A DNA stretch of 64,000 nt from Pratylenchus scribneri (lineage: Eukaryota > Nematoda > Chromadorea > Rhabditida > Pratylenchidae), in NCBI GenBank assembly GCA_030063045.1, contig JAQSEB010000011.1, positions 310,001 to 374,000 on the forward strand, given 5' to 3'. Both the position numbers and the translations under genes were made by a program. This document shows, in pieces, positions 1-64,000 of this stretch. The stretch's first letter is position 1; every line of letters begins with the position of its first letter. The notes below the pieces were generated by a model that saw nothing but the letters and a program-made list of their open reading frames with translations, was not told the origin of the DNA and searched no databases.

Positions 1-499
1 TAATTCAAAAATTTGATGATGTGTTCAATCACAACCAATACGATTTGGGTTCTTTCACAACAGTCGAGTATAGTTTTGAAACTCCTACTGAGCTCACCAT
101 TAAGTAGAATGCCACACAAATACAAATTTGAAGAAGCATATAGGAAACTTTTAGCTTCAGGGGGTAATGTCGGAGTTAGATACTCCTTGGGTTAACACCA
201 ACCGCCAAATCTTCATACTTTTCCAATCAACAATTGCCAGCACCGCAGCATTTTTTCAATTTACCTGTCTCATCAACTCATCATCATCGATTTCGACTGC
301 TCAACAACATCAGGTGCTATGGAAGAAACAAAAATGAGCTGCGTAACAAATTACAAATTCAAATGCTCCAAAATTCTCTCAAATTTCTGCATCAACAAAT
401 TAATTTGACGGTTACAATTTCTACTCAAAGGCGATGAACGGATTGTCATCAACCACCAAAGTCAAAAAACTCAAACAAAGACAGCAATTTCCAATGCAG

Positions 500-1036
500 C
501 AGTCTCACTAAAATGTTGTCACAGGCGATGGAGAAGAGTAACCACAGCAACAATCACCAAACAAGCAACCGCCGGCCCATTGTTCATGCACGCCACACAC
601 AGCAGCAGAAAATGTCGCCAAAGACAAATCAACAACAACGAGGAGAACAGCAACAAATGAATATGGGAATATCTAGCAGTGGAATTGGTGGAAATGGACA
701 ACCGCAGCAAGTGTAATTGAGCATGGAATTACACGTCTTTATCAGCAACAAATGCAGCAAATGTTGGTCAGAGGACAGCAAACAAGCAATGGACTTGGCT
801 GGATGCTCAAAATTTGCTCGGCCACCTCCCATGCCACGCACACTTCTCATTGGCCATCTTTGCGCAGGGGAAGGCAACAATGTGCAGCCAGGCTCATCAT
901 ATGTGCGAAGGCCTCCGGCAGTTCAATATTCCGGCAAGGGCCTATGACTGATTCTAACAAATTGGATGCTCGATCAAGCTGTGCTTCAAATGTTCACAAA
1001 CATGGCCACATTCAGAAGAATTATTGGCAGAAATGA
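500..1036 (+). pseudogene. Broken glutamine-rich coding remnant inside the retrotransposon
   Basis: CAG/CAA-rich sequence encodes Q-rich peptides in at least two frames (about 513-716 and 752-1036) with stops between them. It looks like former coding sequence that has lost its frame. Position between the pol remnant and the polypurine tract suggests it belongs to the retroelement or to something inserted in it. No family recognised. Confidence 0.3.
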
Positions 1037-1296
1037 TGATGTTTGGAAATAGCAAAATGATTGATTTGATTTGATGAAATATTGATTTGAATTTTTGATA
1101 TTGACTTTCAAATGGGCGAAATTAGAATAAGGGCATAGGCATTAGAATTCTACATGTGGGACAAAAATAAAATTTCTTTAATTTTTCCAAAATTTTTTTT
1201 GGCATAGAAACTAAAATTAGTGTTTTCAACACTAATTAAATTTATTTAGCTAAATTCAAAATTTAAAATGGGGACATTTTTATGGAAAGGGGGAGA

Positions 1297-1640
1297 TGTT
1301 AGGAAGTAGCCCACTTGGAAGGTCAATTAATTTCTGGACATTTATTCGCATTATTCATCATTTCCATTTATCCCTTTTTAACCCCGCCCCTTCACAACAT
1401 TTATAATTCCCCCAAGACATTATCCATTCGATTCACATTCCACATTCACATTCATCATTTTATCCCTTTTCCAATCGAGAAGCCAATAAAGTTCTCCATT
1501 AAAATCTATGAGACTTGATGAGTAATTTGGGACAACTCCCGGCCAGAGTAATTCCATCCTAACCCAAAACTCTTCTTCGCCGTCATTTCGTCGTTCTTCC
1601 CGAACTCCTCAGCCCAACACGCACATCCACTAACTCACAG
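1297..1640 (+). repeat. Putative 3' LTR
   Basis: Starts TGTTAGGAAG directly after the polypurine tract at 1284-1296. Contains a polyadenylation-like AATAAAG near 1486. The right end is either near 1550 (ATCCTAACC, imperfect inverse of the start) or at about 1640 (ACTAACTCACA). Confidence 0.5.
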
Positions 1641-1651
1641 AAGTCACCTTT

Positions 1652-3219
1652 ATGAGCTATTGGACTTGGTCCACACGAAAGAAACTTGTTTTGGATGAAA
1701 TTTTTTTGGATATTGGAATTGTGAAGAAAGTTTATGAATTCAATGGGAAAAAATATGATGAAGAAAATGATGGGACAGTGGAAGAAGGGAATACAAAAAT
1801 AAATGGAAAGGAAAAGGAGACAAATGTGGCGATTAATGATGCAAATACAAAAGAGGACAATACAGTTGCCCCTTTGTTACCACAAATTGTCAATGAAAAT
1901 GAAAACGGAGAAAAGGTATTTTTGTACAAAAGGGGAAATAGAATATAAAAATTAAAAGCAATTTATTGGTTGATTGTTCAACTTTTTGAATCCAAAATTT
2001 GGTACCTAGAATTTACATAGATTTGGTTGATTATATAAATTTTGAACATTATGAAAATATTTCAATATTCTTTAAAGATAAACCTTTTATACTATCGAAT
2101 TAAGTTCTATAATTTAAAGCATTTCGATACCAAAAAATTGATTAAAAATAACTGCCAGAAAATCAATATTTAAAAAAAAGCAAACTGCCCGATTTTGGCC
2201 TATTTTGCCATTTGTTTGGTTCAAAACTTTTTGCCAATTTTAATTAAATCTATTAATTTTTTCTTTAACAATTATCCTAATCTCGTTTATAAAATGGTAC
2301 CAAATTAGTTAAATCTGTAGTTAATATTCACGGGAAAATTCAATTTTATGCAAAATTCAATCACAAATTAAACTCTTTAATAATCCTTAAAATATTTTAA
2401 ATTTAAGTCAATTAATTTCCATTTATAGAATCAATGGGCTCAAATTATAATTTATTTGTTCCCATTTTTCGTAACGTTTAAATCAAATGCGTAAAATCAA
2501 AATATTTGCAGATTACAATTAATGAAAAGAATGTTGAAAACAAGAATAAAATTGAAGAGACCGATGAGGAATTTGTCCTAAATGATGAAGAAATTATGGG
2601 AATGGTCGCAGCCGAAATTGGATTATACAAATTAAAGACTGGAATCCGCGATCGGATCATTCATCGAATCACCCATTTGGTTGGAATTTTTAATATTTAT
2701 TAATTAAAAAAATTATGGGATTAATAATTTTTTCTGCCACTTTTTTCCTGTAAAATTACAAAAATGTGACATCGGAATATCAAAAAATAATCCGAAAAAA
2801 AAGTTTTAAATTATTAATACTTTTTTCAGTGTTTGGAAATGTTGCCAATTCTCATTTTCCAATTCACCTATCAATCAGAAATGATATTTTCGACTTTCCA
2901 TGTTCCGCCGAGTGAATATTGTCCACCAATTGTTGGCAGTTGGTTTGCCATTTCCCTTTTTGTTTGGCCCGCATTCGAACTATATTCGGGCATTTTAACA
3001 TTCCGTCGAGTTTTTCGGGAAGACCATGCCAGGGCCAAAAGTGCAATCCAATTGGGCTATGGCAAAGAATATCGCGCCGGATTGGTCAAATTTTGGACGG
3101 TAATTGGCATTGAATTGGGCGATTGGCTGTATCGCCTTTTACAAAGAGGCCAATGGGAGAGGATGCCAACAGATTTGGATGAATTGGAGAAAATGTTGGC
3201 GGCAAAGGAAGAATTGTGA
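1652..3219 (+). CDS. Membrane protein of unknown function, three or more exons
   Basis: Exon 1 starts at ATG 1652, just after a CACAG that could be a trans-splice acceptor, and ends near 1915 (GAAAAG then GTATTT). Exon 2 runs about 2512-2691 with an acidic linker and the phrase GIRDRIIHRITHL. Exon 3 follows a TTTTTCAG at 2829 and runs to the stop at 3217-3219. Exon joins keep frame. The C-terminal part has two hydrophobic stretches (around ILIFQFTYQ and GSWFAISLFVWPAFELYSG) and a charged tail ending in EELEKMLAAKEEL-like sequence. I do not recognise the family. The N-terminal third is rich in E, N and K and probably disordered. It is immediately downstream of the LTR, so its promoter may lie within or be influenced by the retroelement. 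Confidence 0.55.
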
Positions 3220-4400
3220 ATTAGAAAGAGGAAAAATTACAGAATTCTTTTCTTTTAAATTTTCTCTATAATCTTTAAAATTTCTTCCTACCTCACAACC
3301 AATCTTTTTTTTTATTATATACTTAGAATATTCAGTAAAATTTAGAATTTGTGAATTATTTCTAATTATTTAATTTCTTTAATTTTTTTAAAACTTAATT
3401 GAATTTTGTTTGGATGGGCAATACAACAAAAATTATTCTCAAATGCAGAAAGAATGAAATAATTGCCAATAAAATAAGCAAATTTTCTATCTCCAAAATA
3501 TACAAGAGGAAATTTACTTGTCCTCATTCACTCAGCCTTCTTGAATTTATTGAAATCAAGGCTAACAACTCTGCCATTAAACCTAAACCCCATTTGGTGA
3601 GATGGAAAGACAGCTTTATAGCGGGAATATAAGCAGAGAAAAAGCGGCTTCATCCACCCTCCTCATTCACTCGCAAAGATTTCTTGAGGCTATTCTAGTA
3701 TTGGGCCACAGCCATATTTTGTCTATTATATGGTCCTCAAATTCTATGAACCATCAGTAGAATTAGAATTATTATTTTTGGCACTCTCCACCGTGGTCTG
3801 AATTAGGGGAATCTTTTTATATAATTATAAAGTCGCAAAGAATTATATGGACCTCTAGGCGTTCTTTTCCTCCAATAAATTGTATAGAAGTTAGAGGAAA
3901 ATGAGCAAATGGCCTAGAAGCGCATTTGAATAATGGCGCCAAAAGTGGCAAAAAACAACTCGCAACCTAGCAGCTTGGGGTCATTGAAGAAAATGGTCTA
4001 TATATAATCCAATTCTTTTTATTCAACAAAATTCTCTAATGGCAATGGGAAATGGGCGATGAGCCCCCATGGGCAATTTATCCACCTCCAATACTAATAG
4101 AAGTTAAAGGAAAATTGGAATTGGCCCAAGTGCATTCTTTCATTTAAATATTGGCGCCAAAGTGCCAAAAAACAATGCGCAACGCCGCTGGGGTCATTTA
4201 AGAGGATCGTCTAAATCCTATTATTTTCATTTAATTCGCCATCGCCACTTCCCTTTCCCTTTTCCTTCTGTCATTTTTGCACAATAATTTTTTTGCCTCT
4301 TAATGTTCCTTTTATTATTTATAAATTTAATTAATTAAGTTGGCTTAATTTATTTAATATTTAGATTAAATTTGAGTTCTCAATAAAAATTGAATTTCAA
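3220..4400. other. Intergenic region with an imperfect direct duplication
   Basis: No convincing exon. About 130 bases at 3869-3999 (CCTCCAATA..TAGAAGTTA.AGGAAAA...TGGCGCCAAA..GGGGTCATT) recur in diverged form at 4083-4213. The short open frame at 3399-3632 lacks any sign of being coding. Confidence 0.6.
3869..4213 (+). repeat. Two diverged direct copies of a ~130-base sequence
   Basis: Copy 1 about 3869-3999, copy 2 about 4083-4213. Shared blocks include TAGAAGTTA, AAAAAACAA.GCGCAAC-like and GGGGTCATT. The unit is not a coding repeat in any frame. Confidence 0.55.
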
Positions 4401-4403
4401 CAA

Positions 4404-5871
4404 ATGAATCGCAAAGGAAGGCCGGGTGCCAAATTATTGGAAGAACATTTTGAACATGATAGCCAACTTGGAACAGTGAAATATACGGGCAAATTTATGC
4501 TTGACAATTTGGAAAAAATTTTCGCCAAAGGAAATTTGATGGAAATGTTTGAGGCAGCCCAACGAATGTTGCCCGATTGTTTCAATGGATGTTTGGAGAA
4601 AATGTTTGCACACGGCCAACAAAATGGCATCAAAACAGATCACATTGGTAAATTGTGGGAATAATTTATATTATGTGCCTTATGTTAAGGCTCTAATAAA
4701 TTTTCCTTAATATTCTCTAAAAAGGCATTCTTTGTATTTTAAGGATTTATTCTTCACTCAGACAAAATTCCATTTGGCCGTGAAATTTGTGAGCCAATCA
4801 AGCCGGATGTTGATTTGGACGATTTGGTGGAAAGAGTTCAGGACAAATTAGGCGATTTGGATGTTGATTTGAATGGAAAACCATTCACGGTGATAGTCAA
4901 TGGCGTTCAAAAGGGTGAGACATCAGCGCCGCCATTGCTGTCGAATGCCGATGCCAAAAAAAAGCGAAACGAAAACGAAATAAAAGAAAACGCAAAACCG
5001 AAAAGAGGGATGCCAAAATTCGAGAACAAGAATTTGATGCAGAAAATATTTGTCCTGGTGAGCTGGAGGCCGTAAAACTTGGTGCTAAAATTAATGAATT
5101 GGAATTGGAGTCCGTCAAAGATGATAATGATCTGGATTTGGAGGTACAAATTTTTTTTTATGTTAAAACATGCGAGTTGAATATTTTTTTATAGAAAAAT
5201 ATTGTTTAAATTAATAATATAAATTAAATAAATAAATAAAAGAACGAAACATTATCTAATATTTTAGACCTATTAATTTATGGATTTCAAAACTTAAATT
5301 AAAAATTCAATTTTCAAACATCGAATTAAAAAATTATTTAAAATTTCAGAACTTGCCTGGCATCCAAATAATCCACGAACGTTTTGAACAAAATGTCAAA
5401 TTTCGTTTGGTCAAATACATTGGACATTTTGATATGTCAAAAGCGATGAGTGCGATTGGAAACGAGGATATAGTACATAAAAGTGAAAATGGGGAAGTTA
5501 CGATTAAAGGAATTGCTGTCAAAATGTATCGTAATTGTTTCCGTGAATGTTTGCGGAAAATGATGTCACATGGAGAACAGCATGGAATAAAATCGAATCG
5601 TATTGGTTTGTATTTTATTATTTATCTACCAGGGGAACTTTTTATATTATATAATAACCATCTAAAACTAAAATAATATCATTTTTATTTTTTAGGCTTG
5701 ATTGTTCGTTCTATGGAAATCCTTAATGATGCTGGCGAAATTTGTGAACCCATTAAACCAATTGCAAATTTTGATTGTCTGATTAATCGAATCGACAATA
5801 GATTGGCCTATTTGGGTACGAGCCTTGATGCACTGCCTTTCATGGTTACTATCACCGGGACTGAAATTTGA
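4404..5871 (+). CDS. Protein with two tandem copies of a polymerase N-terminal-like domain
   Basis: Exons: 4404-4647, 4744-5143, 5350-5605, 5696-5871; introns are GT-AG and phases match. Copy 1 (exons 1-2) and copy 2 (exons 3-4) align along their length: F..G.F, then a cysteine-containing helix, HG.Q.GIK....G, ..EICEPIKP, a short helix and PF.V.. . The same order of features occurs at residues 68-145 of the family-B polymerase at 19.4-23.6 kb (C..EAL.....I..DRLG, I..P..EIT...LD..LNRF, GEPFTVSITV). A basic K/R-rich linker joins the two copies. Frame changes inside exon 2 at a run of eight A (4954-4961): adding one A keeps an open frame to the splice site at 5143, so this is an indel in the sequence or a real frameshift. 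Past the stop at 5871 another frame stays open for about 30 codons. Function unknown; shared ancestry with the polymerase is my inference. Confidence 0.6.
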
Positions 5872-6531
5872 TGATCCGAGAATTCGAGGAAGCAAATTTG
5901 ATGAAGAATCTTTTAAACTGATAAGCAAAGGAATGCTTTTTCTTTTTAAAACTTAATTACAACAACTTTTTTAATTACTAATGCTAATAACCATAACCAT
6001 CCATTACAATTTTCATAATATTCATTTGATAAAACAAATTGCTGGAAGGATATTTGCGCATTTGATTTTAATGGAATATGGATAGAGTAGAGAATTTTCG
6101 ACAAATTTGAATGCATTTATCATTATTTTGACCGCATTTATAATTTTTTTTTATCTCACAGTTAAAAATTTGAAAATTCATAATTTTTATTTAGTCTTTT
6201 CGTATAATTTAGTGTAATATTTTTTAAAAATTTAGTTAGATTTTTTTTCAATCCTTTTTACCATTAAAAGGAATGAAATTTGAATATTGATGCAAATTTT
6301 TTATATTTTAAACAAATAATTAACATGGGAAATCATTAGGCGCTCAAATCCTTTTTCCACAAAAATAAACCAAATTAACAATAATCAGTAATTCTTCAGA
6401 GACAATAAAAATAGTGAATGGTAATTAATTTTTATCTAACATAAAAAAATGAATATTTGACAATTTTTAACAAAATAAAAATTAGTATAAAACAATAAAT
6501 GATAAAAAAATAATGAGAATCATATCAACAA
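5872..6531. other. AT-rich intergenic spacer
   Basis: Very AT-rich with many T and A runs. Apart from a possible 30-codon frame-shifted continuation of the upstream gene up to 5956, nothing coding is visible. Confidence 0.6.
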
Positions 6532-9500
6532 TCAACAAAATAAAAAACCCCTTCTCTCAATGAAAAACTTTCTGATTGAAGGCAAAATTGAATCAGATGA
6601 GAATGGATGAATTTGTATTGAAGGGCGAATCCATGAAGGAAATACTTGACGATTCATTTCGGCATAGCGAGAATCAGCCAATATTACGGTGCCAAAATCC
6701 TGAAATATTCTTCAATCATCTATAAAATTAAATTGATTCTCTCACGTCTTTATGCCGAATTATTCGTCCAAGTGCCTGATTCACGGCTCGAATTGCCTCA
6801 TTTTCGTACCATTCATTCGGATTCCTTTTGTGGATGGCATATCTTTTTAAATATTCCTTCTTCAGCAGAATCTTGGGTTCGTAAATGGGTGCAAATGGGA
6901 TGCTAACAATCACTAGGGTACGACAATGGCTGTCAGGAAAATCGATGCCTTCACTCAACTGAAACAAAAAAAAAATGAAAAACTTGCTAAATATTTTATT
7001 TTATTTGTGTAAACTTTTTATACATTAACAATAGATTCTTGCCTTTCCTCTGCAAACAGCAAATAAAATTGCGCCTCCAGCTCGAACGGCGGTATCGAAA
7101 TCACGCAATAGATTTTGAATTTCGGTTTTGTTAGTTGGCTCACAAAATATTTGCTTCTGTCTGTCTAATTTAGCCCACATTTCTGTACACTTCCAATGTG
7201 AAATGAAATTTCCCATTTGTGCATAGGAAGGAAAGAAGACCAACATTCCGTGAGGTGTTATTCCCATCAATTTCAGTAACAATTCGCCAACTGCTTCTTT
7301 GTAATTGTCGGTATTTCTTAATAAAATTAATTAATTGATTTAGAATGGTTTGAATTTTTAATGGATTATTTTAATATGGGTAAATAAAATTATAAAAATT
7401 ATATTTTCTGATTGTTAAAAAGTAAATGAACAATTTTTGAAAGTTCTTATTTTTATATTTTTAATCAATAAAAAATTCCGTTACCTGTTTTCATATGTTC
7501 CCAACAGTGGAACATTGTTAGGGTCTGGTCCTTTTTTGATAATTCCAACTATCAAATTGTCTTGACGTGCACAATGGCCATGGCCTGATTCGAAAATTTC
7601 ACCAAAATGGATGCCCATTGTGTTCTTGAATGTGTCCATTGGGGCCAGTGTGCTCGATGAGAGAAGAATTGATCGAGTACCCTGCGATTCCAAATAGCGC
7701 ATTGTTACAGCTGCATTGAAGCACCTGTTTTTTAATTGCAAATGATTGTGTTTTTGTTCCCAAACATTTTTTTAATTTTTTTTAAATTTTTTTTTATCTT
7801 TTTTCAGAAACATTAATATCTATTTTCACTTTACTAAACATTGTTTTTTTTTATTAATCCAAATATTTTGTGCTTACTCAAATAGTTTTATTTTCCAAAA
7901 CATTGGTTTTTGTTTTCCCAAACATTTGTGTTTTCTCAAACATTGTTTTGTTTTCCCAAACATTGTTTTGTTTTTGTTTTCCCAAACATTTATGTTTTCC
8001 CAAACATTGTTTTGTTTTTGTTTTCCCAAACATTGTTTTGTTTTTGTTTTCCCAAACATTGTTTTGTTTTTGTTTTCCTAAACATTGTTTTGTTTTTGTT
8101 TTCCTAAACATTGTTTTGTTTTTGTTTTCCCAAACATTGTTTTGTTTTTGTTTTCCTAAACATTGTTTTGTTTTTGTTTTCCCAAACATTGTTTTGTTTT
8201 TGTTTTCCCAAACATTGTTTTGTTTTTGTTTTCCCAAACATTGTTTTGTTTTTGTTTTCCTAAACATTGTTTTGTTTTTGTTTTCCTAAACATTGTTTTG
8301 TTTTTGTTTACCTAAACATTGTTTTGTTTTTGTTTTCCTAAACATTGTTTTGTTTTTGTTTTCCCAAACATTGTTTTGTTTTTGTTTTCCCAAACATTGT
8401 TTTGTTTTTGTTTTCCCAAACATCGTTTTGTTTTTGTTTTCCTAAACATTGTTTTGTTTTTGTTTTCCTAAACATTGTTTTGTTTTTGTTTACCTAAACA
8501 TTGTTTTGTTTTTGTTTTCCCAAACATTGTTTTGTTTTTGTTTTCCCAAACATTGTTTTGTTTTTGTTTTCCTAAACATTGTTTTGTTTTTGTTTTCCTA
8601 AACATTGTTTTGTTTATGTTTTCCCAAACATTGTTTTGTTTTTGTTTTCCCAAACATTGTTTTGTTTTTGTTTTCCCAAACATTGTTTTGTTTTTGTTTT
8701 CCCAAACATTTGTCTTTAACATTTGTTCACAAATTATGTTTTCTCAAACATCCCAAACATTTTTTTCTCAAACATTTGTGTTTTTTAAAAAATTTTGTTT
8801 TTTAAAAAATATTTTTTTTGTTTATATAATAGTATTTAAAATTATCATCATCATATTCTATAAATTTTTATGCTTCTTTTTCCAATCATTTTGCAGAACC
8901 CAGAACATTTTAAATTTTAATTTTTTTTTAAATTAACATAAAAATGCTTCTAACCAGTAATGTAATTCCAACGCTCCTCCTTTTTTGTCAATGAAAAGTA
9001 GAAAATGAACGGAGGCATCTTCTTCGGTGGCGTTCTTAGATGGGGATCGATGACCATCAGATGTACCGATGAAAACGCACGATACCAGCGCGGAAAATTC
9101 GATGAGTGATGTGCCTCGAATTGCCCAAATTCCTTTGTTATTATCAGCTGCAAAATACAAGGAAATTTGTTATTCAAAAATGAAATTTTTTTACCATTTT
9201 TGGCTAAAAATAGCCCAATTCGATCGATGGTGTTGCGGATTTTGTCACGTTGATTTCGATGGATTTGGGCGGACCGCATCAATTCGATCATTTTAGGGCC
9301 AGGAAAATATTTTCCATCCAATCTGGGCAAAGTTTCACCGCCAGATTCCTGATCAAGCGCATCAATTTGCTCCTTGAATGATAGCAGCATTTCTAAAAAA
9401 TATATTTTTTTGATGGAGTCAAGTAATATTGAAAAATTTTGCTCAATTGATGGGGTGTATAGATTTATTTAAAAAAATAACAAACCAAGTAAATTTGAAA

Positions 9501-10894
9501 CTTCCTCCTTGTTAAGCATTTTTTCCTTTTCGCCAACTTCTTTCTTTTCATTGCTTAATTCCAAAAAACTTTCTCCGTCATTGTCCTAAATAAATTCATT
9601 TTTTAATTTTTACTTATTTAAAATAATTTTAATGGACCATTTCCATTTGTTGGCAAAATTCTTCCTCCTCTTCCTCATTTTTGACCATTTTCAGCACATA
9701 TTTTGCTTCCTCAATGGCTTCGGCCAAAGTTTTGGTGGAGAAATCTATTGAAATTGCTTCTTCCGCTTCTTTTTCAATATTATGCCCTTCATCAAAGATC
9801 AAAATTGAACCATTGACCTGAATTTTTTTAAATATTGACATGATTATTTGATTGATTGGCAGCAAAAATGTGTTTCCATTACCTTTAGCCTGAAATTATA
9901 AATTATTATCCACTCCACTTTGTCCTTAATAACATACAAGTTGTGAAGCTTTGGATCCAGCAAATAGTTGTACGGCAGCAAAATCAAATTGGCCCGTTCA
10001 AACATTTGGCGTGCTCGATTGAAGGGGCAATGACTATAATTAATTCAATTGAAAAATTAAGATATTAAAATTACTTAAAATTTGTGGCAATTCCCTTCAT
10101 ATCCTCAATGTCCATTGCTCGTCCATTTGCCTTTTCCTCGTAAATTTCGTCCAAGTTGACAATGTTTTCTTCCATTAATTTGTTGTAAAATACGCATTTT
10201 CCACCGCGTTCCATTGTTCGGCAAATGTGACTTTGCAACACGGAATTTTTTTCTTTCAAAACTTCTTTTTTTAAACAAAGTTGTTCTCGGCCGGCTAAAG
10301 TTACTATGCGGACTTTTCTAAAAATAGAATATAATATTTGAAAATTTTTAAAAAATACTTACGATTTGTAGACAGTTTTATTCAATTCCCGAACGACTTG
10401 TTGCAATTGGAGATGAGTCCGAGAAGCGTAGTAGATTTTCGGCATAGTAGATGGGGAAGAATCTGAATAATCAATATCTTCATTTATAATTTTACAATAA
10501 TGAATTTTTACCGAATGAAGTGCAAGGTTCGGCATCCGCATCAGACTGTGAATGAATTTTTGCTTTCTCCTCTTGAACCCAAGCAATAGCGGCACAAAGT
10601 AGTGAAAGTGTTTTTCCTGTTCCAGTTGGTGATTCCAATGCTGCGTTTGTTGACTTAAAAAATATCAATTATTGATTTTTCAAAAATCAATAAATTTGTT
10701 AAATATGCTCGATTCATTCAGTTGCTTATTTATTAAATTATTTATACAATAAAACTCACTGCATCCAATGCTTTCAAGACTTTGGCCATAAACTCGCGTT
10801 GACATTCGTATGGAACATATGGAAATTGAATAAAATGATTGCCAATTTGGATCTTCTCGCCCGATTCCTTATTATTTAATCGTTGTTTTATCAT
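6532..10894 (-). CDS. rtel-1: RTEL1-type iron-sulfur DNA helicase
   Basis: Superfamily 2, XPD/Rad3-group 5'-3' helicase that dismantles D-loops and G-quadruplexes in recombination control and telomere upkeep; nuclear. Start ATG at 10894, about 20 residues before [13 protein letters not shown], the conserved RTEL start region. In order: Walker [14 protein letters not shown] near 10630; motif Ia KIYYASRTH; four cysteines likely binding the 4Fe-4S cluster (REQLC, HIC, GKC, SHC) between 10280 and 10030; PYNYLLD; Walker B IFDEGHN (9790); SSSTLAP (7670); [16 protein letters not shown], a GIDF block and QALGRIIRH (6760). The last intron (about 50 bases) joins HKD to [18 protein letters not shown], followed by a short tail with stop at 6532. 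The tail after the helicase core is very short, so the protein lacks the long C-terminal region of vertebrate RTEL1. Intron 7.75-8.93 kb holds a large minisatellite. Confidence 0.9.
7868..8770. repeat. Minisatellite in an RTEL1 intron, ~26-base unit
   Basis: More than 25 near-identical copies of a unit like AAACATTGTTTTGTTTTTG plus TTTTCC(C/T). Single C/T and occasional A/T changes mark individual copies. It is open in several frames on both strands only because the unit has no stop codons. Confidence 0.9.
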
Positions 10895-11143
10895 TTTCAC
10901 TGTTCTAAAATTTCCATTTAATCTATTTTGCTTTCTCCATCCATGTAAATATCAATTATATAAAAAAGAATTATTCATATAACAAAATGAAATTTATTTT
11001 ACAATTTTATTCGGATAATTTCATAATGAGGGAAATAGATATTTAATAACAAAGCACATAATAAAATTTCATATATTTTTGGTTAGAAGGGTAGATATTT
11101 AATTATTTTCTGCTCCAATTTTACACAAATATTTCAATCTCAT

Positions 11144-12369
11144 TTATGGTGCCAAATAATATTCACGCAATTTGAATGATTGATCAGAATCATAATTCAC
11201 ACCATAAGATTTTCGACGCACGGAATAGATCGACTTCACTGTTAGTTCCTTGAAAAAATTATAAATTTGGAATATTTTGTGTGACTAAAACCTTCAATTT
11301 CTGAAGACCCAATTCGTCGGCCACATCAAGCAATTCAATTTTAGGGAAGTCGTGTTGTTCAAGCAGGGAGAGCAAATGTGTCTCAGCATAATCCAGCATC
11401 ATTGGAATGTCGTATTTGACACTGAGTTTGAGTATTTTCATGGTCATTAGGTCTGAAAATGAGTTAACATTTCAGTTATGGCAATTAAAAAAACCGTTTA
11501 AGTCCTTGGAATTTTGCTGGTGCTGTTCCACAATGGTGAATATTTTGGAAGAATTCAACATCCACATCCATCCCACTGCCATTGGAGTATAAATCATTGT
11601 CGAAAATGCACGAATATCAAAGTCAGCATCCTCGTGGATTGTGAATGTATCATTTGCATCCATGGTGCGACGTTCCGACCAATTGCCAAAGAATAGATTG
11701 CGAAAATAATCCGAATTGGAGGCCAATGCCTAAATGTGTTCAATTTATAGTAAAATTGTATTTTAGTATACTGACATATTTATTCACTGCAATGACTTTG
11801 TCCACAGTAATTTGTTCACCATTTTCTGCTTGACCAGGATAAAGAAGTCTCAAATCAGTGTCCAATGACATCAATCTAAATTTTCAAGAACAATTTATGT
11901 TGGTTAATTTAATTAAAATTATAAACCGATGTTTGGATTTGCCGGGAAGCACATTGATCTCAACCTCCAAAACCGTTTGTTCCGCTTGATTCAAATTCCA
12001 AATGGAGAAAACATCGTTGAGCTCAAAACAACTGCCATTGTGGAATATGCATCCGTCTTTCGGAATTCTATAGCGACAATACTGCTGACTGACTTGAAAT
12101 GCAATGTTGACTTCGGTCATCCACAATTTATTGCATTCTTCTTCATTAGCGGTTATGAACAAATCCAACTTCGGTTTTCCACCATTCACTCGATTGCGTC
12201 GTTCCGCTTTAAGGCACCTAAATTTAGGCAATTTTTCAAAGTATTATAATTAAAATCCATACCAGTTGAACCCGCCAATGTTTTTGGTTCCTTTCCATTC
12301 GTTGACATCATTTGTGGCATTAATTGTGAGCTTAATTGTGTCGGATTGTTGATTATTTATACCGGCCAT
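11144..12369 (-). CDS. BTB/POZ-domain protein with MATH-like N-terminus
   Basis: Likely substrate adaptor for a cullin-3 ubiquitin ligase, from the family. Start ATG 12369; stop 11144-11146. Exons in order encode an N-terminal beta-rich region (W, FNW, HNGSCFELNDVFSIWNL) compatible with a diverged MATH domain, then a BTB fold: DKVIAVNKYALASNSDYFRNLF, followed by AFSTMIYTPMAV and the alpha-helical end DLMTMKILKLSVKYDIPMML..AETHLL. A final exon after the intron at about 11246-11289 adds a short tail ending in EYYLAP. Usual 'D.....V.K..LA..S.YF...F' BTB signature is visible. MATH-BTB genes are expanded in nematodes; which member this is cannot be told. Confidence 0.75.
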
Positions 12370-13167
12370 AGTTTTATTTCTTTTTTATATCTATATAAAT
12401 TTTAGGAAATGTTTACATTTTTTAGAAAATTAATATGAGGATGAGGCAGGTTAATTTGCAGGTGACTTTTTTGGTTTTTCGTGCATGCTAAAAAATGGTT
12501 TTTTTTTATTTGTTATTGTTTGCCACCTTTGATAGTTTTCATTTATCCTTCTCCATTCAATTCACCTTCCCTTCCTTCTTCGCATCGCTATCGCTTGACC
12601 TTGAACTTGAAACGAAACTTGAATGAAGAAATCAATCGATAAAATCAAACTTTCGCTTTGAAATTCTTTTTAATTAATGTGCGTGGGAAGCATGAAGTGG
12701 AGACTGGAGATGCATTGCTGCGTTTCACATTTCACGTTTCAGTCGAAAACATTTGAATTAAAAATTAAGTTTTTATTAGTTTAACATTTATAAATTTATG
12801 GTTTTGAAATTTTGTTTTAATCTTATCTTTGTAAATAGCCGAAACGGTTTGGATTATATATTACAGCTCGCTAATTAGCTGCTGCGAGCACCATTAATTT
12901 GTTTAATTTTATAAACTCTGATGAACATTGAACAATCAAAAAATCACCCACACAATATTCAAAACAATAAATTAATCAAATATTGATTGGATTCAAAAAC
13001 GAGGCCAGATAAATGGAAAAAAGGCCTAATTTATTTAGAAGACTGAACATTAATTAATCAATAATCAAAGCATATAGCATACATTCCAATAATTTACAAA
13101 TAATTTTCAGAAAAATATCAAAAACACGTCATATTTAAATAAACTCCCACTCCCATCTTAAAATCGA
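12370..13167. other. Divergent intergenic region
   Basis: Lies between the divergent BTB (-) and SPRY (+) genes and must contain both promoters. No gene seen; a few CT-rich tracts near 12540-12620. Confidence 0.5.
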
Positions 13168-15299
13168 ATGTATCAACAACAAAATGCAAATAACAACAAA
13201 AACGGATATCACCTGGTTGGACCACATATCGGATCATCTTCTACCACTCCCGAAAGCGAAATTAGCAAAATAACCGAACAAATCAACAAATTAGAGGTGA
13301 AAAACAAATTTTTATTTTAATTTCATTCATTTTTTCAGCATGAACTAGCTTCGATGAAACAAATGCAACAATTGACCGGGAAATGCCGCTTCATGGAGGC
13401 CAGCAAAATCTTTGATGAAATGAATGCTGCAATTTTGTCGAAAAATGCAGAAATTGCCCAGGTTTATCAAAAATAATTAATATTTTATGAAAAATTTTAG
13501 TTGCAACTTCGCAAACGCCGGCTGGAATATTTTGAGCGCGAACGTTCACAAAAGCAGAGTTCATCGACGGAAGCAATGCCCGCACCAAAGATGATTCAAA
13601 TGTGCGAAAATGGAAAAATTGAGAAGAAAATCATCGGTGCTATGAGCAAAGGAATTGATGAAGATTTTGAAGTGACGACTTTAAGTGATTTTGCCAAAAA
13701 GAAGAGAAAAATGGGCAAAGAACTGCGCGGTCATCGGGCATTGCAGGGACATAAGGCGGAGAAGAAATCAAAGGTTTTGGTCATTTTTGACCATTTTTAA
13801 ATTGTCCAATTTAGGTGGAATTGGTTGAAGAGCCAAAATGGAAAATTGAGGGAGGAATTCCAACAGGAATTGAAATTGGCAACGGCGGCAAAATGCAACA
13901 AAAATTTCATTGGACGACCGAAAGTGAATTTGATGCGGAAAATTATGCAATTTCGGAGAATGGATTTGTGTTGACCCGTTCAAGCCGGGAAGATGGTAAA
14001 TTATATTTTTAATAATTATTTATTCCAAAAATTATTTTAAGGCAAAGTGAAGTCGGTGCGTGCCGTTCTGCCAATCCCAAATGCATCAAAATCAATTGGA
14101 TTCTATTGTGAAATGACCATTTTGCACAAATCAACTTTTTCTTCAAGGTAATTTTCCCAAAAATTAAAAGTAAATTAGAAATCGACCAATCTCAAGGTTT
14201 TTCGGATAACTTTTATACTCTAAGATTAACAAATTGAAATTGGTGATTTAAATTGTCCATAATATACAAAAGTTATAGCCAAACTTTTTGATGAGATTTT
14301 TAACCAAAAAAATCTTATAAGATTTACTAAAAAGCCTTGAGATTTTAACCAGAAAATCCTTAGGAAAAACCGTGAGATTTTTAATCAAAAACATATAAGA
14401 TTTTTAACTAAAGAAAACTTTGAGATTTCTTTCAAAAAAAAAACTTTGAGTAAGGAAAAAACTTGATTTTTTATCACAAAATGTAAGGTTAAAGTTATAT
14501 TTGAAAATACTATAATAATTTTCAATAAATTTCACAGCATCTTCATCGGACTTTGTGACGCCATTTTTCCATTGGGCTCTGCATGCATTGGAAGGGCGGA
14601 AAATTCGATTGCAATTTGGTCCAAACGTGGATTTGGCATAAATCATGCATTCAAAGAATTCAACACAAATGGCGGCAAGAAGGAGAAATTCAAGACCGGC
14701 GATGTGATTGGCATTGGAATTGTTTATCCAACGGCTAATACGAAAAGAATCAAATGCTTCGCAAGTTGCAATGGAATGCCCTTGGGTAAATTTAAAATTG
14801 AATAAAAATTAATTTAAATTAATTGATTTTAAAAATATTAATCCTCGAAAAATATCATTTTTCTCATAATAGGATTTGAAAAATTAGATAAGAGTCCAAG
14901 GGCGCGGGCGAGGCCAGAAAAAATTTTTAGGAGAGGGATCTCTAAAAAAAATTTAAAAAATTATTTTTAAAAAATTCCTAAATTTTTTGAGACAAGAAAA
15001 ATATAAAAAAATTTCAAAAATTTTAAATTTGTTTTTAAAAAATTCTCAATTTTTTTGGTCTAGAAAAATAAATTTTTTAGTAAAATTTCTAAAGAATATA
15101 TTACATTTTTTAAAATTTTATACTTTATCAATAAAAATCATTATTATATTTAGGTACAATGTATTTGCCACCGATGCCAAATTTCGCGAAACTTGAATTG
15201 TTCCCGTCGATCACTTTGCTTCAAAAAGGCGATTCCGTCCGAATGAATTTTGGCAATGAACCTTGGGCCTTCAATCCGGAACACACTATTCGCCAATGA
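13168..15299 (+). CDS. SPRY-domain protein with N-terminal coiled coil
   Basis: Exons: 13168-13296, 13339-13461, 13501-13773, 13815-13995, 14042-14147, 14538-14785, 15154-15299; all borders GT-AG and in phase. Product about 400 residues. N-terminus is Q/N-rich, then a predicted coiled coil (QINKLE, ..QLRKRRLEYFERERSQ), a lysine-rich stretch (FAKKKRKMGKELRGHR) that could be a nuclear signal, then a SPRY/B30.2 domain: SIGFYCEMTIL, IFIGLCDAIFPLG, SIAIWSKRGFG, GDVIGIGIVYP, CFASCNGMPLGTMYLPPMP, DSVRMNFGNEPWAFNP. SPRY is a protein-interaction module. No signal peptide, so it is not of the secreted SPRY effector type. The intron at 14148-14537 contains repeats of AAGATTTTTAACCAAAA-like sequence. Confidence 0.8.
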
Positions 15300-16027
15300 G
15301 AATTAAAATGGCCAAAAGAAGAATTCTGCCTCCAATGATTTTTACACATTTTAATTTTGGCAAAATTTTCTTTGTCCACATTTATTCTATTAAAACACAA
15401 TTAAAACTCAAATTTTCAATTTAAACAAAAATTCCCTCTGCTCTGATCTATTTTATTCTTTCATTATATTATTTATCGGATTTATTCCATCAATTAAATT
15501 TGTATCAAATTTTCTGCAATTTTCCATCTAAAAAACAAACATTCCCTGTACATCTTTTGTATAATTTATCAATTATCCATTATTACATCATATTTTATTG
15601 ATTTTACATACACCATCAAAAATTGCATGAATAAAAGTATTTGGATAATTTAATTAAATTAATTTACACATAAAATTTAAGGTTCTTCAAAACCCATTTT
15701 AAGAATTCCTACGGTTTTGAATTTCATCTATTTTCTGAAACCCAAACCCGCTTAACAAACCTAATAAATTCCTATTGAATTCGAAAGTGTCAATACATTT
15801 GGCCATTATAAATGCTAAAATTGAAAACTAAATTAATTTAGATTGAATTTTGGCAGAGGCTAGAAATTTTGCCCAAATATTAGATTTATAAAGTAGTCTG
15901 ATTTGGGCACTTATTATATTCCACGAATTGGATAAATTCGATAAATTTTATGGCCAAATTACTAAATAATATCCAATATATTATCTGCAAAATTTTTGGG
16001 TATTAATCTGCCATAAGAATATTTGCA
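15300..16027. other. AT-rich intergenic spacer
   Basis: 3' flank of the SPRY gene. No coding or RNA signal recognised. Confidence 0.5.
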
Positions 16028-16187
16028 GCTAGGGTTGGCCGAGTACGAGTACTCGATCGAGCACGAGCCAAGTACTCGCCCATTTTTGATACTCGATACT
16101 CGATTTTCCAATACTCGAGGGTTTCGAGTCGAGTCGAGTACTCGGACCCAATACTCGACCGAGCACGAGTATTTTTCACACCCCTTA
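16028..16187. repeat. Short palindromic GAGTACTCG-rich element
   Basis: About 160 bases that stand out by GC content, built of repeated ACTCGA/TCGAGT words (GAGTACGAGTACTCGATCGAG, ACTCGATACTCGATT, TTCGAGTCGAGTCGAGTACTCGG). Begins AGGGTTGG and ends near ACACCCCTT. Strong self-complementarity suggests a MITE or foldback fragment, perhaps hAT-derived. Confidence 0.5.
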
Positions 16188-16283
16188 TTTTAATTAAAAT
16201 TTGGATTTTTCACCACGAAATCCATGAAATTGATATTTTTATGTATGATTTTTAATTTTATATTTGCTAAATTACAGGATGCC

Positions 16284-17969
16284 ATGAAGGATTCAGAGAC
16301 ACCAATCATGCCATTACCTCCACCTCCTCCTCCTCCGGATCTATCAATGCCGAAAACAAAAGGTAGGCTCCTAAGATAAATTTATTCATAATAATATTAA
16401 TTCGATCTGGATAATTAAGATTAATCCCATTTTGGGGAATATTTTTTGGAAAGAAAAACACATTTTGGCAATCATTTTCCTGAATGGAAAACCCATTTTA
16501 GGGAATTTTTTTTTGAAAAGAAAAACACATTTTGGCAATCATTTTCCCGAATGGAAAACCCATTTTGGGGAATATTTTTTTGAAAAGAAAAACACATTTT
16601 GGCAATTATTTTCTCGAATGGAAAACCCATTTTGGGAATATTTTTTTGAAAATAAAAACACGTTTTGGCATTAATTTTCCAGAATGGAAAACCCATTTTA
16701 GGGAATATTTTTTTGAAAATAAAAACACGTTTTGGCAATAATTTTCCAGAATGGAAAACCCATTTTGGGGAAAATGGAAAATGCCTTTTGGGGGATATTT
16801 TTAAGAAAGGAAAAAGACATTTTGGCAATCATTTTCCCGAGTGGAAAATACATTTTGGGGAACATTTTCCGGAAAAATAATGCATATTTTGACGAACATT
16901 GGAAAGGATTTATTTTTTGTGTCTAAATTTCTCTATTTCTGAAGAGCTTATTTTTTGTTCCGGCTAGAATAAATTAGAATATACTCCGGAAAGCTAATTT
17001 TTGTTCCATTTTGAATAAATCCATCTTTTTTAGGAAAGTTGAAAATTAAACATGTCTTGTTTCTCGGATAGATGGAAACTCTAGATTAGTTCAACTTTAG
17101 GATATATTCCTCTTTTTGCTTGGATTAATTCCATCTATTAAATGATTCCATATGCTTGTAGATTAATTCCACTTATTCAAAAGATAATGTAAACGTTAAA
17201 TTATTTTTTCAGTAAAATGTCTCAAATGTCGAGGAAAGACATCAAATGATTCAAATGGTACCGTTAAAGAGACAAGTGCATCTCCAGCGAAATCTAAAGG
17301 CGAGAAAAATTTTTCTTTGTAGATTTTTATTTATTGTAGACTAATTCATCTTCTTTGTAGATTAATTTAGATCTGTGAAAACTTAGATTAATATCACCTA
17401 TTTAAAATTTAGAATAGCTCCGCTTGAAATTTGAGTTAATTCCGGCTAATTAAAATTTAGAATGAGCCTGTCTGATTAAAATATGGATTTGTTCCTGTGA
17501 AAACTGAGATTATCATCACCTATTTAAAACTTGGAATAATTCATCCGGAAATTTGGATTAATTTAGACTGATTAAAACGTGGATCTGTTCCGTCTAATTA
17601 AAACAGATTAATTCTGCCTGAAATTTGGGTTAATTTCAACTGATTAAAACTTGGATTAGTTCCCACTGAATTGGATTCATTCCTTTTGATTTCACTTTTG
17701 TATTTTATAGTTGATCAGCCACATCGTCGTTCACACAGACGTAAATGGTGTATCGAATGTCGAAAAAACATTGTCGAAATGCGTCCGATAGGTTGCAGCC
17801 ATTTCCTGGTGTGTTCGAACCGAAAATGTATGGATGGTACGCTTTAAAAAATCGCGTGAAAAATGTGCAAACCCTCCAAAAATTTCAAGAAATTGTCCAC
17901 TTTACATGCAATCATTGTAAAAGACTAAGCAATTGTTTTCTGGCCGAAATTCCATCGGACGGAAATTGA
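16284..17969 (+). CDS. Small RING-finger protein
   Basis: Exons: 16284-16362, 17213-17299, 17711-17836, 17890-17969. Intron 2 has a GC donor (AAAG|GCGAG), intron 3 is only 53 bases. Exon 1 gives a proline-rich N-terminus (PPPPPP). Exons 3-4 encode a zinc-finger pattern: C-x2-C (WCIEC), x11, C-x-H-x3-C (GCSHFLVC), x4-C, then after the tiny intron C-x2-C (FTCNHCK). This gives the eight ligands of a C3HC4-like RING, though spacing between the middle pairs is compact. Expected role: E3 ubiquitin ligase or ubiquitin-related scaffold. Start chosen at the first in-frame ATG after an ATTACAG acceptor at 16277; a further upstream exon cannot be excluded. About 123 residues in total. Confidence 0.55.
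16430..16885 (+). repeat. Minisatellite, ~62-66-base unit, in intron 1 of the RING gene
   Basis: Seven or so tandem units of the form CATTTTGGGGAATATTTTT..GAAAA.AAAAACAC then ATTTTGGCAAT.ATTTTCC.GAATGGAAAACC. Open in several frames but not coding. Confidence 0.85.
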
Positions 17970-19438
17970 TATCTTTCTAATATTATTCTTTCCTTTCTAT
18001 ATCATAGCAAAAAATTGAAATCAAAAAATTTTAAAATCAAAAAACCTAAAAAAAAATTTTAAAATCAAAAACCCCAAAAAAATTTTAAAATCAAAAAACC
18101 TAAAAAAATTTTTAAAATCAAAAACCCCAAAAAAATTTTAAAATCAAAAAAACTAAAAAAATTTTAAAATCAAAAACCTAAAAAATTTTTAAAATCAAAA
18201 ACCCCAAAAAAATTTTTAAAATCAAAAACCCCAAAAAAATTTTAAAATCAAAAAAACTAAAAAAATTTTAAAATCAAAAACCTAAAAAAATTTTAAAATC
18301 AAAAACCCCAAAAAAATTTTTAGAATCAAAAATCCCAAAAATTTTTAAAATAAAAAATCACAAAAAAAATTTTAAAATCAAAAATCATAAAAAATTTTTA
18401 AAATAAAAAATCCAAAAAAATTTTTAAATCAAAAATCCTAAAAAAATTTTTAAAATAAAAAATCCTAAAAAAATTTTCAAAAATCCTAAAAAATTTTAAA
18501 AATCAAAAATCCTAAAAAATTTTAAAAATCAAAAATCCTAAAAAAAATTTTTAAAATCAAAAATCCAAAAAAATTCTTTTCTATAATAATTGTATGTCTC
18601 ATATCTATTTCTCTTTTAAATATTTGTATGTTTCAAAAAAATTTTTCATAATTATAAAATTTTTCCATTTCCTTTTCTATAATAATTGTACGTCTGTATG
18701 GTTTCTATGTAAAATAATTTTTTCTTATTATTAATTTTAAATAATAAAGGAGTGTACAAAAAATATTTTATTTTTAATATTTCAAAAATAAATGTATCTT
18801 AGGGAATTGTTGATTAAATTTTGTTTTATCTTTGGAATCATATTTTTCGACATAACTTTGCTTGAAAAATTATTAATTTTAAGGATACCAAAGAATCTTT
18901 GAAAATAATTAAAAAATATTTACATTTATGACTCATTTTTCGTTGACATATCATACCGACAAATTTTCATCATACCCTGGTATGAACTATCTGGAATGGA
19001 AATTTTTTATCTCATTTTAATTTTATTGCATTATTCGGTCTTAAAGATATGGTAATGTTTGATTTTGATAGAGGAAAAAGATCTGAAAAAACCAACAAAT
19101 ATTGGAATATGAATTAGAAAAATATCCGCTCTTCACCATAAAAATTATGTATTTATTTAGTATAGAATTATGTTCTTATTTTTTTCCTCTTATTGTTGGA
19201 AGAATGTAACATAAATAATAATCTCTTTGAAAATGAGATGGCATCTTTTTCTCTTCTCTTGAAAATTCCGTCGCCTTAAGAGAATTTTTAATTTTCTTTA
19301 CAAAATTAATCACATGAAATTTGGTAGGCTATTGAAAATTTTTTATTTCTTGGATTTCCGAGGATCCAATCACAAATTTTTAAGTCAAAAATGTATTTAC
19401 AATATAAATTTATTCAATTACAATAAAATGAATAAAAT
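17970..19438. other. AT-rich spacer between RING gene and the polymerase gene
   Basis: Contains the A-rich array at 17998-18580. The rest (18.6-19.4 kb) is AT-rich with no exon. The left end of the virus-like island must lie here, but no terminal inverted repeat or target duplication was recognised. Confidence 0.5.
17998..18580 (+). repeat. Low-complexity tandem array, ~20-base unit
   Basis: Repeated TTTTAAAATCAAAAACCCC plus a run of A, degenerating to ATCCTAAAAAA towards the 3' end. Confidence 0.85.
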
Positions 19439-22400
19439 TTAATTAACATAACCAAAGTCTCTTACAAAATAATCTTCAGTGATAATTCCTTTACCCACAT
19501 ATGGTTTGTAGATTTTGACCATTGGTCTCGAGATGATTTCTCCTTTATTAACAGCTGGTCTGATGAATCTGGGATAACATACTGGAATGTGTTCGACTTC
19601 ACCACTCTCGGCATACTTCAAGACACTTTTTTTAAAGGTGTCATAACACAATGTGTTGCTTATTATTTCACTATTTAGTGTGATCCCTCTGACTTTTAGA
19701 CTATAACTTATCTCATTAGTCCTATTGTCCCTCAGCATTAATCCGTATTGTTTGGCCCCGCCAGAAACATATTCGATGATGCTTTTTCCTAGATATTCAT
19801 CTGTTAAATCGCCCAAATGTGGTCCGATTGACAAAGGATTGTTATCTACCGGGTGCGAAAATATAATTGAGTCGGTATCGCAATACAGAAGTTGGGACCC
19901 TTCCGATCTGGCGACTTTCTTCATAGCATCCAAAAGTATCAATCTTGCTTGACTTGTCGTCCACAACGATATTATAATATTTGAGCAATTGTGTTCCTCT
20001 ACGAATTCATTTTTGACTTGGTAACTTATCAAAATAGTCTCATCTGTTAGCATGTTTATAGAATTGACTTCAATTGTTCGATCTTCCAAATATTTTCGTA
20101 ATAAGGCTGGAGAATCTGTGATCATTGTCTTTACTAATTGATTTCTCAATGAGAATCGCCCCCAAAGATTATTGGCACATAGCTTCGCAATAAATCGTTT
20201 CCCTTTGTTTGGTATCATCTTTTCTCTTTCTATTTTGATATTAAAACTTTCATCGCATTCTTTGATGAATTTATCTTCATCTTCTCTGGTTTTAATTTGC
20301 TCCGGGAAACCACTTGCATGAATTTTCATTGCTAAAAATTCGGCGACATATCCTCGAAATAATTTTGAATCGGTTGAAGTGAATTCTAAAACACGGTAAA
20401 CTTTGACGACCTTGTAATTCTCCTTCAAGGCGTAATTTAATTCTATAGATGTACATGAGGATATCCAGCCTCTCTCTTGATCAGTATGATGGCAGCTATA
20501 ATCCTTTATGACACCGCCATTTGGGTATTTTAGAGAACAAGCTCGGCATAAAGGAAATAAAAGTCGATCATCAAACTTCATTGGTAATACAGGCACATCA
20601 ATTTTTCTTGGTGGTATTACAAATACTTTGAGAAGAGCAATTTTATAAGGATTATCTTCTGGTTTTTGCCATAAGACATTCTCATTCAAAATATGTAATT
20701 CTGGATGTCCAATTGGATACTCAGTCACGAAATTTGTATAGGGATAGAGTGAAGTGAAGTCATAATACGATATTTTCTCTCCTTCTTTTGTCTTATGATA
20801 AATTTTAAAGGGACCTGTCCGGCCACCAAAGTAGCAATTTCTGATATTAAGTGGTCCTTCATCGAGATATGAGTCAAAACATTCCTTCATTTGACGATCT
20901 TTACTGAGCATATCGGTAATCTCGCACTCCCAATAAACCTTGACGTTAGGTATTTGACTTTTGATAAAATTCATTCTCAATTTATCCAATTGCCTGATTT
21001 TTCCTGCGGTTTTCCCCGATGGCATCATAAAATCATCTTCGGGATAATGAATTGGACAAGCATGCCAAACACAACCATTGATTTCTAAAGCCAAATTTTG
21101 TTCTTCTATATATCCGTCTAATTTAAATTGTCCACATTTATATTCGCCACCTTCCGAAAGACATGTCCTTATCGTTACATTATGCTTTTCTGCATACCAT
21201 TTTAAAAACTTTAAAGCCAATAGGCTTTGATTTTCGGCACTATCATATCCACGTTCTGGCGTTATTCCCAAATGATTTTCGGGTAGATGATTCATTCGGA
21301 AATGGCGCATACATCCACTTGCGATTGTAATTCCGTCATGTAAAATATCAATTCCATCTCCAGTTGGTTTCTTCCACCTTCCCCAAAGGCTATTCGCTGG
21401 ACAATTTGCGATCATTTTGAATTTTTTCGATTTTTTTCTGCTACTCAATTCAAAGAATTCCTCTCTGAAGGCAACTAATGCACTGCATAATATTTCTACA
21501 TCATTAACACAATATTCTGCCAATTTTTCATTTAGATTGAAAGGTTGATTTTTATTATCTTCATAATATTTATTAAATTTTGCTCTCTTAGCTGGCATCA
21601 TTCCGGCTACCATATAATCGCTTGAAGGCGGTAAGGAAGGTAGAATTTTATCATAATTAAAGGGATTATTTGCCAAATGAGGAAAAAATAATTTTTCCTC
21701 AATATCCAAACCAAATGCCGACACAAGTGAGTCCAATGAAATTGGCGTCAAATTGTAAGAGTCTTTGAAGGTTATATCCGGATTTTTCCCACTCCTTGGA
21801 ACGTTCATTTGATAAATTTTATTTCCTTTTTTAATCATAGATGGACTATGGCCAAGTTTGAATATTTCTTTGAAGGTCAAAATGTGATCAAAACGACCAC
21901 CATAATGAGCGAAGCAAATTGATTTGTAATCAATGGAAAATTTATAAAGTATCCAATTAACGAATTCTTTTAGTGGATATTCTGTAATTATTTGACGATC
22001 AACTATAGTTTCTGTAAATCCTCTTTGAGAGAAAGTTATCATTCTTGCATCGCCGCAAATTTCACAATTATTATTTTTTAGGCTTTCGTTATATTTTAAA
22101 TTCGCAATACATTTTGTACATATTACTTTGAGTGCAATAAAATTGACGTTGTGTCTATATCTATCCGGATATTTTTCTGTGTCAATACTTTGATGTTGCA
22201 TAGTCTCTACGTCATATACTAGGATACGATAATCTTTATGATTTTTCGGTGTTAATTTTTGTATGTAGCAACCTCGCTCTGGTTCATGATAACTTCGGCA
22301 AGTATAACACCATCTTTCGAGACACGAATGCCCATTTCTACCGTTTTTTGTATTGTCATTGACATCATAAATTTTCCCGCAAACATCACATTGTTTAGAA

Positions 22401-23551
22401 AGTCGGCAAACTGAACCATTATTTGAAATATGATGATTAAAACAATCGGGGTTTGTAAATGTTTTCTTGCAATCCTCGCAAAATTTTATATAACCAAGAA
22501 TAATTGGGCATGGGAATGATTGTCCCTGTCTTGTACAATTTAAACATCTTGTTTTGCATTTTTTACTATGGTTTCTTTTGTTGTCGAAAGGAGTTTCACA
22601 AGATAGACAATAGTTTTTTCTTCCGAATAATGACGCAATATTTCTTACTCCATCAAAATGATCGCCATTATGATAAAGAATTATCGGCGTGTTATATTCT
22701 GATGAACCATATTTGAAAATAGGCTTATAATTGCCCAGATCGTTGAATATGAAGAGTTTAAATCGTCGTTCCTTAGCTGTTTTATTCCAATGATCAATTA
22801 CAATTGGTCCATATTTCACCGCGTCATATATCTTTTGTCCACGGGGGATAGAACATTTATGCATTAGTTCATAGACATCCTTTTCCAATTTTCCGCTTTC
22901 TTCTTTTATTCCATTATGATATCGAAAAAATTTCCACCGCGCATCCATATTTTGTAAGACATACTTTTTAGTTAATTGTAAGGCGTAAAATAAACAATAC
23001 GAATCTTGATTCTCCACTTTAATTAAAGTCTTGACGTTGATACAGTGCTTTACAGCTAATTTTTTAGCTTTTCCTTTGCCTCGGATCGTAAGATGCTCTT
23101 CCAATGAATTTTTATCCAATACGGTGATACTGACGGTAAAAGGTTCACCTAGAAGTGAACCCTCCTCTTTGGACTGGGAGACAAGTAGGAAACGATTCAA
23201 AATTGTGTCCAATGTGTTGTCCGTTATTTCTCGGACGGGAATCCATATATCCGGGTCTAACAAAGGAGAAGAAATCATAGCACCAAGTCGATCTCCTTCA
23301 ATATTTTTCTTCTTACATTCCTCTAATGCTTCATCAATACATCTTTGAAATATTTGTGATAATAATACTTCCGGATCCTCAGGCAAATTTTGAATAACAA
23401 ATTTCGTTTTTGATTGAAGACATTTGAATTTTTGGTTCATGTCGATATCCGAATCAATTAGTTTTACGTAATCATCAACCGATTTTCCTTCATTTTCCGT
23501 TTCATCGTTTTCATTTAATCTTTGCTTTTTACTTGGAGGAGGTCCTTCCAT
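19439..23551 (-). CDS. Protein-primed family-B DNA polymerase, Polinton-like, 1370 aa
   Basis: Replicates the element from a terminal-protein primer, by family. One uninterrupted ORF. Residues 68-145: domain shared with the gene at 4.4-5.9 kb. Residues 315-420: cysteine-rich region with several CxxC pairs. Exonuclease motifs: ExoI D447-V-E449 (LVYDVET), ExoII FAHYGGRFD (547-555), ExoIII Y680-x3-D684. Residues 801-835 hold a restriction-endonuclease-like insert (GGEYKCG.FKLDGY, LALEINGCVWHAC), known from Polinton-type polymerases of animals. YFGG at 907-910 matches the YxGG motif. Polymerase motif A D931FTSLYP, motif B K1123-x3-N-N-x-W-G (usual form NSxYG, so two substitutions), motif C Y-C-D1225-T-D1227-S, KxY at 1267-1269. 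All catalytic acids are present, so the enzyme may be active. An AATAAA on this strand lies just past the stop. Divergent from the innexin. Confidence 0.95.
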   Translation of the reverse strand: MEGPPPSKKQRLNENDETENEGKSVDDYVKLIDSDIDMNQKFKCLQSKTKFVIQNLPEDPEVLLSQIFQRCIDEALEECKKKNIEGDRLGAMISSPLLDPDIWIPVREITDNTLDTILNRFLLVSQSKEEGSLLGEPFTVSITVLDKNSLEEHLTIRGKGKAKKLAVKHCINVKTLIKVENQDSYCLFYALQLTKKYVLQNMDARWKFFRYHNGIKEESGKLEKDVYELMHKCSIPRGQKIYDAVKYGPIVIDHWNKTAKERRFKLFIFNDLGNYKPIFKYGSSEYNTPIILYHNGDHFDGVRNIASLFGRKNYCLSCETPFDNKRNHSKKCKTRCLNCTRQGQSFPCPIILGYIKFCEDCKKTFTNPDCFNHHISNNGSVCRLSKQCDVCGKIYDVNDNTKNGRNGHSCLERWCYTCRSYHEPERGCYIQKLTPKNHKDYRILVYDVETMQHQSIDTEKYPDRYRHNVNFIALKVICTKCIANLKYNESLKNNNCEICGDARMITFSQRGFTETIVDRQIITEYPLKEFVNWILYKFSIDYKSICFAHYGGRFDHILTFKEIFKLGHSPSMIKKGNKIYQMNVPRSGKNPDITFKDSYNLTPISLDSLVSAFGLDIEEKLFFPHLANNPFNYDKILPSLPPSSDYMVAGMMPAKRAKFNKYYEDNKNQPFNLNEKLAEYCVNDVEILCSALVAFREEFFELSSRKKSKKFKMIANCPANSLWGRWKKPTGDGIDILHDGITIASGCMRHFRMNHLPENHLGITPERGYDSAENQSLLALKFLKWYAEKHNVTIRTCLSEGGEYKCGQFKLDGYIEEQNLALEINGCVWHACPIHYPEDDFMMPSGKTAGKIRQLDKLRMNFIKSQIPNVKVYWECEITDMLSKDRQMKECFDSYLDEGPLNIRNCYFGGRTGPFKIYHKTKEGEKISYYDFTSLYPYTNFVTEYPIGHPELHILNENVLWQKPEDNPYKIALLKVFVIPPRKIDVPVLPMKFDDRLLFPLCRACSLKYPNGGVIKDYSCHHTDQERGWISSCTSIELNYALKENYKVVKVYRVLEFTSTDSKLFRGYVAEFLAMKIHASGFPEQIKTREDEDKFIKECDESFNIKIEREKMIPNKGKRFIAKLCANNLWGRFSLRNQLVKTMITDSPALLRKYLEDRTIEVNSINMLTDETILISYQVKNEFVEEHNCSNIIISLWTTSQARLILLDAMKKVARSEGSQLLYCDTDSIIFSHPVDNNPLSIGPHLGDLTDEYLGKSIIEYVSGGAKQYGLMLRDNRTNEISYSLKVRGITLNSEIISNTLCYDTFKKSVLKYAESGEVEHIPVCYPRFIRPAVNKGEIISRPMVKIYKPYVGKGIITEDYFVRDFGYVN

Positions 23552-23598
23552 TTTTATTTAATTTTTTGGAATAAAATGAATATTTGGTTAAATTTTTC

Positions 23599-23609
23599 GT
23601 TTATAAAAT
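23599..23609 (-). promoter_or_regulatory. TATA box of the polymerase gene
   Basis: ATTTTATAAAC on the minus strand, about 50 bases upstream of the ATG at 23551. A GGGCGGAGC box (complement of GCTCCGCCC) lies directly upstream at 23618-23626. Confidence 0.5.
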
Positions 23610-23615
23610 ATGAAT

Positions 23616-23694
23616 AAGCTCCGCCCTAATTTAAGATTTTTATTAAAACGAAAAATAAGCTCCGCCCTAAATGGGCGTGGTCTAGTTTATATAA
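23616..23694 (+). promoter_or_regulatory. Divergent promoter with repeated GC boxes and innexin TATA
   Basis: Two copies of AAGCTCCGCCCTAA (23616-23629 and 23657-23670), then GGGCGTGG (23673-23680) and TTATATAAC (23687-23695). The boxes can serve both the polymerase (-) and the innexin (+). The TATA position, about 40 bases before ATG 23733, argues that the innexin starts there rather than at the earlier in-frame ATG 23610. Confidence 0.55.
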
Positions 23695-23732
23695 CTAGAA
23701 TTCTTACTTCCAATACCTTCAAACTTATCAAA

Positions 23733-24860
23733 ATGTGGAAAATCCCATTCCTAGGAGAATCCGTCTTAAAAAGATTTAAACCTCAATCAACCGATGACTT
23801 GACCGACTTTTTAAATTTCATATTTACCCCTTCAATATTTGCATTTTTTGCAATACTCATCTCGGCTAAACAATATTTCGGCTCTCCAATCGAATGCGCC
23901 ATTCCGTCCCATTTTAATTCAGGTTGGAAAGACTACTCTCATGAATATTGTTTCACGCACAAAACTTATTTTGTTAAAATGGACGAACAAATTCCTCCAT
24001 TAAAAGACGTCAGAAAATATAGTCAAATTCATTACTACCAATGGGTCCCTATTATTTTGGCTCTACAATCCTTCATATTCTACATTCCTTCAATCATCAG
24101 GCAATGTTTAAATAGGAATTTTGGACTTAATCAAATCATCTCGTCATTTGATGATGTGGTATGGCAAGCTTATTCACTTCGTAAATTAAATGAAATTGCA
24201 TCGTTCGTCAAAATGCTCTCGGATCGTGCGAAAAAATACAGGTCGTTGGGTTATATTCTCATATTCCTTAACCTAATATCTATATTGAATATTACTTCTA
24301 TATTTATATTAATAAAATGTATAACAATTCTGAATATTTTATTTAATTTCATCTTTTTAACTTATATTATAGGTAAGAAAGATATTTTCTGGGGCTATAG
24401 GATTCTTAAATTTCTATTTTACGGTGAAGAAGAAAATGTAAAATTTTTTCCTTATATTACATTTTGTGATCTTACTTTCAAAGAAATGGGAGCCAATCAT
24501 GACTACACTTTACAATGTCTTCTCCCTATCAATATACTTAATGAAAAAGTTTTTATGTTCATTTGGTTCTTTCTTATAGCCTTATTTTTTATCAATGTTA
24601 TATATTTTATCAAAAGTTTGATATCCTTATTAATATTTAGAAATTATCAAATTGTAAAATGTCTTAAGGGATTCAATGTATCCGATGTCAATCAATTCAA
24701 GAAAGTCTATCACTTTGATTATAATATTATTTTGCAAATCCTATCCAATAGGTATGGAATCCCACTTGCATGTGAATTTATGCAAGCCTTATTTAATGTA
24801 CATCGTCCAGAAATCATGCGACAAATTGCTCAAAGAGATCAAGATGTTCCAGATGTATAA
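23733..24860 (+). CDS. Innexin, intronless, in virus-like island
   Basis: Gap-junction channel subunit of invertebrates; four membrane helices, plasma membrane. The frame is open from ATG 23610, but homology to innexin N-termini begins at MWKIPFLG (23733), which also fits the TATA box, so I choose 23733 (375 aa). Family marks: FAILISAKQYFGSPIEC after helix 1 entry; first extracellular loop cysteines in PIEC and EYC; the signature YYQWVP at the start of helix 2; second extracellular loop FPYITFCDL....G..HDYTLQC with its cysteine pair, followed by LPINILNEKVF and helix 4. Length is normal for the family, no frame break. Host innexin genes have introns; this one has none over 1.1 kb and sits between ORFs with the same promoter style. 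It parallels the vinnexins of polydnaviruses. Likely captured by the element from a worm-like host. Confidence 0.93.
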   Translation: MWKIPFLGESVLKRFKPQSTDDLTDFLNFIFTPSIFAFFAILISAKQYFGSPIECAIPSHFNSGWKDYSHEYCFTHKTYFVKMDEQIPPLKDVRKYSQIHYYQWVPIILALQSFIFYIPSIIRQCLNRNFGLNQIISSFDDVVWQAYSLRKLNEIASFVKMLSDRAKKYRSLGYILIFLNLISILNITSIFILIKCITILNILFNFIFLTYIIGKKDIFWGYRILKFLFYGEEENVKFFPYITFCDLTFKEMGANHDYTLQCLLPINILNEKVFMFIWFFLIALFFINVIYFIKSLISLLIFRNYQIVKCLKGFNVSDVNQFKKVYHFDYNIILQILSNRYGIPLACEFMQALFNVHRPEIMRQIAQRDQDVPDV

Positions 24861-24886
24861 GAAGTCGTGGCTTTGATAAAAAATTA

Positions 24887-24914
24887 ACTCCGCCTATTTT
24901 TTACCCTATATAAA
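24887..24914 (+). promoter_or_regulatory. GC box and TATA for the ORF at 24962
   Basis: ACTCCGCCT (24887-24895) followed by CTATATAAAT (24906-24915), about 50 bases before ATG 24962. Same order and spacing as in front of the innexin. Confidence 0.5.
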
Positions 24915-24961
24915 TATTTATTTTCTATTATTTTGACTTAGTTGAAATAAAAATTTTAAAA

Positions 24962-25393
24962 ATGAATTCTCTCCCTTATTTATTAGGTTTCAAATTTTTC
25001 CCAACACAATTGATTATTAGAAGTGATTTATTGAGTGGCAATTACATTATTAAATTTGATGATAAGATATTCAGAAATAACAACGCAGCTCTTACTGTTT
25101 ATTTCAACATAAATAAAAATTATATTAAAATTTCAAACAGTTTAAATCAAGAAAAAACAATTATTGAAATCTCTGACAATTCAGAATTACCCGAACTCTT
25201 TTCAATTCACGTGAATTTTCATGGGGGTTTTCATTATCTACAATTTAACCAGCTTTATGGATTCTTCCGTATTGAAATGAAAGAAAATGGACTAATAAAA
25301 TGTCTGGAATACGGTCAAAATAATGAACAAGAAACCTCATCGGAATTAAACGAATTATCATCTATTGTCGATCAATGTCTGAATATCCAATGA
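24962..25393 (+). CDS. ORFan, 143 aa, beta-rich; weak galectin-like pattern
   Basis: Intronless ORF 101 bases after the innexin stop, with its own GC box and TATA. Predicted to be mostly beta strands. A weak resemblance to the galectin fold exists (FPTQLIIRSDLLSG, ALTVYFNIN, KISNS, FSIHVNFHG, IKCLEYG), but the sugar-binding H-NPR and W-G-E residues are not visible, so this is only a suggestion. No signal peptide or membrane segment. Function unknown. Confidence 0.65.
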   Translation: MNSLPYLLGFKFFPTQLIIRSDLLSGNYIIKFDDKIFRNNNAALTVYFNINKNYIKISNSLNQEKTIIEISDNSELPELFSIHVNFHGGFHYLQFNQLYGFFRIEMKENGLIKCLEYGQNNEQETSSELNELSSIVDQCLNIQ

Positions 25394-25432
25394 AAAAACT
25401 ATGAGAAAAGAAATTTATTACAGAATACTTTA

Positions 25433-25774
25433 TTAACAATGTACACATATATTATCATTAACCGGACAAATTTTTATGTCTTCAAGATGTAAATAAAAAA
25501 ATTCGTCATAGATCGTTCCATCATCATAAATATTTTCATAATAATATGAATTGTCAATTTTATTTGCAATGCATAGACAAATCAAATGTTCCGAGTTCGA
25601 AGGAACAATATCCAAGATAATTATTTCCTTTATATGCTTGAAAAGTTTTCCATTTGGATGTGCACATCGATAAGGTGGTATTCGTATATTCGAGCCGTTG
25701 AGACTTATAATTCTATTCAAGTCTTGTCTTGTAGAGCATTTGTGAAAGTCCATAAAATAATATAATCCATTCAT
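25433..25774 (-). CDS. ORFan, 113 aa, cysteine-containing
   Basis: Intronless minus-strand ORF converging on the previous one with 39 bases between stops. Ends in ..ICVHC; eight or so cysteines are scattered (KCST, RCAHP, LICLC, KICPV, ICVHC), with no standard zinc-finger spacing. Acidic C-terminal half. A TATA (minus strand GACTATATAAGG, 25809-25820) lies about 40 bases before the ATG. No family recognised. Confidence 0.6.
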   Translation of the reverse strand: MNGLYYFMDFHKCSTRQDLNRIISLNGSNIRIPPYRCAHPNGKLFKHIKEIIILDIVPSNSEHLICLCIANKIDNSYYYENIYDDGTIYDEFFYLHLEDIKICPVNDNICVHC

Positions 25775-25810
25775 TTTATTATTAGAATTTAAAAAATTTT
25801 TTGATTCTCC

Positions 25811-25818
25811 TTATATAG
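25811..25818 (-). promoter_or_regulatory. TATA box of the 113-aa ORF
   Basis: CTATATAA on the minus strand, about 40 bases upstream of the ATG at 25774. No GC box recognised here. Confidence 0.4.
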
Positions 25819-26156
25819 TCTGGAAATTCCCTAGATATTCATTTCTTTCTTGATTACTACACAATTATTAATTCAACAAAGATAATACTCTAAAATTTCA
25901 ATATTAATGAAAACGGATATTTGAGTTCATTCAATAATTCTAGTATTTTTTATCAAAACTGATTATAAATGGAAGGAAAATATCAAAGAAAAAATCTATT
26001 TGGAAGATGACAAAATAAAAATATTTATGTTAAGAAGTAGTCATTTTAAGGAGAAATCTTACAATATTAAGAATAAGAAGATTATTTTTCCAAAAATATA
26101 ACAATTAGAAGATGATTTTTTGAAAAACTAATATAAAATATGTATAATACCATATT

Positions 26157-26179
26157 CGGCCTGGGCCCCGGCCACCGCC

Positions 26180-26211
<32 letters not shown>

Positions 26212-26219
26212 CGGGCGAT
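26157..26219. repeat. GC-rich CCG-triplet block
   Basis: About 60 bases of nearly pure G+C: GGCCTGGGCCCCGGCCACC then roughly ten CCG units and CCCGGGCG. It abuts the stop codon of the PAZ ORF (TGGTAAATCGCC). Composition is utterly unlike the surrounding AT-rich DNA. Could be a true triplet repeat, an insertion scar or an assembly artefact. Confidence 0.8.
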
Positions 26220-26762
26220 TTACCATCTTTGAGTGAATAAATTGCGTCCCCAATCGTGTGATGCACATTCTTTGAAGTCTTCCTCTTGAGATTCATCCAT
26301 GATCAGTTTTGGGGAATTGGATTTTGTTGATTCCTTACTCTTCGTGGATTGAATAATTTTTGTCGGTAGGAATGTCCTCAGACCAATTTCGTCGATATTC
26401 AATTCGAGTAATTCAAGTGGGTAATAGTGGTCTTCTCCCTTAACGAATTTTTTCACAGCGCAATGATTATATGGGAAGAGTAATTGAATACGATGTTTTG
26501 TGTAAAAATATTGCGCCACCGAAGAATTGTAAACTTTTCGAAGTTTACCAAAAGCTGGCATTTCATCTGCTCCTTTCTCGGTAATTTCAGTAAAGGAAAA
26601 TGAATGTTTGAAGCCGTTTTTATCTTTGTAAGTTGTTGTCAAATTGCAGCCGAAGAATTTTAAACTCACCTTCTTTCGTATCTCTGGATGATTAAGATGA
26701 TCGCGAAGATCCTTTACACGGCATTTCAAAAAGTCTGCAATTGCTTGGGAGAAGAGAACCAT
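26220..26762 (-). CDS. Stand-alone PAZ-domain protein, 180 aa
   Basis: PAZ domains bind the 3' end of small RNAs in Argonaute and Dicer. This ORF consists of a PAZ domain (about residues 8-122) and a short serine/lysine-rich and acidic tail; there is no PIWI, MID or RNase III part. Visible marks: FLKCRVKDLRDHL, LKFFGCNLTTTY, FSFTEIT, SSVAQYFYTKHRIQLLFPY and DHYYPLELLEL, matching the 'V..YF...Y.I.L..P......G....YYP.E+' core of Argonaute PAZ. Intronless, between an ORFan and a divergent small basic protein. Upstream are a TATA-like element and a CACCC box (26843-26859). Stop is directly followed by the GC block, so a longer original C-terminus cannot be excluded. A role in countering or redirecting RNA silencing is inference. 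Confidence 0.85.
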   Translation of the reverse strand: MVLFSQAIADFLKCRVKDLRDHLNHPEIRKKVSLKFFGCNLTTTYKDKNGFKHSFSFTEITEKGADEMPAFGKLRKVYNSSVAQYFYTKHRIQLLFPYNHCAVKKFVKGEDHYYPLELLELNIDEIGLRTFLPTKIIQSTKSKESTKSNSPKLIMDESQEEDFKECASHDWGRNLFTQRW

Positions 26763-26839
26763 TATAGTATATTTGGTTGGGAATTGTTCGAAAGGAATTT
26801 TGGAAGGAAATGAATGATATAGAAGGAGAAATTCTAATC

Positions 26840-26972
26840 TTTTATATTAGACACACCCACATTGGACACAAATGTCTAACCAATTCTCTGGAATAATTTT
26901 GGTCTAGCCACGCCCTTTTTTCCGATTTATAACTTAGCCACACCTTTTTTTCCAAATTCTAAGCCACGCCCT
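26840..26972. promoter_or_regulatory. Divergent promoter region between PAZ and basic-protein ORFs
   Basis: Minus strand: CTAATATAAAAGA (26836-26848) with GGGTGTGTC beside it (26851-26859), about 85 bases before the PAZ ATG. Plus strand: three spaced copies of a GCCACRCC box at 26907-26915, 26937-26944 and 26963-26971, each followed by a pyrimidine run. Confidence 0.5.
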
Positions 26973-26978
26973 CTTTAA

Positions 26979-26988
26979 CTATATAAAG
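26979..26988 (+). promoter_or_regulatory. TATA box for the SPKK-rich ORF
   Basis: CTATATAAAG directly after the third CCACGCCC box and about 70 bases before ATG 27058. Confidence 0.5.
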
Positions 26989-27057
26989 TCGGAGTTTTCC
27001 TCATATTTTCCTCATTTTATCCCAAAAAATTTTTAAAAATAATTTTCTCTTATAAAA

Positions 27058-27273
27058 ATGTCCCCAAGTCCAAAATCTCCCAAAGCTCCAAAATCTCCAA
27101 AATCTCCTTATGACCGAAAGAAATCATCCTCTCCTAAAATTCAGAAAGTGACCAAGGATCTATCCCCACCCACTACAAATATGATTCGTATTTTTGGATT
27201 TGATTATTCCTTCCAATTTGACTTATCCATTCAATTATTTGTATTTCCACAGCAAATCCACCCATTATTTTGA
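27058..27273 (+). CDS. Small basic SPKK-rich protein, 71 aa
   Basis: First half is built of S-P-K repeats (MSPSPKSPKAPKSPKSPYDRKK), like the minor-groove-binding tails of linker histones and some viral core proteins; second half is hydrophobic and proline-containing (FGFDYSFQFDL). Strong TATA and GC-box promoter. A DNA-condensing or virion role is possible but unproven. Confidence 0.5.
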   Translation: MSPSPKSPKAPKSPKSPYDRKKSSSPKIQKVTKDLSPPTTNMIRIFGFDYSFQFDLSIQLFVFPQQIHPLF

Positions 27274-27729
27274 TCTTACTTATATGAATTTTATTGCCTA
27301 TATATTTCTTAATAAATTTGTCTCCTATAAATAAACGCAAAATAATCTTAATTGTCAGTAAAAAAAGTTTTTAATATTTTTAATAAAATATAAAAAATGT
27401 GAAAATGATTGGAAAATTATTTAGCAGAAAATAAATTCATCAGAGAACAAATTGCGTTGATTTTTATTATTTTTATTGATGAATTTTAGGGGGAAAATTG
27501 ATTGATAATTTCGGACTTAAATGGATGGATTTAAGTAGAATGCATTGAAAAATGTATGCCGCACTTTAATATGGGGGGAAATATATAGGATAAATCAAAA
27601 ATATGATAATTAGGAAAAAAACAAGGCATTTAAGTGGATTAATGGATAAATTGAAATTAAGCAAAATATATTTAAAATTGGCAAGTAAATAAAATTAAAA
27701 TGGTGGGTCTGATGAAAAATGACATTTGT
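27274..27729. other. AT-rich spacer, right border zone of the virus-like island
   Basis: No ORF or terminal repeat recognised. The right end of the element should fall here, before the MAGI stop at 27730. Confidence 0.4.
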
Positions 27730-29063
27730 TTATATTTTCTGCCTCCTTAGCACCAATCGAACTTGTTGCCTCTCTTTGATTAGCCCAATTGCCCGTTCAT
27801 GAGTCATTCCATCCGTCGATTCGCCGTCAATTTCCATCAATTGATCGCCAATCTGAATTTATTGGAAAATATACATTTCAATGCCAACAATGCCTAAGGA
27901 CCTTTCCTATTTGTCCTACTGTACCCCCACTTTTTGCCTAATCGCCTGTAACGTAACCCTATCAATCAAATATTGCCCCAATCTACCTTTTAAACCCGCC
28001 CCTTTCCTTTTCTAAAATGCCTTTTCCCCTTCACATTATTATCACATTTTTCCGTACAATTAATAAAAAATAACCCTATCCCGTTCTTTAAGGCGTCCGG
28101 AAAAGGCCCGGGGCGAGAGCCTAAAGTCTAAAGCCTAGATCCAGCTTTCACCCCAAAAAACTTTAACCCTAGATTAGGACTACAAAATTATTTTATTTTT
28201 TTTGTACCTGCATTGGACTTCCAGCCGCAGGCCCATCATCGGCAATTCGAAGGATGAACAAGGGCATGCCAAATTCGGAACCCCCGCGGATCGAGAAGCC
28301 AAAACCGCGGTCGGCCCTGCGCAATTCCATCTGGATGATGGAATAATAGGGCGAAGATGTGGTTGAACATTGGGAAGAGGAATGATGCTGGAGGGCATCC
28401 TGTGGAAGGGAATATGGTATTTTTATTTATTCAAATACAGTATTTTTGATTTCATGCTACCGTACGACACGTGGTAGTAAGTGACTAGGATGGACTGTGG
28501 AAACAAAAAGCTAAGCAAATGGTTTTTCTTTTTCATCTAATAAATTTTGGCTAAAATCAAAACATTAATCGGTGCCTTTTGCTATCATTTTATAAGTAAT
28601 TTTTGGTCTAAAAAGGACACTTATAGAATATTAATTTGTTCCAATTTATTGTTCCTTTTTTGCCAATTTTTGAACAAAAGTAATTTTAAAAAGTCATAAA
28701 AATATGTATATCCTTCAAAATGAATTATTCATTTGAAAATTAACCAATTTAATTCTTCCCTTTTTAAACTGACCGCACTTCTTCGCCCTCCTCCACCAAT
28801 GCTACTTCCACTGCCCCCAATCGCCGGATTGTTATGGTCTCGGACCAAACTGCCTCCTCTATTCATTCCATAAATGTCCCCAACACCATTTGCCCCCGTC
28901 ACTCCATTCTTTGGGCCCAATCGAGCATAATTGGCCATTGGGGAATCGATTGAAGAGGATTGGCCATCGCCCATTCCTCCTCCCATTGATGGGCCCTTTC
29001 CATTGTTTGGGTCAATTGTCAGTGTCAATTGATTGCCGGCGCTTCGAATAAATTGAAGCACTT
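27730..29063 (-). CDS. magi-1: MAGI-type PDZ scaffold, C-terminal exons (partial)
   Basis: Membrane-associated inverted guanylate kinase family; junction and synapse scaffold. Three exons: about 28774-29063 (end of one PDZ domain, [18 protein letters not shown], then a Gly/Ser-rich linker), about 28208-28390 and 27730-27855. The last two form a complete PDZ domain: [26 protein letters not shown], then after the intron [22 protein letters not shown] and VRLVLRRQ. This matches the last PDZ of MAGI proteins. Stop follows the domain directly, so there is no long tail. Earlier exons (guanylate kinase, WW and other PDZ domains) were not found upstream on this strand; they may lie behind very long introns, or the copy is partial. 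An intron holds copy A of the dispersed repeat. Confidence 0.75.
27879..28160 (+). repeat. Dispersed repeat, copy A
   Basis: Begins CAATGCCAACAATGCCTAAGG, includes the core CTACTGTACCCCCACTTTTTG and a GC-rich 3' part (GGAAAAGGCCCGGGGCGAGAGCC). Lies in a MAGI intron. Related to 43053-43230, 44544-44820 and 48441-48557. Confidence 0.75.
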
Positions 29064-32000
29064 GCTGAAAAATAAAATGAATACGTTTTGTGAATATTTT
29101 ATATATTTGGAATGGACAATGAATGCTTTTAAACAATTAAACTTTTAAATATAAAAAATAAATATTATTTTGGCTATTTCTAGCGCTCAAAATTAAATGT
29201 TAATGCCCCCAGGGTTAATGTTGATTATTTTTTTATTTTTAGAATTATTTAAAATTTAACAATAAATTAAATCAATTCGATCAATTTGAAGCAATTTTCG
29301 TGGATTTTTATTTGAAATTTGCTCAAATAAGAAGCAATTGAAGCGGCAACAAATTCATCAAAAGGGGAGGGAACAAAGATTTGTGCGGAGATGAAAGAAT
29401 TTTGGGTGGTTGAATTCGGCGACGGGTGGTTGTTCCATAGGTTAAGAATGGATTTATCTTGGATCGGTCGGGGATGGAAGAAATTGATTGGTCCGCGATG
29501 GCTCGCCCCCCAAGGGGAATTGAGGAGGTGGACGGGATTTTGGAAGGGTTGATTAGGGGTTGAGGCGATGGATGGGCACAAGGAATGGACGAGGATGAAG
29601 CCCAAAAGCATGGGGGAAAATGGATGGAAAGACGCCGAACTGGCTAGTGGAAGGTGGTCGTCGGTGGTCATCGATGGAAGAAAAGGAGGATTGGGTGTTA
29701 CCCTCGAAGGGATGATTCAAATTGTTGAAGGGCTTATTTTGTGAGGTCGTCGGTCATTCGCCCTGGGTTAAAAATTTCCCTTTCTCATCGCAGAAGAGAA
29801 AGGTAAATTTCCCTTGGGGCAATATTATTCTTTATTTTTGAATTTTAAATCGAATATATTTAGAAAATTAAATCAAACATGGATTTAGATAAATGCCAAA
29901 AATTATGTCGAATATACAATTAATTAACAAATTGAGGGTCAAGAAAAGAGAAATTTAGAATATATTAAATTGAATAATGAGGAAATAATTAATAAATTAA
30001 TTAATTCCAATGATTGAACTGATGGATAAAATAATTCGGGGATGCTTTTCAATTATAGAGGGAAGAGGTATATTTTGATCACGATTTTTGGGTAAATCAC
30101 AGATGAATGGATGGATTGCATGAATAGTGGTGGTCAATTTGCCCACAAAAGTTTTGTCCGGCCGCTCAAGGGCACTTATTGGGAGGATTGGCGCATGCGC
30201 AACGAATCATATTACAACGAAAAGCAGCAACAAAGGGGGGAGGATAGTTTGGATGGAATTGGTGGGATGAAAATGGATTTGGGCGTGGGAATAATATGGA
30301 GAAAAGGGGATACGTAATTTTTACGTGAAAAATGCTTGCAAAAGCTAATCTGTTTAAGCATAAGAATTTGGAAATTTGATAAAAAAAAATGTAAAAATGC
30401 GCATTCATCCTATTAGAAAATTGGCTAATGAAAGAATCCTTTATTAGCTAATTTTATGTTATTTACCAAGGAATTCTTTAAATAAGATAAATTTTTAGTT
30501 GAATCCGGAACAGAATCGAATAAAAGAAGCATTAAAGAGGATGGAAAATATGTTGTAGTAAATAAAATGGAGAAATCGCGTGCAAAAAAAGTTGTCGATG
30601 CTTTTCCTCCCCATTATCATCAGCCAATCCAACAACCAATGGATTGGAGGATGACTTGAGTAGATGGGGGATGGAGGCCCAATTATTATTGGGAAAAAAT
30701 GGGGGAAATGAAGTGAAAATGGGGGGAGAAGGAGGTGGAACCTTAGATTGGATGGAATATTGGCAGCCGAAACAAAATTGAATGCTTTTTGATTTACATA
30801 TTGGTGGAAGGGTTTAATGGCATTAAAAAGGCATTAAATGGGGCCAAAATAAATGAATTATTCATTCAAACATAAAAATTGGCTCTAACTCTAAATATTC
30901 TGCTTTTAAAATGTGTTTTGAAGGTGGTTGGATGGATTGAATAAAATTGATTTATCATTTGGCCAATCCATCCATCCATATGGCCAATTCGCCCTTTCAT
31001 CATCCATCCACCTTTCTCTTTGCTTTTTATTATTTGTTTTGTTGGCCAACCCAACCATCGGTGACCCCGTTCATCCTTCATCATCGCATTGCTCATCCAT
31101 CGTCCCTTCCCTTTTGATGATGATGGCCAAAGCCTTCCGCCGAAGGCCGTCCGTTTGGCCATCATCTTTGTCCCCTTCTTCCAATGGACGAAGGCCAAAA
31201 GGATGAAAGGCAAAATTGGAAGGGGTAAAAGATGAAGAATGTAAAAATATTGAAGGGTGATGGAAAGCGAATGGCAATGAAGAATGAGGAAATGGGGAAT
31301 GACTTATCGAAGATGATTTGAATTGAATGAATCGATGGATGATGAACGGAGGATGAAGGAGGAGGAAATGGTGCGCACCATCGCCGATTATTATTCCGGC
31401 GGAAGGTCAAAGCCAAAAAGGTGGGCGGAAGGAGGACAAATGTGAATATTAAGAATGAATTTGGCTATAAAATTTGTACGAATTGAAGGGTAGAGGGCCG
31501 ATGACAATTTTAGTTTTTGGAATTTTGCCAATTTTTTCGTCCAAGATTGAATTGGATTTTGTGGAATATTTTAAATTGAAAGTCCGGCCATATATGAGGG
31601 AAAATTGGAAAATTACTTTCGCCCAATGAATGAAATGAATGAATGACCACCGCGACGACCATTTGGCATTGATTTGTTTGAGTGAAGGTGAAATTGGAGA
31701 AAAGTGGGCACAGAAAATTGCAATTATTTATCCCTGGGACCCTTTCAGATGGCAAAAAGTGGCCAGCAGGTGGGATGGGGGCGGGTACGATGGGTTGAAG
31801 AGGGCCGAAGGTCATTCCCATTGGACCGGATCCAATTCAATCCCCAACCACTTTCCATTGGAAAGAAGGACCAAAATGAATGAGGAAATGGATGGAAATG
31901 GAATGCCAATGGACGCAAATTGGAAGGGTAAATGGAAGAAGAAATCTGACCTCCGAGAAATGAGGAGGGAGTGGGAAATAAGGCCACATTCATTGATGGA

Positions 32001-32668
32001 GAAAAAGAGAAATTGGATAGCAAAAACTATTGTGGAAAAAGGCTACTCGAATTTTGCGCATTGGCCACAATGTTATGGCCAGAAATATGAAAACTGCCCG
32101 ATTATGTTTCCTTTTTAGCTTTCCAATCAAATTGAATAATTCTTTCTCTTTTAAATCAACAAGAGGCTCTAAATGTTAATAAACTAAACTTAAAGCTAAT
32201 ACTGCGTGAAAAATTAATCTGACCTGCAAAATTCATTCGAATGCGAGAAAAGCTTATTCGTTAATTTGAGGTACAAAAAGGATATTTCCATGTTTATTGG
32301 ACATTTCTTTTTAGGTAATTTTGTGCAATGGACCTTTTATGAGAGTGGACAACAACAATAGAGGAAAATGCGGAAATAGTTGGAAAAGCTAATTTCGCTT
32401 TGCCGTCACTCAAATCCAATTTGTTTTTTTCCGGCAAAAATAAATGGATAGATAGGCAAGCCAAAAGAGGAAGGGGAAGAGAAGGAGATCCAATTTAAAT
32501 TTAGACATTTTTTAATAGAAAAATTCTGAATTTGATGAGTTAAAATGGACGAGGAAATTAAATTAAACTCAAACTTTCGTTCCGATGATTAAAATTTTAA
32601 ATTTTTGGAATTTTTTCAATAAATTATTTCCAAAATACTAATTCTTTTTATAATTTGAATTTCCTTCT
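29064..32668. other. Long region without firm genes
   Basis: Presumed MAGI intron or intergenic. Rich in GGATGGA/TCCATCC words and purine-strand bias between 29.5 and 32.1 kb, giving many chance ORFs. One minus-strand ORF at 29267-29671 is listed separately. I see no PDZ, WW or kinase-like exon. Confidence 0.4.
29267..29608 (-). CDS. Possible small secreted protein
   Basis: Minus-strand ORF; starting at the internal methionine (near 29611) it would have a signal peptide-like start MLLGFILVHSLCPSIAS, followed by a P/N/S-rich 90-residue mature part with no recognised motif. Lies upstream of MAGI exons on the same strand. Could equally be chance. Confidence 0.25.
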   Translation of the reverse strand, partial: LLGFILVHSLCPSIASTPNQPFQNPVHLLNSPWGASHRGPINFFHPRPIQDKSILNLWNNHPSPNSTTQNSFISAQIFVPSPFDEFVAASIASYLSKFQIKIHENCFKLIELI

Positions 32669-33817
32669 TCAACCTCGTAATTCGCTGCATTCCACCAATG
32701 TTCCATTTTCCAACAATTTGAGGAATTGGCCTGCGGGAATATGTTCAAGACGAGGATCCGAGGCAAAATGATTACTTTCGTCTGCGGAATCCAATGGAAG
32801 AGTTGTGTCTAAAAAATAAAAAAATAAATATTAAATTTATTTTTACAATTTATTTAAAATATTAAAAATTATTAATTACCAATTTTTGTGATTATCATTT
32901 TCAATGACCAAGAGCCCATTTTTAATGGTTAAATATTCTGCCAAAATAATGGGAAAAATTTATATAGTTGAATTGGAATTGGCCAATGATTTTGTACTTG
33001 AGAATGAATTTTGCATTTTTTGCTGGCAGAAATGATTCATCCAAATCCTCTACCTTTTTCCATCTCTCCCAAAAAATCATCTCAAGCTTCTTCATTTTTT
33101 ATTTTCCCAGTTCCCACTGATTTTTTTTTGGAAAAATAGACCAATAGATTTATGCTTTTAAATTGATGAATCAAAAAAAATTATTTAAGCTTCTTTTAAT
33201 ATTTTTAAATTATGTAAAATATTTTTTCAAATTTTTTACAAATTTTTGGTGGTTCAAATATTGTTGTTGCCAATTCATTCGGCCAATCTGCGGCCATTTC
33301 TTCATTTGAATTGGAATAATAAAAATTTTGCCAAGAATAATTTTCCCCTTCTTCTTCCTCCTCCAAAATTACTGGAAATTCATTGGCAATTATTGACATT
33401 ATTTCATTTTGCTCGGACATTTCTTTGGAAATAAATCTAAAAATTGAAAAGAATTAAAATTATTTAAAATATAAAAAAAGTAAAATCCTAGTAAATATGG
33501 CAAAAGATTAGACTTTATCATATTTTAGACAGTTTTTAGGGTTTAAGCTTTAGGATAAGGTAGGCAAAAAATAAAGGAAAATGATGAGTCTGTATTCTAA
33601 AAAAGATGAATGCATCCTTCCTTCCTTTCTTTTTAATTTCCCCCAATTTGCTTCCCATCAACTTTTCCCCAGGCAAATTCAACCATCCTATATAATAATC
33701 AACCCATTCTCCAGAATCCATCGTGACATTCAATGGCTGGTGCCCTTTCCCCCAAACAAGCCCAACAGGAGTCCAACAGACCAAAACCAACAAATAAACC
33801 CGAAGGAAGAGCATCAT
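32669..33817 (-). CDS. Small predicted secreted protein, three exons
   Basis: Exon 1 from ATG 33817 encodes a strong signal peptide (MMLFLRVYLLVLVCWTPVG) followed by GEWVDYYIGWLNLPGE; likely donor near 33665. Exon 2, about 33240-33432, is acidic (EEEEEGENYSW). Exon 3, about 32669-32816, encodes LPLDSADESNHFASDPR, then GQFLKLLENGTLVEC and stop. Phases can be matched, but the first donor is weak. About 160 residues, no recognised domain. Confidence 0.4.
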
Positions 33818-35950
33818 TTACCTTTGGAGGGTTGCATTGGGTTGGAGTCGGTCAAGAATTTCCCAACTTTTTTTGATTTTTTGTATAAATTTTATAAATA
33901 GGTTTTAATATTAATTAAATATTCCAATGCTCACAAAATATGGGTTGTGGAATTAATAATAATTTTTTTTGGAAATAAATATTAAATTAAAATATAATCC
34001 TCCCACTATTAAATTTGTTAAGGATTATTGAGAAAAGGGGGAATTTAAGTGCAGATTTTAGAGGGCACAATGCCCAATGCTGGCAAAAGTGCCCACCAAA
34101 ATGGATGGAAAGATTTTTGGGAGAGGCAGATGTGGGACCGGTCAGCCGCTCCATTGCCCCCCCCCCCCCCCCCCCTCTGTGGCCATTTGGGACCAAAAGC
34201 CGGCGGCCCCATTCATTTATCTCGGCCGAAAATGGCACCAACCACCCTTCACTTTTCCCAAAAATTGTGGCAGAAATGGAAACCAGCAGCTCACAAATCC
34301 CTTTTGGGCTTAAATTTATGGGCCGAAAGGGTGTTTGTTGGTTGGCCGGCACAAATATTTAAATGTGAATAAATTGAGGAAATGGCCCATTTCACCCATA
34401 TGTGGGAATAAAATGAAATAAAAAGGAGTTTCAAAGTACTAAAACAAAAAAAAATGAAAGATATTCTTTATTTTGAATTATTAAATCTAATTCCTCGAAG
34501 CTAGAGGCAAAAGAAGAATCGGAATTTATTTCCGTTTTGGAGGAATTGTTTTCAATTAAATGGTAATCAGTGCGGGTAAACGGTAAACTCATAATTTATA
34601 AATTTATTTTTTATCAATTGGAAAATAAGGGGAGAACTATTTTTCTGCAAAAAGGTTGAATTTAATGCTCAACCAAAATATCAGAGTTCAGGGCAAAAAA
34701 TAGATTTTAATTGACAATGGATCAAATAATTTTAGTTTTAGGTGATTACTGATTAATCATCAGTGAAGAAAATTAAGAAAATGAAAAAGACAACCTAATT
34801 TATTATTAAGGACTAAGAAAAAGAATTAGAGTTCATTCTTTAGAACAAAATCATTCATCGAAAAAAATGTAAATTCTCCGAATCAACAGAATCAAAAAAG
34901 GATGTAATTTTGTAAAAGATGTGGAAATTTGATAAATTAAATAAGGAGAATAATTGAAATTGGGCACACCCATTTTTATGGTTTCCCGGGATTGTCGTCA
35001 TCAACAAATGAAAATGAAATGCTCTCGAGAATTAATGAAAATAAACAATAAAATAAAATTGCCTCCCGGCGACCAGACTCATAATTTTTTGACTTCATTT
35101 TTCAATCAATTTTATTACTTCTTCGTAAATTTTGTCTTTATCACATTTCTAATTTTCAACAAATAAATCATCGCGCAACTTTCGTACTTTTGACTGGGAC
35201 TATTATCAGCAGGCAGCAAGCCAAATTGTAAATAAATTGCGTAGAACTCAAATTTGTTCATTCAAAAATTTTCATGCTTTTTTCCATTTTGCACGTTTCT
35301 TTCATCAAAAAACATTTAATTAAACCAGATAATTGTAATTTTTTGAAAGACTATATAGTTACATAAATAATAAATTTGTGTTTGTTATCTTTTCAAAAAT
35401 AGTTTAATTTAAAATTTTGGTTTTGCAACCGGTTTTAAGGTTTTGAAATATGCTAAATCCGAAAATATTATTGGTTTTCGGTTTAATCTCCTAACCGATT
35501 TAGATAAGTGTTTTAAACAACCGTACCGGTGAAATGCGTTATCCTAACATAAACTTTTCCCAGCAATATAAAAAGAAATTCAGTTTTTTTTTTTTTTTAT
35601 TGAGTTTTTAGTCAATTAATTCAAATATTCGTGCGCATTAATTTAAATATTTATTTAACGAAAAATAGACAACACCACATAAAATGATGATTGAATTAGA
35701 TATTCATGGTTGGATTTTATAGAGAAAAGATGGATTTAGGTGAGGAGGAGGTTCCGATGTGGAGACAAAAAAATTAAACATTCATTCAACTGCAAAATGG
35801 GTAAAATATATGTAGGTTGGAACAAAAAAAAAAGAAGAAAATTATCAAAAGTCATCAATCAATAATAATCCATTCCATAATTCTTCTATTCCTCTCCCCT
35901 CTCTTTTGTGCCAAACAAAACAAATTCAAAGTCAGCCTTCGGTGCATAAA
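33818..35950. other. Region without recognised genes
   Basis: Contains a run of 19 C at 34157-34175 inside a GC-richer patch (34.03-34.37 kb) that is open in three frames on the plus strand and one on the minus strand, with no splice-consistent gene. The rest is AT-rich. Confidence 0.4.
34157..34175 (+). repeat. Poly-C tract of 19
   Basis: Uninterrupted cytosine run, exceptional in this AT-rich DNA; length likely imprecise in any assembly. Confidence 0.85.
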
Positions 35951-38087
<2,137 letters not shown>

Positions 38088-41000
38088 TTTTGTTGTGAAG
38101 ATTAGCTGAAAATCGGGGAATAGTATAGAAAGATAATTCTTGATTCTAATAATAATTTTTTTGGAATAAGACTTTAAGTTTTTTCATTTTGTTTTGGCAA
38201 ACCTTTTTGCGATGTTTTGGAGTCTTTATTGAAGATTTGCACTATGCTTGGCTGTATGCTGATTGGATAATGATTTTGAATTGTTGTTGGTTTTATTCGC
38301 AGGAGAAGAAAAGATTATTTATTTTGCTATTTTTATTTAAACCTGAAATTTAAGCAAAAATAAATATAAAAAAGTAAAGCACGAATACGCGAAAGAAAGT
38401 GCCTATTACTTATTGTTTTACTTATGGTCTAGTTCTAGTCTAGCTAGTAAATATAAATAAATCTAATTTAAGGTTTGACGAAAAGACAGAATCAGTCAAC
38501 AATCATTACCTATTAGATTTTGTCGGGTCCGGTCCTTACCCCTTAGTTCCTAATTGTCCAAGTTGTTTTTACAATTGGAGATGTGGTGTAAATAACAATT
38601 GTGGGCTTAGATAGAGTTCCTGAGACTTCGCTCATAAACTAATCGGAAATGGAATGAAAAATGATTAAAAGCAAAAATCGATAACGAATGGAAATAGGAG
38701 GAAATGTCATTTATGAAAAGATGGAAATATCAAAATGCCAATGTTTTTTAGTTAGCTTTCTAAAATCAAATTGACCATATCCCGAACCCGAACAAAAAAC
38801 AAGATTAATTCGGGAATCGGGATTGTGATATCATTTTTATTACTAATTTATTCTTTCTTATCATCATTATTCATTAAAGAATGATTTCGGTGATTAGAAA
38901 GAAGGAAAAGGAATGGAAATCCTATCATAAAAATCATATGCCCTTATAAGGTTGGTTATGTGAACTTAATGATAAAAAGCAAAAGCTAAATGAAAATATG
39001 TCGGGATTGCTTTTTTAAAAAATGAAAATTTTAAATATTCTTAATGGATGGGAAATTTAAAAATTAAAAATTTCGAAAAATTTGTGGCATCTTTGGTTTG
39101 AAAAGAAATGGAATTTATTGATTTTTCTGGGAAATGATGATGACGTTCTACTCTCGATCTCGACTGCCTCAAATTCCCTCCACCCTATTTCGTCAGTCCT
39201 CCAGCCCAATGAAATAGAAAATAAATGGGAAATTTTTTATTACAGAGGAGAGGAGAGAGGAGGCAAAAATGGAAAAGGCGATTAAAAATAAAAATTGCCA
39301 TGGAATGGGCCCAGAGAATTTGGTGAACTCAAAATACGAAACATCCCTCTGCAGCTGGTGATTTTGATAATATATTGGAGGGGGAATTCATGATTTTATG
39401 GACAGGAATTGTGGTTATTTTTGTGTTGTTATTTATGAAATTGATTAGAACAATTTTTACAAATTTTACTAATTAAATTAATCAGGACCCAAGAATCTCA
39501 TCTCAAATTATATTTGTCGACTTTTTTTAATTCTAAAAAATTGTGAATATTTTTTTCTAACATCATTTTGTTGAGTCTTGACTCTTGAATGATGGCGACA
39601 CTCGTCTTTTTGCTTCAATAACTAATTTTTTTTTGCTGACGTAAAATATTGATATTTAATTTTCCCACAATTCTGGTCCAATGCCTCCAATGTTCTCTCC
39701 TATATCTAATATCTATTGAATTGAAATTTTTGAATTTTTCGAGATGGATTGAAAAAATCCGAATGAATTTTTAAAATATTTTTTGTCTCATTCTAAAATT
39801 ATAACCATGCGTGTCTTTTTTATTATTCTCATAAAAATTTGGCAATTTTCCCAATTAATTGATTGTGGAATGAAGCCAAAAATAAATTTTAGGTGAATAA
39901 GAGCAAGCGGCCTCCCACAGTTTTGGTGTGGGTTGAGGGTTGTTGAAAAATGGAATACCCCATCGACTGACTATGTTCGACGCGAATAGAGCAGAGCAGA
40001 GCAGCAATTTGCCAATCGATTCCTTGCCCTATTTTATTTTTGTGCTCTTTCGCTTCCCTTTTTCTCTTCTAGTATTCTCTTCTCTCCTCCATAATTTTCA
40101 ATGGCGGACCAAAACCATTTTAGGATGAACAGAAACAAGTTTAGAAATATAGGAAGAAAAAATAAATTTTTTAAAATTTTTTTCGATGAATTAAAATTTA
40201 AAAATTGCCCCAAAAAATAATATAAATGAGGGAAAAGCATGAAAAAATAATCACTGTACATTCATTTTCGACAATAATCAAAAAATGTCCTCGGGGCCAG
40301 TCATTAAATATTTATGGAAAAGTGGCCGTTCATTTTGGCATAGCCTCTCCTCAGTGGGAATTTTTCTCTATTTTTCTAATAATGAAAGAAATTACGCTTA
40401 AATCTCGACATCATGAAAATAAACTTTTAAAGTGGAAATTTTTCTTATTAATTGCCAAAGCTAACATTCATGGGAATTTGAATTTTTCCCAAGGGACCAT
40501 TTTATATTTGATGCAATAAAAAGGGAATGTACATTGAAAAATGCATGGGAAATAAAGTCGAAATGATGGGAAAATTTGAAATAAGCCAAGATTGAAGTGG
40601 GAAATGGGAATTGTGATGGCAACCAATACCGGAGGGAAATGGGCTGTGGGCACTAGGCAATGCCACGGCCACGGCATACACCCATGAATTTGTCAATGCT
40701 TCGCGCGGAATTGGCGCATGAATGAATGAAATGGGGCCGAATGAAAAGAGAATGAATAAAGGCCTACAATCCCCTTCAATTATTAATTATTATTACATTT
40801 CCGGTCAATTCGCGCAGTTCACAAAAGGTGACAATTTTATCCCTAACTATCTAAAATAATAATTGTGATGCATGGTAATGGGACAAAAAATGTTTGAATG
40901 GATAAAATTCGGGGAGAAAATCAGTCAGAAAATTTGGGTACGAATTCGCAGAATGCTTTATTTTATTATTTAATTTAATTTAATATGCTGCCAATTAAGC

Positions 41001-42694
41001 TAATTTCTTACATATGATACAAAATATATAAATTTGTCATATGTCATGTTGCTTATTTCTACTATAAGCTTATAGTATAAAATACAAAAATGACCTATCT
41101 AAATTATTAAATATTATAATTGTGCCGAATTTGGGCACAAATTTGTAGGGAAAAATGGACAAAGAAAGGGAAAAGAATGGAGGCTTTACGTCGCCGGCTC
41201 CTTCAGTCAACCAATGAAGCAAAAAAGCCAGTCAAACAGCAGCTTAATTTTTTTTGCCTCTTCTAACGGAAGGCAAAAGCAAGTCGGACCGACCTGCTGC
41301 TGGCTCTGATGTGAGTGAATGCGAGAGGAGGAGGAACGAAGCAGTGGATTGGCAGCTTTTCCTTCTCCTCCTCTTCCTTTCTATATCGCTGGAGGGCGCT
41401 TTTCGTGTGTCAAATTGCTGCCAGCCGTCGACCACAGCTTCCTTTTTCCCCTCACTTTTGAGAGTGAGGATTGAGGTGGATCGATAATGGTTGAAGTTGG
41501 CAATGTTGGGTGTGGATATGGCAGTGGCGACTGGCCTCAGGCATCCAATCCAAACAAACATTTGTGCGCTGCTTCATCCCATTCCATCCAGCAGCCCGTG
41601 GAGGAAAAGCCGTAAGGGAAATTTTATTCCTCGTAAAGATGAGGAGAAGGAAAGCAACGGGATTTGGAAAGATAAAGACAAGCAAATGCTCCAGAGTCGG
41701 TAGAAGATGAAAGTGGAGAAGGAGGCGGAGGCTTGAATGAATGAAGTGGAATTGAGAGAGAAGAAGGGATATAAATGGGATATAAAGGCTTATTAATAAA
41801 ATGTAAAAGGATAAAATAATTTAAATTATATAAAATTTATTTATTTTTGTCATTTAATTCTCATTGATAGGTATTCAATTTTATTTTTATGAATTAACCC
41901 TGAAGGCATATTTAAGAAGATTATGAGATTCTCGAATAAAATCATGGGAAAGTTGTAATCCCCTACGCATGAAGAGGCTTTCAATTAAGCTAATTAACGA
42001 TGGATTTGATATGTTTATTTGCCCAGGCGCGCCCACACTTGGGAGAAATGGGCAACTATCATATATTTTCATATTCAGTCCATAAATATTTCACGTGTTT
42101 TTCACACATTTGTTCTAAACTTTAAATGACATCAAAATTGAATATTAATTTAATTGATTTTAGAATGAATTTTAATTGGGACTTATATTATAATACCATA
42201 AAATTGAATTTTTGCATTTTATAATTATAATTCTCATTCTTTATCATTCATCAGTCATAAAGAACTAAATATATTAACATTATGTAAAATAAATTTTAAA
42301 AGATTCTAAATTTTAAAAAATAAAGGTATTATAAAAATGACTTAAGTAAAGCATTGAGAAGCTACAAACCATTTTTAAACTATTTAAACATTTCCATTTA
42401 TGGCAAAAACTAGTTTTCGTAATTTTATTTTGGAAGTTTAAGCTTTTGCTTTTGGTTAATGGGTAATAATTATCTTTGTGGAATAAAAAAAAGCTCAAGC
42501 AAAGAAATAAAATTGAAATGTAGAAAAATGTAAAATAATAAAAAAAATATGTGAAGATTGAAATCAAAAGTCAGCTGTCTCGACGGAAGCTAAATGAATC
42601 CATTAAATCAATCTGGTTTTTCATTCTCTTTCCGCCTTTTATTCCACATTTATCCGGCCAATCAATTCAACAGCAAGAATTCAATTATTCGAAT
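38088..42694. other. Long intergenic region
   Basis: No gene recognised in 4.6 kb. A GC-richer patch at 41.18-41.72 kb gives overlapping chance ORFs on both strands and might be a promoter or untranslated exon region. The remainder is AT-rich. Confidence 0.4.
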
Positions 42695-43420
42695 ATGAAT
42701 TTTAGCTGCGGTCCAACAAAAAAATTTTGCCATGTTTGCCGAAATTGGATCGACGTTATGGACGAAAAAGTTCAATGTGAAAAATTCACAAGTAAATTTT
42801 AAGAAAATTATTCCAAAAAAATATTTCTCCAAAAAGTGCACAAATCCTGCTTTAAATGCGCCATTTGTGAATGCCAATTGCAACCGGGGAGTTGTTCTCG
42901 AGATGATGGGCTCATCAATTTACAGGCAAATATTTATTCACCAAATTTATCTATATTTTGGGAAAAATCCAAATTTTAGTAAGGATAATCCCTTTCTTAA
43001 TCAAATATTAGTTTATTAGTCCATCATAATCTAGTGTGCTTATTTGTTTAAGGCGAGAATGGGCCTAGGCTCCTCAATCTCGGGCCCTCACCGGAGGCTT
43101 AATAAGCCCCCAGTGGCCCAAAGAATGGGATAGGGACAAAGGGGAAACTACGGTACAGGCGATCAGGCAAAAAGTGGGGGTACAGTAGGAAAAATAGGAA
43201 AAGCCCTTAGGCATTATCATTGGCATTGAGAGAGTGTCAAATTACAAAATAAAAATATTAAAAATAATTAATTATTTTGCAGTTTATGCACGATGAACGA
43301 TCGCCAATTTGGTTTTGCCATACACATATGATGTTGGGATCGGGCGAAAAATACAAAATGTTACAACAAAAATACGGTAGTGGAAGGAAGGCTTTGCAGG
43401 GCAAAAATGAAAAGAATTGA
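42695..43420 (+). CDS. Single-LIM-domain protein
   Basis: Exons 42695-42792, 42838-42925, 43283-43420. Intron 1 is 45 bases; intron 2 has a GC donor (TTACAG|GCAAAT) and carries copy C of the dispersed repeat. The product is about 107 residues: FCHVC (first C-x2-C), 18 residues, then after the intron H-x2-C-x2-C-x2-C (HKSCFKCAIC), and in exon 3 the closing C-x2-H (WFCHTH). This is a complete LIM zinc-binding domain, a protein-interaction module, followed by a short basic tail (YGSGRKALQGKNEKN). Start chosen at MNFSCGPTK after a CAACAG that may be a trans-splice site; the frame stays open further upstream. Confidence 0.65.
43053..43230 (-). repeat. Dispersed repeat, copy C
   Basis: Reverse complement of the family core: TACGGTACAGGCGATCAGGC, AAAAAGTGGGGGTACAGTAGG and GGCATTATCATTGGCATTG. 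Lies wholly within intron 2 of the LIM gene. Confidence 0.75.
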
Positions 43421-44024
43421 ATTGAAGGAAATACCTAAATTTCACAATTGTGAATTTGCCATAAACAAAATTGATAAAAAAATTTAATTGCAAATAAATT
43501 TAATACCAAAATTTTTCCAATTTTTTTTGAAATTGGAAAATAATTTCACTAGATTTTAAAAAAGCATATAAAATCCAATTAAAATATAATTTAAAGATGT
43601 CAGATTCCTAATTTGTTTTTTTCCAATACCATATAGTATTGAAAACCGTCTAGTTTTTATGCTTAATCCGAATCCCGGATTAATTTAAAATGTCATTTAT
43701 GGATTGACCTCTGCTGAAAATAAATTTTGGAATGCTCTATTCCAAAAATTCCATCATTTTTTATTGTTGTTGGATTGTTTCGCCACCACCGTCCCTTTAG
43801 TTGATTCTTGATTCAGATGAAAAAGCAATAAATGTATTTTTATCCGAAATAAAGCAAATTTATCATAGCAATAGAATAAATTTTTGAATCCCGAAGAATA
43901 ATGTAAATCATGAATAAAATGGATGAAAACATATTTCAATAATAGTAATGAAAATCTTTGAAATGATTTGCGATAATCATCAAAAATAGTGGGGGAAAAC
44001 AATTCATTCGATGCTCTCAAATTT

Positions 44025-44294
44025 CTAGTCCATTATATTTATGCCATGATTCGGGGATACGATGAAATGCAAACGAATTTTTTTCTCCCCCAATTCCTCC
44101 TCCATACGGAATCCCACAACTTTTTGTTCATCAATGCCTCGTTTGTGTCTCGAATTCGGATGGTTGTGTCCATGTCCATGTCCATGGTTATTATTTGGAT
44201 CATTTCCTTCATCATCACTGCCAGGCTGGCTCAATCCATTGAGGTTAAGGGGGGATGATCCCAATGTTTTGTCCTCATCCTCCAAATCAAATTC
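44025..44294 (-). CDS. Possible C-terminal exon of an unidentified gene
   Basis: Minus-strand exon following a good acceptor (AATTTTACAG at 44295-44304). Encodes DVEFDLEDEDKTLGSS, an acidic/Asn stretch, a HGHGHGHNH run and a basic end. Stop at 44025. No matching upstream exon was identified; the parent gene is unknown. Confidence 0.3.
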   Translation of the reverse strand, partial: EFDLEDEDKTLGSSPLNLNGLSQPGSDDEGNDPNNNHGHGHGHNHPNSRHKRGIDEQKVVGFRMEEELGEKKIRLHFIVSPNHGINIMD

Positions 44295-44543
44295 CACATC
44301 ACTGTAAAATTATTCCCTTTTTATTTATGTAAAATTTGTCAAAAAATTTTTTTAAATTTTAAAATATGATTAATTTGGATTTGGAATGAATTCTTATTCA
44401 TTTTTCAAAGTCTCCAATAAATCAGAAAAATAATTTTCGGCATTTTTGGATATCAAAATGATTTATTAAAAATAGTCAGAAAATATGAAAACGAAAATTG
44501 TCATTTATTCTATTTTCTAGCTTTTTTCGTTTATTTATCCTTG

Positions 44544-44820
44544 ACAATGCCAACAATGACTAAGGGTCTTTTCTTATTTGTCCTACTGTGCCCCCACTTT
44601 TTGCCTAATCGCCCGTACCGTAGCACTTTTCAATCAAATATTGCCTCAATCTGCCTTTTTGACCTATTGCTTTTTACCCTTCAAATTATTATCGCATTTT
44701 CTGGAACAATTAATAAAGAATAATCTAAAGACGAGTTTCGCCTTCATCCCTATTCCGTTCATTGGGCCAATGAGGGGAGGCCTCTGGCGAAGGTCCGGGG
44801 CAAAATCCTAGGCCCAACTC
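44544..44820 (+). repeat. Dispersed repeat, copy B
   Basis: Same order as copy A: CAATGCCAACAATGACTAAGG, CTACTGTGCCCCCACTTTTTG, TCAATCTGCCTTT and a GC-rich end with GGCCAATGAGGGGAGGCC. Confidence 0.75.
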
Positions 44821-44916
44821 TAATAATTCTTTCACTATTTTTCTCAATACAAATTTAAGGGCTATATAATGGTAATAAAATTATTTCAAAATTTAATTCA
44901 TTTAAAAATTGAAAAT

Positions 44917-46700
44917 TTAGTATGCAAAATTCAGCAATTGTCCAAATTTGATCCCACCCACGATTTCCCACCTATCTGCTGCACCCAATTCGGTCATTTT
45001 TATTCCATTATGAAATTCTAATTGATCATTTAATGTTCTCAAAATTGAATTAAAATCATTTGCATTTTTTGCTCCCATTCTTTCCTTCAAAATTTCATCA
45101 AATTCCTTCTCCAAATTGCCGATGCCGAATTCACTTTCAATTTGATTGCCACCGCCAAATATTTTCATTATATTTTTCTTAAATTCATCCGTTTTTTTTA
45201 TTGAATTTCCAATTTCGCCCAACCATCTTTGGAATCTATCCATCGCAAATAAAATACGTAATTTCAATGAATAATGCGAATTGGCACTTTTTTCATACTG
45301 AAATGAAAAAATTGGATAATAAATCTTTTTTTTTCATAGTAAAAAAGAAATTTCTGCCTTATTAATTCATAAATATTTATCAACTTATTTAAAATTCTCC
45401 AAATTTTGTATGAAATTTGACTGAATTAATAATTTTTATTCCCCTAAAAGGCATTAAAAATGAATTAAAATATTCATTTGGCTAAACAATTTCCACCACA
45501 AACTTGATGTTTTGAGTGCATGATGGAGAAGACAATATAAGCTCTGCCGCCAATTTCAATTGGGGCCAAAATTATGGCCAACATTGCGACGGCCCCTTGG
45601 GTCGCCAAATTGGCAGCACCATTCACGGCATTTCCCAAAACATTTTTCAATCCCTTTTCAAATTCCTTTCCCTTTATTAGGCTTTTCACCAAAAGATGTT
45701 CCATCGGATTCAATTTTGGTGGAATTTGAACATCCTACAAATTTAATTTGTTCAATTAAATATTTAATTTATTTTTTCACCTCTCCTCCTTCCAGCACAT
45801 TAACAACAATTTTTTTCAATTTTTGCACATTAAATTGATTTTTGTGTTGATGTTTTTTAATCATTTGATTTGTTTTTTCCAAAATTTTGCCGACTTCTTC
45901 CTCTAATTTGTGCCCAGCGGAATTGGCCAAATTCATCAATGCTTCAATGGCCTCAATGAAATATTCTCGTTCCGGTTTTTTGTCCTTCAATTCTTCCCTT
46001 TGTTTTGTAAATGATTGATTCTAAATATTAAAAATATTTAGGAATAATTCCATTCCAAATTTTACAGTTTTCTGCAATGAAGCCCAAATAATGGGTGCCA
46101 TAATCATTACTTCCAAAACAAATTCAATTGGACGAAGAATTTTGAAAAGGGCATTCAACGGCATTTGTGCCAACTTTTTAATAGGGTTCATTTGCCCATT
46201 TTTTGGTTTATTTTGGTGCACTGGTTGAATCGGATGATGGCCATCACTTTGTTTATAAAGTCCTCCTAATAATACAATTAATTATATTTTAAATATTAAA
46301 AATATTCACCTAAACCTAAATGATGATTTCCATTTCCACTTTTTCCATCACCTTCAAAGTAATTTTTATTAAAATAAATGAAATATTTCCATTTAAATAT
46401 TTAAATTTGTATTATCTCAATTTTGTTATCAAATTATTCATCTTACCATCTCCATTCAATTTTGCCATAGTAACAACATTTGAGTTTCGTGGTACTCCAA
46501 TTAGTCGCTGATGATGGGGTCGCCCTATTTTAAATAATAAAAGAATTTAAAAATTATTTTAAAAATGTAATACCTCCTAAATTAGATGTGCCAAATGCAG
46601 CCGCAGCTGATGGTTTCGCTACAGCGCCTAATGGGGTTCCAGCTTTGACAATTTCCAAATTGGCCAAAATAAAACAAATTAAAAATGTAAATTTCCACAT
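44917..46700 (-). CDS. Predicted secreted/membrane-associated protein, unknown family
   Basis: Start ATG 46700 with signal peptide MWKFTFLICFILANLEIVKA. At least seven exons; small ones (RPHHQRLIG.., GDGKSGNGNHHLG) precede exons with LFKILRPIEFVLEVMIMAPII (a hydrophobic helix), REELKDKKPEREYF..EALMNLANSAG, and NPMEHLLVKSLIKGKEF..GAVAMLAIILAPI (second hydrophobic helix). An in-frame stop occurs at 45474, but a GTTTGT donor at about 45510 joins in phase to an acceptor at 45299, adding YEKSANSHYSLKLRILF and an acidic-basic tail ending at 44917. So either one gene with the long end or two neighbouring products. No domain recognised; rich in amphipathic helices. Confidence 0.55.
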
Positions 46701-49486
46701 TTTTTGTTTAAAATCTGTCAACTTAAAAATATATTTAAAAATTGTGAAATATTTATCAAATAATTTATTTTTATTTTGTAATTAGGCTTAATAATTTATG
46801 AATTAATCCATTACGTTTTGTTGCTCAACAATTTCTGGGATACAAAATTTGATTTTGTAATAAAAATTCTCCATGAAAATTGGCACTGGAGAGGGGGAGA
46901 AAATGAAATGAATTTGGGAATTGAGAGAAAGGAATGAAAGGTCCTTTCAATTTATTTGCAAAATTCTCTCAATTACAATTCAGCGACCTGCTACTGCCTG
47001 CAACGTGCAACCCCACCTCCCCCTTGGCCATTTTTATGACTCGATACCAATGCCTCTTGCCCTTAAATTTTGTTTTGATTTCCCTCAATTTCATTATAGA
47101 ATTTCGGGCTCTAAATCACATTGTTTGGCATATGATCCACGATCCTTCTAGTCATCTTCCAAAAAGAAGGGATTGGGCGGGGAGGGGATTGGAATTGGCG
47201 AGGGGAAAATGGATAGATTAGAATTTGAGGTGTGCCTTAATCCTCACAATTGTGGTGGGATGGATTGCATTCTAAAGGTCTTGATTGGGCCCAGCAAGCC
47301 GACCTGCTGTCTGATTGAGACCTGGGCAGTGAGTTTCGGTCCGGTCTCGGCCCGAGATCTCGGAAAGTTTCCGATCTCGGAAAGTTTCCACGACAGTCTC
47401 ATCTCGTCCGATCTCTAAAGGTTAAAATTCACAACCCAAAGGATAGAGGGGACACAAACATAATAAATATATTAATTTTTAATCGGCGCCTAATTAGCCT
47501 TCCAAATAATCTTAAACCTTGATCAAAATTTTTCGGTGCGTTGCAAAGCTGACGGATTCATCGTCGGCTATTTCGGTGCTGCCAGCCTATCCTCCCAACA
47601 AAATCCTCCAAAAAAAACATTAATGTTTTCCATAACCTAAATGCTTTAAACCTAGTTCTTTAAAAAGACCCATGATCCAAATTTTAGCCTTAAAATTGGC
47701 TCTAATTCACGAGATGGCTGTGCTTGTTGGTTCCGAACCGGAAGACATTGTCCATATTCTCTTCGGTTTGGGATGAAAACTTTTAACTAGATTATTTTTA
47801 TTTAATTTATAGCCAAACTTCCAATATGAACTCTGAGTGAGGCTTGAAAAATGAACTCATAATCAAAATAAAAATTATTAAATTCTAAATATTTGAGGGA
47901 AAGGCAAGGGAAAATGAAAACTGAGCTTTGCCTGAATTAATACACCTAAATAATAAATATTTTCAGGCAATGGCCAGTCAGCAGATGATTATTTTAATTT
48001 AGAAGATTTGAATGAAAAGAAGAAATATTCAAATTTAGAAGGAATTAAATTATCCGCTAACATTTAATTGAGGACGGAGTTAATTTTAAGTCAGAATTAG
48101 GCTAAAAGGATGCTTCGATTTTGGCCAATGTTTAATGGCCAATGCCTTTCTCACCGATTTATCTTGCTTTTGATGACTCAAATAAATAGGAGAAATAGAA
48201 AATGAATGAGAGAGAGAAGAAATGAAATTGGGAATAAAATGAAAAGAAAAAGTGGTTGGCAAAAGGCAAACGCAAAGGGAGACCATTGATTGATCGATTG
48301 ATGGTACATTGACGATGGCATTTTGTATTCATCGATTGATTTCTTTAAATGAACAATAAAAAGGATTTGGATCCGCGGACCAGGCGAATTAATAATATGA
48401 AGGGTAAAAAGCATCAAAGGAGGGGAAAATTAATGGATTTAAAAAGGCAGATTGGGGCAATATTTGATTGATAGGGTTACGGTACAGGCGATTAGGCAAA
48501 AAGTGGGGGTACAGTAGGACAAATAGGAAAGGTCCTTAAGCATTGTTGGCATTGACACTTAAAATCGAATTTAAGAGTGCCACTGTTTATGTAACAAAAT
48601 GCGAATTGTACTATAATTAATTTATTTTATTATTAATTAATTAAAATTTAAAATCATATTTTTATTATTTTAATTAAAATGACGAATTTGGCAAAATTCA
48701 TTGGTAAAATTTTATTGGATTTTGTGCTTCTCCTTTTCTGTTCCAAATGATCTTTATGTTTGAAAGAATTTTTGGCAGAAAAGAAACGCAAAAATTTGAA
48801 TATTTTGAACTTTTTATGATATCATTTTTATACCAAATTTTCCTTTTTTAAAATATTTGTATAAAATCTTCCAAAATTTTTTGGCTCAAATCCCATCCAA
48901 TATTTGCGCCCAAAAAAGTTGAGCCAAAATGTTCCAAACTTGGTCGACAATGTTTGGGCTGCCAAATCCCAAAAAGGAAATTCTGGTACGAATGGGAAAA
49001 TGCCATGGGCCAAAAGCATTTGGGCAAATAAAAAAAATATGAAAAATTATTTGTTTGACATTTTTGCCTTTGGGGATCACAAGGCATAGGATGGGACATC
49101 GGGGAGACAATCTATGAAATTGAGAATATCAAATAGGTGAATATAAAAACGGAACAAAAATATTTCTATCAACAAAAATTCCTTTTCAATTAACCAATTA
49201 GAAAAACTTATTTTTAATAATAACTTATAAATATTTTAGAGTAGGGAAAAATTAATTTAATGTACAACAAATCTTTTATGAATAAAACTCGTTTTTTAAT
49301 TGAGTGGTTACTAATTAATTTTATAATTTGAATACAATATTTTTCCTATTATTAGTGGCTCCAGCCCAGCAGGGCTGCTGCTATTTCTCATAGAATTATT
49401 TTAAAGTGGACTTTGGCCAATAATAGGAGCATAATCTTTTTAAAATTAATTTTATACTTTATTAGATAATTTTTATGCTTTACAGA
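46701..49486. other. Intergenic region
   Basis: No gene recognised apart from repeat copy D at 48441-48557. A CG-rich stretch near 47330-47410 has short direct repeats of CCGATCTCGGAAAGTTTCC-like sequence. Confidence 0.4.
48441..48557 (-). repeat. Dispersed repeat, copy D (short)
   Basis: Reverse complement of the family's left half: GGCAGATTGGGGCAATATTTG, GGTACAGGCGATTAGGC, AAAAAGTGGGGGTACAGTAGG, CATTGTTGGCATTG. The GC-rich half is missing. Confidence 0.75.
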
Positions 49487-52248
49487 ATGAAAATGAACAT
49501 TTATATTTGCATTGTGGCATCATCATTTCTTCTCTTCAATAATTTTCCTCTCATACAAACATTGACACCAAGTAAATACAATAAATAATATAAAAAAATA
49601 TTTTTTATTTTAAATTTACAGTACAAAAAGAGGTTACACTAGCCGCCGATAGACTCATCTTTGACCCATTTAACCAAATGAATTTGGAAATTCAAAATTC
49701 CAAAAAGCTATTTTCCACCACAGAAGGACCAATTCAAGTTGAATTGAAGAAATTGGATGAAGCAAAGGAAAAAGCGCTCGAGGAAATCATCAATTTAAAA
49801 AAGCATGCCTTGACGAATGCAAAAATAGAGAAGGATTTAGAGGAATTGAAGAATAAAATTGAAGGAAATGTAGATGTGAAGAATGTAGAAGAACAGGTAA
49901 AAATTTTGAAAATAATCATTGTATTTGATTATTTTTTGAAAAAAAAGCCAAAAATTGGAAATTACCTATCATTCAAAACCCAATTCAATATTCCAATTCT
50001 TTTTCCCCTTATAAAACCAATACATTGCGTTTCGGGGAAAAATTATTTTAAATAGATTTAAACCAAAGATTTGCTCAAAATTCGGTCATTAATTTATGAC
50101 TAAATTAAAATAGAAAGAGGCCATTTATCGAATCTCAAAATACCATAAATCCTCTATTAATATCCCCGAGGATATTAAATTTCGAATACTCTCAAGGGGG
50201 GAGGCTACAAATAAAGGGGAAGGATATTAATAGAGGATTTATAGCATATTTATTATTTGTAAAATTTTTAGGTAGGAGAAGTGTCAAAAGCATTGAAAAC
50301 GGCATTCGCTAGAGCCATGGAGATGGTTAAAGATGCTCATCAAAGGTTCACAAAGGAATTCAATGACAAAGTCAACGAATTAATAATTGCAAATAAAAAT
50401 GTGAGATTATTAAAATTAATGACAGAAAATTAATATTAATAAATAAAAGGGATTCTTTCCTAAAAATTAATTTTATTGGGATTTTAGGAGGAAACCGAAA
50501 TTCGTGATCAAAAGAAAATCGAAGATGTGAGAATCGAGGCTGCAAAAAGTGATGCTGAAAAAGAATTAAATAAACTCAATGATGAAGCGGAAAAAGAAGT
50601 GGATTTAAAAATCGAGGACGCAAATAATGCTATTATTGATGAAAAGGGAAAGGCATTAAAAGAATTGGAGGAAAAATTGAAAAAGAAATTAAATCCAGAT
50701 GGGGAAACAGTGAAGCCGGATGCGGCCACTCAGGTAAAAAAAGGCATAATAAAAATAAAATTCAGATTAAATTATCCCACAGGATGCCGCCAAAAATGCA
50801 GAAGAAAAGGTGCAAAATGCCGAAGAGAAGGGGGAAGAAAAAATCACAAAAGCGGGCCAAAGAGGGGAAAAGGAGGTGGAAGAGGCTCAAAAATTAGCAG
50901 AAGCCGACATTGAGGAAACGAAGGAGGCGGCCTTGGAAATGGCAAAAACAAATTCGAAAGGGGCAATTGATAAAATGAAAGAAGGGGAAGAAATGGCAAA
51001 AGCGGAGTTGGATGTGGCAATTACAAAGGCGGAAAAAAGAATCCAGGATGCAAAAGATGAAGCAGACAAATCCGTGAAAAAAGTCGAAAAAAAGGGAGAA
51101 GCCGACATTGATAAGGTGGGAAATGGGACAATGGAAGGTATTTTTAATTTAAGAAAAAAAATTGGAAATTGTTGGCATTATTTTTAAATTATTTGACATT
51201 ATAATTTAATTAATTTAATTAAAATTCCATTTTTTTAAATTTAAAGACTGCCAATCAACAAGTAAAAGCAGGAAAAACCCCGAAAAAATCTTCAAATGAA
51301 AAAAAATCTTCGAATGAAGAAAGTCCATCGGGAACGGCAGCCGTAGAAATCACAAAATTAGAAGGGAAAGGAGAGGTGATCGGAGCAGAAACGGAGGCAG
51401 AAAAATCATTGAATAAAGCATTTGAGGAGGCAAAAAAATCGTTGGCCGAAGTTTCTGAAAATGCAAAAAATTCATTGATCCAAAAGGCTAAAAAAGCAAT
51501 GGAAGAAGTGATCAAGGCAGGCGGAGGGGAAGGAGGAGGAGGTAATTTGAATTAAGTAAAAAACATTTTAATGTGCCAAAAACATTTAAAGGAAGCCAAA
51601 ATGGTGGAATTGCTTCACAAGCAGAGGTGGACAATTTCGAGAGTGTGAATGTCAAACCGCAAAGAGGTGGGTAATTTTGGGCTATATTTGAATTTATTCA
51701 ACGAAAAATTGCTTTAAATATTCCCAAATTTTCTGACCAAAAATTAGAAATAAGCCATTTGAGAATATATTGAACGGTTAAACAATAATTTAAACTATTT
51801 TACTAATGTGTCTTAATATATGGTCTAATTCAGAATTAATTAATTTATAAATATAAGAAAAATGGTAAATCAAACTATTCAAATTAAGTAAAAATTTAAA
51901 TAGATTCAAATTGCAACGATGTGGACACTGATAATTGTGTTGGAAATATGAATTTGTGCAAAAATCGGGTAATTCATTTTGCTTTGGAGAAATTTATTTA
52001 CCTATTTTGAAGGCATATTTCCATATAATGAGCAGAAGTTGCCGAATGACTTGCGGACATTGCATCCCCGAATCATTCCAATGCAGGGACAGATACAAAC
52101 CAGAGTTGGTTTAATTCAAAAATATTAAATTTATATGTGAATTTTGTACAGTTGCGATATGTGGGGCCCAGCATTTTGTCAAAGCAAAGTTTATACGAAG
52201 GGAATGAAATTGCAGCAATGTGCCCAATCATGTGGATTATGCAGTTAA
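49487..52248 (+). CDS. Secreted coiled-coil protein with two C-terminal ShKT domains
   Basis: Start ATG 49487 two bases after a TTTACAG (likely trans-splice acceptor). Signal peptide MKMNIYICIVASSFLLF. A long E/K/A-rich helical region follows through exons to about 51540 (..EEAKKSLAEVSENAKNSL), with heptad-like spacing, then a Gly-rich linker. C-terminal exons carry two ShKT modules. First, from 51910: C-x7-C-x6-C, intron of 44 bases, then CRMTCGHC. Second, from 52070: C, intron after the K-P, then C-x7-C-x13-C-x3-C-x2-C, ending one residue before the stop at 52246. All twelve cysteines are present. ShKT modules are common in nematode secreted enzymes and surface proteins; a toxic role is not implied. 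The long coiled coil makes this an unusual arrangement. Function unknown. Confidence 0.75.
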
Positions 52249-55200
52249 GGGGATGAATTTTGAGAGAATAAATAAATTCACTTTTTCTTAGTAAAACCTT
52301 AATCATTTTTGTTTTTTACAATCATTTAAATTGTGATATTTTTGAAATATTTTGATGAATAAATTAACCTTTTTTACCACCCTATCATTTACTCTGCAAG
52401 TTTTCTTAGAATTTTTGGGTCACATACCGTAAATATTCTATTTTAAGCCCATGGGCATATAAATTTCAGAGAGTACAAATTAATTCTTTCCGGAAAGAGT
52501 GCAAATTAATTCTTTCCGGAAAAGTGCAACCGGAACGACCGGAAAAAGTGCAAATTAATTCTTTCCGGAAAAGTGCAACCGGAACAACCGGAAAGAGTGC
52601 AAATTAATTCTTTCCGTAAAAGTGCAACCGGAACAACCGGAAAGAGTGCAAATTAATTCTTTCCGTAAAAATGCAACCAGAACAACCGGAAATAGTGCAA
52701 ATTAATTCTTCCGGAAAAGTGGAAATTATTTCTTCCGGAAAAGTGCAACCGGAACAACCGGAAAGAGTGCAAATTAATTCTTTCCGGAAAAGTGCAACCG
52801 GAACAACCGGAAAGAGTGCAAATTAATTCTTTCCGTAAAAGTGCAACCGGAACAACCGGAAAGAGTGCAAATTAATTCTTTCCGGAAAAGGGCAACCGGA
52901 AATAGTGCAAATTAATTCTTTCCGGAAAAGGGCAACCAGAAAAAGTGCAAATTAATTCTTTCCGGAAAGAGTGCAAATTAATTCTTTCCGGAAAGAGTGC
53001 AAATTAATTCTTTCCGGAAAAGTGTAACCGAAACGACCGGAAAAAGTGCAAAATTAATTCTTTCCGGAAAAGGGCAACCGGAAATAGTGCAAATTAATTC
53101 TTCCGGAAAAGTGGAAATTATTTCTTCCGGAAAAGTGCAACCGGAACAACCGGAAAGAGTGCAAATTAATTCTTTCCGGAAAAGTGTAACCGAAACGACC
53201 GGAAAAAGTGCAAAATTAATTCTTTCCGGAAAAGTGCAACCGGAACGACCGAAAAAAGTGCAAATTAATTCTTTCCGGAAAAGGGCAACCGGAAATAGTG
53301 CAATTAATTCTTTCCGGAAAAGGGCAACCGGAAATAGTGCAAATTAATTCTTTCCGGAAAAAGGCAACAGCAGGGAATATAGCCACCATTTTTATAAATT
53401 TTTATCCATTTTTAAAAATTCTTTTTAATCAACACACATTATTCTTATTCCATTTAAAATAAAAATATCTAAAAATTTTTCATTAATTCATAGAATGTGT
53501 TTTCGCTCTAATGCAAATTTAATTTTTTTCTATTTTCACCTGCAATTCTTCAATTATTTTAGTATTTTTTAGATAATCAAATCAAAACAATCTTTTCCTT
53601 GAAAATTATCTTTTTGGACCAAAATTTCATTAATGAATTCCATTTCCGTGCCATTCATTTTTTGCCTTACAAATAAATTACTTTTTCCATATTTACCAGT
53701 TGATTTTATATACCTATTCCATTTTTTATTATTTTATTTTTTTAGCATTTTAATAAAATTATCTACCGCTTATTCCACAAGAGCCGAGTTTGTCTTTGCA
53801 CCTTCAAAAAATTACCATAAATATAATAAAGAATAAATTCCAGAAATTGGCTATTTTTAGCCTTTATTGGAAATATTTAAATGTTTTTCATTTACCTATA
53901 TAATTGAATCCCTTAATAATATTTTTAATAATAAAGAACTTCAATGCCCAGCAGATGTTTTGGCACTTTGGGAGTTTGGGTTTTGATTTTGAGTTTTGAT
54001 TGATATTTTGCAAAAAAAAAAAAAATGCTGTCATTTTAAAGCAAATTGAAGTCATTCTCGAAGGCAAAATCTTCAAAAATTGAAGGCAAAAATTTTCAAA
54101 TAAATCAATGATTTTGGATAATTATTTTAATAATTCTTGAAAAAAATTTCCTCATAAAAGAATTTAATTATTAATTTAAAATTATTAAAATTATATTCAC
54201 TTTCAAATTCAAAAAGGAAAAAAAATTCTTATAAAAATTTCAAATTCTATTTTTGCACCCAATTAGACATATTCCAAAAATAGAAAAGATATGAAGCATA
54301 ATTAAATATTATTGGCGCCCCTTTGGGGGTCCATCCATCTTTTGAGGGGAAGTGAAATTCCCGTGGGAAATTTTAATTTCTTCTTTGCCTATAAAATTGG
54401 CCATAGAATTGGGGGAAGTGAATTTGGGCAAATTGCTCTTGGCCGAATGAAGCCGCAAGGCAAAATGACATTTTTAATGGGGAGAAGGAGAGGCAGGAGG
54501 TCAATTGGCTTCCGGGGAACAATTTTTGGGCCGAGAATTGGGATGGGGGCTTCCCTTTTGGAGGAAGGCAAATAAGTGCCCCAGGCCCAGGGAAAATGTG
54601 TTTTCGCCTTTTTCCCCTTTAATGCTTCATTAAATTAATATATTTCATCCCCTCGCGTTCGCTTTAAATCATTATTAATTAATTTTCCTATTAATGTTAA
54701 TGAATATTTTTGGATTTCTAAAAGTAGGCAAAAAATATTTAAATATTAGTATGATTTATACTTGACCGAAAAATGCAAATTTGTTGAATTTTTGTTTTGC
54801 TTAAATAACAAAAAAAAAGAATTGTATATTTTATTTTTACTATAATTCCATTACGCATAAATTACCAAAATAAAATGTTCCCTTTTTAAGTGAATTGTAC
54901 ATTTTGGATTGTCAGAAATGGTATATATTTGTTTATTAATTTATCGGCATTCCCCTTTTTACGTCACATTCCAATGGATTCTTTCAAAATTGGATTCTTT
55001 CAAAATTTAATTATCCAACAAAAATTGGAACAGAATATTCCAATTTATTTATTGAAAACGGCGGGCATTTTGCTTTCTCTCCATTCTCATAAAAGCATTT
55101 TGATATTTGAGATAAAATTCTTAATTAATTTTATCAAAAATCCTTTAAAAAATTTTCCTTTTTTATGTGAAAAACAAAAACAACTTATAGTTAGAAAATG

Positions 55201-55666
55201 AAGCCAATTTGAAAAAATACTTCCTTTTCATTGATAAAATTAGCCAAATTTTCATAGATATAAACATCTTCATTTATTCTTAAATTTGTGAATTTAAATT
55301 CGTGACATTTTTGTTGCAATTTTACAACAATTTTAACAACATCAAAGCATAAAAGGAATTACTATCCAGGAAATGTCTGGAAAAGACAAATACAGCTGAC
55401 TATCCTCGTTGACCAAAATTTAAATTGCCAACAAAAAGGCGTCAAATTACTTCCAACATCCAATTCATTCATTCATCCAAACACTCAATTTGTCATTTGT
55501 GTCAAAGGCAGACGAGGACATCATGCTCTGGAATTGACCAAAAGCCGGACACAATTTGGAACATTTTCCAGCATAATTTTATTTTTTTACTACATCAAAC
55601 AACATCAAACTTCTCCACCCATTTCAATTTTCAAATTTTCCCTCCAATTTGTCTTTTTCTCATTCC
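52249..55666. other. Intergenic region with minisatellite
   Basis: Holds the array at 52468-53370. The rest is AT-rich; short ORFs at 54.3 and 54.9 kb have no splice or homology support. Confidence 0.4.
52468..53370 (+). repeat. Minisatellite, GTGCAAATTAATTCTTTCCG family
   Basis: Some 0.9 kb of alternating modules: GTGCAAATTAATTCTTTCCG and GAAAAGTGCAACCGGAACAA plus CCGGAAA, in higher-order blocks of about 25 and 48 bases. Starts 220 bases after the ShKT gene. Open frame across it is an artefact of composition. Confidence 0.9.
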
Positions 55667-57375
55667 ATGATCTCCCCTTTGGCAAATTCGCAAATGATGA
55701 GCATTCCGGAATTGATAAGGTTGGAATTTTGCACACAATGTTATTTTTGATTAAATCATTACTAAACTAAAAGTAATTTCAAATAAATTGAAAAAAATAT
55801 GCATTTTTATTAAAATTAGGCCGGCCGCTTGACGAAAATACATTTTAATGTAGAAAATATTCCCAAAAATATTTTTTTGCAACAATTCATTCCTTTAATT
55901 CAGTTGTATCCTCGTTCTCTACATCCAACCAATTCTTTGCCTTTTGGGCATTCTTTTCAATGCCGCCTGTCTTGGCGTCTTCATTATGGTCTCAAATAAT
56001 CGAGAATATTATCGTAAAACTGTTTTGGTCTGTGAATTTATTTTCCATTCAAATTCAATTCAAAATTTAGATTCATTACCTTGGGGCAATGTCACTCTGC
56101 AATATTGGTCAATTGTTATTCACTTTTCCCGTCATAATTACGCCCGCAATTGAACAGGTCCAAATTAAAATTACAAATATAATACATTTTCCATCATTTT
56201 AGTTCATCGATGATGTTCGATTCCCTGCGGAGGCCACCGCAATCAGCAATTTCAATTCCAAGGCCGTAAAAATATTTTATCCATTATTGATGTCCTCCAA
56301 TTATTCGTGAATTCCATCATTATTAAATATATTTCCCCAATTCCATTATTTTCAGTTCAATTTGGCTGCTCACCTTGGTTTGTGGCCATCGTTTCCATTC
56401 AATTTGCCATCCCAGCAATGCGTGGAAACGACGGCTTCAATTTGTTCGGCACAGCAAAATTTGCATATTTGCATGCATTTTAATGGCAATTGGTAAATTT
56501 AATTAATTTTCAATGAATATCAATGAATATTTTTATTTGATTAATTTTAGCCATGAATTCCATTCGATGGTGGGAATTGGAAAAATCATCAACAGAAAAT
56601 GTGGAGGAATCAGTGGAAAGTGTGCTGCGTTTTTCCACAATTTATATTGTCCTCCAAGAAGGTTAAAAAATTAATTCAAAATTATTTAAAAAATAAATAA
56701 TTTTAAAATAATTTAATTTCAATTAAAATTAAAATTGTTTACAGGTTTTTTGTACGGATTTGGGGTCTACATAATTCCAATGTCCATGTTGATTTGGTTC
56801 AATTATAATTGCCTCCGAATTATTGCGGATTCCAGGGAAAATGTTAATTTTAAAATTATTAATTAATTTTAATTAATTAATTTTCAGCAACAACTTTTCC
56901 AAAATCGTTTACAAACTGAACATCGGACAGCGTTGATGACAATCACAGTTTTTTGTGCATTTTTTGTGTGCACCACAATGGCCATTTCCCTTCGTTTAGT
57001 GATGTAAATCAAATCAATTAATTATTTCCCCTTTTTATTATTTTAAATTAATTTCCTTCAGAATTGCATTCGGCAATCTTTTTGAATATGCCGAATTTGC
57101 TTGGCTTCCAGATTTGTCAAATTTATTGATGAATTTTAATTCACTGATTATGCCAATTGTTTGCTTCATTTTCACGTTGCAAATTTTAATTTTAAATATT
57201 TAATTTTGAAATTAAATTTAAGCCGTGCCTTTCGTGATCTCTTTTTTGCTCTTCGCCAAAATCGAAGCCAATATTATTTCGACAAAATTTTGCAGCAAAA
57301 TCAACGGCAAAGTTTGTGCGGCAAAATTGACGATGAAATGGACAAGAAGAAGGGACAAAATTCGAAAATAATTTA
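55667..57375 (+). CDS. Rhodopsin-family GPCR, peptide-receptor type
   Basis: Seven-helix receptor in the plasma membrane, most like nematode FMRFamide/neuropeptide receptors. Exons start at 55667 (short N-terminus), 55902, 56071, 56215, 56361, 56549, 56744, 56888, 57061 and 57223; introns are about 46-180 bases and phases match. TM1 ILVLYIQPILCLLGILFN; TM2 SLCNIGQLLFTFPVI; TM3 FYPLLMSSNYSSIWLLTLV ending CGHRFHSICHP where DRY would be (GHR here); TM5 YGFGVYIIPMSMLIWF; TM6 ALMTITVFCAFFVCTTMAI; TM7 LMNFNSLIMPIVCFIF in place of NPxxY; then a helix-8 FRDLFFAL and basic tail. The TM3 cysteine common in class A is not where expected. The start exon is the least certain part. Confidence 0.75.
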
Positions 57376-57829
57376 ATTATTTTTTAAAAATATTTTGTAC
57401 AAATTTATAATTATTGTAAATTGATTTTATTTATTTTGTATAAATTTAATATTTTTCGATTACAGTATATGAAATTAATTCACAAAATATATGTGCATCA
57501 TTCATCAAAAGGAACAAATTATTATTTTTCCCATCAAATATAATAAATTCATCGCTTTCCAAAATGATTCATTCATTTCGGTCGAATCCAATCCCCCAAA
57601 TGAACTTTATATTTATTTTATTAATTTATATTTTCTCCCATTAATTTTGTCCATTTTATTTTAATAACATCATTTTAACAAAAAATAATAATTTTATATT
57701 AATTTCATCGGATTTTGATAATTTTGTCTAAATAAATTATGCCAACTATTTCTAATCCGCCTTTCGGCAATTATATCAATTTTCTCCCATATTTTTTATT
57801 TTTAGATTATATTTTCCTCCCAATCTAAA
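57376..57829. other. AT-rich intergenic spacer
   Basis: Between two plus-strand genes; a TTTTTAG at about 57805 may be the trans-splice site of the next gene. Confidence 0.4.
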
Positions 57830-59662
57830 ATGAATATTCAACAATATATTCATTTTTTCTTCCTTTTGACCATCATTTTTGGCACTTCCCATTTGGATGC
57901 GCAAATTGATGAGAAAGATGGTAAATATATTTAAAATAAATTTAAATGAAAATTGGGTTAATATTAATTTAGTTTTTCAATGCCCACATTTTTATTATTC
58001 ACTTTCTCGGCAAAAAATTAAATTTATCAAATTATTATCATTTGTATATAATGATTTGAATTTGGTTCTTTTTCCCGAAATTCAATTGCTTAAAAGGAAT
58101 TTGCCTATATTCATTTTTTAGTGAATGCAACCGATCTATCGTATTGCATTTTTGCAACTGCTAATCTCACGGCCGATGCCGATATAAAAAATGCCGATGA
58201 AATGAAGGATGTGAATGCATTGTTGGCTAAAATCGAGGATGGAGATGCGAAAGAAGCGAAAGAAAAGGTCGAAAAAATGATCAACGATCGAAAGAATAAA
58301 GAGGAATTCACAACGGAAGGATATTCGATGGGATTGCCTGGGTTTTCAGATGAATTTGAAAAGGTCCCAATTAAGGTAAACAATTCAAATAAATATATTT
58401 AATTTATTTTATAATGATGACCCGCAACCGCCAACATCCAATTTTGACATTGTGGAAAGGGGCAATGATGAAATGGCCGATCAACTTTCAGAATGGGCCA
58501 ATCAGGGCGGGGCCATTCACAAATTGATCAAAGATTCGCCGCCGGGATTGTTCGATAAGAGGAGTGGTTTTGTGAAAAGTCAAGTGCGATTTGTGCGAAC
58601 ATTGCATTGCATTAAGGTTACTAAAATGAATGAAAATATTTTGTTTTGTGTTAATTTTACAGAAAATGGCATATTTGATGAAAAAGAAGAGGGGCCCCGG
58701 GAAGAAAGTGGAATATGCAATTGGCGGCATTTGGATTGGTGGAAAAAATGTAACTACAAAAATGGTGGGTGGGAGATTTGGATAAAAAAAATTAGTAGCC
58801 CAGCAGATTTTTTAAAAACTGATTGAACCAATAAAAAATGTGTGGCTTTTTCCATCAAATAATTAATAAATTCCAGTTCCTTCTAATTAAATTTAGCTTC
58901 TTTAAGTTGTCAAAAGGTATAAAAAAATAAAATTAATTGCTCTAATTTAATCTTTTTAAATTACCAAAAGACACAAAATTGATTGATTATCCCTGAGGCT
59001 ATGTTTTCCCAAAAAGCTTAAAAGCATATATTTAAAAATTTAAAATAAAAACAATTAGAATAAAATGTATTGGGAAAGGCCTTTTAAATTAGGGAAAATA
59101 TTCAAAATTCGATTCCAGCATTATATTATAAAAAAAAATAAAAACATACAAATATTGTATAAATACTAAATTCCCCTTCACTAATTAGAATGGCTCAGCA
59201 GAAATTGTGGAGGCAATGCAGAATGTGTCCAAATTGAAGAATGATATTCAAGCAATTGTGAACACTTCAACTGCTGCTGGTGAATTCAAATTCAAACTTG
59301 ATTGGGAAGAAGCGAAAAAGAAACGCGAGGAATTGGCCGCAGCCATTAAAAAAGTGGCAGAATTGGAGCAAGGAGAAGGTAAATCGATGGATCATTTCCC
59401 TAATAAATTTGTGTTTTTAAGGGAATTATTACTTCCCTAAAATTGCCTATTTGTTTATTAATTTTCGGCATTTTCAGGATCCAGCATGGATTTGATGGGT
59501 CTTTTATACGTCAATCGAAAGGATAAGGATGCTGAGGAGAAATACTTTGTCTACATTTCCGCCAATGACACTTATAGTCCGGTAAAAAAATATTAAATTA
59601 AATTTGATTAATTATTTCAGGAGGAGCATAAAGATTTCGAGTTGATTGAAGCAAAAAAGTGA
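57830..59662 (+). CDS. Predicted secreted protein, unknown family
   Basis: ATG 57830 with signal peptide MNIQQYIHFFFLLTIIFG and cleavage near SHLDAQ. Exon 2 (58122-58374) is helical and charged with an N-glycosylation-like NATD; exon 3 ends in RFVRTLHCIK; exon 4 (58663-58763) gives KKKRGPGKKVEYAIGGIWIGGKN; exons 5-7 (59191-59377, 59480-59580, 59622-59662) include VNRKDKDAEEKYFVYISAN and stop at 59660-59662. The acceptor between exons 2 and 3 is unclear: no AG lies between 58375 and about 58455, so either exon 3 starts at 58459 or the sequence there is altered. About 290 residues; no recognised domain. Confidence 0.55.
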
Positions 59663-60007
59663 AAGAATTCAGTCAGAAAGACGGAGAATTGAATAAACAA
59701 TGATTTTACATAAATTCGAATTATTTATAAATGGAAATAAAATTGCATTCATTCTTTTATTTTCAAAAAAGGTGGAATTAATTCAAAATAAGTTGGATGA
59801 ATTAAAGAAGATGTGCAAAATTAAGTTCGAAAAATTTGTAGTATAAATTTTTATTAATTCAAAATACTCTCATATAAAAAAATATCCAATTTAATATAAT
59901 ATATTTATTATTTATAAAGTGTATAATTTTTTAATGAATTTTCTGAAATTTCACATGAGGGAAAAATAATCAAATTAATTTAATTTTCCATTCCAAAATA
60001 ATTTCCT

Positions 60008-63000
60008 TCACTTTTCTCCGCCTCCCGAAGATGATCCTTCGACCGTATCCGAATTTGCACCATCAAAATTTTCCAATGAATCTGCGGCCCCAATTCCAGT
60101 TTCCTCATTTTCATTGGCCCCTCCTCCTTCCAGAATCATTATTCCCTCCTCCAAATCGCCCAATTCGCTGCCCCCACAAATCGAGGAAAATGTTCGGCCA
60201 GCTGCGAAATTCAAAAATTATTTAAAAGTTAAGGAATTTATTTCAATTTTAACAAAAATAATTTTATTTTTTTTAATAATTTTAATTTTTTTTCTAATAT
60301 TAAATACATAAAATATGGCCAATCCCCTTAATTTTTTGTCCCAAAATTGATTAAATTTTGCCAATTTCTTTATTTAATTTTTTTATTTTTTACCTCCAAT
60401 GCTTCCTCCCCCACTTCCCCCTCCCCCTCCTCCTCCTCCAAGGCAATCGGCATTGAATGCATTTTGTAAAATTTCCATTCTTTTGTTCATCATCCTCAAA
60501 TCCGCTGCATAAATTCGCTTTTCCTCCTCCAATTTGAGGCAATCCATTTTTAATTGCCTTTGGGCCGATTGCAATTCTGCCTCCCTCCTTTTTCCTTCAT
60601 TCATTTGTTCTTGCAATGACAGTATCTCCTTCCTCAACCGCCTTTTTCCCTCCATTTCCCTTTCTTTTGCTGCACGTTCCTCCGCCAATTGTTGCTGCAC
60701 GGAATCCAAATCGTCTTTCAATTTGTTCAAAATTGCCTATAAAAATTGAATTAATAATGAAAATTTATGTGAGAATTAATTAATCGGAAGAATTTTATCT
60801 AACCTAATATGGGCCCAATTTAACATCAATTCTATTCATTCAACATTATCTTTTAATCTAGTTTTAATCTAATCCCTAGTCTAGTTAATATTTTTACGAA
60901 AACCCATTTTATTTACGATATATAATATTGCAGAAAATTCGATATTTTCAGATAGTGCCTAAAATTATGGTACAGTGAAGTATTGGTGAATGATACTCTC
61001 ATCTTAATTCATTTTATAAAGATCATTTACCTAATTAAACAGCTCTAAAATTAAATTTTTTAAACTGTAAAATTTCCAAATATAGAATAAAGCTTGAGTG
61101 CACAATTTCAATTAATCTATAGATTTATTTTTATTTGTTCACCTCAATCCTCTGCCTTTGTGCCTGTTCCAATTCCAATTTTGCTTGGCAATCGCGCAGC
61201 CTCAATTCGGTCATTTCCAGCCTCTGTCTTTCCACATAATTTTGGCTGCTGAATTCCGTATCCACCGATGCCTTTGTCAATTCAGTCTTCAAATATAAAT
61301 TAAATTGAAATATCTTCACCCCCATGTTACCTTTAATTCCCGTAATTCCCTCTCCAATTGGGCAATTTGTTCCAATTGAGTGCGCATTTGGATTTGGTCC
61401 ATCCCAGCGAATTCGGCCAATGATTTTTCGCGTTTCAATGCTTTCTATGTTTGAATTATAATTCCAATTATTTAATTAAATTATTTAATTAATTAATTTA
61501 TTTAATTAAAATTCGCCCCACTTGGAGTTGCCCATCATGTTCATGTGCCAATGCCGTCGCTGCATTCTTTTCTCGAATTGCCAAAACCAATTTTTGTTCA
61601 GCAGCCAATTTTGTGCTCAATGCACTGTCCAACTAAAGAAACTCACTAAAAATAATATTTTTTATTTTACTTCTGCCCGAATTTGTGCATATTCATTTTC
61701 TGCTGCCAATTGAGCACGAAATGCAGCCAATTTTTCAGTTTCGGCTTCTTCTGAAATTCAATTTTAAATGATTAATTTAATATTTATATTCCCAAACCAA
61801 TTTGTTGGCGAAGAGTTCGAAGTTGTGTTTGTCGGTCGAATGTGTTTTCTCGATCCTTGGCCAATTGTTGAGTGCTTTGGACGAGTGCAAGAGCCTTGGC
61901 CAGTTTCCTTTTCAGTGTACGATTTGCACTCATCAATGATGATGAACTACGGAAATAATTTAAATGAATTGTTTATTTTTACAAAAATTAGTTCTCTTTT
62001 AAAAAATAAAAAAAAAAGAATATTCCAAATTCCACACCTTTGTGCCAAATCAATCATTGAACCGGCCATTGAACCAATTTGGCTTCCTCCCATTTTCTTT
62101 TCTGCTGCATTTTTCTGCTTAATCAATGCCATATTTTCGGCAATTGCCTCCTCTAATTGACTCTCCAATTGACGAATTCGCCGTTCATTTTGAATTCTGT
62201 GAAAATGCACAAATTTATTTTAAAAAATAGTATAAACAGAAGGATTGGTTGGATTTAATTTTAAATGAAAAGAATATTGCGATATAACTGAAATTATTTT
62301 CCTTTTAAAGAAAATGTTTACTAAGTTTTAATTCTTTCCTGAAAATGTTCGTCAAGTTTTATTTCTAAATGTTCGCCAAGTTTTATTTCTAAATGTTCGC
62401 CAAGTTTTATTTCTAAGTGTTCGCCAAGTTTTATTTCTGAATGTTCGCCAAGTTGTATTTCTAAATGTTCGCCAAGTTGTATTTCTAAATGTTCGCCAAG
62501 TTTTATTTCTGAATGTTCGCCAAGTTTTATTTCTAAATGTTCGCCAAGTTTTATTTCTGAATGTTCGCCAAGTTTTATTTCTAAATGTTCGCCAAGTTTT
62601 ATTTCTGAATGTTCGCCAAGTTTTATTTCTAAAGGTTCGCCAAGTTTTATTTCTAAATGTTCGCCAAGTTTTATTTCTAAATGTTCGCCAAGTTTTATTT
62701 CTAAATGTTCGCCAAGTTTTATTTCTAAATGTTCGCCAAGTTTTATTTTTAAATGTTCGCCAAGTTTTATTTCTAAATGTTCGCCAAGTTTTATTTCTAA
62801 ATGTTCGCCAAGTTTTATTTCTAAATGTTCGCCAAGTTTTATTTCTAAATGTTCGCCAAGTTTTATTTCTAAATGTTCGCCAAGTTTTATTTCTAAATGT
62901 TCGCCAAGTTTTATTTCTAAATGTTCGCCAAGTTTTATTTCTAAATGTTCGCCAAGTTTTATTTCTAAATGTTCGCCAAGTTTTATTTCTAAGTGTTCGC

Positions 63001-63534
63001 CAAGTTTTATTTCTTTGTGTTATCTTCGAAATACCATATGCCTTCTCTTATAATTAATATTTGCTTTAATATTTCTAATTTTAACTAAAATAATAAAAAT
63101 TCTAAATTTTTTTAATTCATGTCGAACAAAATATTAAAATGAATATTTCACCTAATCTGTTCCAATTCATTTTGTTTTGCCTCATTTTCTCTTTGAATTT
63201 CGATTCTTTTTCGGGATTCCTTCAAATTCGCTTCCAATTGTTTGCGTTCCAATTGCTCTTTTTGCTCCAAGACTCGATCCAATTGCTCTCGAACCCGAGA
63301 AAGGTCATCGTTTGTGCTGGAAAATTATGAAAAAATGAAAATCAATTTCGAATTAATTTTTTCGATTTATTTTTGTACCTTTTTTGCCTTCGCTCCATTC
63401 GTTCATTTTTGCACCGCAAATCGTCCATTTCCGCCTCTAAGTCCTTCAATTGTTCCAAAGCCTTTTGTGCCTTTTGCTGCGTAAAATGTTCTCGATCGAT
63501 TACATCGGCCAATTGACGCTTCAAATCCATTGTC
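60008..63534 (-). CDS. Coiled-coil protein resembling a myosin-XVIII tail (partial)
   Basis: Exons run from 63534 down to the stop at 60008-60010 and continue in phase with upstream sequence, so the start is probably beyond the window. Nearly all of it is long coiled coil: RQLADVIDREHFTQQKAQKA, DDLRCKNERMERRQKRY, NERRIRQLESQLEEA, ANRTLKRKLAKALALVQ, LRTLRQQIEEAETEKL, VERQRLEMTELRLRDCQAKL, NKLKDDLDSVQQQLAEERAA, RRLRKEILSLQEQMNEG, then a Gly/Ser-rich hinge and an acidic end. Order and spacing of these blocks recall the C-terminal tail of unconventional myosin XVIII, but coiled coils are easy to confuse and no motor domain is in view. The intron at 62.2-63.1 kb contains a minisatellite. Confidence 0.5.
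62330..63016. repeat. Minisatellite in an intron, 24-base unit
   Basis: About 28 copies of TTCGCCAAGTTTTATTTCTAAATG with rare changes (CTGAATG, TTGTATT). Very homogeneous, so recently expanded or homogenised. Confidence 0.92.
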
Positions 63535-64000
63535 TGGAAATAAAAATTACAGTAACTTATTTTGGTAAAAAATATTATTTAAAAGACAATAAAATTTTTG
63601 CAAATAAAAATTAATTATTGGGAAATATTTTGCATAATTCATGACTAATTTTAAACAATAATACATTATTAATATTAATTAATCAAAATAAAATTTTCTT
63701 GCGCAATCAGCATTTTCGCCCATTTTTATTGCGCAAAGTTTTCCATATATTTTTAAAAGTATGTAAATGGAAGGAGTGAAAAATGGAATTTGAAATGTGA
63801 ATAATATTTTTATGGCCTTTTATTTGGGCGATACTGCGAATGCGGTGGAATTGTGTGAGAAAGTTGGGTGGAAGAAAACGAATCGATTCGATTGTTTGTT
63901 CCTATTCCCCAATAAAAACAGTCAGGCCAATAAACCATTAGCCAAACAAATTATAAAGAAAGGAGGGAACAAATTATTATTTTTCTGTAAATTCAATTTT
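63535..64000. other. Window end: intron/intergenic with a possible gene start
   Basis: On the plus strand ATG 63812 opens a frame to the window end (63 codons) with protein-like composition (MAFYLGDTANAVELCEKVGW). It may be the first exon of a gene extending beyond 64000, or chance sequence inside the coiled-coil gene. Confidence 0.3.

Follow-up and report, generated by a model that had tools for sequence, protein, structure and literature searches.

The locus described here is very probably an internal fragment, truncated and copied recently, of a provirus of the Polinton/Maverick lineage that carries a host-interaction cassette. It lies in a 64,000-nucleotide stretch of Pratylenchus scribneri DNA (the window) and encodes a family B DNA polymerase, an intronless innexin, and a stand-alone PAZ-domain protein. 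Gene content, linkage, copy structure, and selection were directly observed, and retention of the innexin and PAZ genes suggests a viral toolkit for handling the host. Features are given in window coordinates.

16276..27159, no strand: whole element-derived fragment, from flank alignment with copy C198 (pieces L083 and L084)
16276..16379, +: proline-rich element gene, 3′ remnant (~33 codons plus stop) with start missing; longer ORF in C198
16423..18575, no strand: left-arm minisatellite arrays, units of ~33/67, 122, and 26/53 bp, common to C198, C5, and C55
19365..26000, no strand: internal segment whose orientation against the ends is reversed in some copies (junction reads)
19439..23551, −: family B DNA polymerase, protein-primed (Polinton) type, open frame of 1370 aa (PF03175)
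23600..23605, −: TATA-like site (TATAWA), 54 bp upstream of the polymerase start
23688..23693, +: TATA-like site (TATAWA), 45 bp upstream of the innexin start
23733..24860, +: intronless innexin of 375 aa (PF00876, 5.9e-67); in-frame upstream ATG at 23610
24907..24912, +: TATA-like site (TATAWA), 55 bp upstream of the 143-aa gene
24962..25393, +: 143-aa gene, best codon score in its own frame
25433..25774, −: 113-aa gene, common to a second Polinton-like lineage (genome matches)
25812..25817, −: TATA-like site (TATAWA), 43 bp upstream of the 113-aa gene
26220..26762, −: 180-aa stand-alone PAZ-domain protein (PF02170)
26841..26846, −: TATA-like site (TATAWA), 84 bp upstream of the PAZ gene
26980..26985, +: TATA-like site (TATAWA), 78 bp upstream of the truncated right-end gene
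27058..27159, +: right-end element gene, first 34 codons, cut off; frame continued in six copies
27751..27858, −: right host neighbor, PDZ-domain gene exon outside the element (PF00595, 7.5e-5)

Copies were sought in the 227-Mb source genome of the window. The near-identical twin C198 (99.7–99.9% identity over the gene part compared) was compared across 16276–27159 except 19588–22232. The alignment stops at both outer points, which define the element-derived stretch; the extent of 19439..27280 given in a preliminary description was too narrow. Beyond both edges, C198 runs on into a weakly matched adenain-like protease gene and a capsid-candidate gene. The right edge is also common to C5, C55, C110, C127, and C50, and element sequence runs on past it in all six other copies read there. 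On this alignment evidence, the window copy is an internal Polinton-type fragment cut at both ends, not the compact virus-like genome first proposed. The five bases AGGAT stand at its start and end, and are not taken as a target duplication because they are element sequence in C198. Terminal inverted repeats had been anticipated near the suggested ends. None were found in the window copy, as expected of a fragment truncated at both ends, and none above shuffles around 19439..27280. The longer proline-rich ORF in C198 is L083:177–686 (+), with a diverged relative at L086:753–1478 (+). An inversion junction joining 19365/19377 to 25990/26000 was read in C110, C127, and C50, and a second, joining 19338 to 25992, in C127 and C176. 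Six-frame Pfam searches of the flanks (14500–19438 and 26763–31700) found nothing but the host PDZ exon.

The polymerase ORF matches Pfam DNA_pol_B_2 (PF03175) at 3.3e-42. The best of its 140 relatives is from Meloidogyne (53% identity over 98% of length), and it clusters with relatives from nematodes that bear a DNA polymerase annotation. Jeong et al. in 2023 reportedly described nematode Polintons whose pPolB is distinct, and the polymerase component may therefore already be known. In an alignment of 17 polymerases, D447, E449, D555, D684, and D931 are invariant and D1225 and D1227 nearly so; we read these as the polymerase motif residues. Ahead of the exonuclease, C186 is invariant and H298 nearly invariant in the same alignment. 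Polinton pPolB, in excerpts of PMC11071308, carries TP and vOTU domains, the vOTU ahead of the exonuclease, where the long window polymerase has its conserved Cys and His. The Pfam match and nematode relatives uphold the first identification of a protein-primed polymerase; priming itself is predicted, and the element would be replicated by this means. The first assignment to a Polinton-like element was likewise borne out. A PHROGs search gave one DNA polymerase match plus weak ones, and an NCBIfam search gave no match. An IMG/VR scan with the polymerase alignment returned six loci, matched over query residues 803–895 only; IMG/VR scans with the polymerase, PAZ, innexin, and capsid candidate confirmed nothing.

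The innexin ORF matches INX-6 at 4.8e-35, and four cysteines (C96, C114, C286, and C303, numbered from 23610) are invariant in the innexin alignment. The start at 23733 is favored by the length of relatives (336–375 aa) and the TATA-like site at −45. Codon usage trained on the polymerase does not score best in the innexin's own frame (11.4 versus 37.8 and 23.2 antisense), so the call rests on homology. A protein-database relative is 70% identical to the C60 group of innexins. The gene combines the traits of a vinnexin-like viral innexin: an Innexin domain, four conserved cysteines, no introns, and linkage to viral genes. By analogy, its product may act as a vinnexin-like channel in host cells.

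The window PAZ protein matches PF02170 at 6.2e-5, under the curated cut-off, and no other Pfam family. PF02170 was matched by 17 of 18 family members, and the family profile matches the Argonaute-1 PAZ chain (PDB 1r4k) at 9.9e-8; PAZ identity was therefore accepted despite the window score. The sequence match to Argonaute PAZ (PDB 1r4k and 1si2) covers most of the domain. In Argonaute, PAZ is one domain, whereas the element encodes a stand-alone protein (177–279 aa in 21 copies). The genome search gave at least 147 matches, and protein-database relatives have 78, 61, and 58% identity. The only named source among PAZ and innexin relatives is a mollusc innexin, and none were among the named Meloidogyne or Globodera proteins found with the polymerase. 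An AlphaFold model of the PAZ protein was too poor for use (pLDDT 38.6). The sequence suggests that the protein could interfere with Argonaute silencing. It might instead serve the element itself, for example by binding viral RNA, with no antagonism of silencing, a reading we hold possible but doubtful. Some of what we take to be the Argonaute pocket tyrosines are by eye substituted, with H or F at these places in the window copy, in keeping with that role; however, the PAZ match is clear, and nematodes depend on small RNAs to silence mobile elements.

Linkage was scored over listed matches: 72 of 317 polymerase, 150 of 244 PAZ, 109 of 202 innexin, 150 of 603 rve integrase, 150 of 300 capsid-candidate, 150 of 298 protease, and 150 of 293 chromodomain candidates. 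PAZ counts use the 101 strongest of 147 matches, with the 46 weakest treated apart, and the polymerase set is 72 loci merged from listed matches. Long-ORF innexins are 27 listed matches with E ≤1e-20 and an open frame ≥225 aa, some with stops; the 60 other innexins are the remaining 67 minus seven element-copy fragments. Each of the 27 listed long-ORF innexins has a PAZ gene no more than 5.5 kb away, versus 0 of the 60 other listed matches (1 of 60 within 20 kb). Listed polymerases lie within 20 kb of 23 of the 27, and 56 of 72 listed polymerases lie within 20 kb of a PAZ gene. A capsid candidate is within 20 kb of 92 of the 101 strongest PAZ matches and of 58 of 72 listed polymerases. Co-occurrence of innexin and PAZ with the polymerase in other copies had been set as a test of a single element; these counts show that it held in the source genome, and the innexin and stand-alone PAZ stand as element genes. 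The order capsid candidate–protease–PAZ–innexin–polymerase is found in 11 of 15 five-gene clusters (typed subset) and is the commonest one in fuller copies, which also have small genes; PAZ occurs often in this lineage and is conserved. Elsewhere the PAZ neighbor is a different small gene, weakly ADP-ribosyl cyclase-like, instead of the innexin. It is scarcely credible that the innexin and PAZ are chance host genes beside a polymerase relic, with no element unit. Both are animal gene families, and three exon-sized host-type innexin matches have 41–42% identity to the N-terminal part, yet the 27/27 linkage, an order recurring in many contigs, intronless frames, and shared edges are against it.

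PAZ and innexin distances correlate over 16 related loci (r 0.961, 0 of 9999 permutations). Innexin dN/dS is 0.09–0.14 in 7 of 11 pairs; of the other four, one is identical, two have infinite dS, and one has dS 2.8. PAZ dN/dS is 0.04–0.35 in 12 of 12 pairs. Judged by these ratios, the innexin and PAZ genes are held under selection in the element family. Alternatively, the genes may be domesticated: the fragment would have been freed from a Polinton and its innexin and PAZ kept by the host, for example for cell coupling or the regulation of small RNAs. In the window copy five frames are still open although the protease and capsid candidate are gone, and 3 of 27 innexin copies, including the window's, lie more than 20 kb from any listed capsid candidate. 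Domestication is nonetheless quite improbable: dN/dS is low across copies in general, and the window copy, nearly identical to C198, is so young that its open frames are no sign of selection.

The truncated-provirus reading accounts for the protease and capsid candidate, which are absent from the window because the copy was cut short. The C198 protease candidate matches Peptidase_C5 (0.0019) and C48 (0.0033), both below cut-off, and its best PDB match is cysteine protease S273R (0.093); fuller copies probably encode an adenain/Ulp1-type protease. The protease search gave at least 155 genome matches. The capsid candidate, a 453-aa ORF in C198 with at least 151 genome matches, has no match in Pfam, PDB, or IMG/VR, and presumably resembles F54H12.2-like proteins. 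It lies beside the protease, and in sister elements beside the integrase and ATPase as well; this setting and the presumed resemblance point to a putative capsid protein. Integrase, ATPase, protease, and capsid genes had all been called missing. Protease and capsid candidates are present in fuller copies; integrase was indeed not found near listed PAZ genes. Among the 150 of 603 rve candidates scored, none lies within 20 kb of any of the 101 PAZ copies; two of these PAZ copies have one within 25 kb. In the sister lineage (all 39 listed capsid-candidate matches at 38–44% identity), 29 have rve within 20 kb, as do 29 over all 150 listed capsid matches (82 of 150 listed rve matches). Integrase absence may be real for the whole PAZ lineage. 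The FtsK/A32-type packaging ATPase (PF04665) has 15 matches, one of which, in C142, is by eye ~12 kb from a PAZ copy.

The missing integrase also bears on a related agent outside the Polintons, namely a plasmid or linear episome that has a pPolB, dropped its integrase, and exists partly as tandem arrays. We consider this unlikely. The genome search found no tyrosine recombinase, and copies are equally spaced in C63 (~20.1 kb) and C138 (38.4 kb), both in its favor. Against it, the presence of protease and capsid-candidate genes speaks for a virion stage, the rve result covers 150 of 603 candidates, and a chromodomain match lies within 12 kb of some PAZ copies, 2 of the 101 strong ones and 5 of the 46 weak ones (150 of 293 candidates scored).

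The genome of a Polinton-lineage provirus would be virus-type and free of introns, each gene having a TATA-like site ahead of it, and would be copied by the protein-primed polymerase. The innexin may make host-membrane channels that alter cell coupling or membrane potential, like ichnovirus vinnexins, and the PAZ protein could bind the 3′ ends of small RNAs or act as a competitor of Argonautes, which would weaken small-RNA silencing of the element. Tentatively, and with the balance against it, a tylenchomorph Polinton lineage may have captured an Argonaute PAZ as a free-standing silencing antagonist, kept in a swap slot with a gap-junction or an ADP-ribosyl-cyclase-like protein beside it, and may spread this kit between nematodes without a classical integrase.

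Nematode Mavericks/Polintons described by Widen, in excerpts of PMC10680173, are likewise virus-like, with DNA polymerase, capsid genes, and host-type cargo. Their cargo there is wosp proteases and krma kinases, plus a fusogen and an integrase, whereas the present cargo is innexin and PAZ with no integrase found near listed PAZ copies. Ichnovirus vinnexins are likewise intronless viral innexins, regarded as animal-host-derived in excerpts of PMC8402728 and PMC7016691. They are carried in wasp polydnavirus genomes (PMC8402728, excerpts), whereas this innexin belongs to a Polinton-lineage element of a nematode, with PAZ alongside. Excerpts of PMC7016691 also describe Nimav-1_LVa, an endogenous invertebrate DNA virus with a captured innexin, g155; it is a 280-kb nimavirus and g155 has four exons, whereas the window innexin is intronless. 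The combination of Polinton/Maverick, innexin, and PAZ was not found in the literature searched; PMC3654919, on butterfly oogenesis, contains both terms, maverick and innexin. The two genes of host type in this virus-like animal transposon touch on questions of long standing: by what means such elements survive small-RNA silencing in nematodes, and why innexins are captured again and again by unrelated invertebrate DNA viruses (ichnoviruses, nimaviruses, and now a Polinton lineage). Given the 27/27 linkage among listed matches and the low dN/dS, both can be tested directly. The numerous open copies within a single genome also offer a natural series from which capture, cassette exchange, and truncation could be dated.

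The preliminary description counted six uninterrupted ORFs. Five are open and intronless; in the sixth (27058–27273, 71 aa) a longer element gene begins and is cut off, the first 34 codons being the gene start and the remainder non-element by comparison with six copies. The full right-end gene is 126–133 aa and open in six other copies. By polymerase-trained codon usage, the own frame scores best for the 143-aa, 113-aa, and PAZ ORFs, and the 71-aa ORF fails. Chance ORFs in 300 simulated sequences reached ≥113 aa in 2.3% and ≥143 aa in 0.7%. The 143-aa gene has 8 loci in the genome search, and its product is beta-rich in a predicted model of low confidence (pLDDT 43.2). A galectin-like reading, made by eye only, was dropped. 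The 113-aa gene has 54 genome matches, 30 of them elsewhere at 64–73% identity, and 18 of these 30 lie within 12 kb of a chromodomain match (150 of 293 candidates scored). GC boxes by a looser pattern are hardly richer in the fragment (0.55 per kb) than in host sequence (0.38 per kb). TATAWA lies 43–84 bp upstream of all six starts and in 19% of random 150-bp host windows, consistent with the private promoters first proposed.

The innexin and PAZ genes are part of a Polinton-type element. In the genome from which the window comes (227 Mb, 276 contigs), all 27 listed innexins with long ORFs have a PAZ gene within 5.5 kb, versus none of the 60 other innexin matches listed. One of the 60 has a PAZ gene within 20 kb; for a random point, the chance of a listed PAZ copy at that distance or less is 0.018. 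Capsid candidates are within 20 kb of 24 of the 27 long-ORF innexins, with the window copy among the three exceptions, and of 92 of the 101 strongest PAZ copies. Listed polymerases are within 20 kb of 23/27 and 55/101, respectively; these are lower bounds, 72 of 317 candidate polymerase loci being counted. Fifteen clusters in the typed subset contain all five of the capsid-candidate, adenain-like protease, PAZ, innexin, and polymerase B genes, and 11 have them in that order (rearranged clusters: contigs C2, C41, C50, and C110). PAZ and innexin protein distances are correlated at 0.961 across 16 loci; because of the relatedness of these loci, the permutation count (0 of 9999) should not be taken as an exact probability. 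For the innexin, dN/dS is 0.09–0.14 in 7 of 11 pairs; of the others, one is identical, two have infinite dS, and one has a dS of 2.8 (0.14, not trusted). PAZ dN/dS is 0.04–0.35 in all 12 pairs. Linkage, common order, and correlated distances bear out the preliminary description's assignment of an innexin and a stand-alone PAZ protein to the element.

The window copy contains five open, intronless ORFs encoding polymerase B, an innexin, proteins of 143 and 113 aa, and a PAZ protein, each with a TATA-like site upstream. The fragment has three occurrences of motif CCACGCCC/GGGCGTGG, against none in 40 kb of host DNA, while a looser GC-box pattern shows little enrichment over the host. Codon usage favors the reading frames of the 143-aa, 113-aa, and PAZ ORFs. 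It gives the innexin frame no clear preference, so the innexin was called by homology. Its start is most likely 23733 rather than 23610, based on relatives of 336–375 aa and a TATA-like site 45 bp upstream. The closest named polymerase relatives are in the tylenchomorph nematodes Meloidogyne, Globodera, and Heterodera, so the host is presumably a tylenchomorph as well. Aligned polymerases conserve the acidic residues of the family as well as Cys and His. The natural reading of these residues, with the Cys/His located where Polinton pPolBs are reported to have a vOTU domain (PMC11071308), is that the polymerase would use protein-primed copying. Six IMG/VR loci match the polymerase, all within residues 803–895. 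This region looks like an inserted nuclease domain, and a PHROG of unknown function matches residues 811–878.

Alone, the window PAZ protein matches PF02170 under the Pfam cut-off; 17 of 18 family members (the window protein and 17 relatives) match it. The family profile matches the PAZ chain of Argonaute-1 (1r4k, from fly) at 9.9e-8. PAZ proteins from 21 copies are 177–279 aa long, too short to be whole Argonautes. A GCC-repeat tract of ~14 units (26165–26211) lies directly after the stop codon of the PAZ gene, where the DNA is otherwise rich in AT.

The window copy had been described as a compact virus-like genome with six ORFs. Comparison with its twin on contig C198 and with other copies identifies it as a fragment cut at both edges. 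In the stretches compared, the twin is near-identical over 16276–19587 and 22233–27159, with 98.9% identity in the piece containing the repeat-rich left arm and 99.7–99.9% in the gene part. No colinear match continues beyond either edge in the C198 pieces (585 bases left, ~3 kb right). At the left edge, another element gene is represented by its 3′ end alone. At 27159, an open frame of 126–133 aa runs on in six copies (C198, C5, C55, C110, C127, and C50), of which the window retains 34 codons. Five ORFs therefore stand, and the sixth is the truncated start of this element gene. AGGAT is present at both edges and belongs to the element in the twin, and we therefore do not interpret it as a target duplication; the rearrangement may have used it as a short stretch of homology.

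Beyond the right edge, the C198 sequence continues into a gene whose product has weak matches to adenovirus endoprotease (Peptidase_C5, 0.0019) and Ulp1 (0.0033), both below cut-offs. An ORF with a membrane-type stretch, judged by eye, and a 453-aa ORF follow. The latter (227 aa used) has at least 151 matches in the genome search. No tool result named it, and it is taken for a candidate capsid protein based on position and a presumed likeness to F54H12.2-like proteins. Polintons usually carry rve, chromodomain, and A32-type ATPase genes. In a sister lineage, among the matches listed, the capsid-candidate gene is within 5.5 kb of an rve match in 29/39 cases and has a chromodomain match within 12 kb in 38/48. 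An A32-type ATPase match is also nearby on sister-lineage contigs C33 and C155. Of the 101 strongest PAZ copies, none has an rve match within 20 kb and two have one within 25 kb, among the 150 of 603 rve candidates scored. Among 150 of 293 chromodomain candidates, matches are within 12 kb of 2/101 strong and 5/46 weaker PAZ copies. No tyrosine recombinase was found in the genome search. Integrase loss in the PAZ lineage is possible.

Element copies vary in structure. C110, C127, and C50 share an inversion of the 19.37–25.99 kb segment with respect to the right end, at breakpoints that are nearly the same, and the other inversion junction was found in C127 and C176. C55 has a ~4.28-kb tandem repeat that includes the innexin-143-113-PAZ block. 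The innexin match is reduced to a 36-residue remnant in C127 and C176 (440 kb). PAZ copies are equally spaced, as in tandem arrays, on C138 (three at 38,409 bp) and C63 (three at ~20,145 bp). The 113-aa gene (25433–25774) has 30 relatives elsewhere at 64–73% identity, and for 18 of these a listed chromodomain match is no more than 12 kb away, which suggests that Polinton lineages exchange this gene as a cassette. Where PAZ copies lack an innexin, many have a 176-aa gene in its place (671–1198, reverse strand, in sequence piece L041; 25 more copies at ≥94%), as if the two shared one cargo slot. The 176-aa protein is weakly like ADP-ribosyl cyclase (PF02267, 0.011; PDB 9ro8, 0.0075, ranked below four plant light-harvesting chains). 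An ORF beside one innexin-PAZ copy (piece L029, 2950–3339, forward) weakly matches the FLYWCH zinc finger (0.0031) and has a relative in L028. A Serpin match (5.1e-5, under cut-off; L087, 185–631, forward) lies in the flank to the left of the C127 copy, in an element or host gene.

Nematode Mavericks carrying host-type cargo (PMC10680173) and viral innexins in ichnoviruses (PMC8402728) and a nimavirus (PMC7016691) have been reported. The literature searched, which included few subscription papers, yielded no Polinton lineage that combines an innexin with a free-standing PAZ protein. The element would copy itself via its putatively protein-primed polymerase. Vinnexin expression reportedly depolarizes haemocytes and lowers encapsulation (PMC8402728), and from these effects our best guess is that the innexin alters host cell coupling. 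The PAZ protein might sequester small-RNA ends or compete with Argonautes.

The host part of the window contains a dispersed repeat of 80–120 bp in both orientations, 88–96% identical (27878–27997, 43149–43229, 44545–44659, and 48435–48555). Short tandem repeats at 62321–63057 and 7776–8936 yield long frames on both strands.
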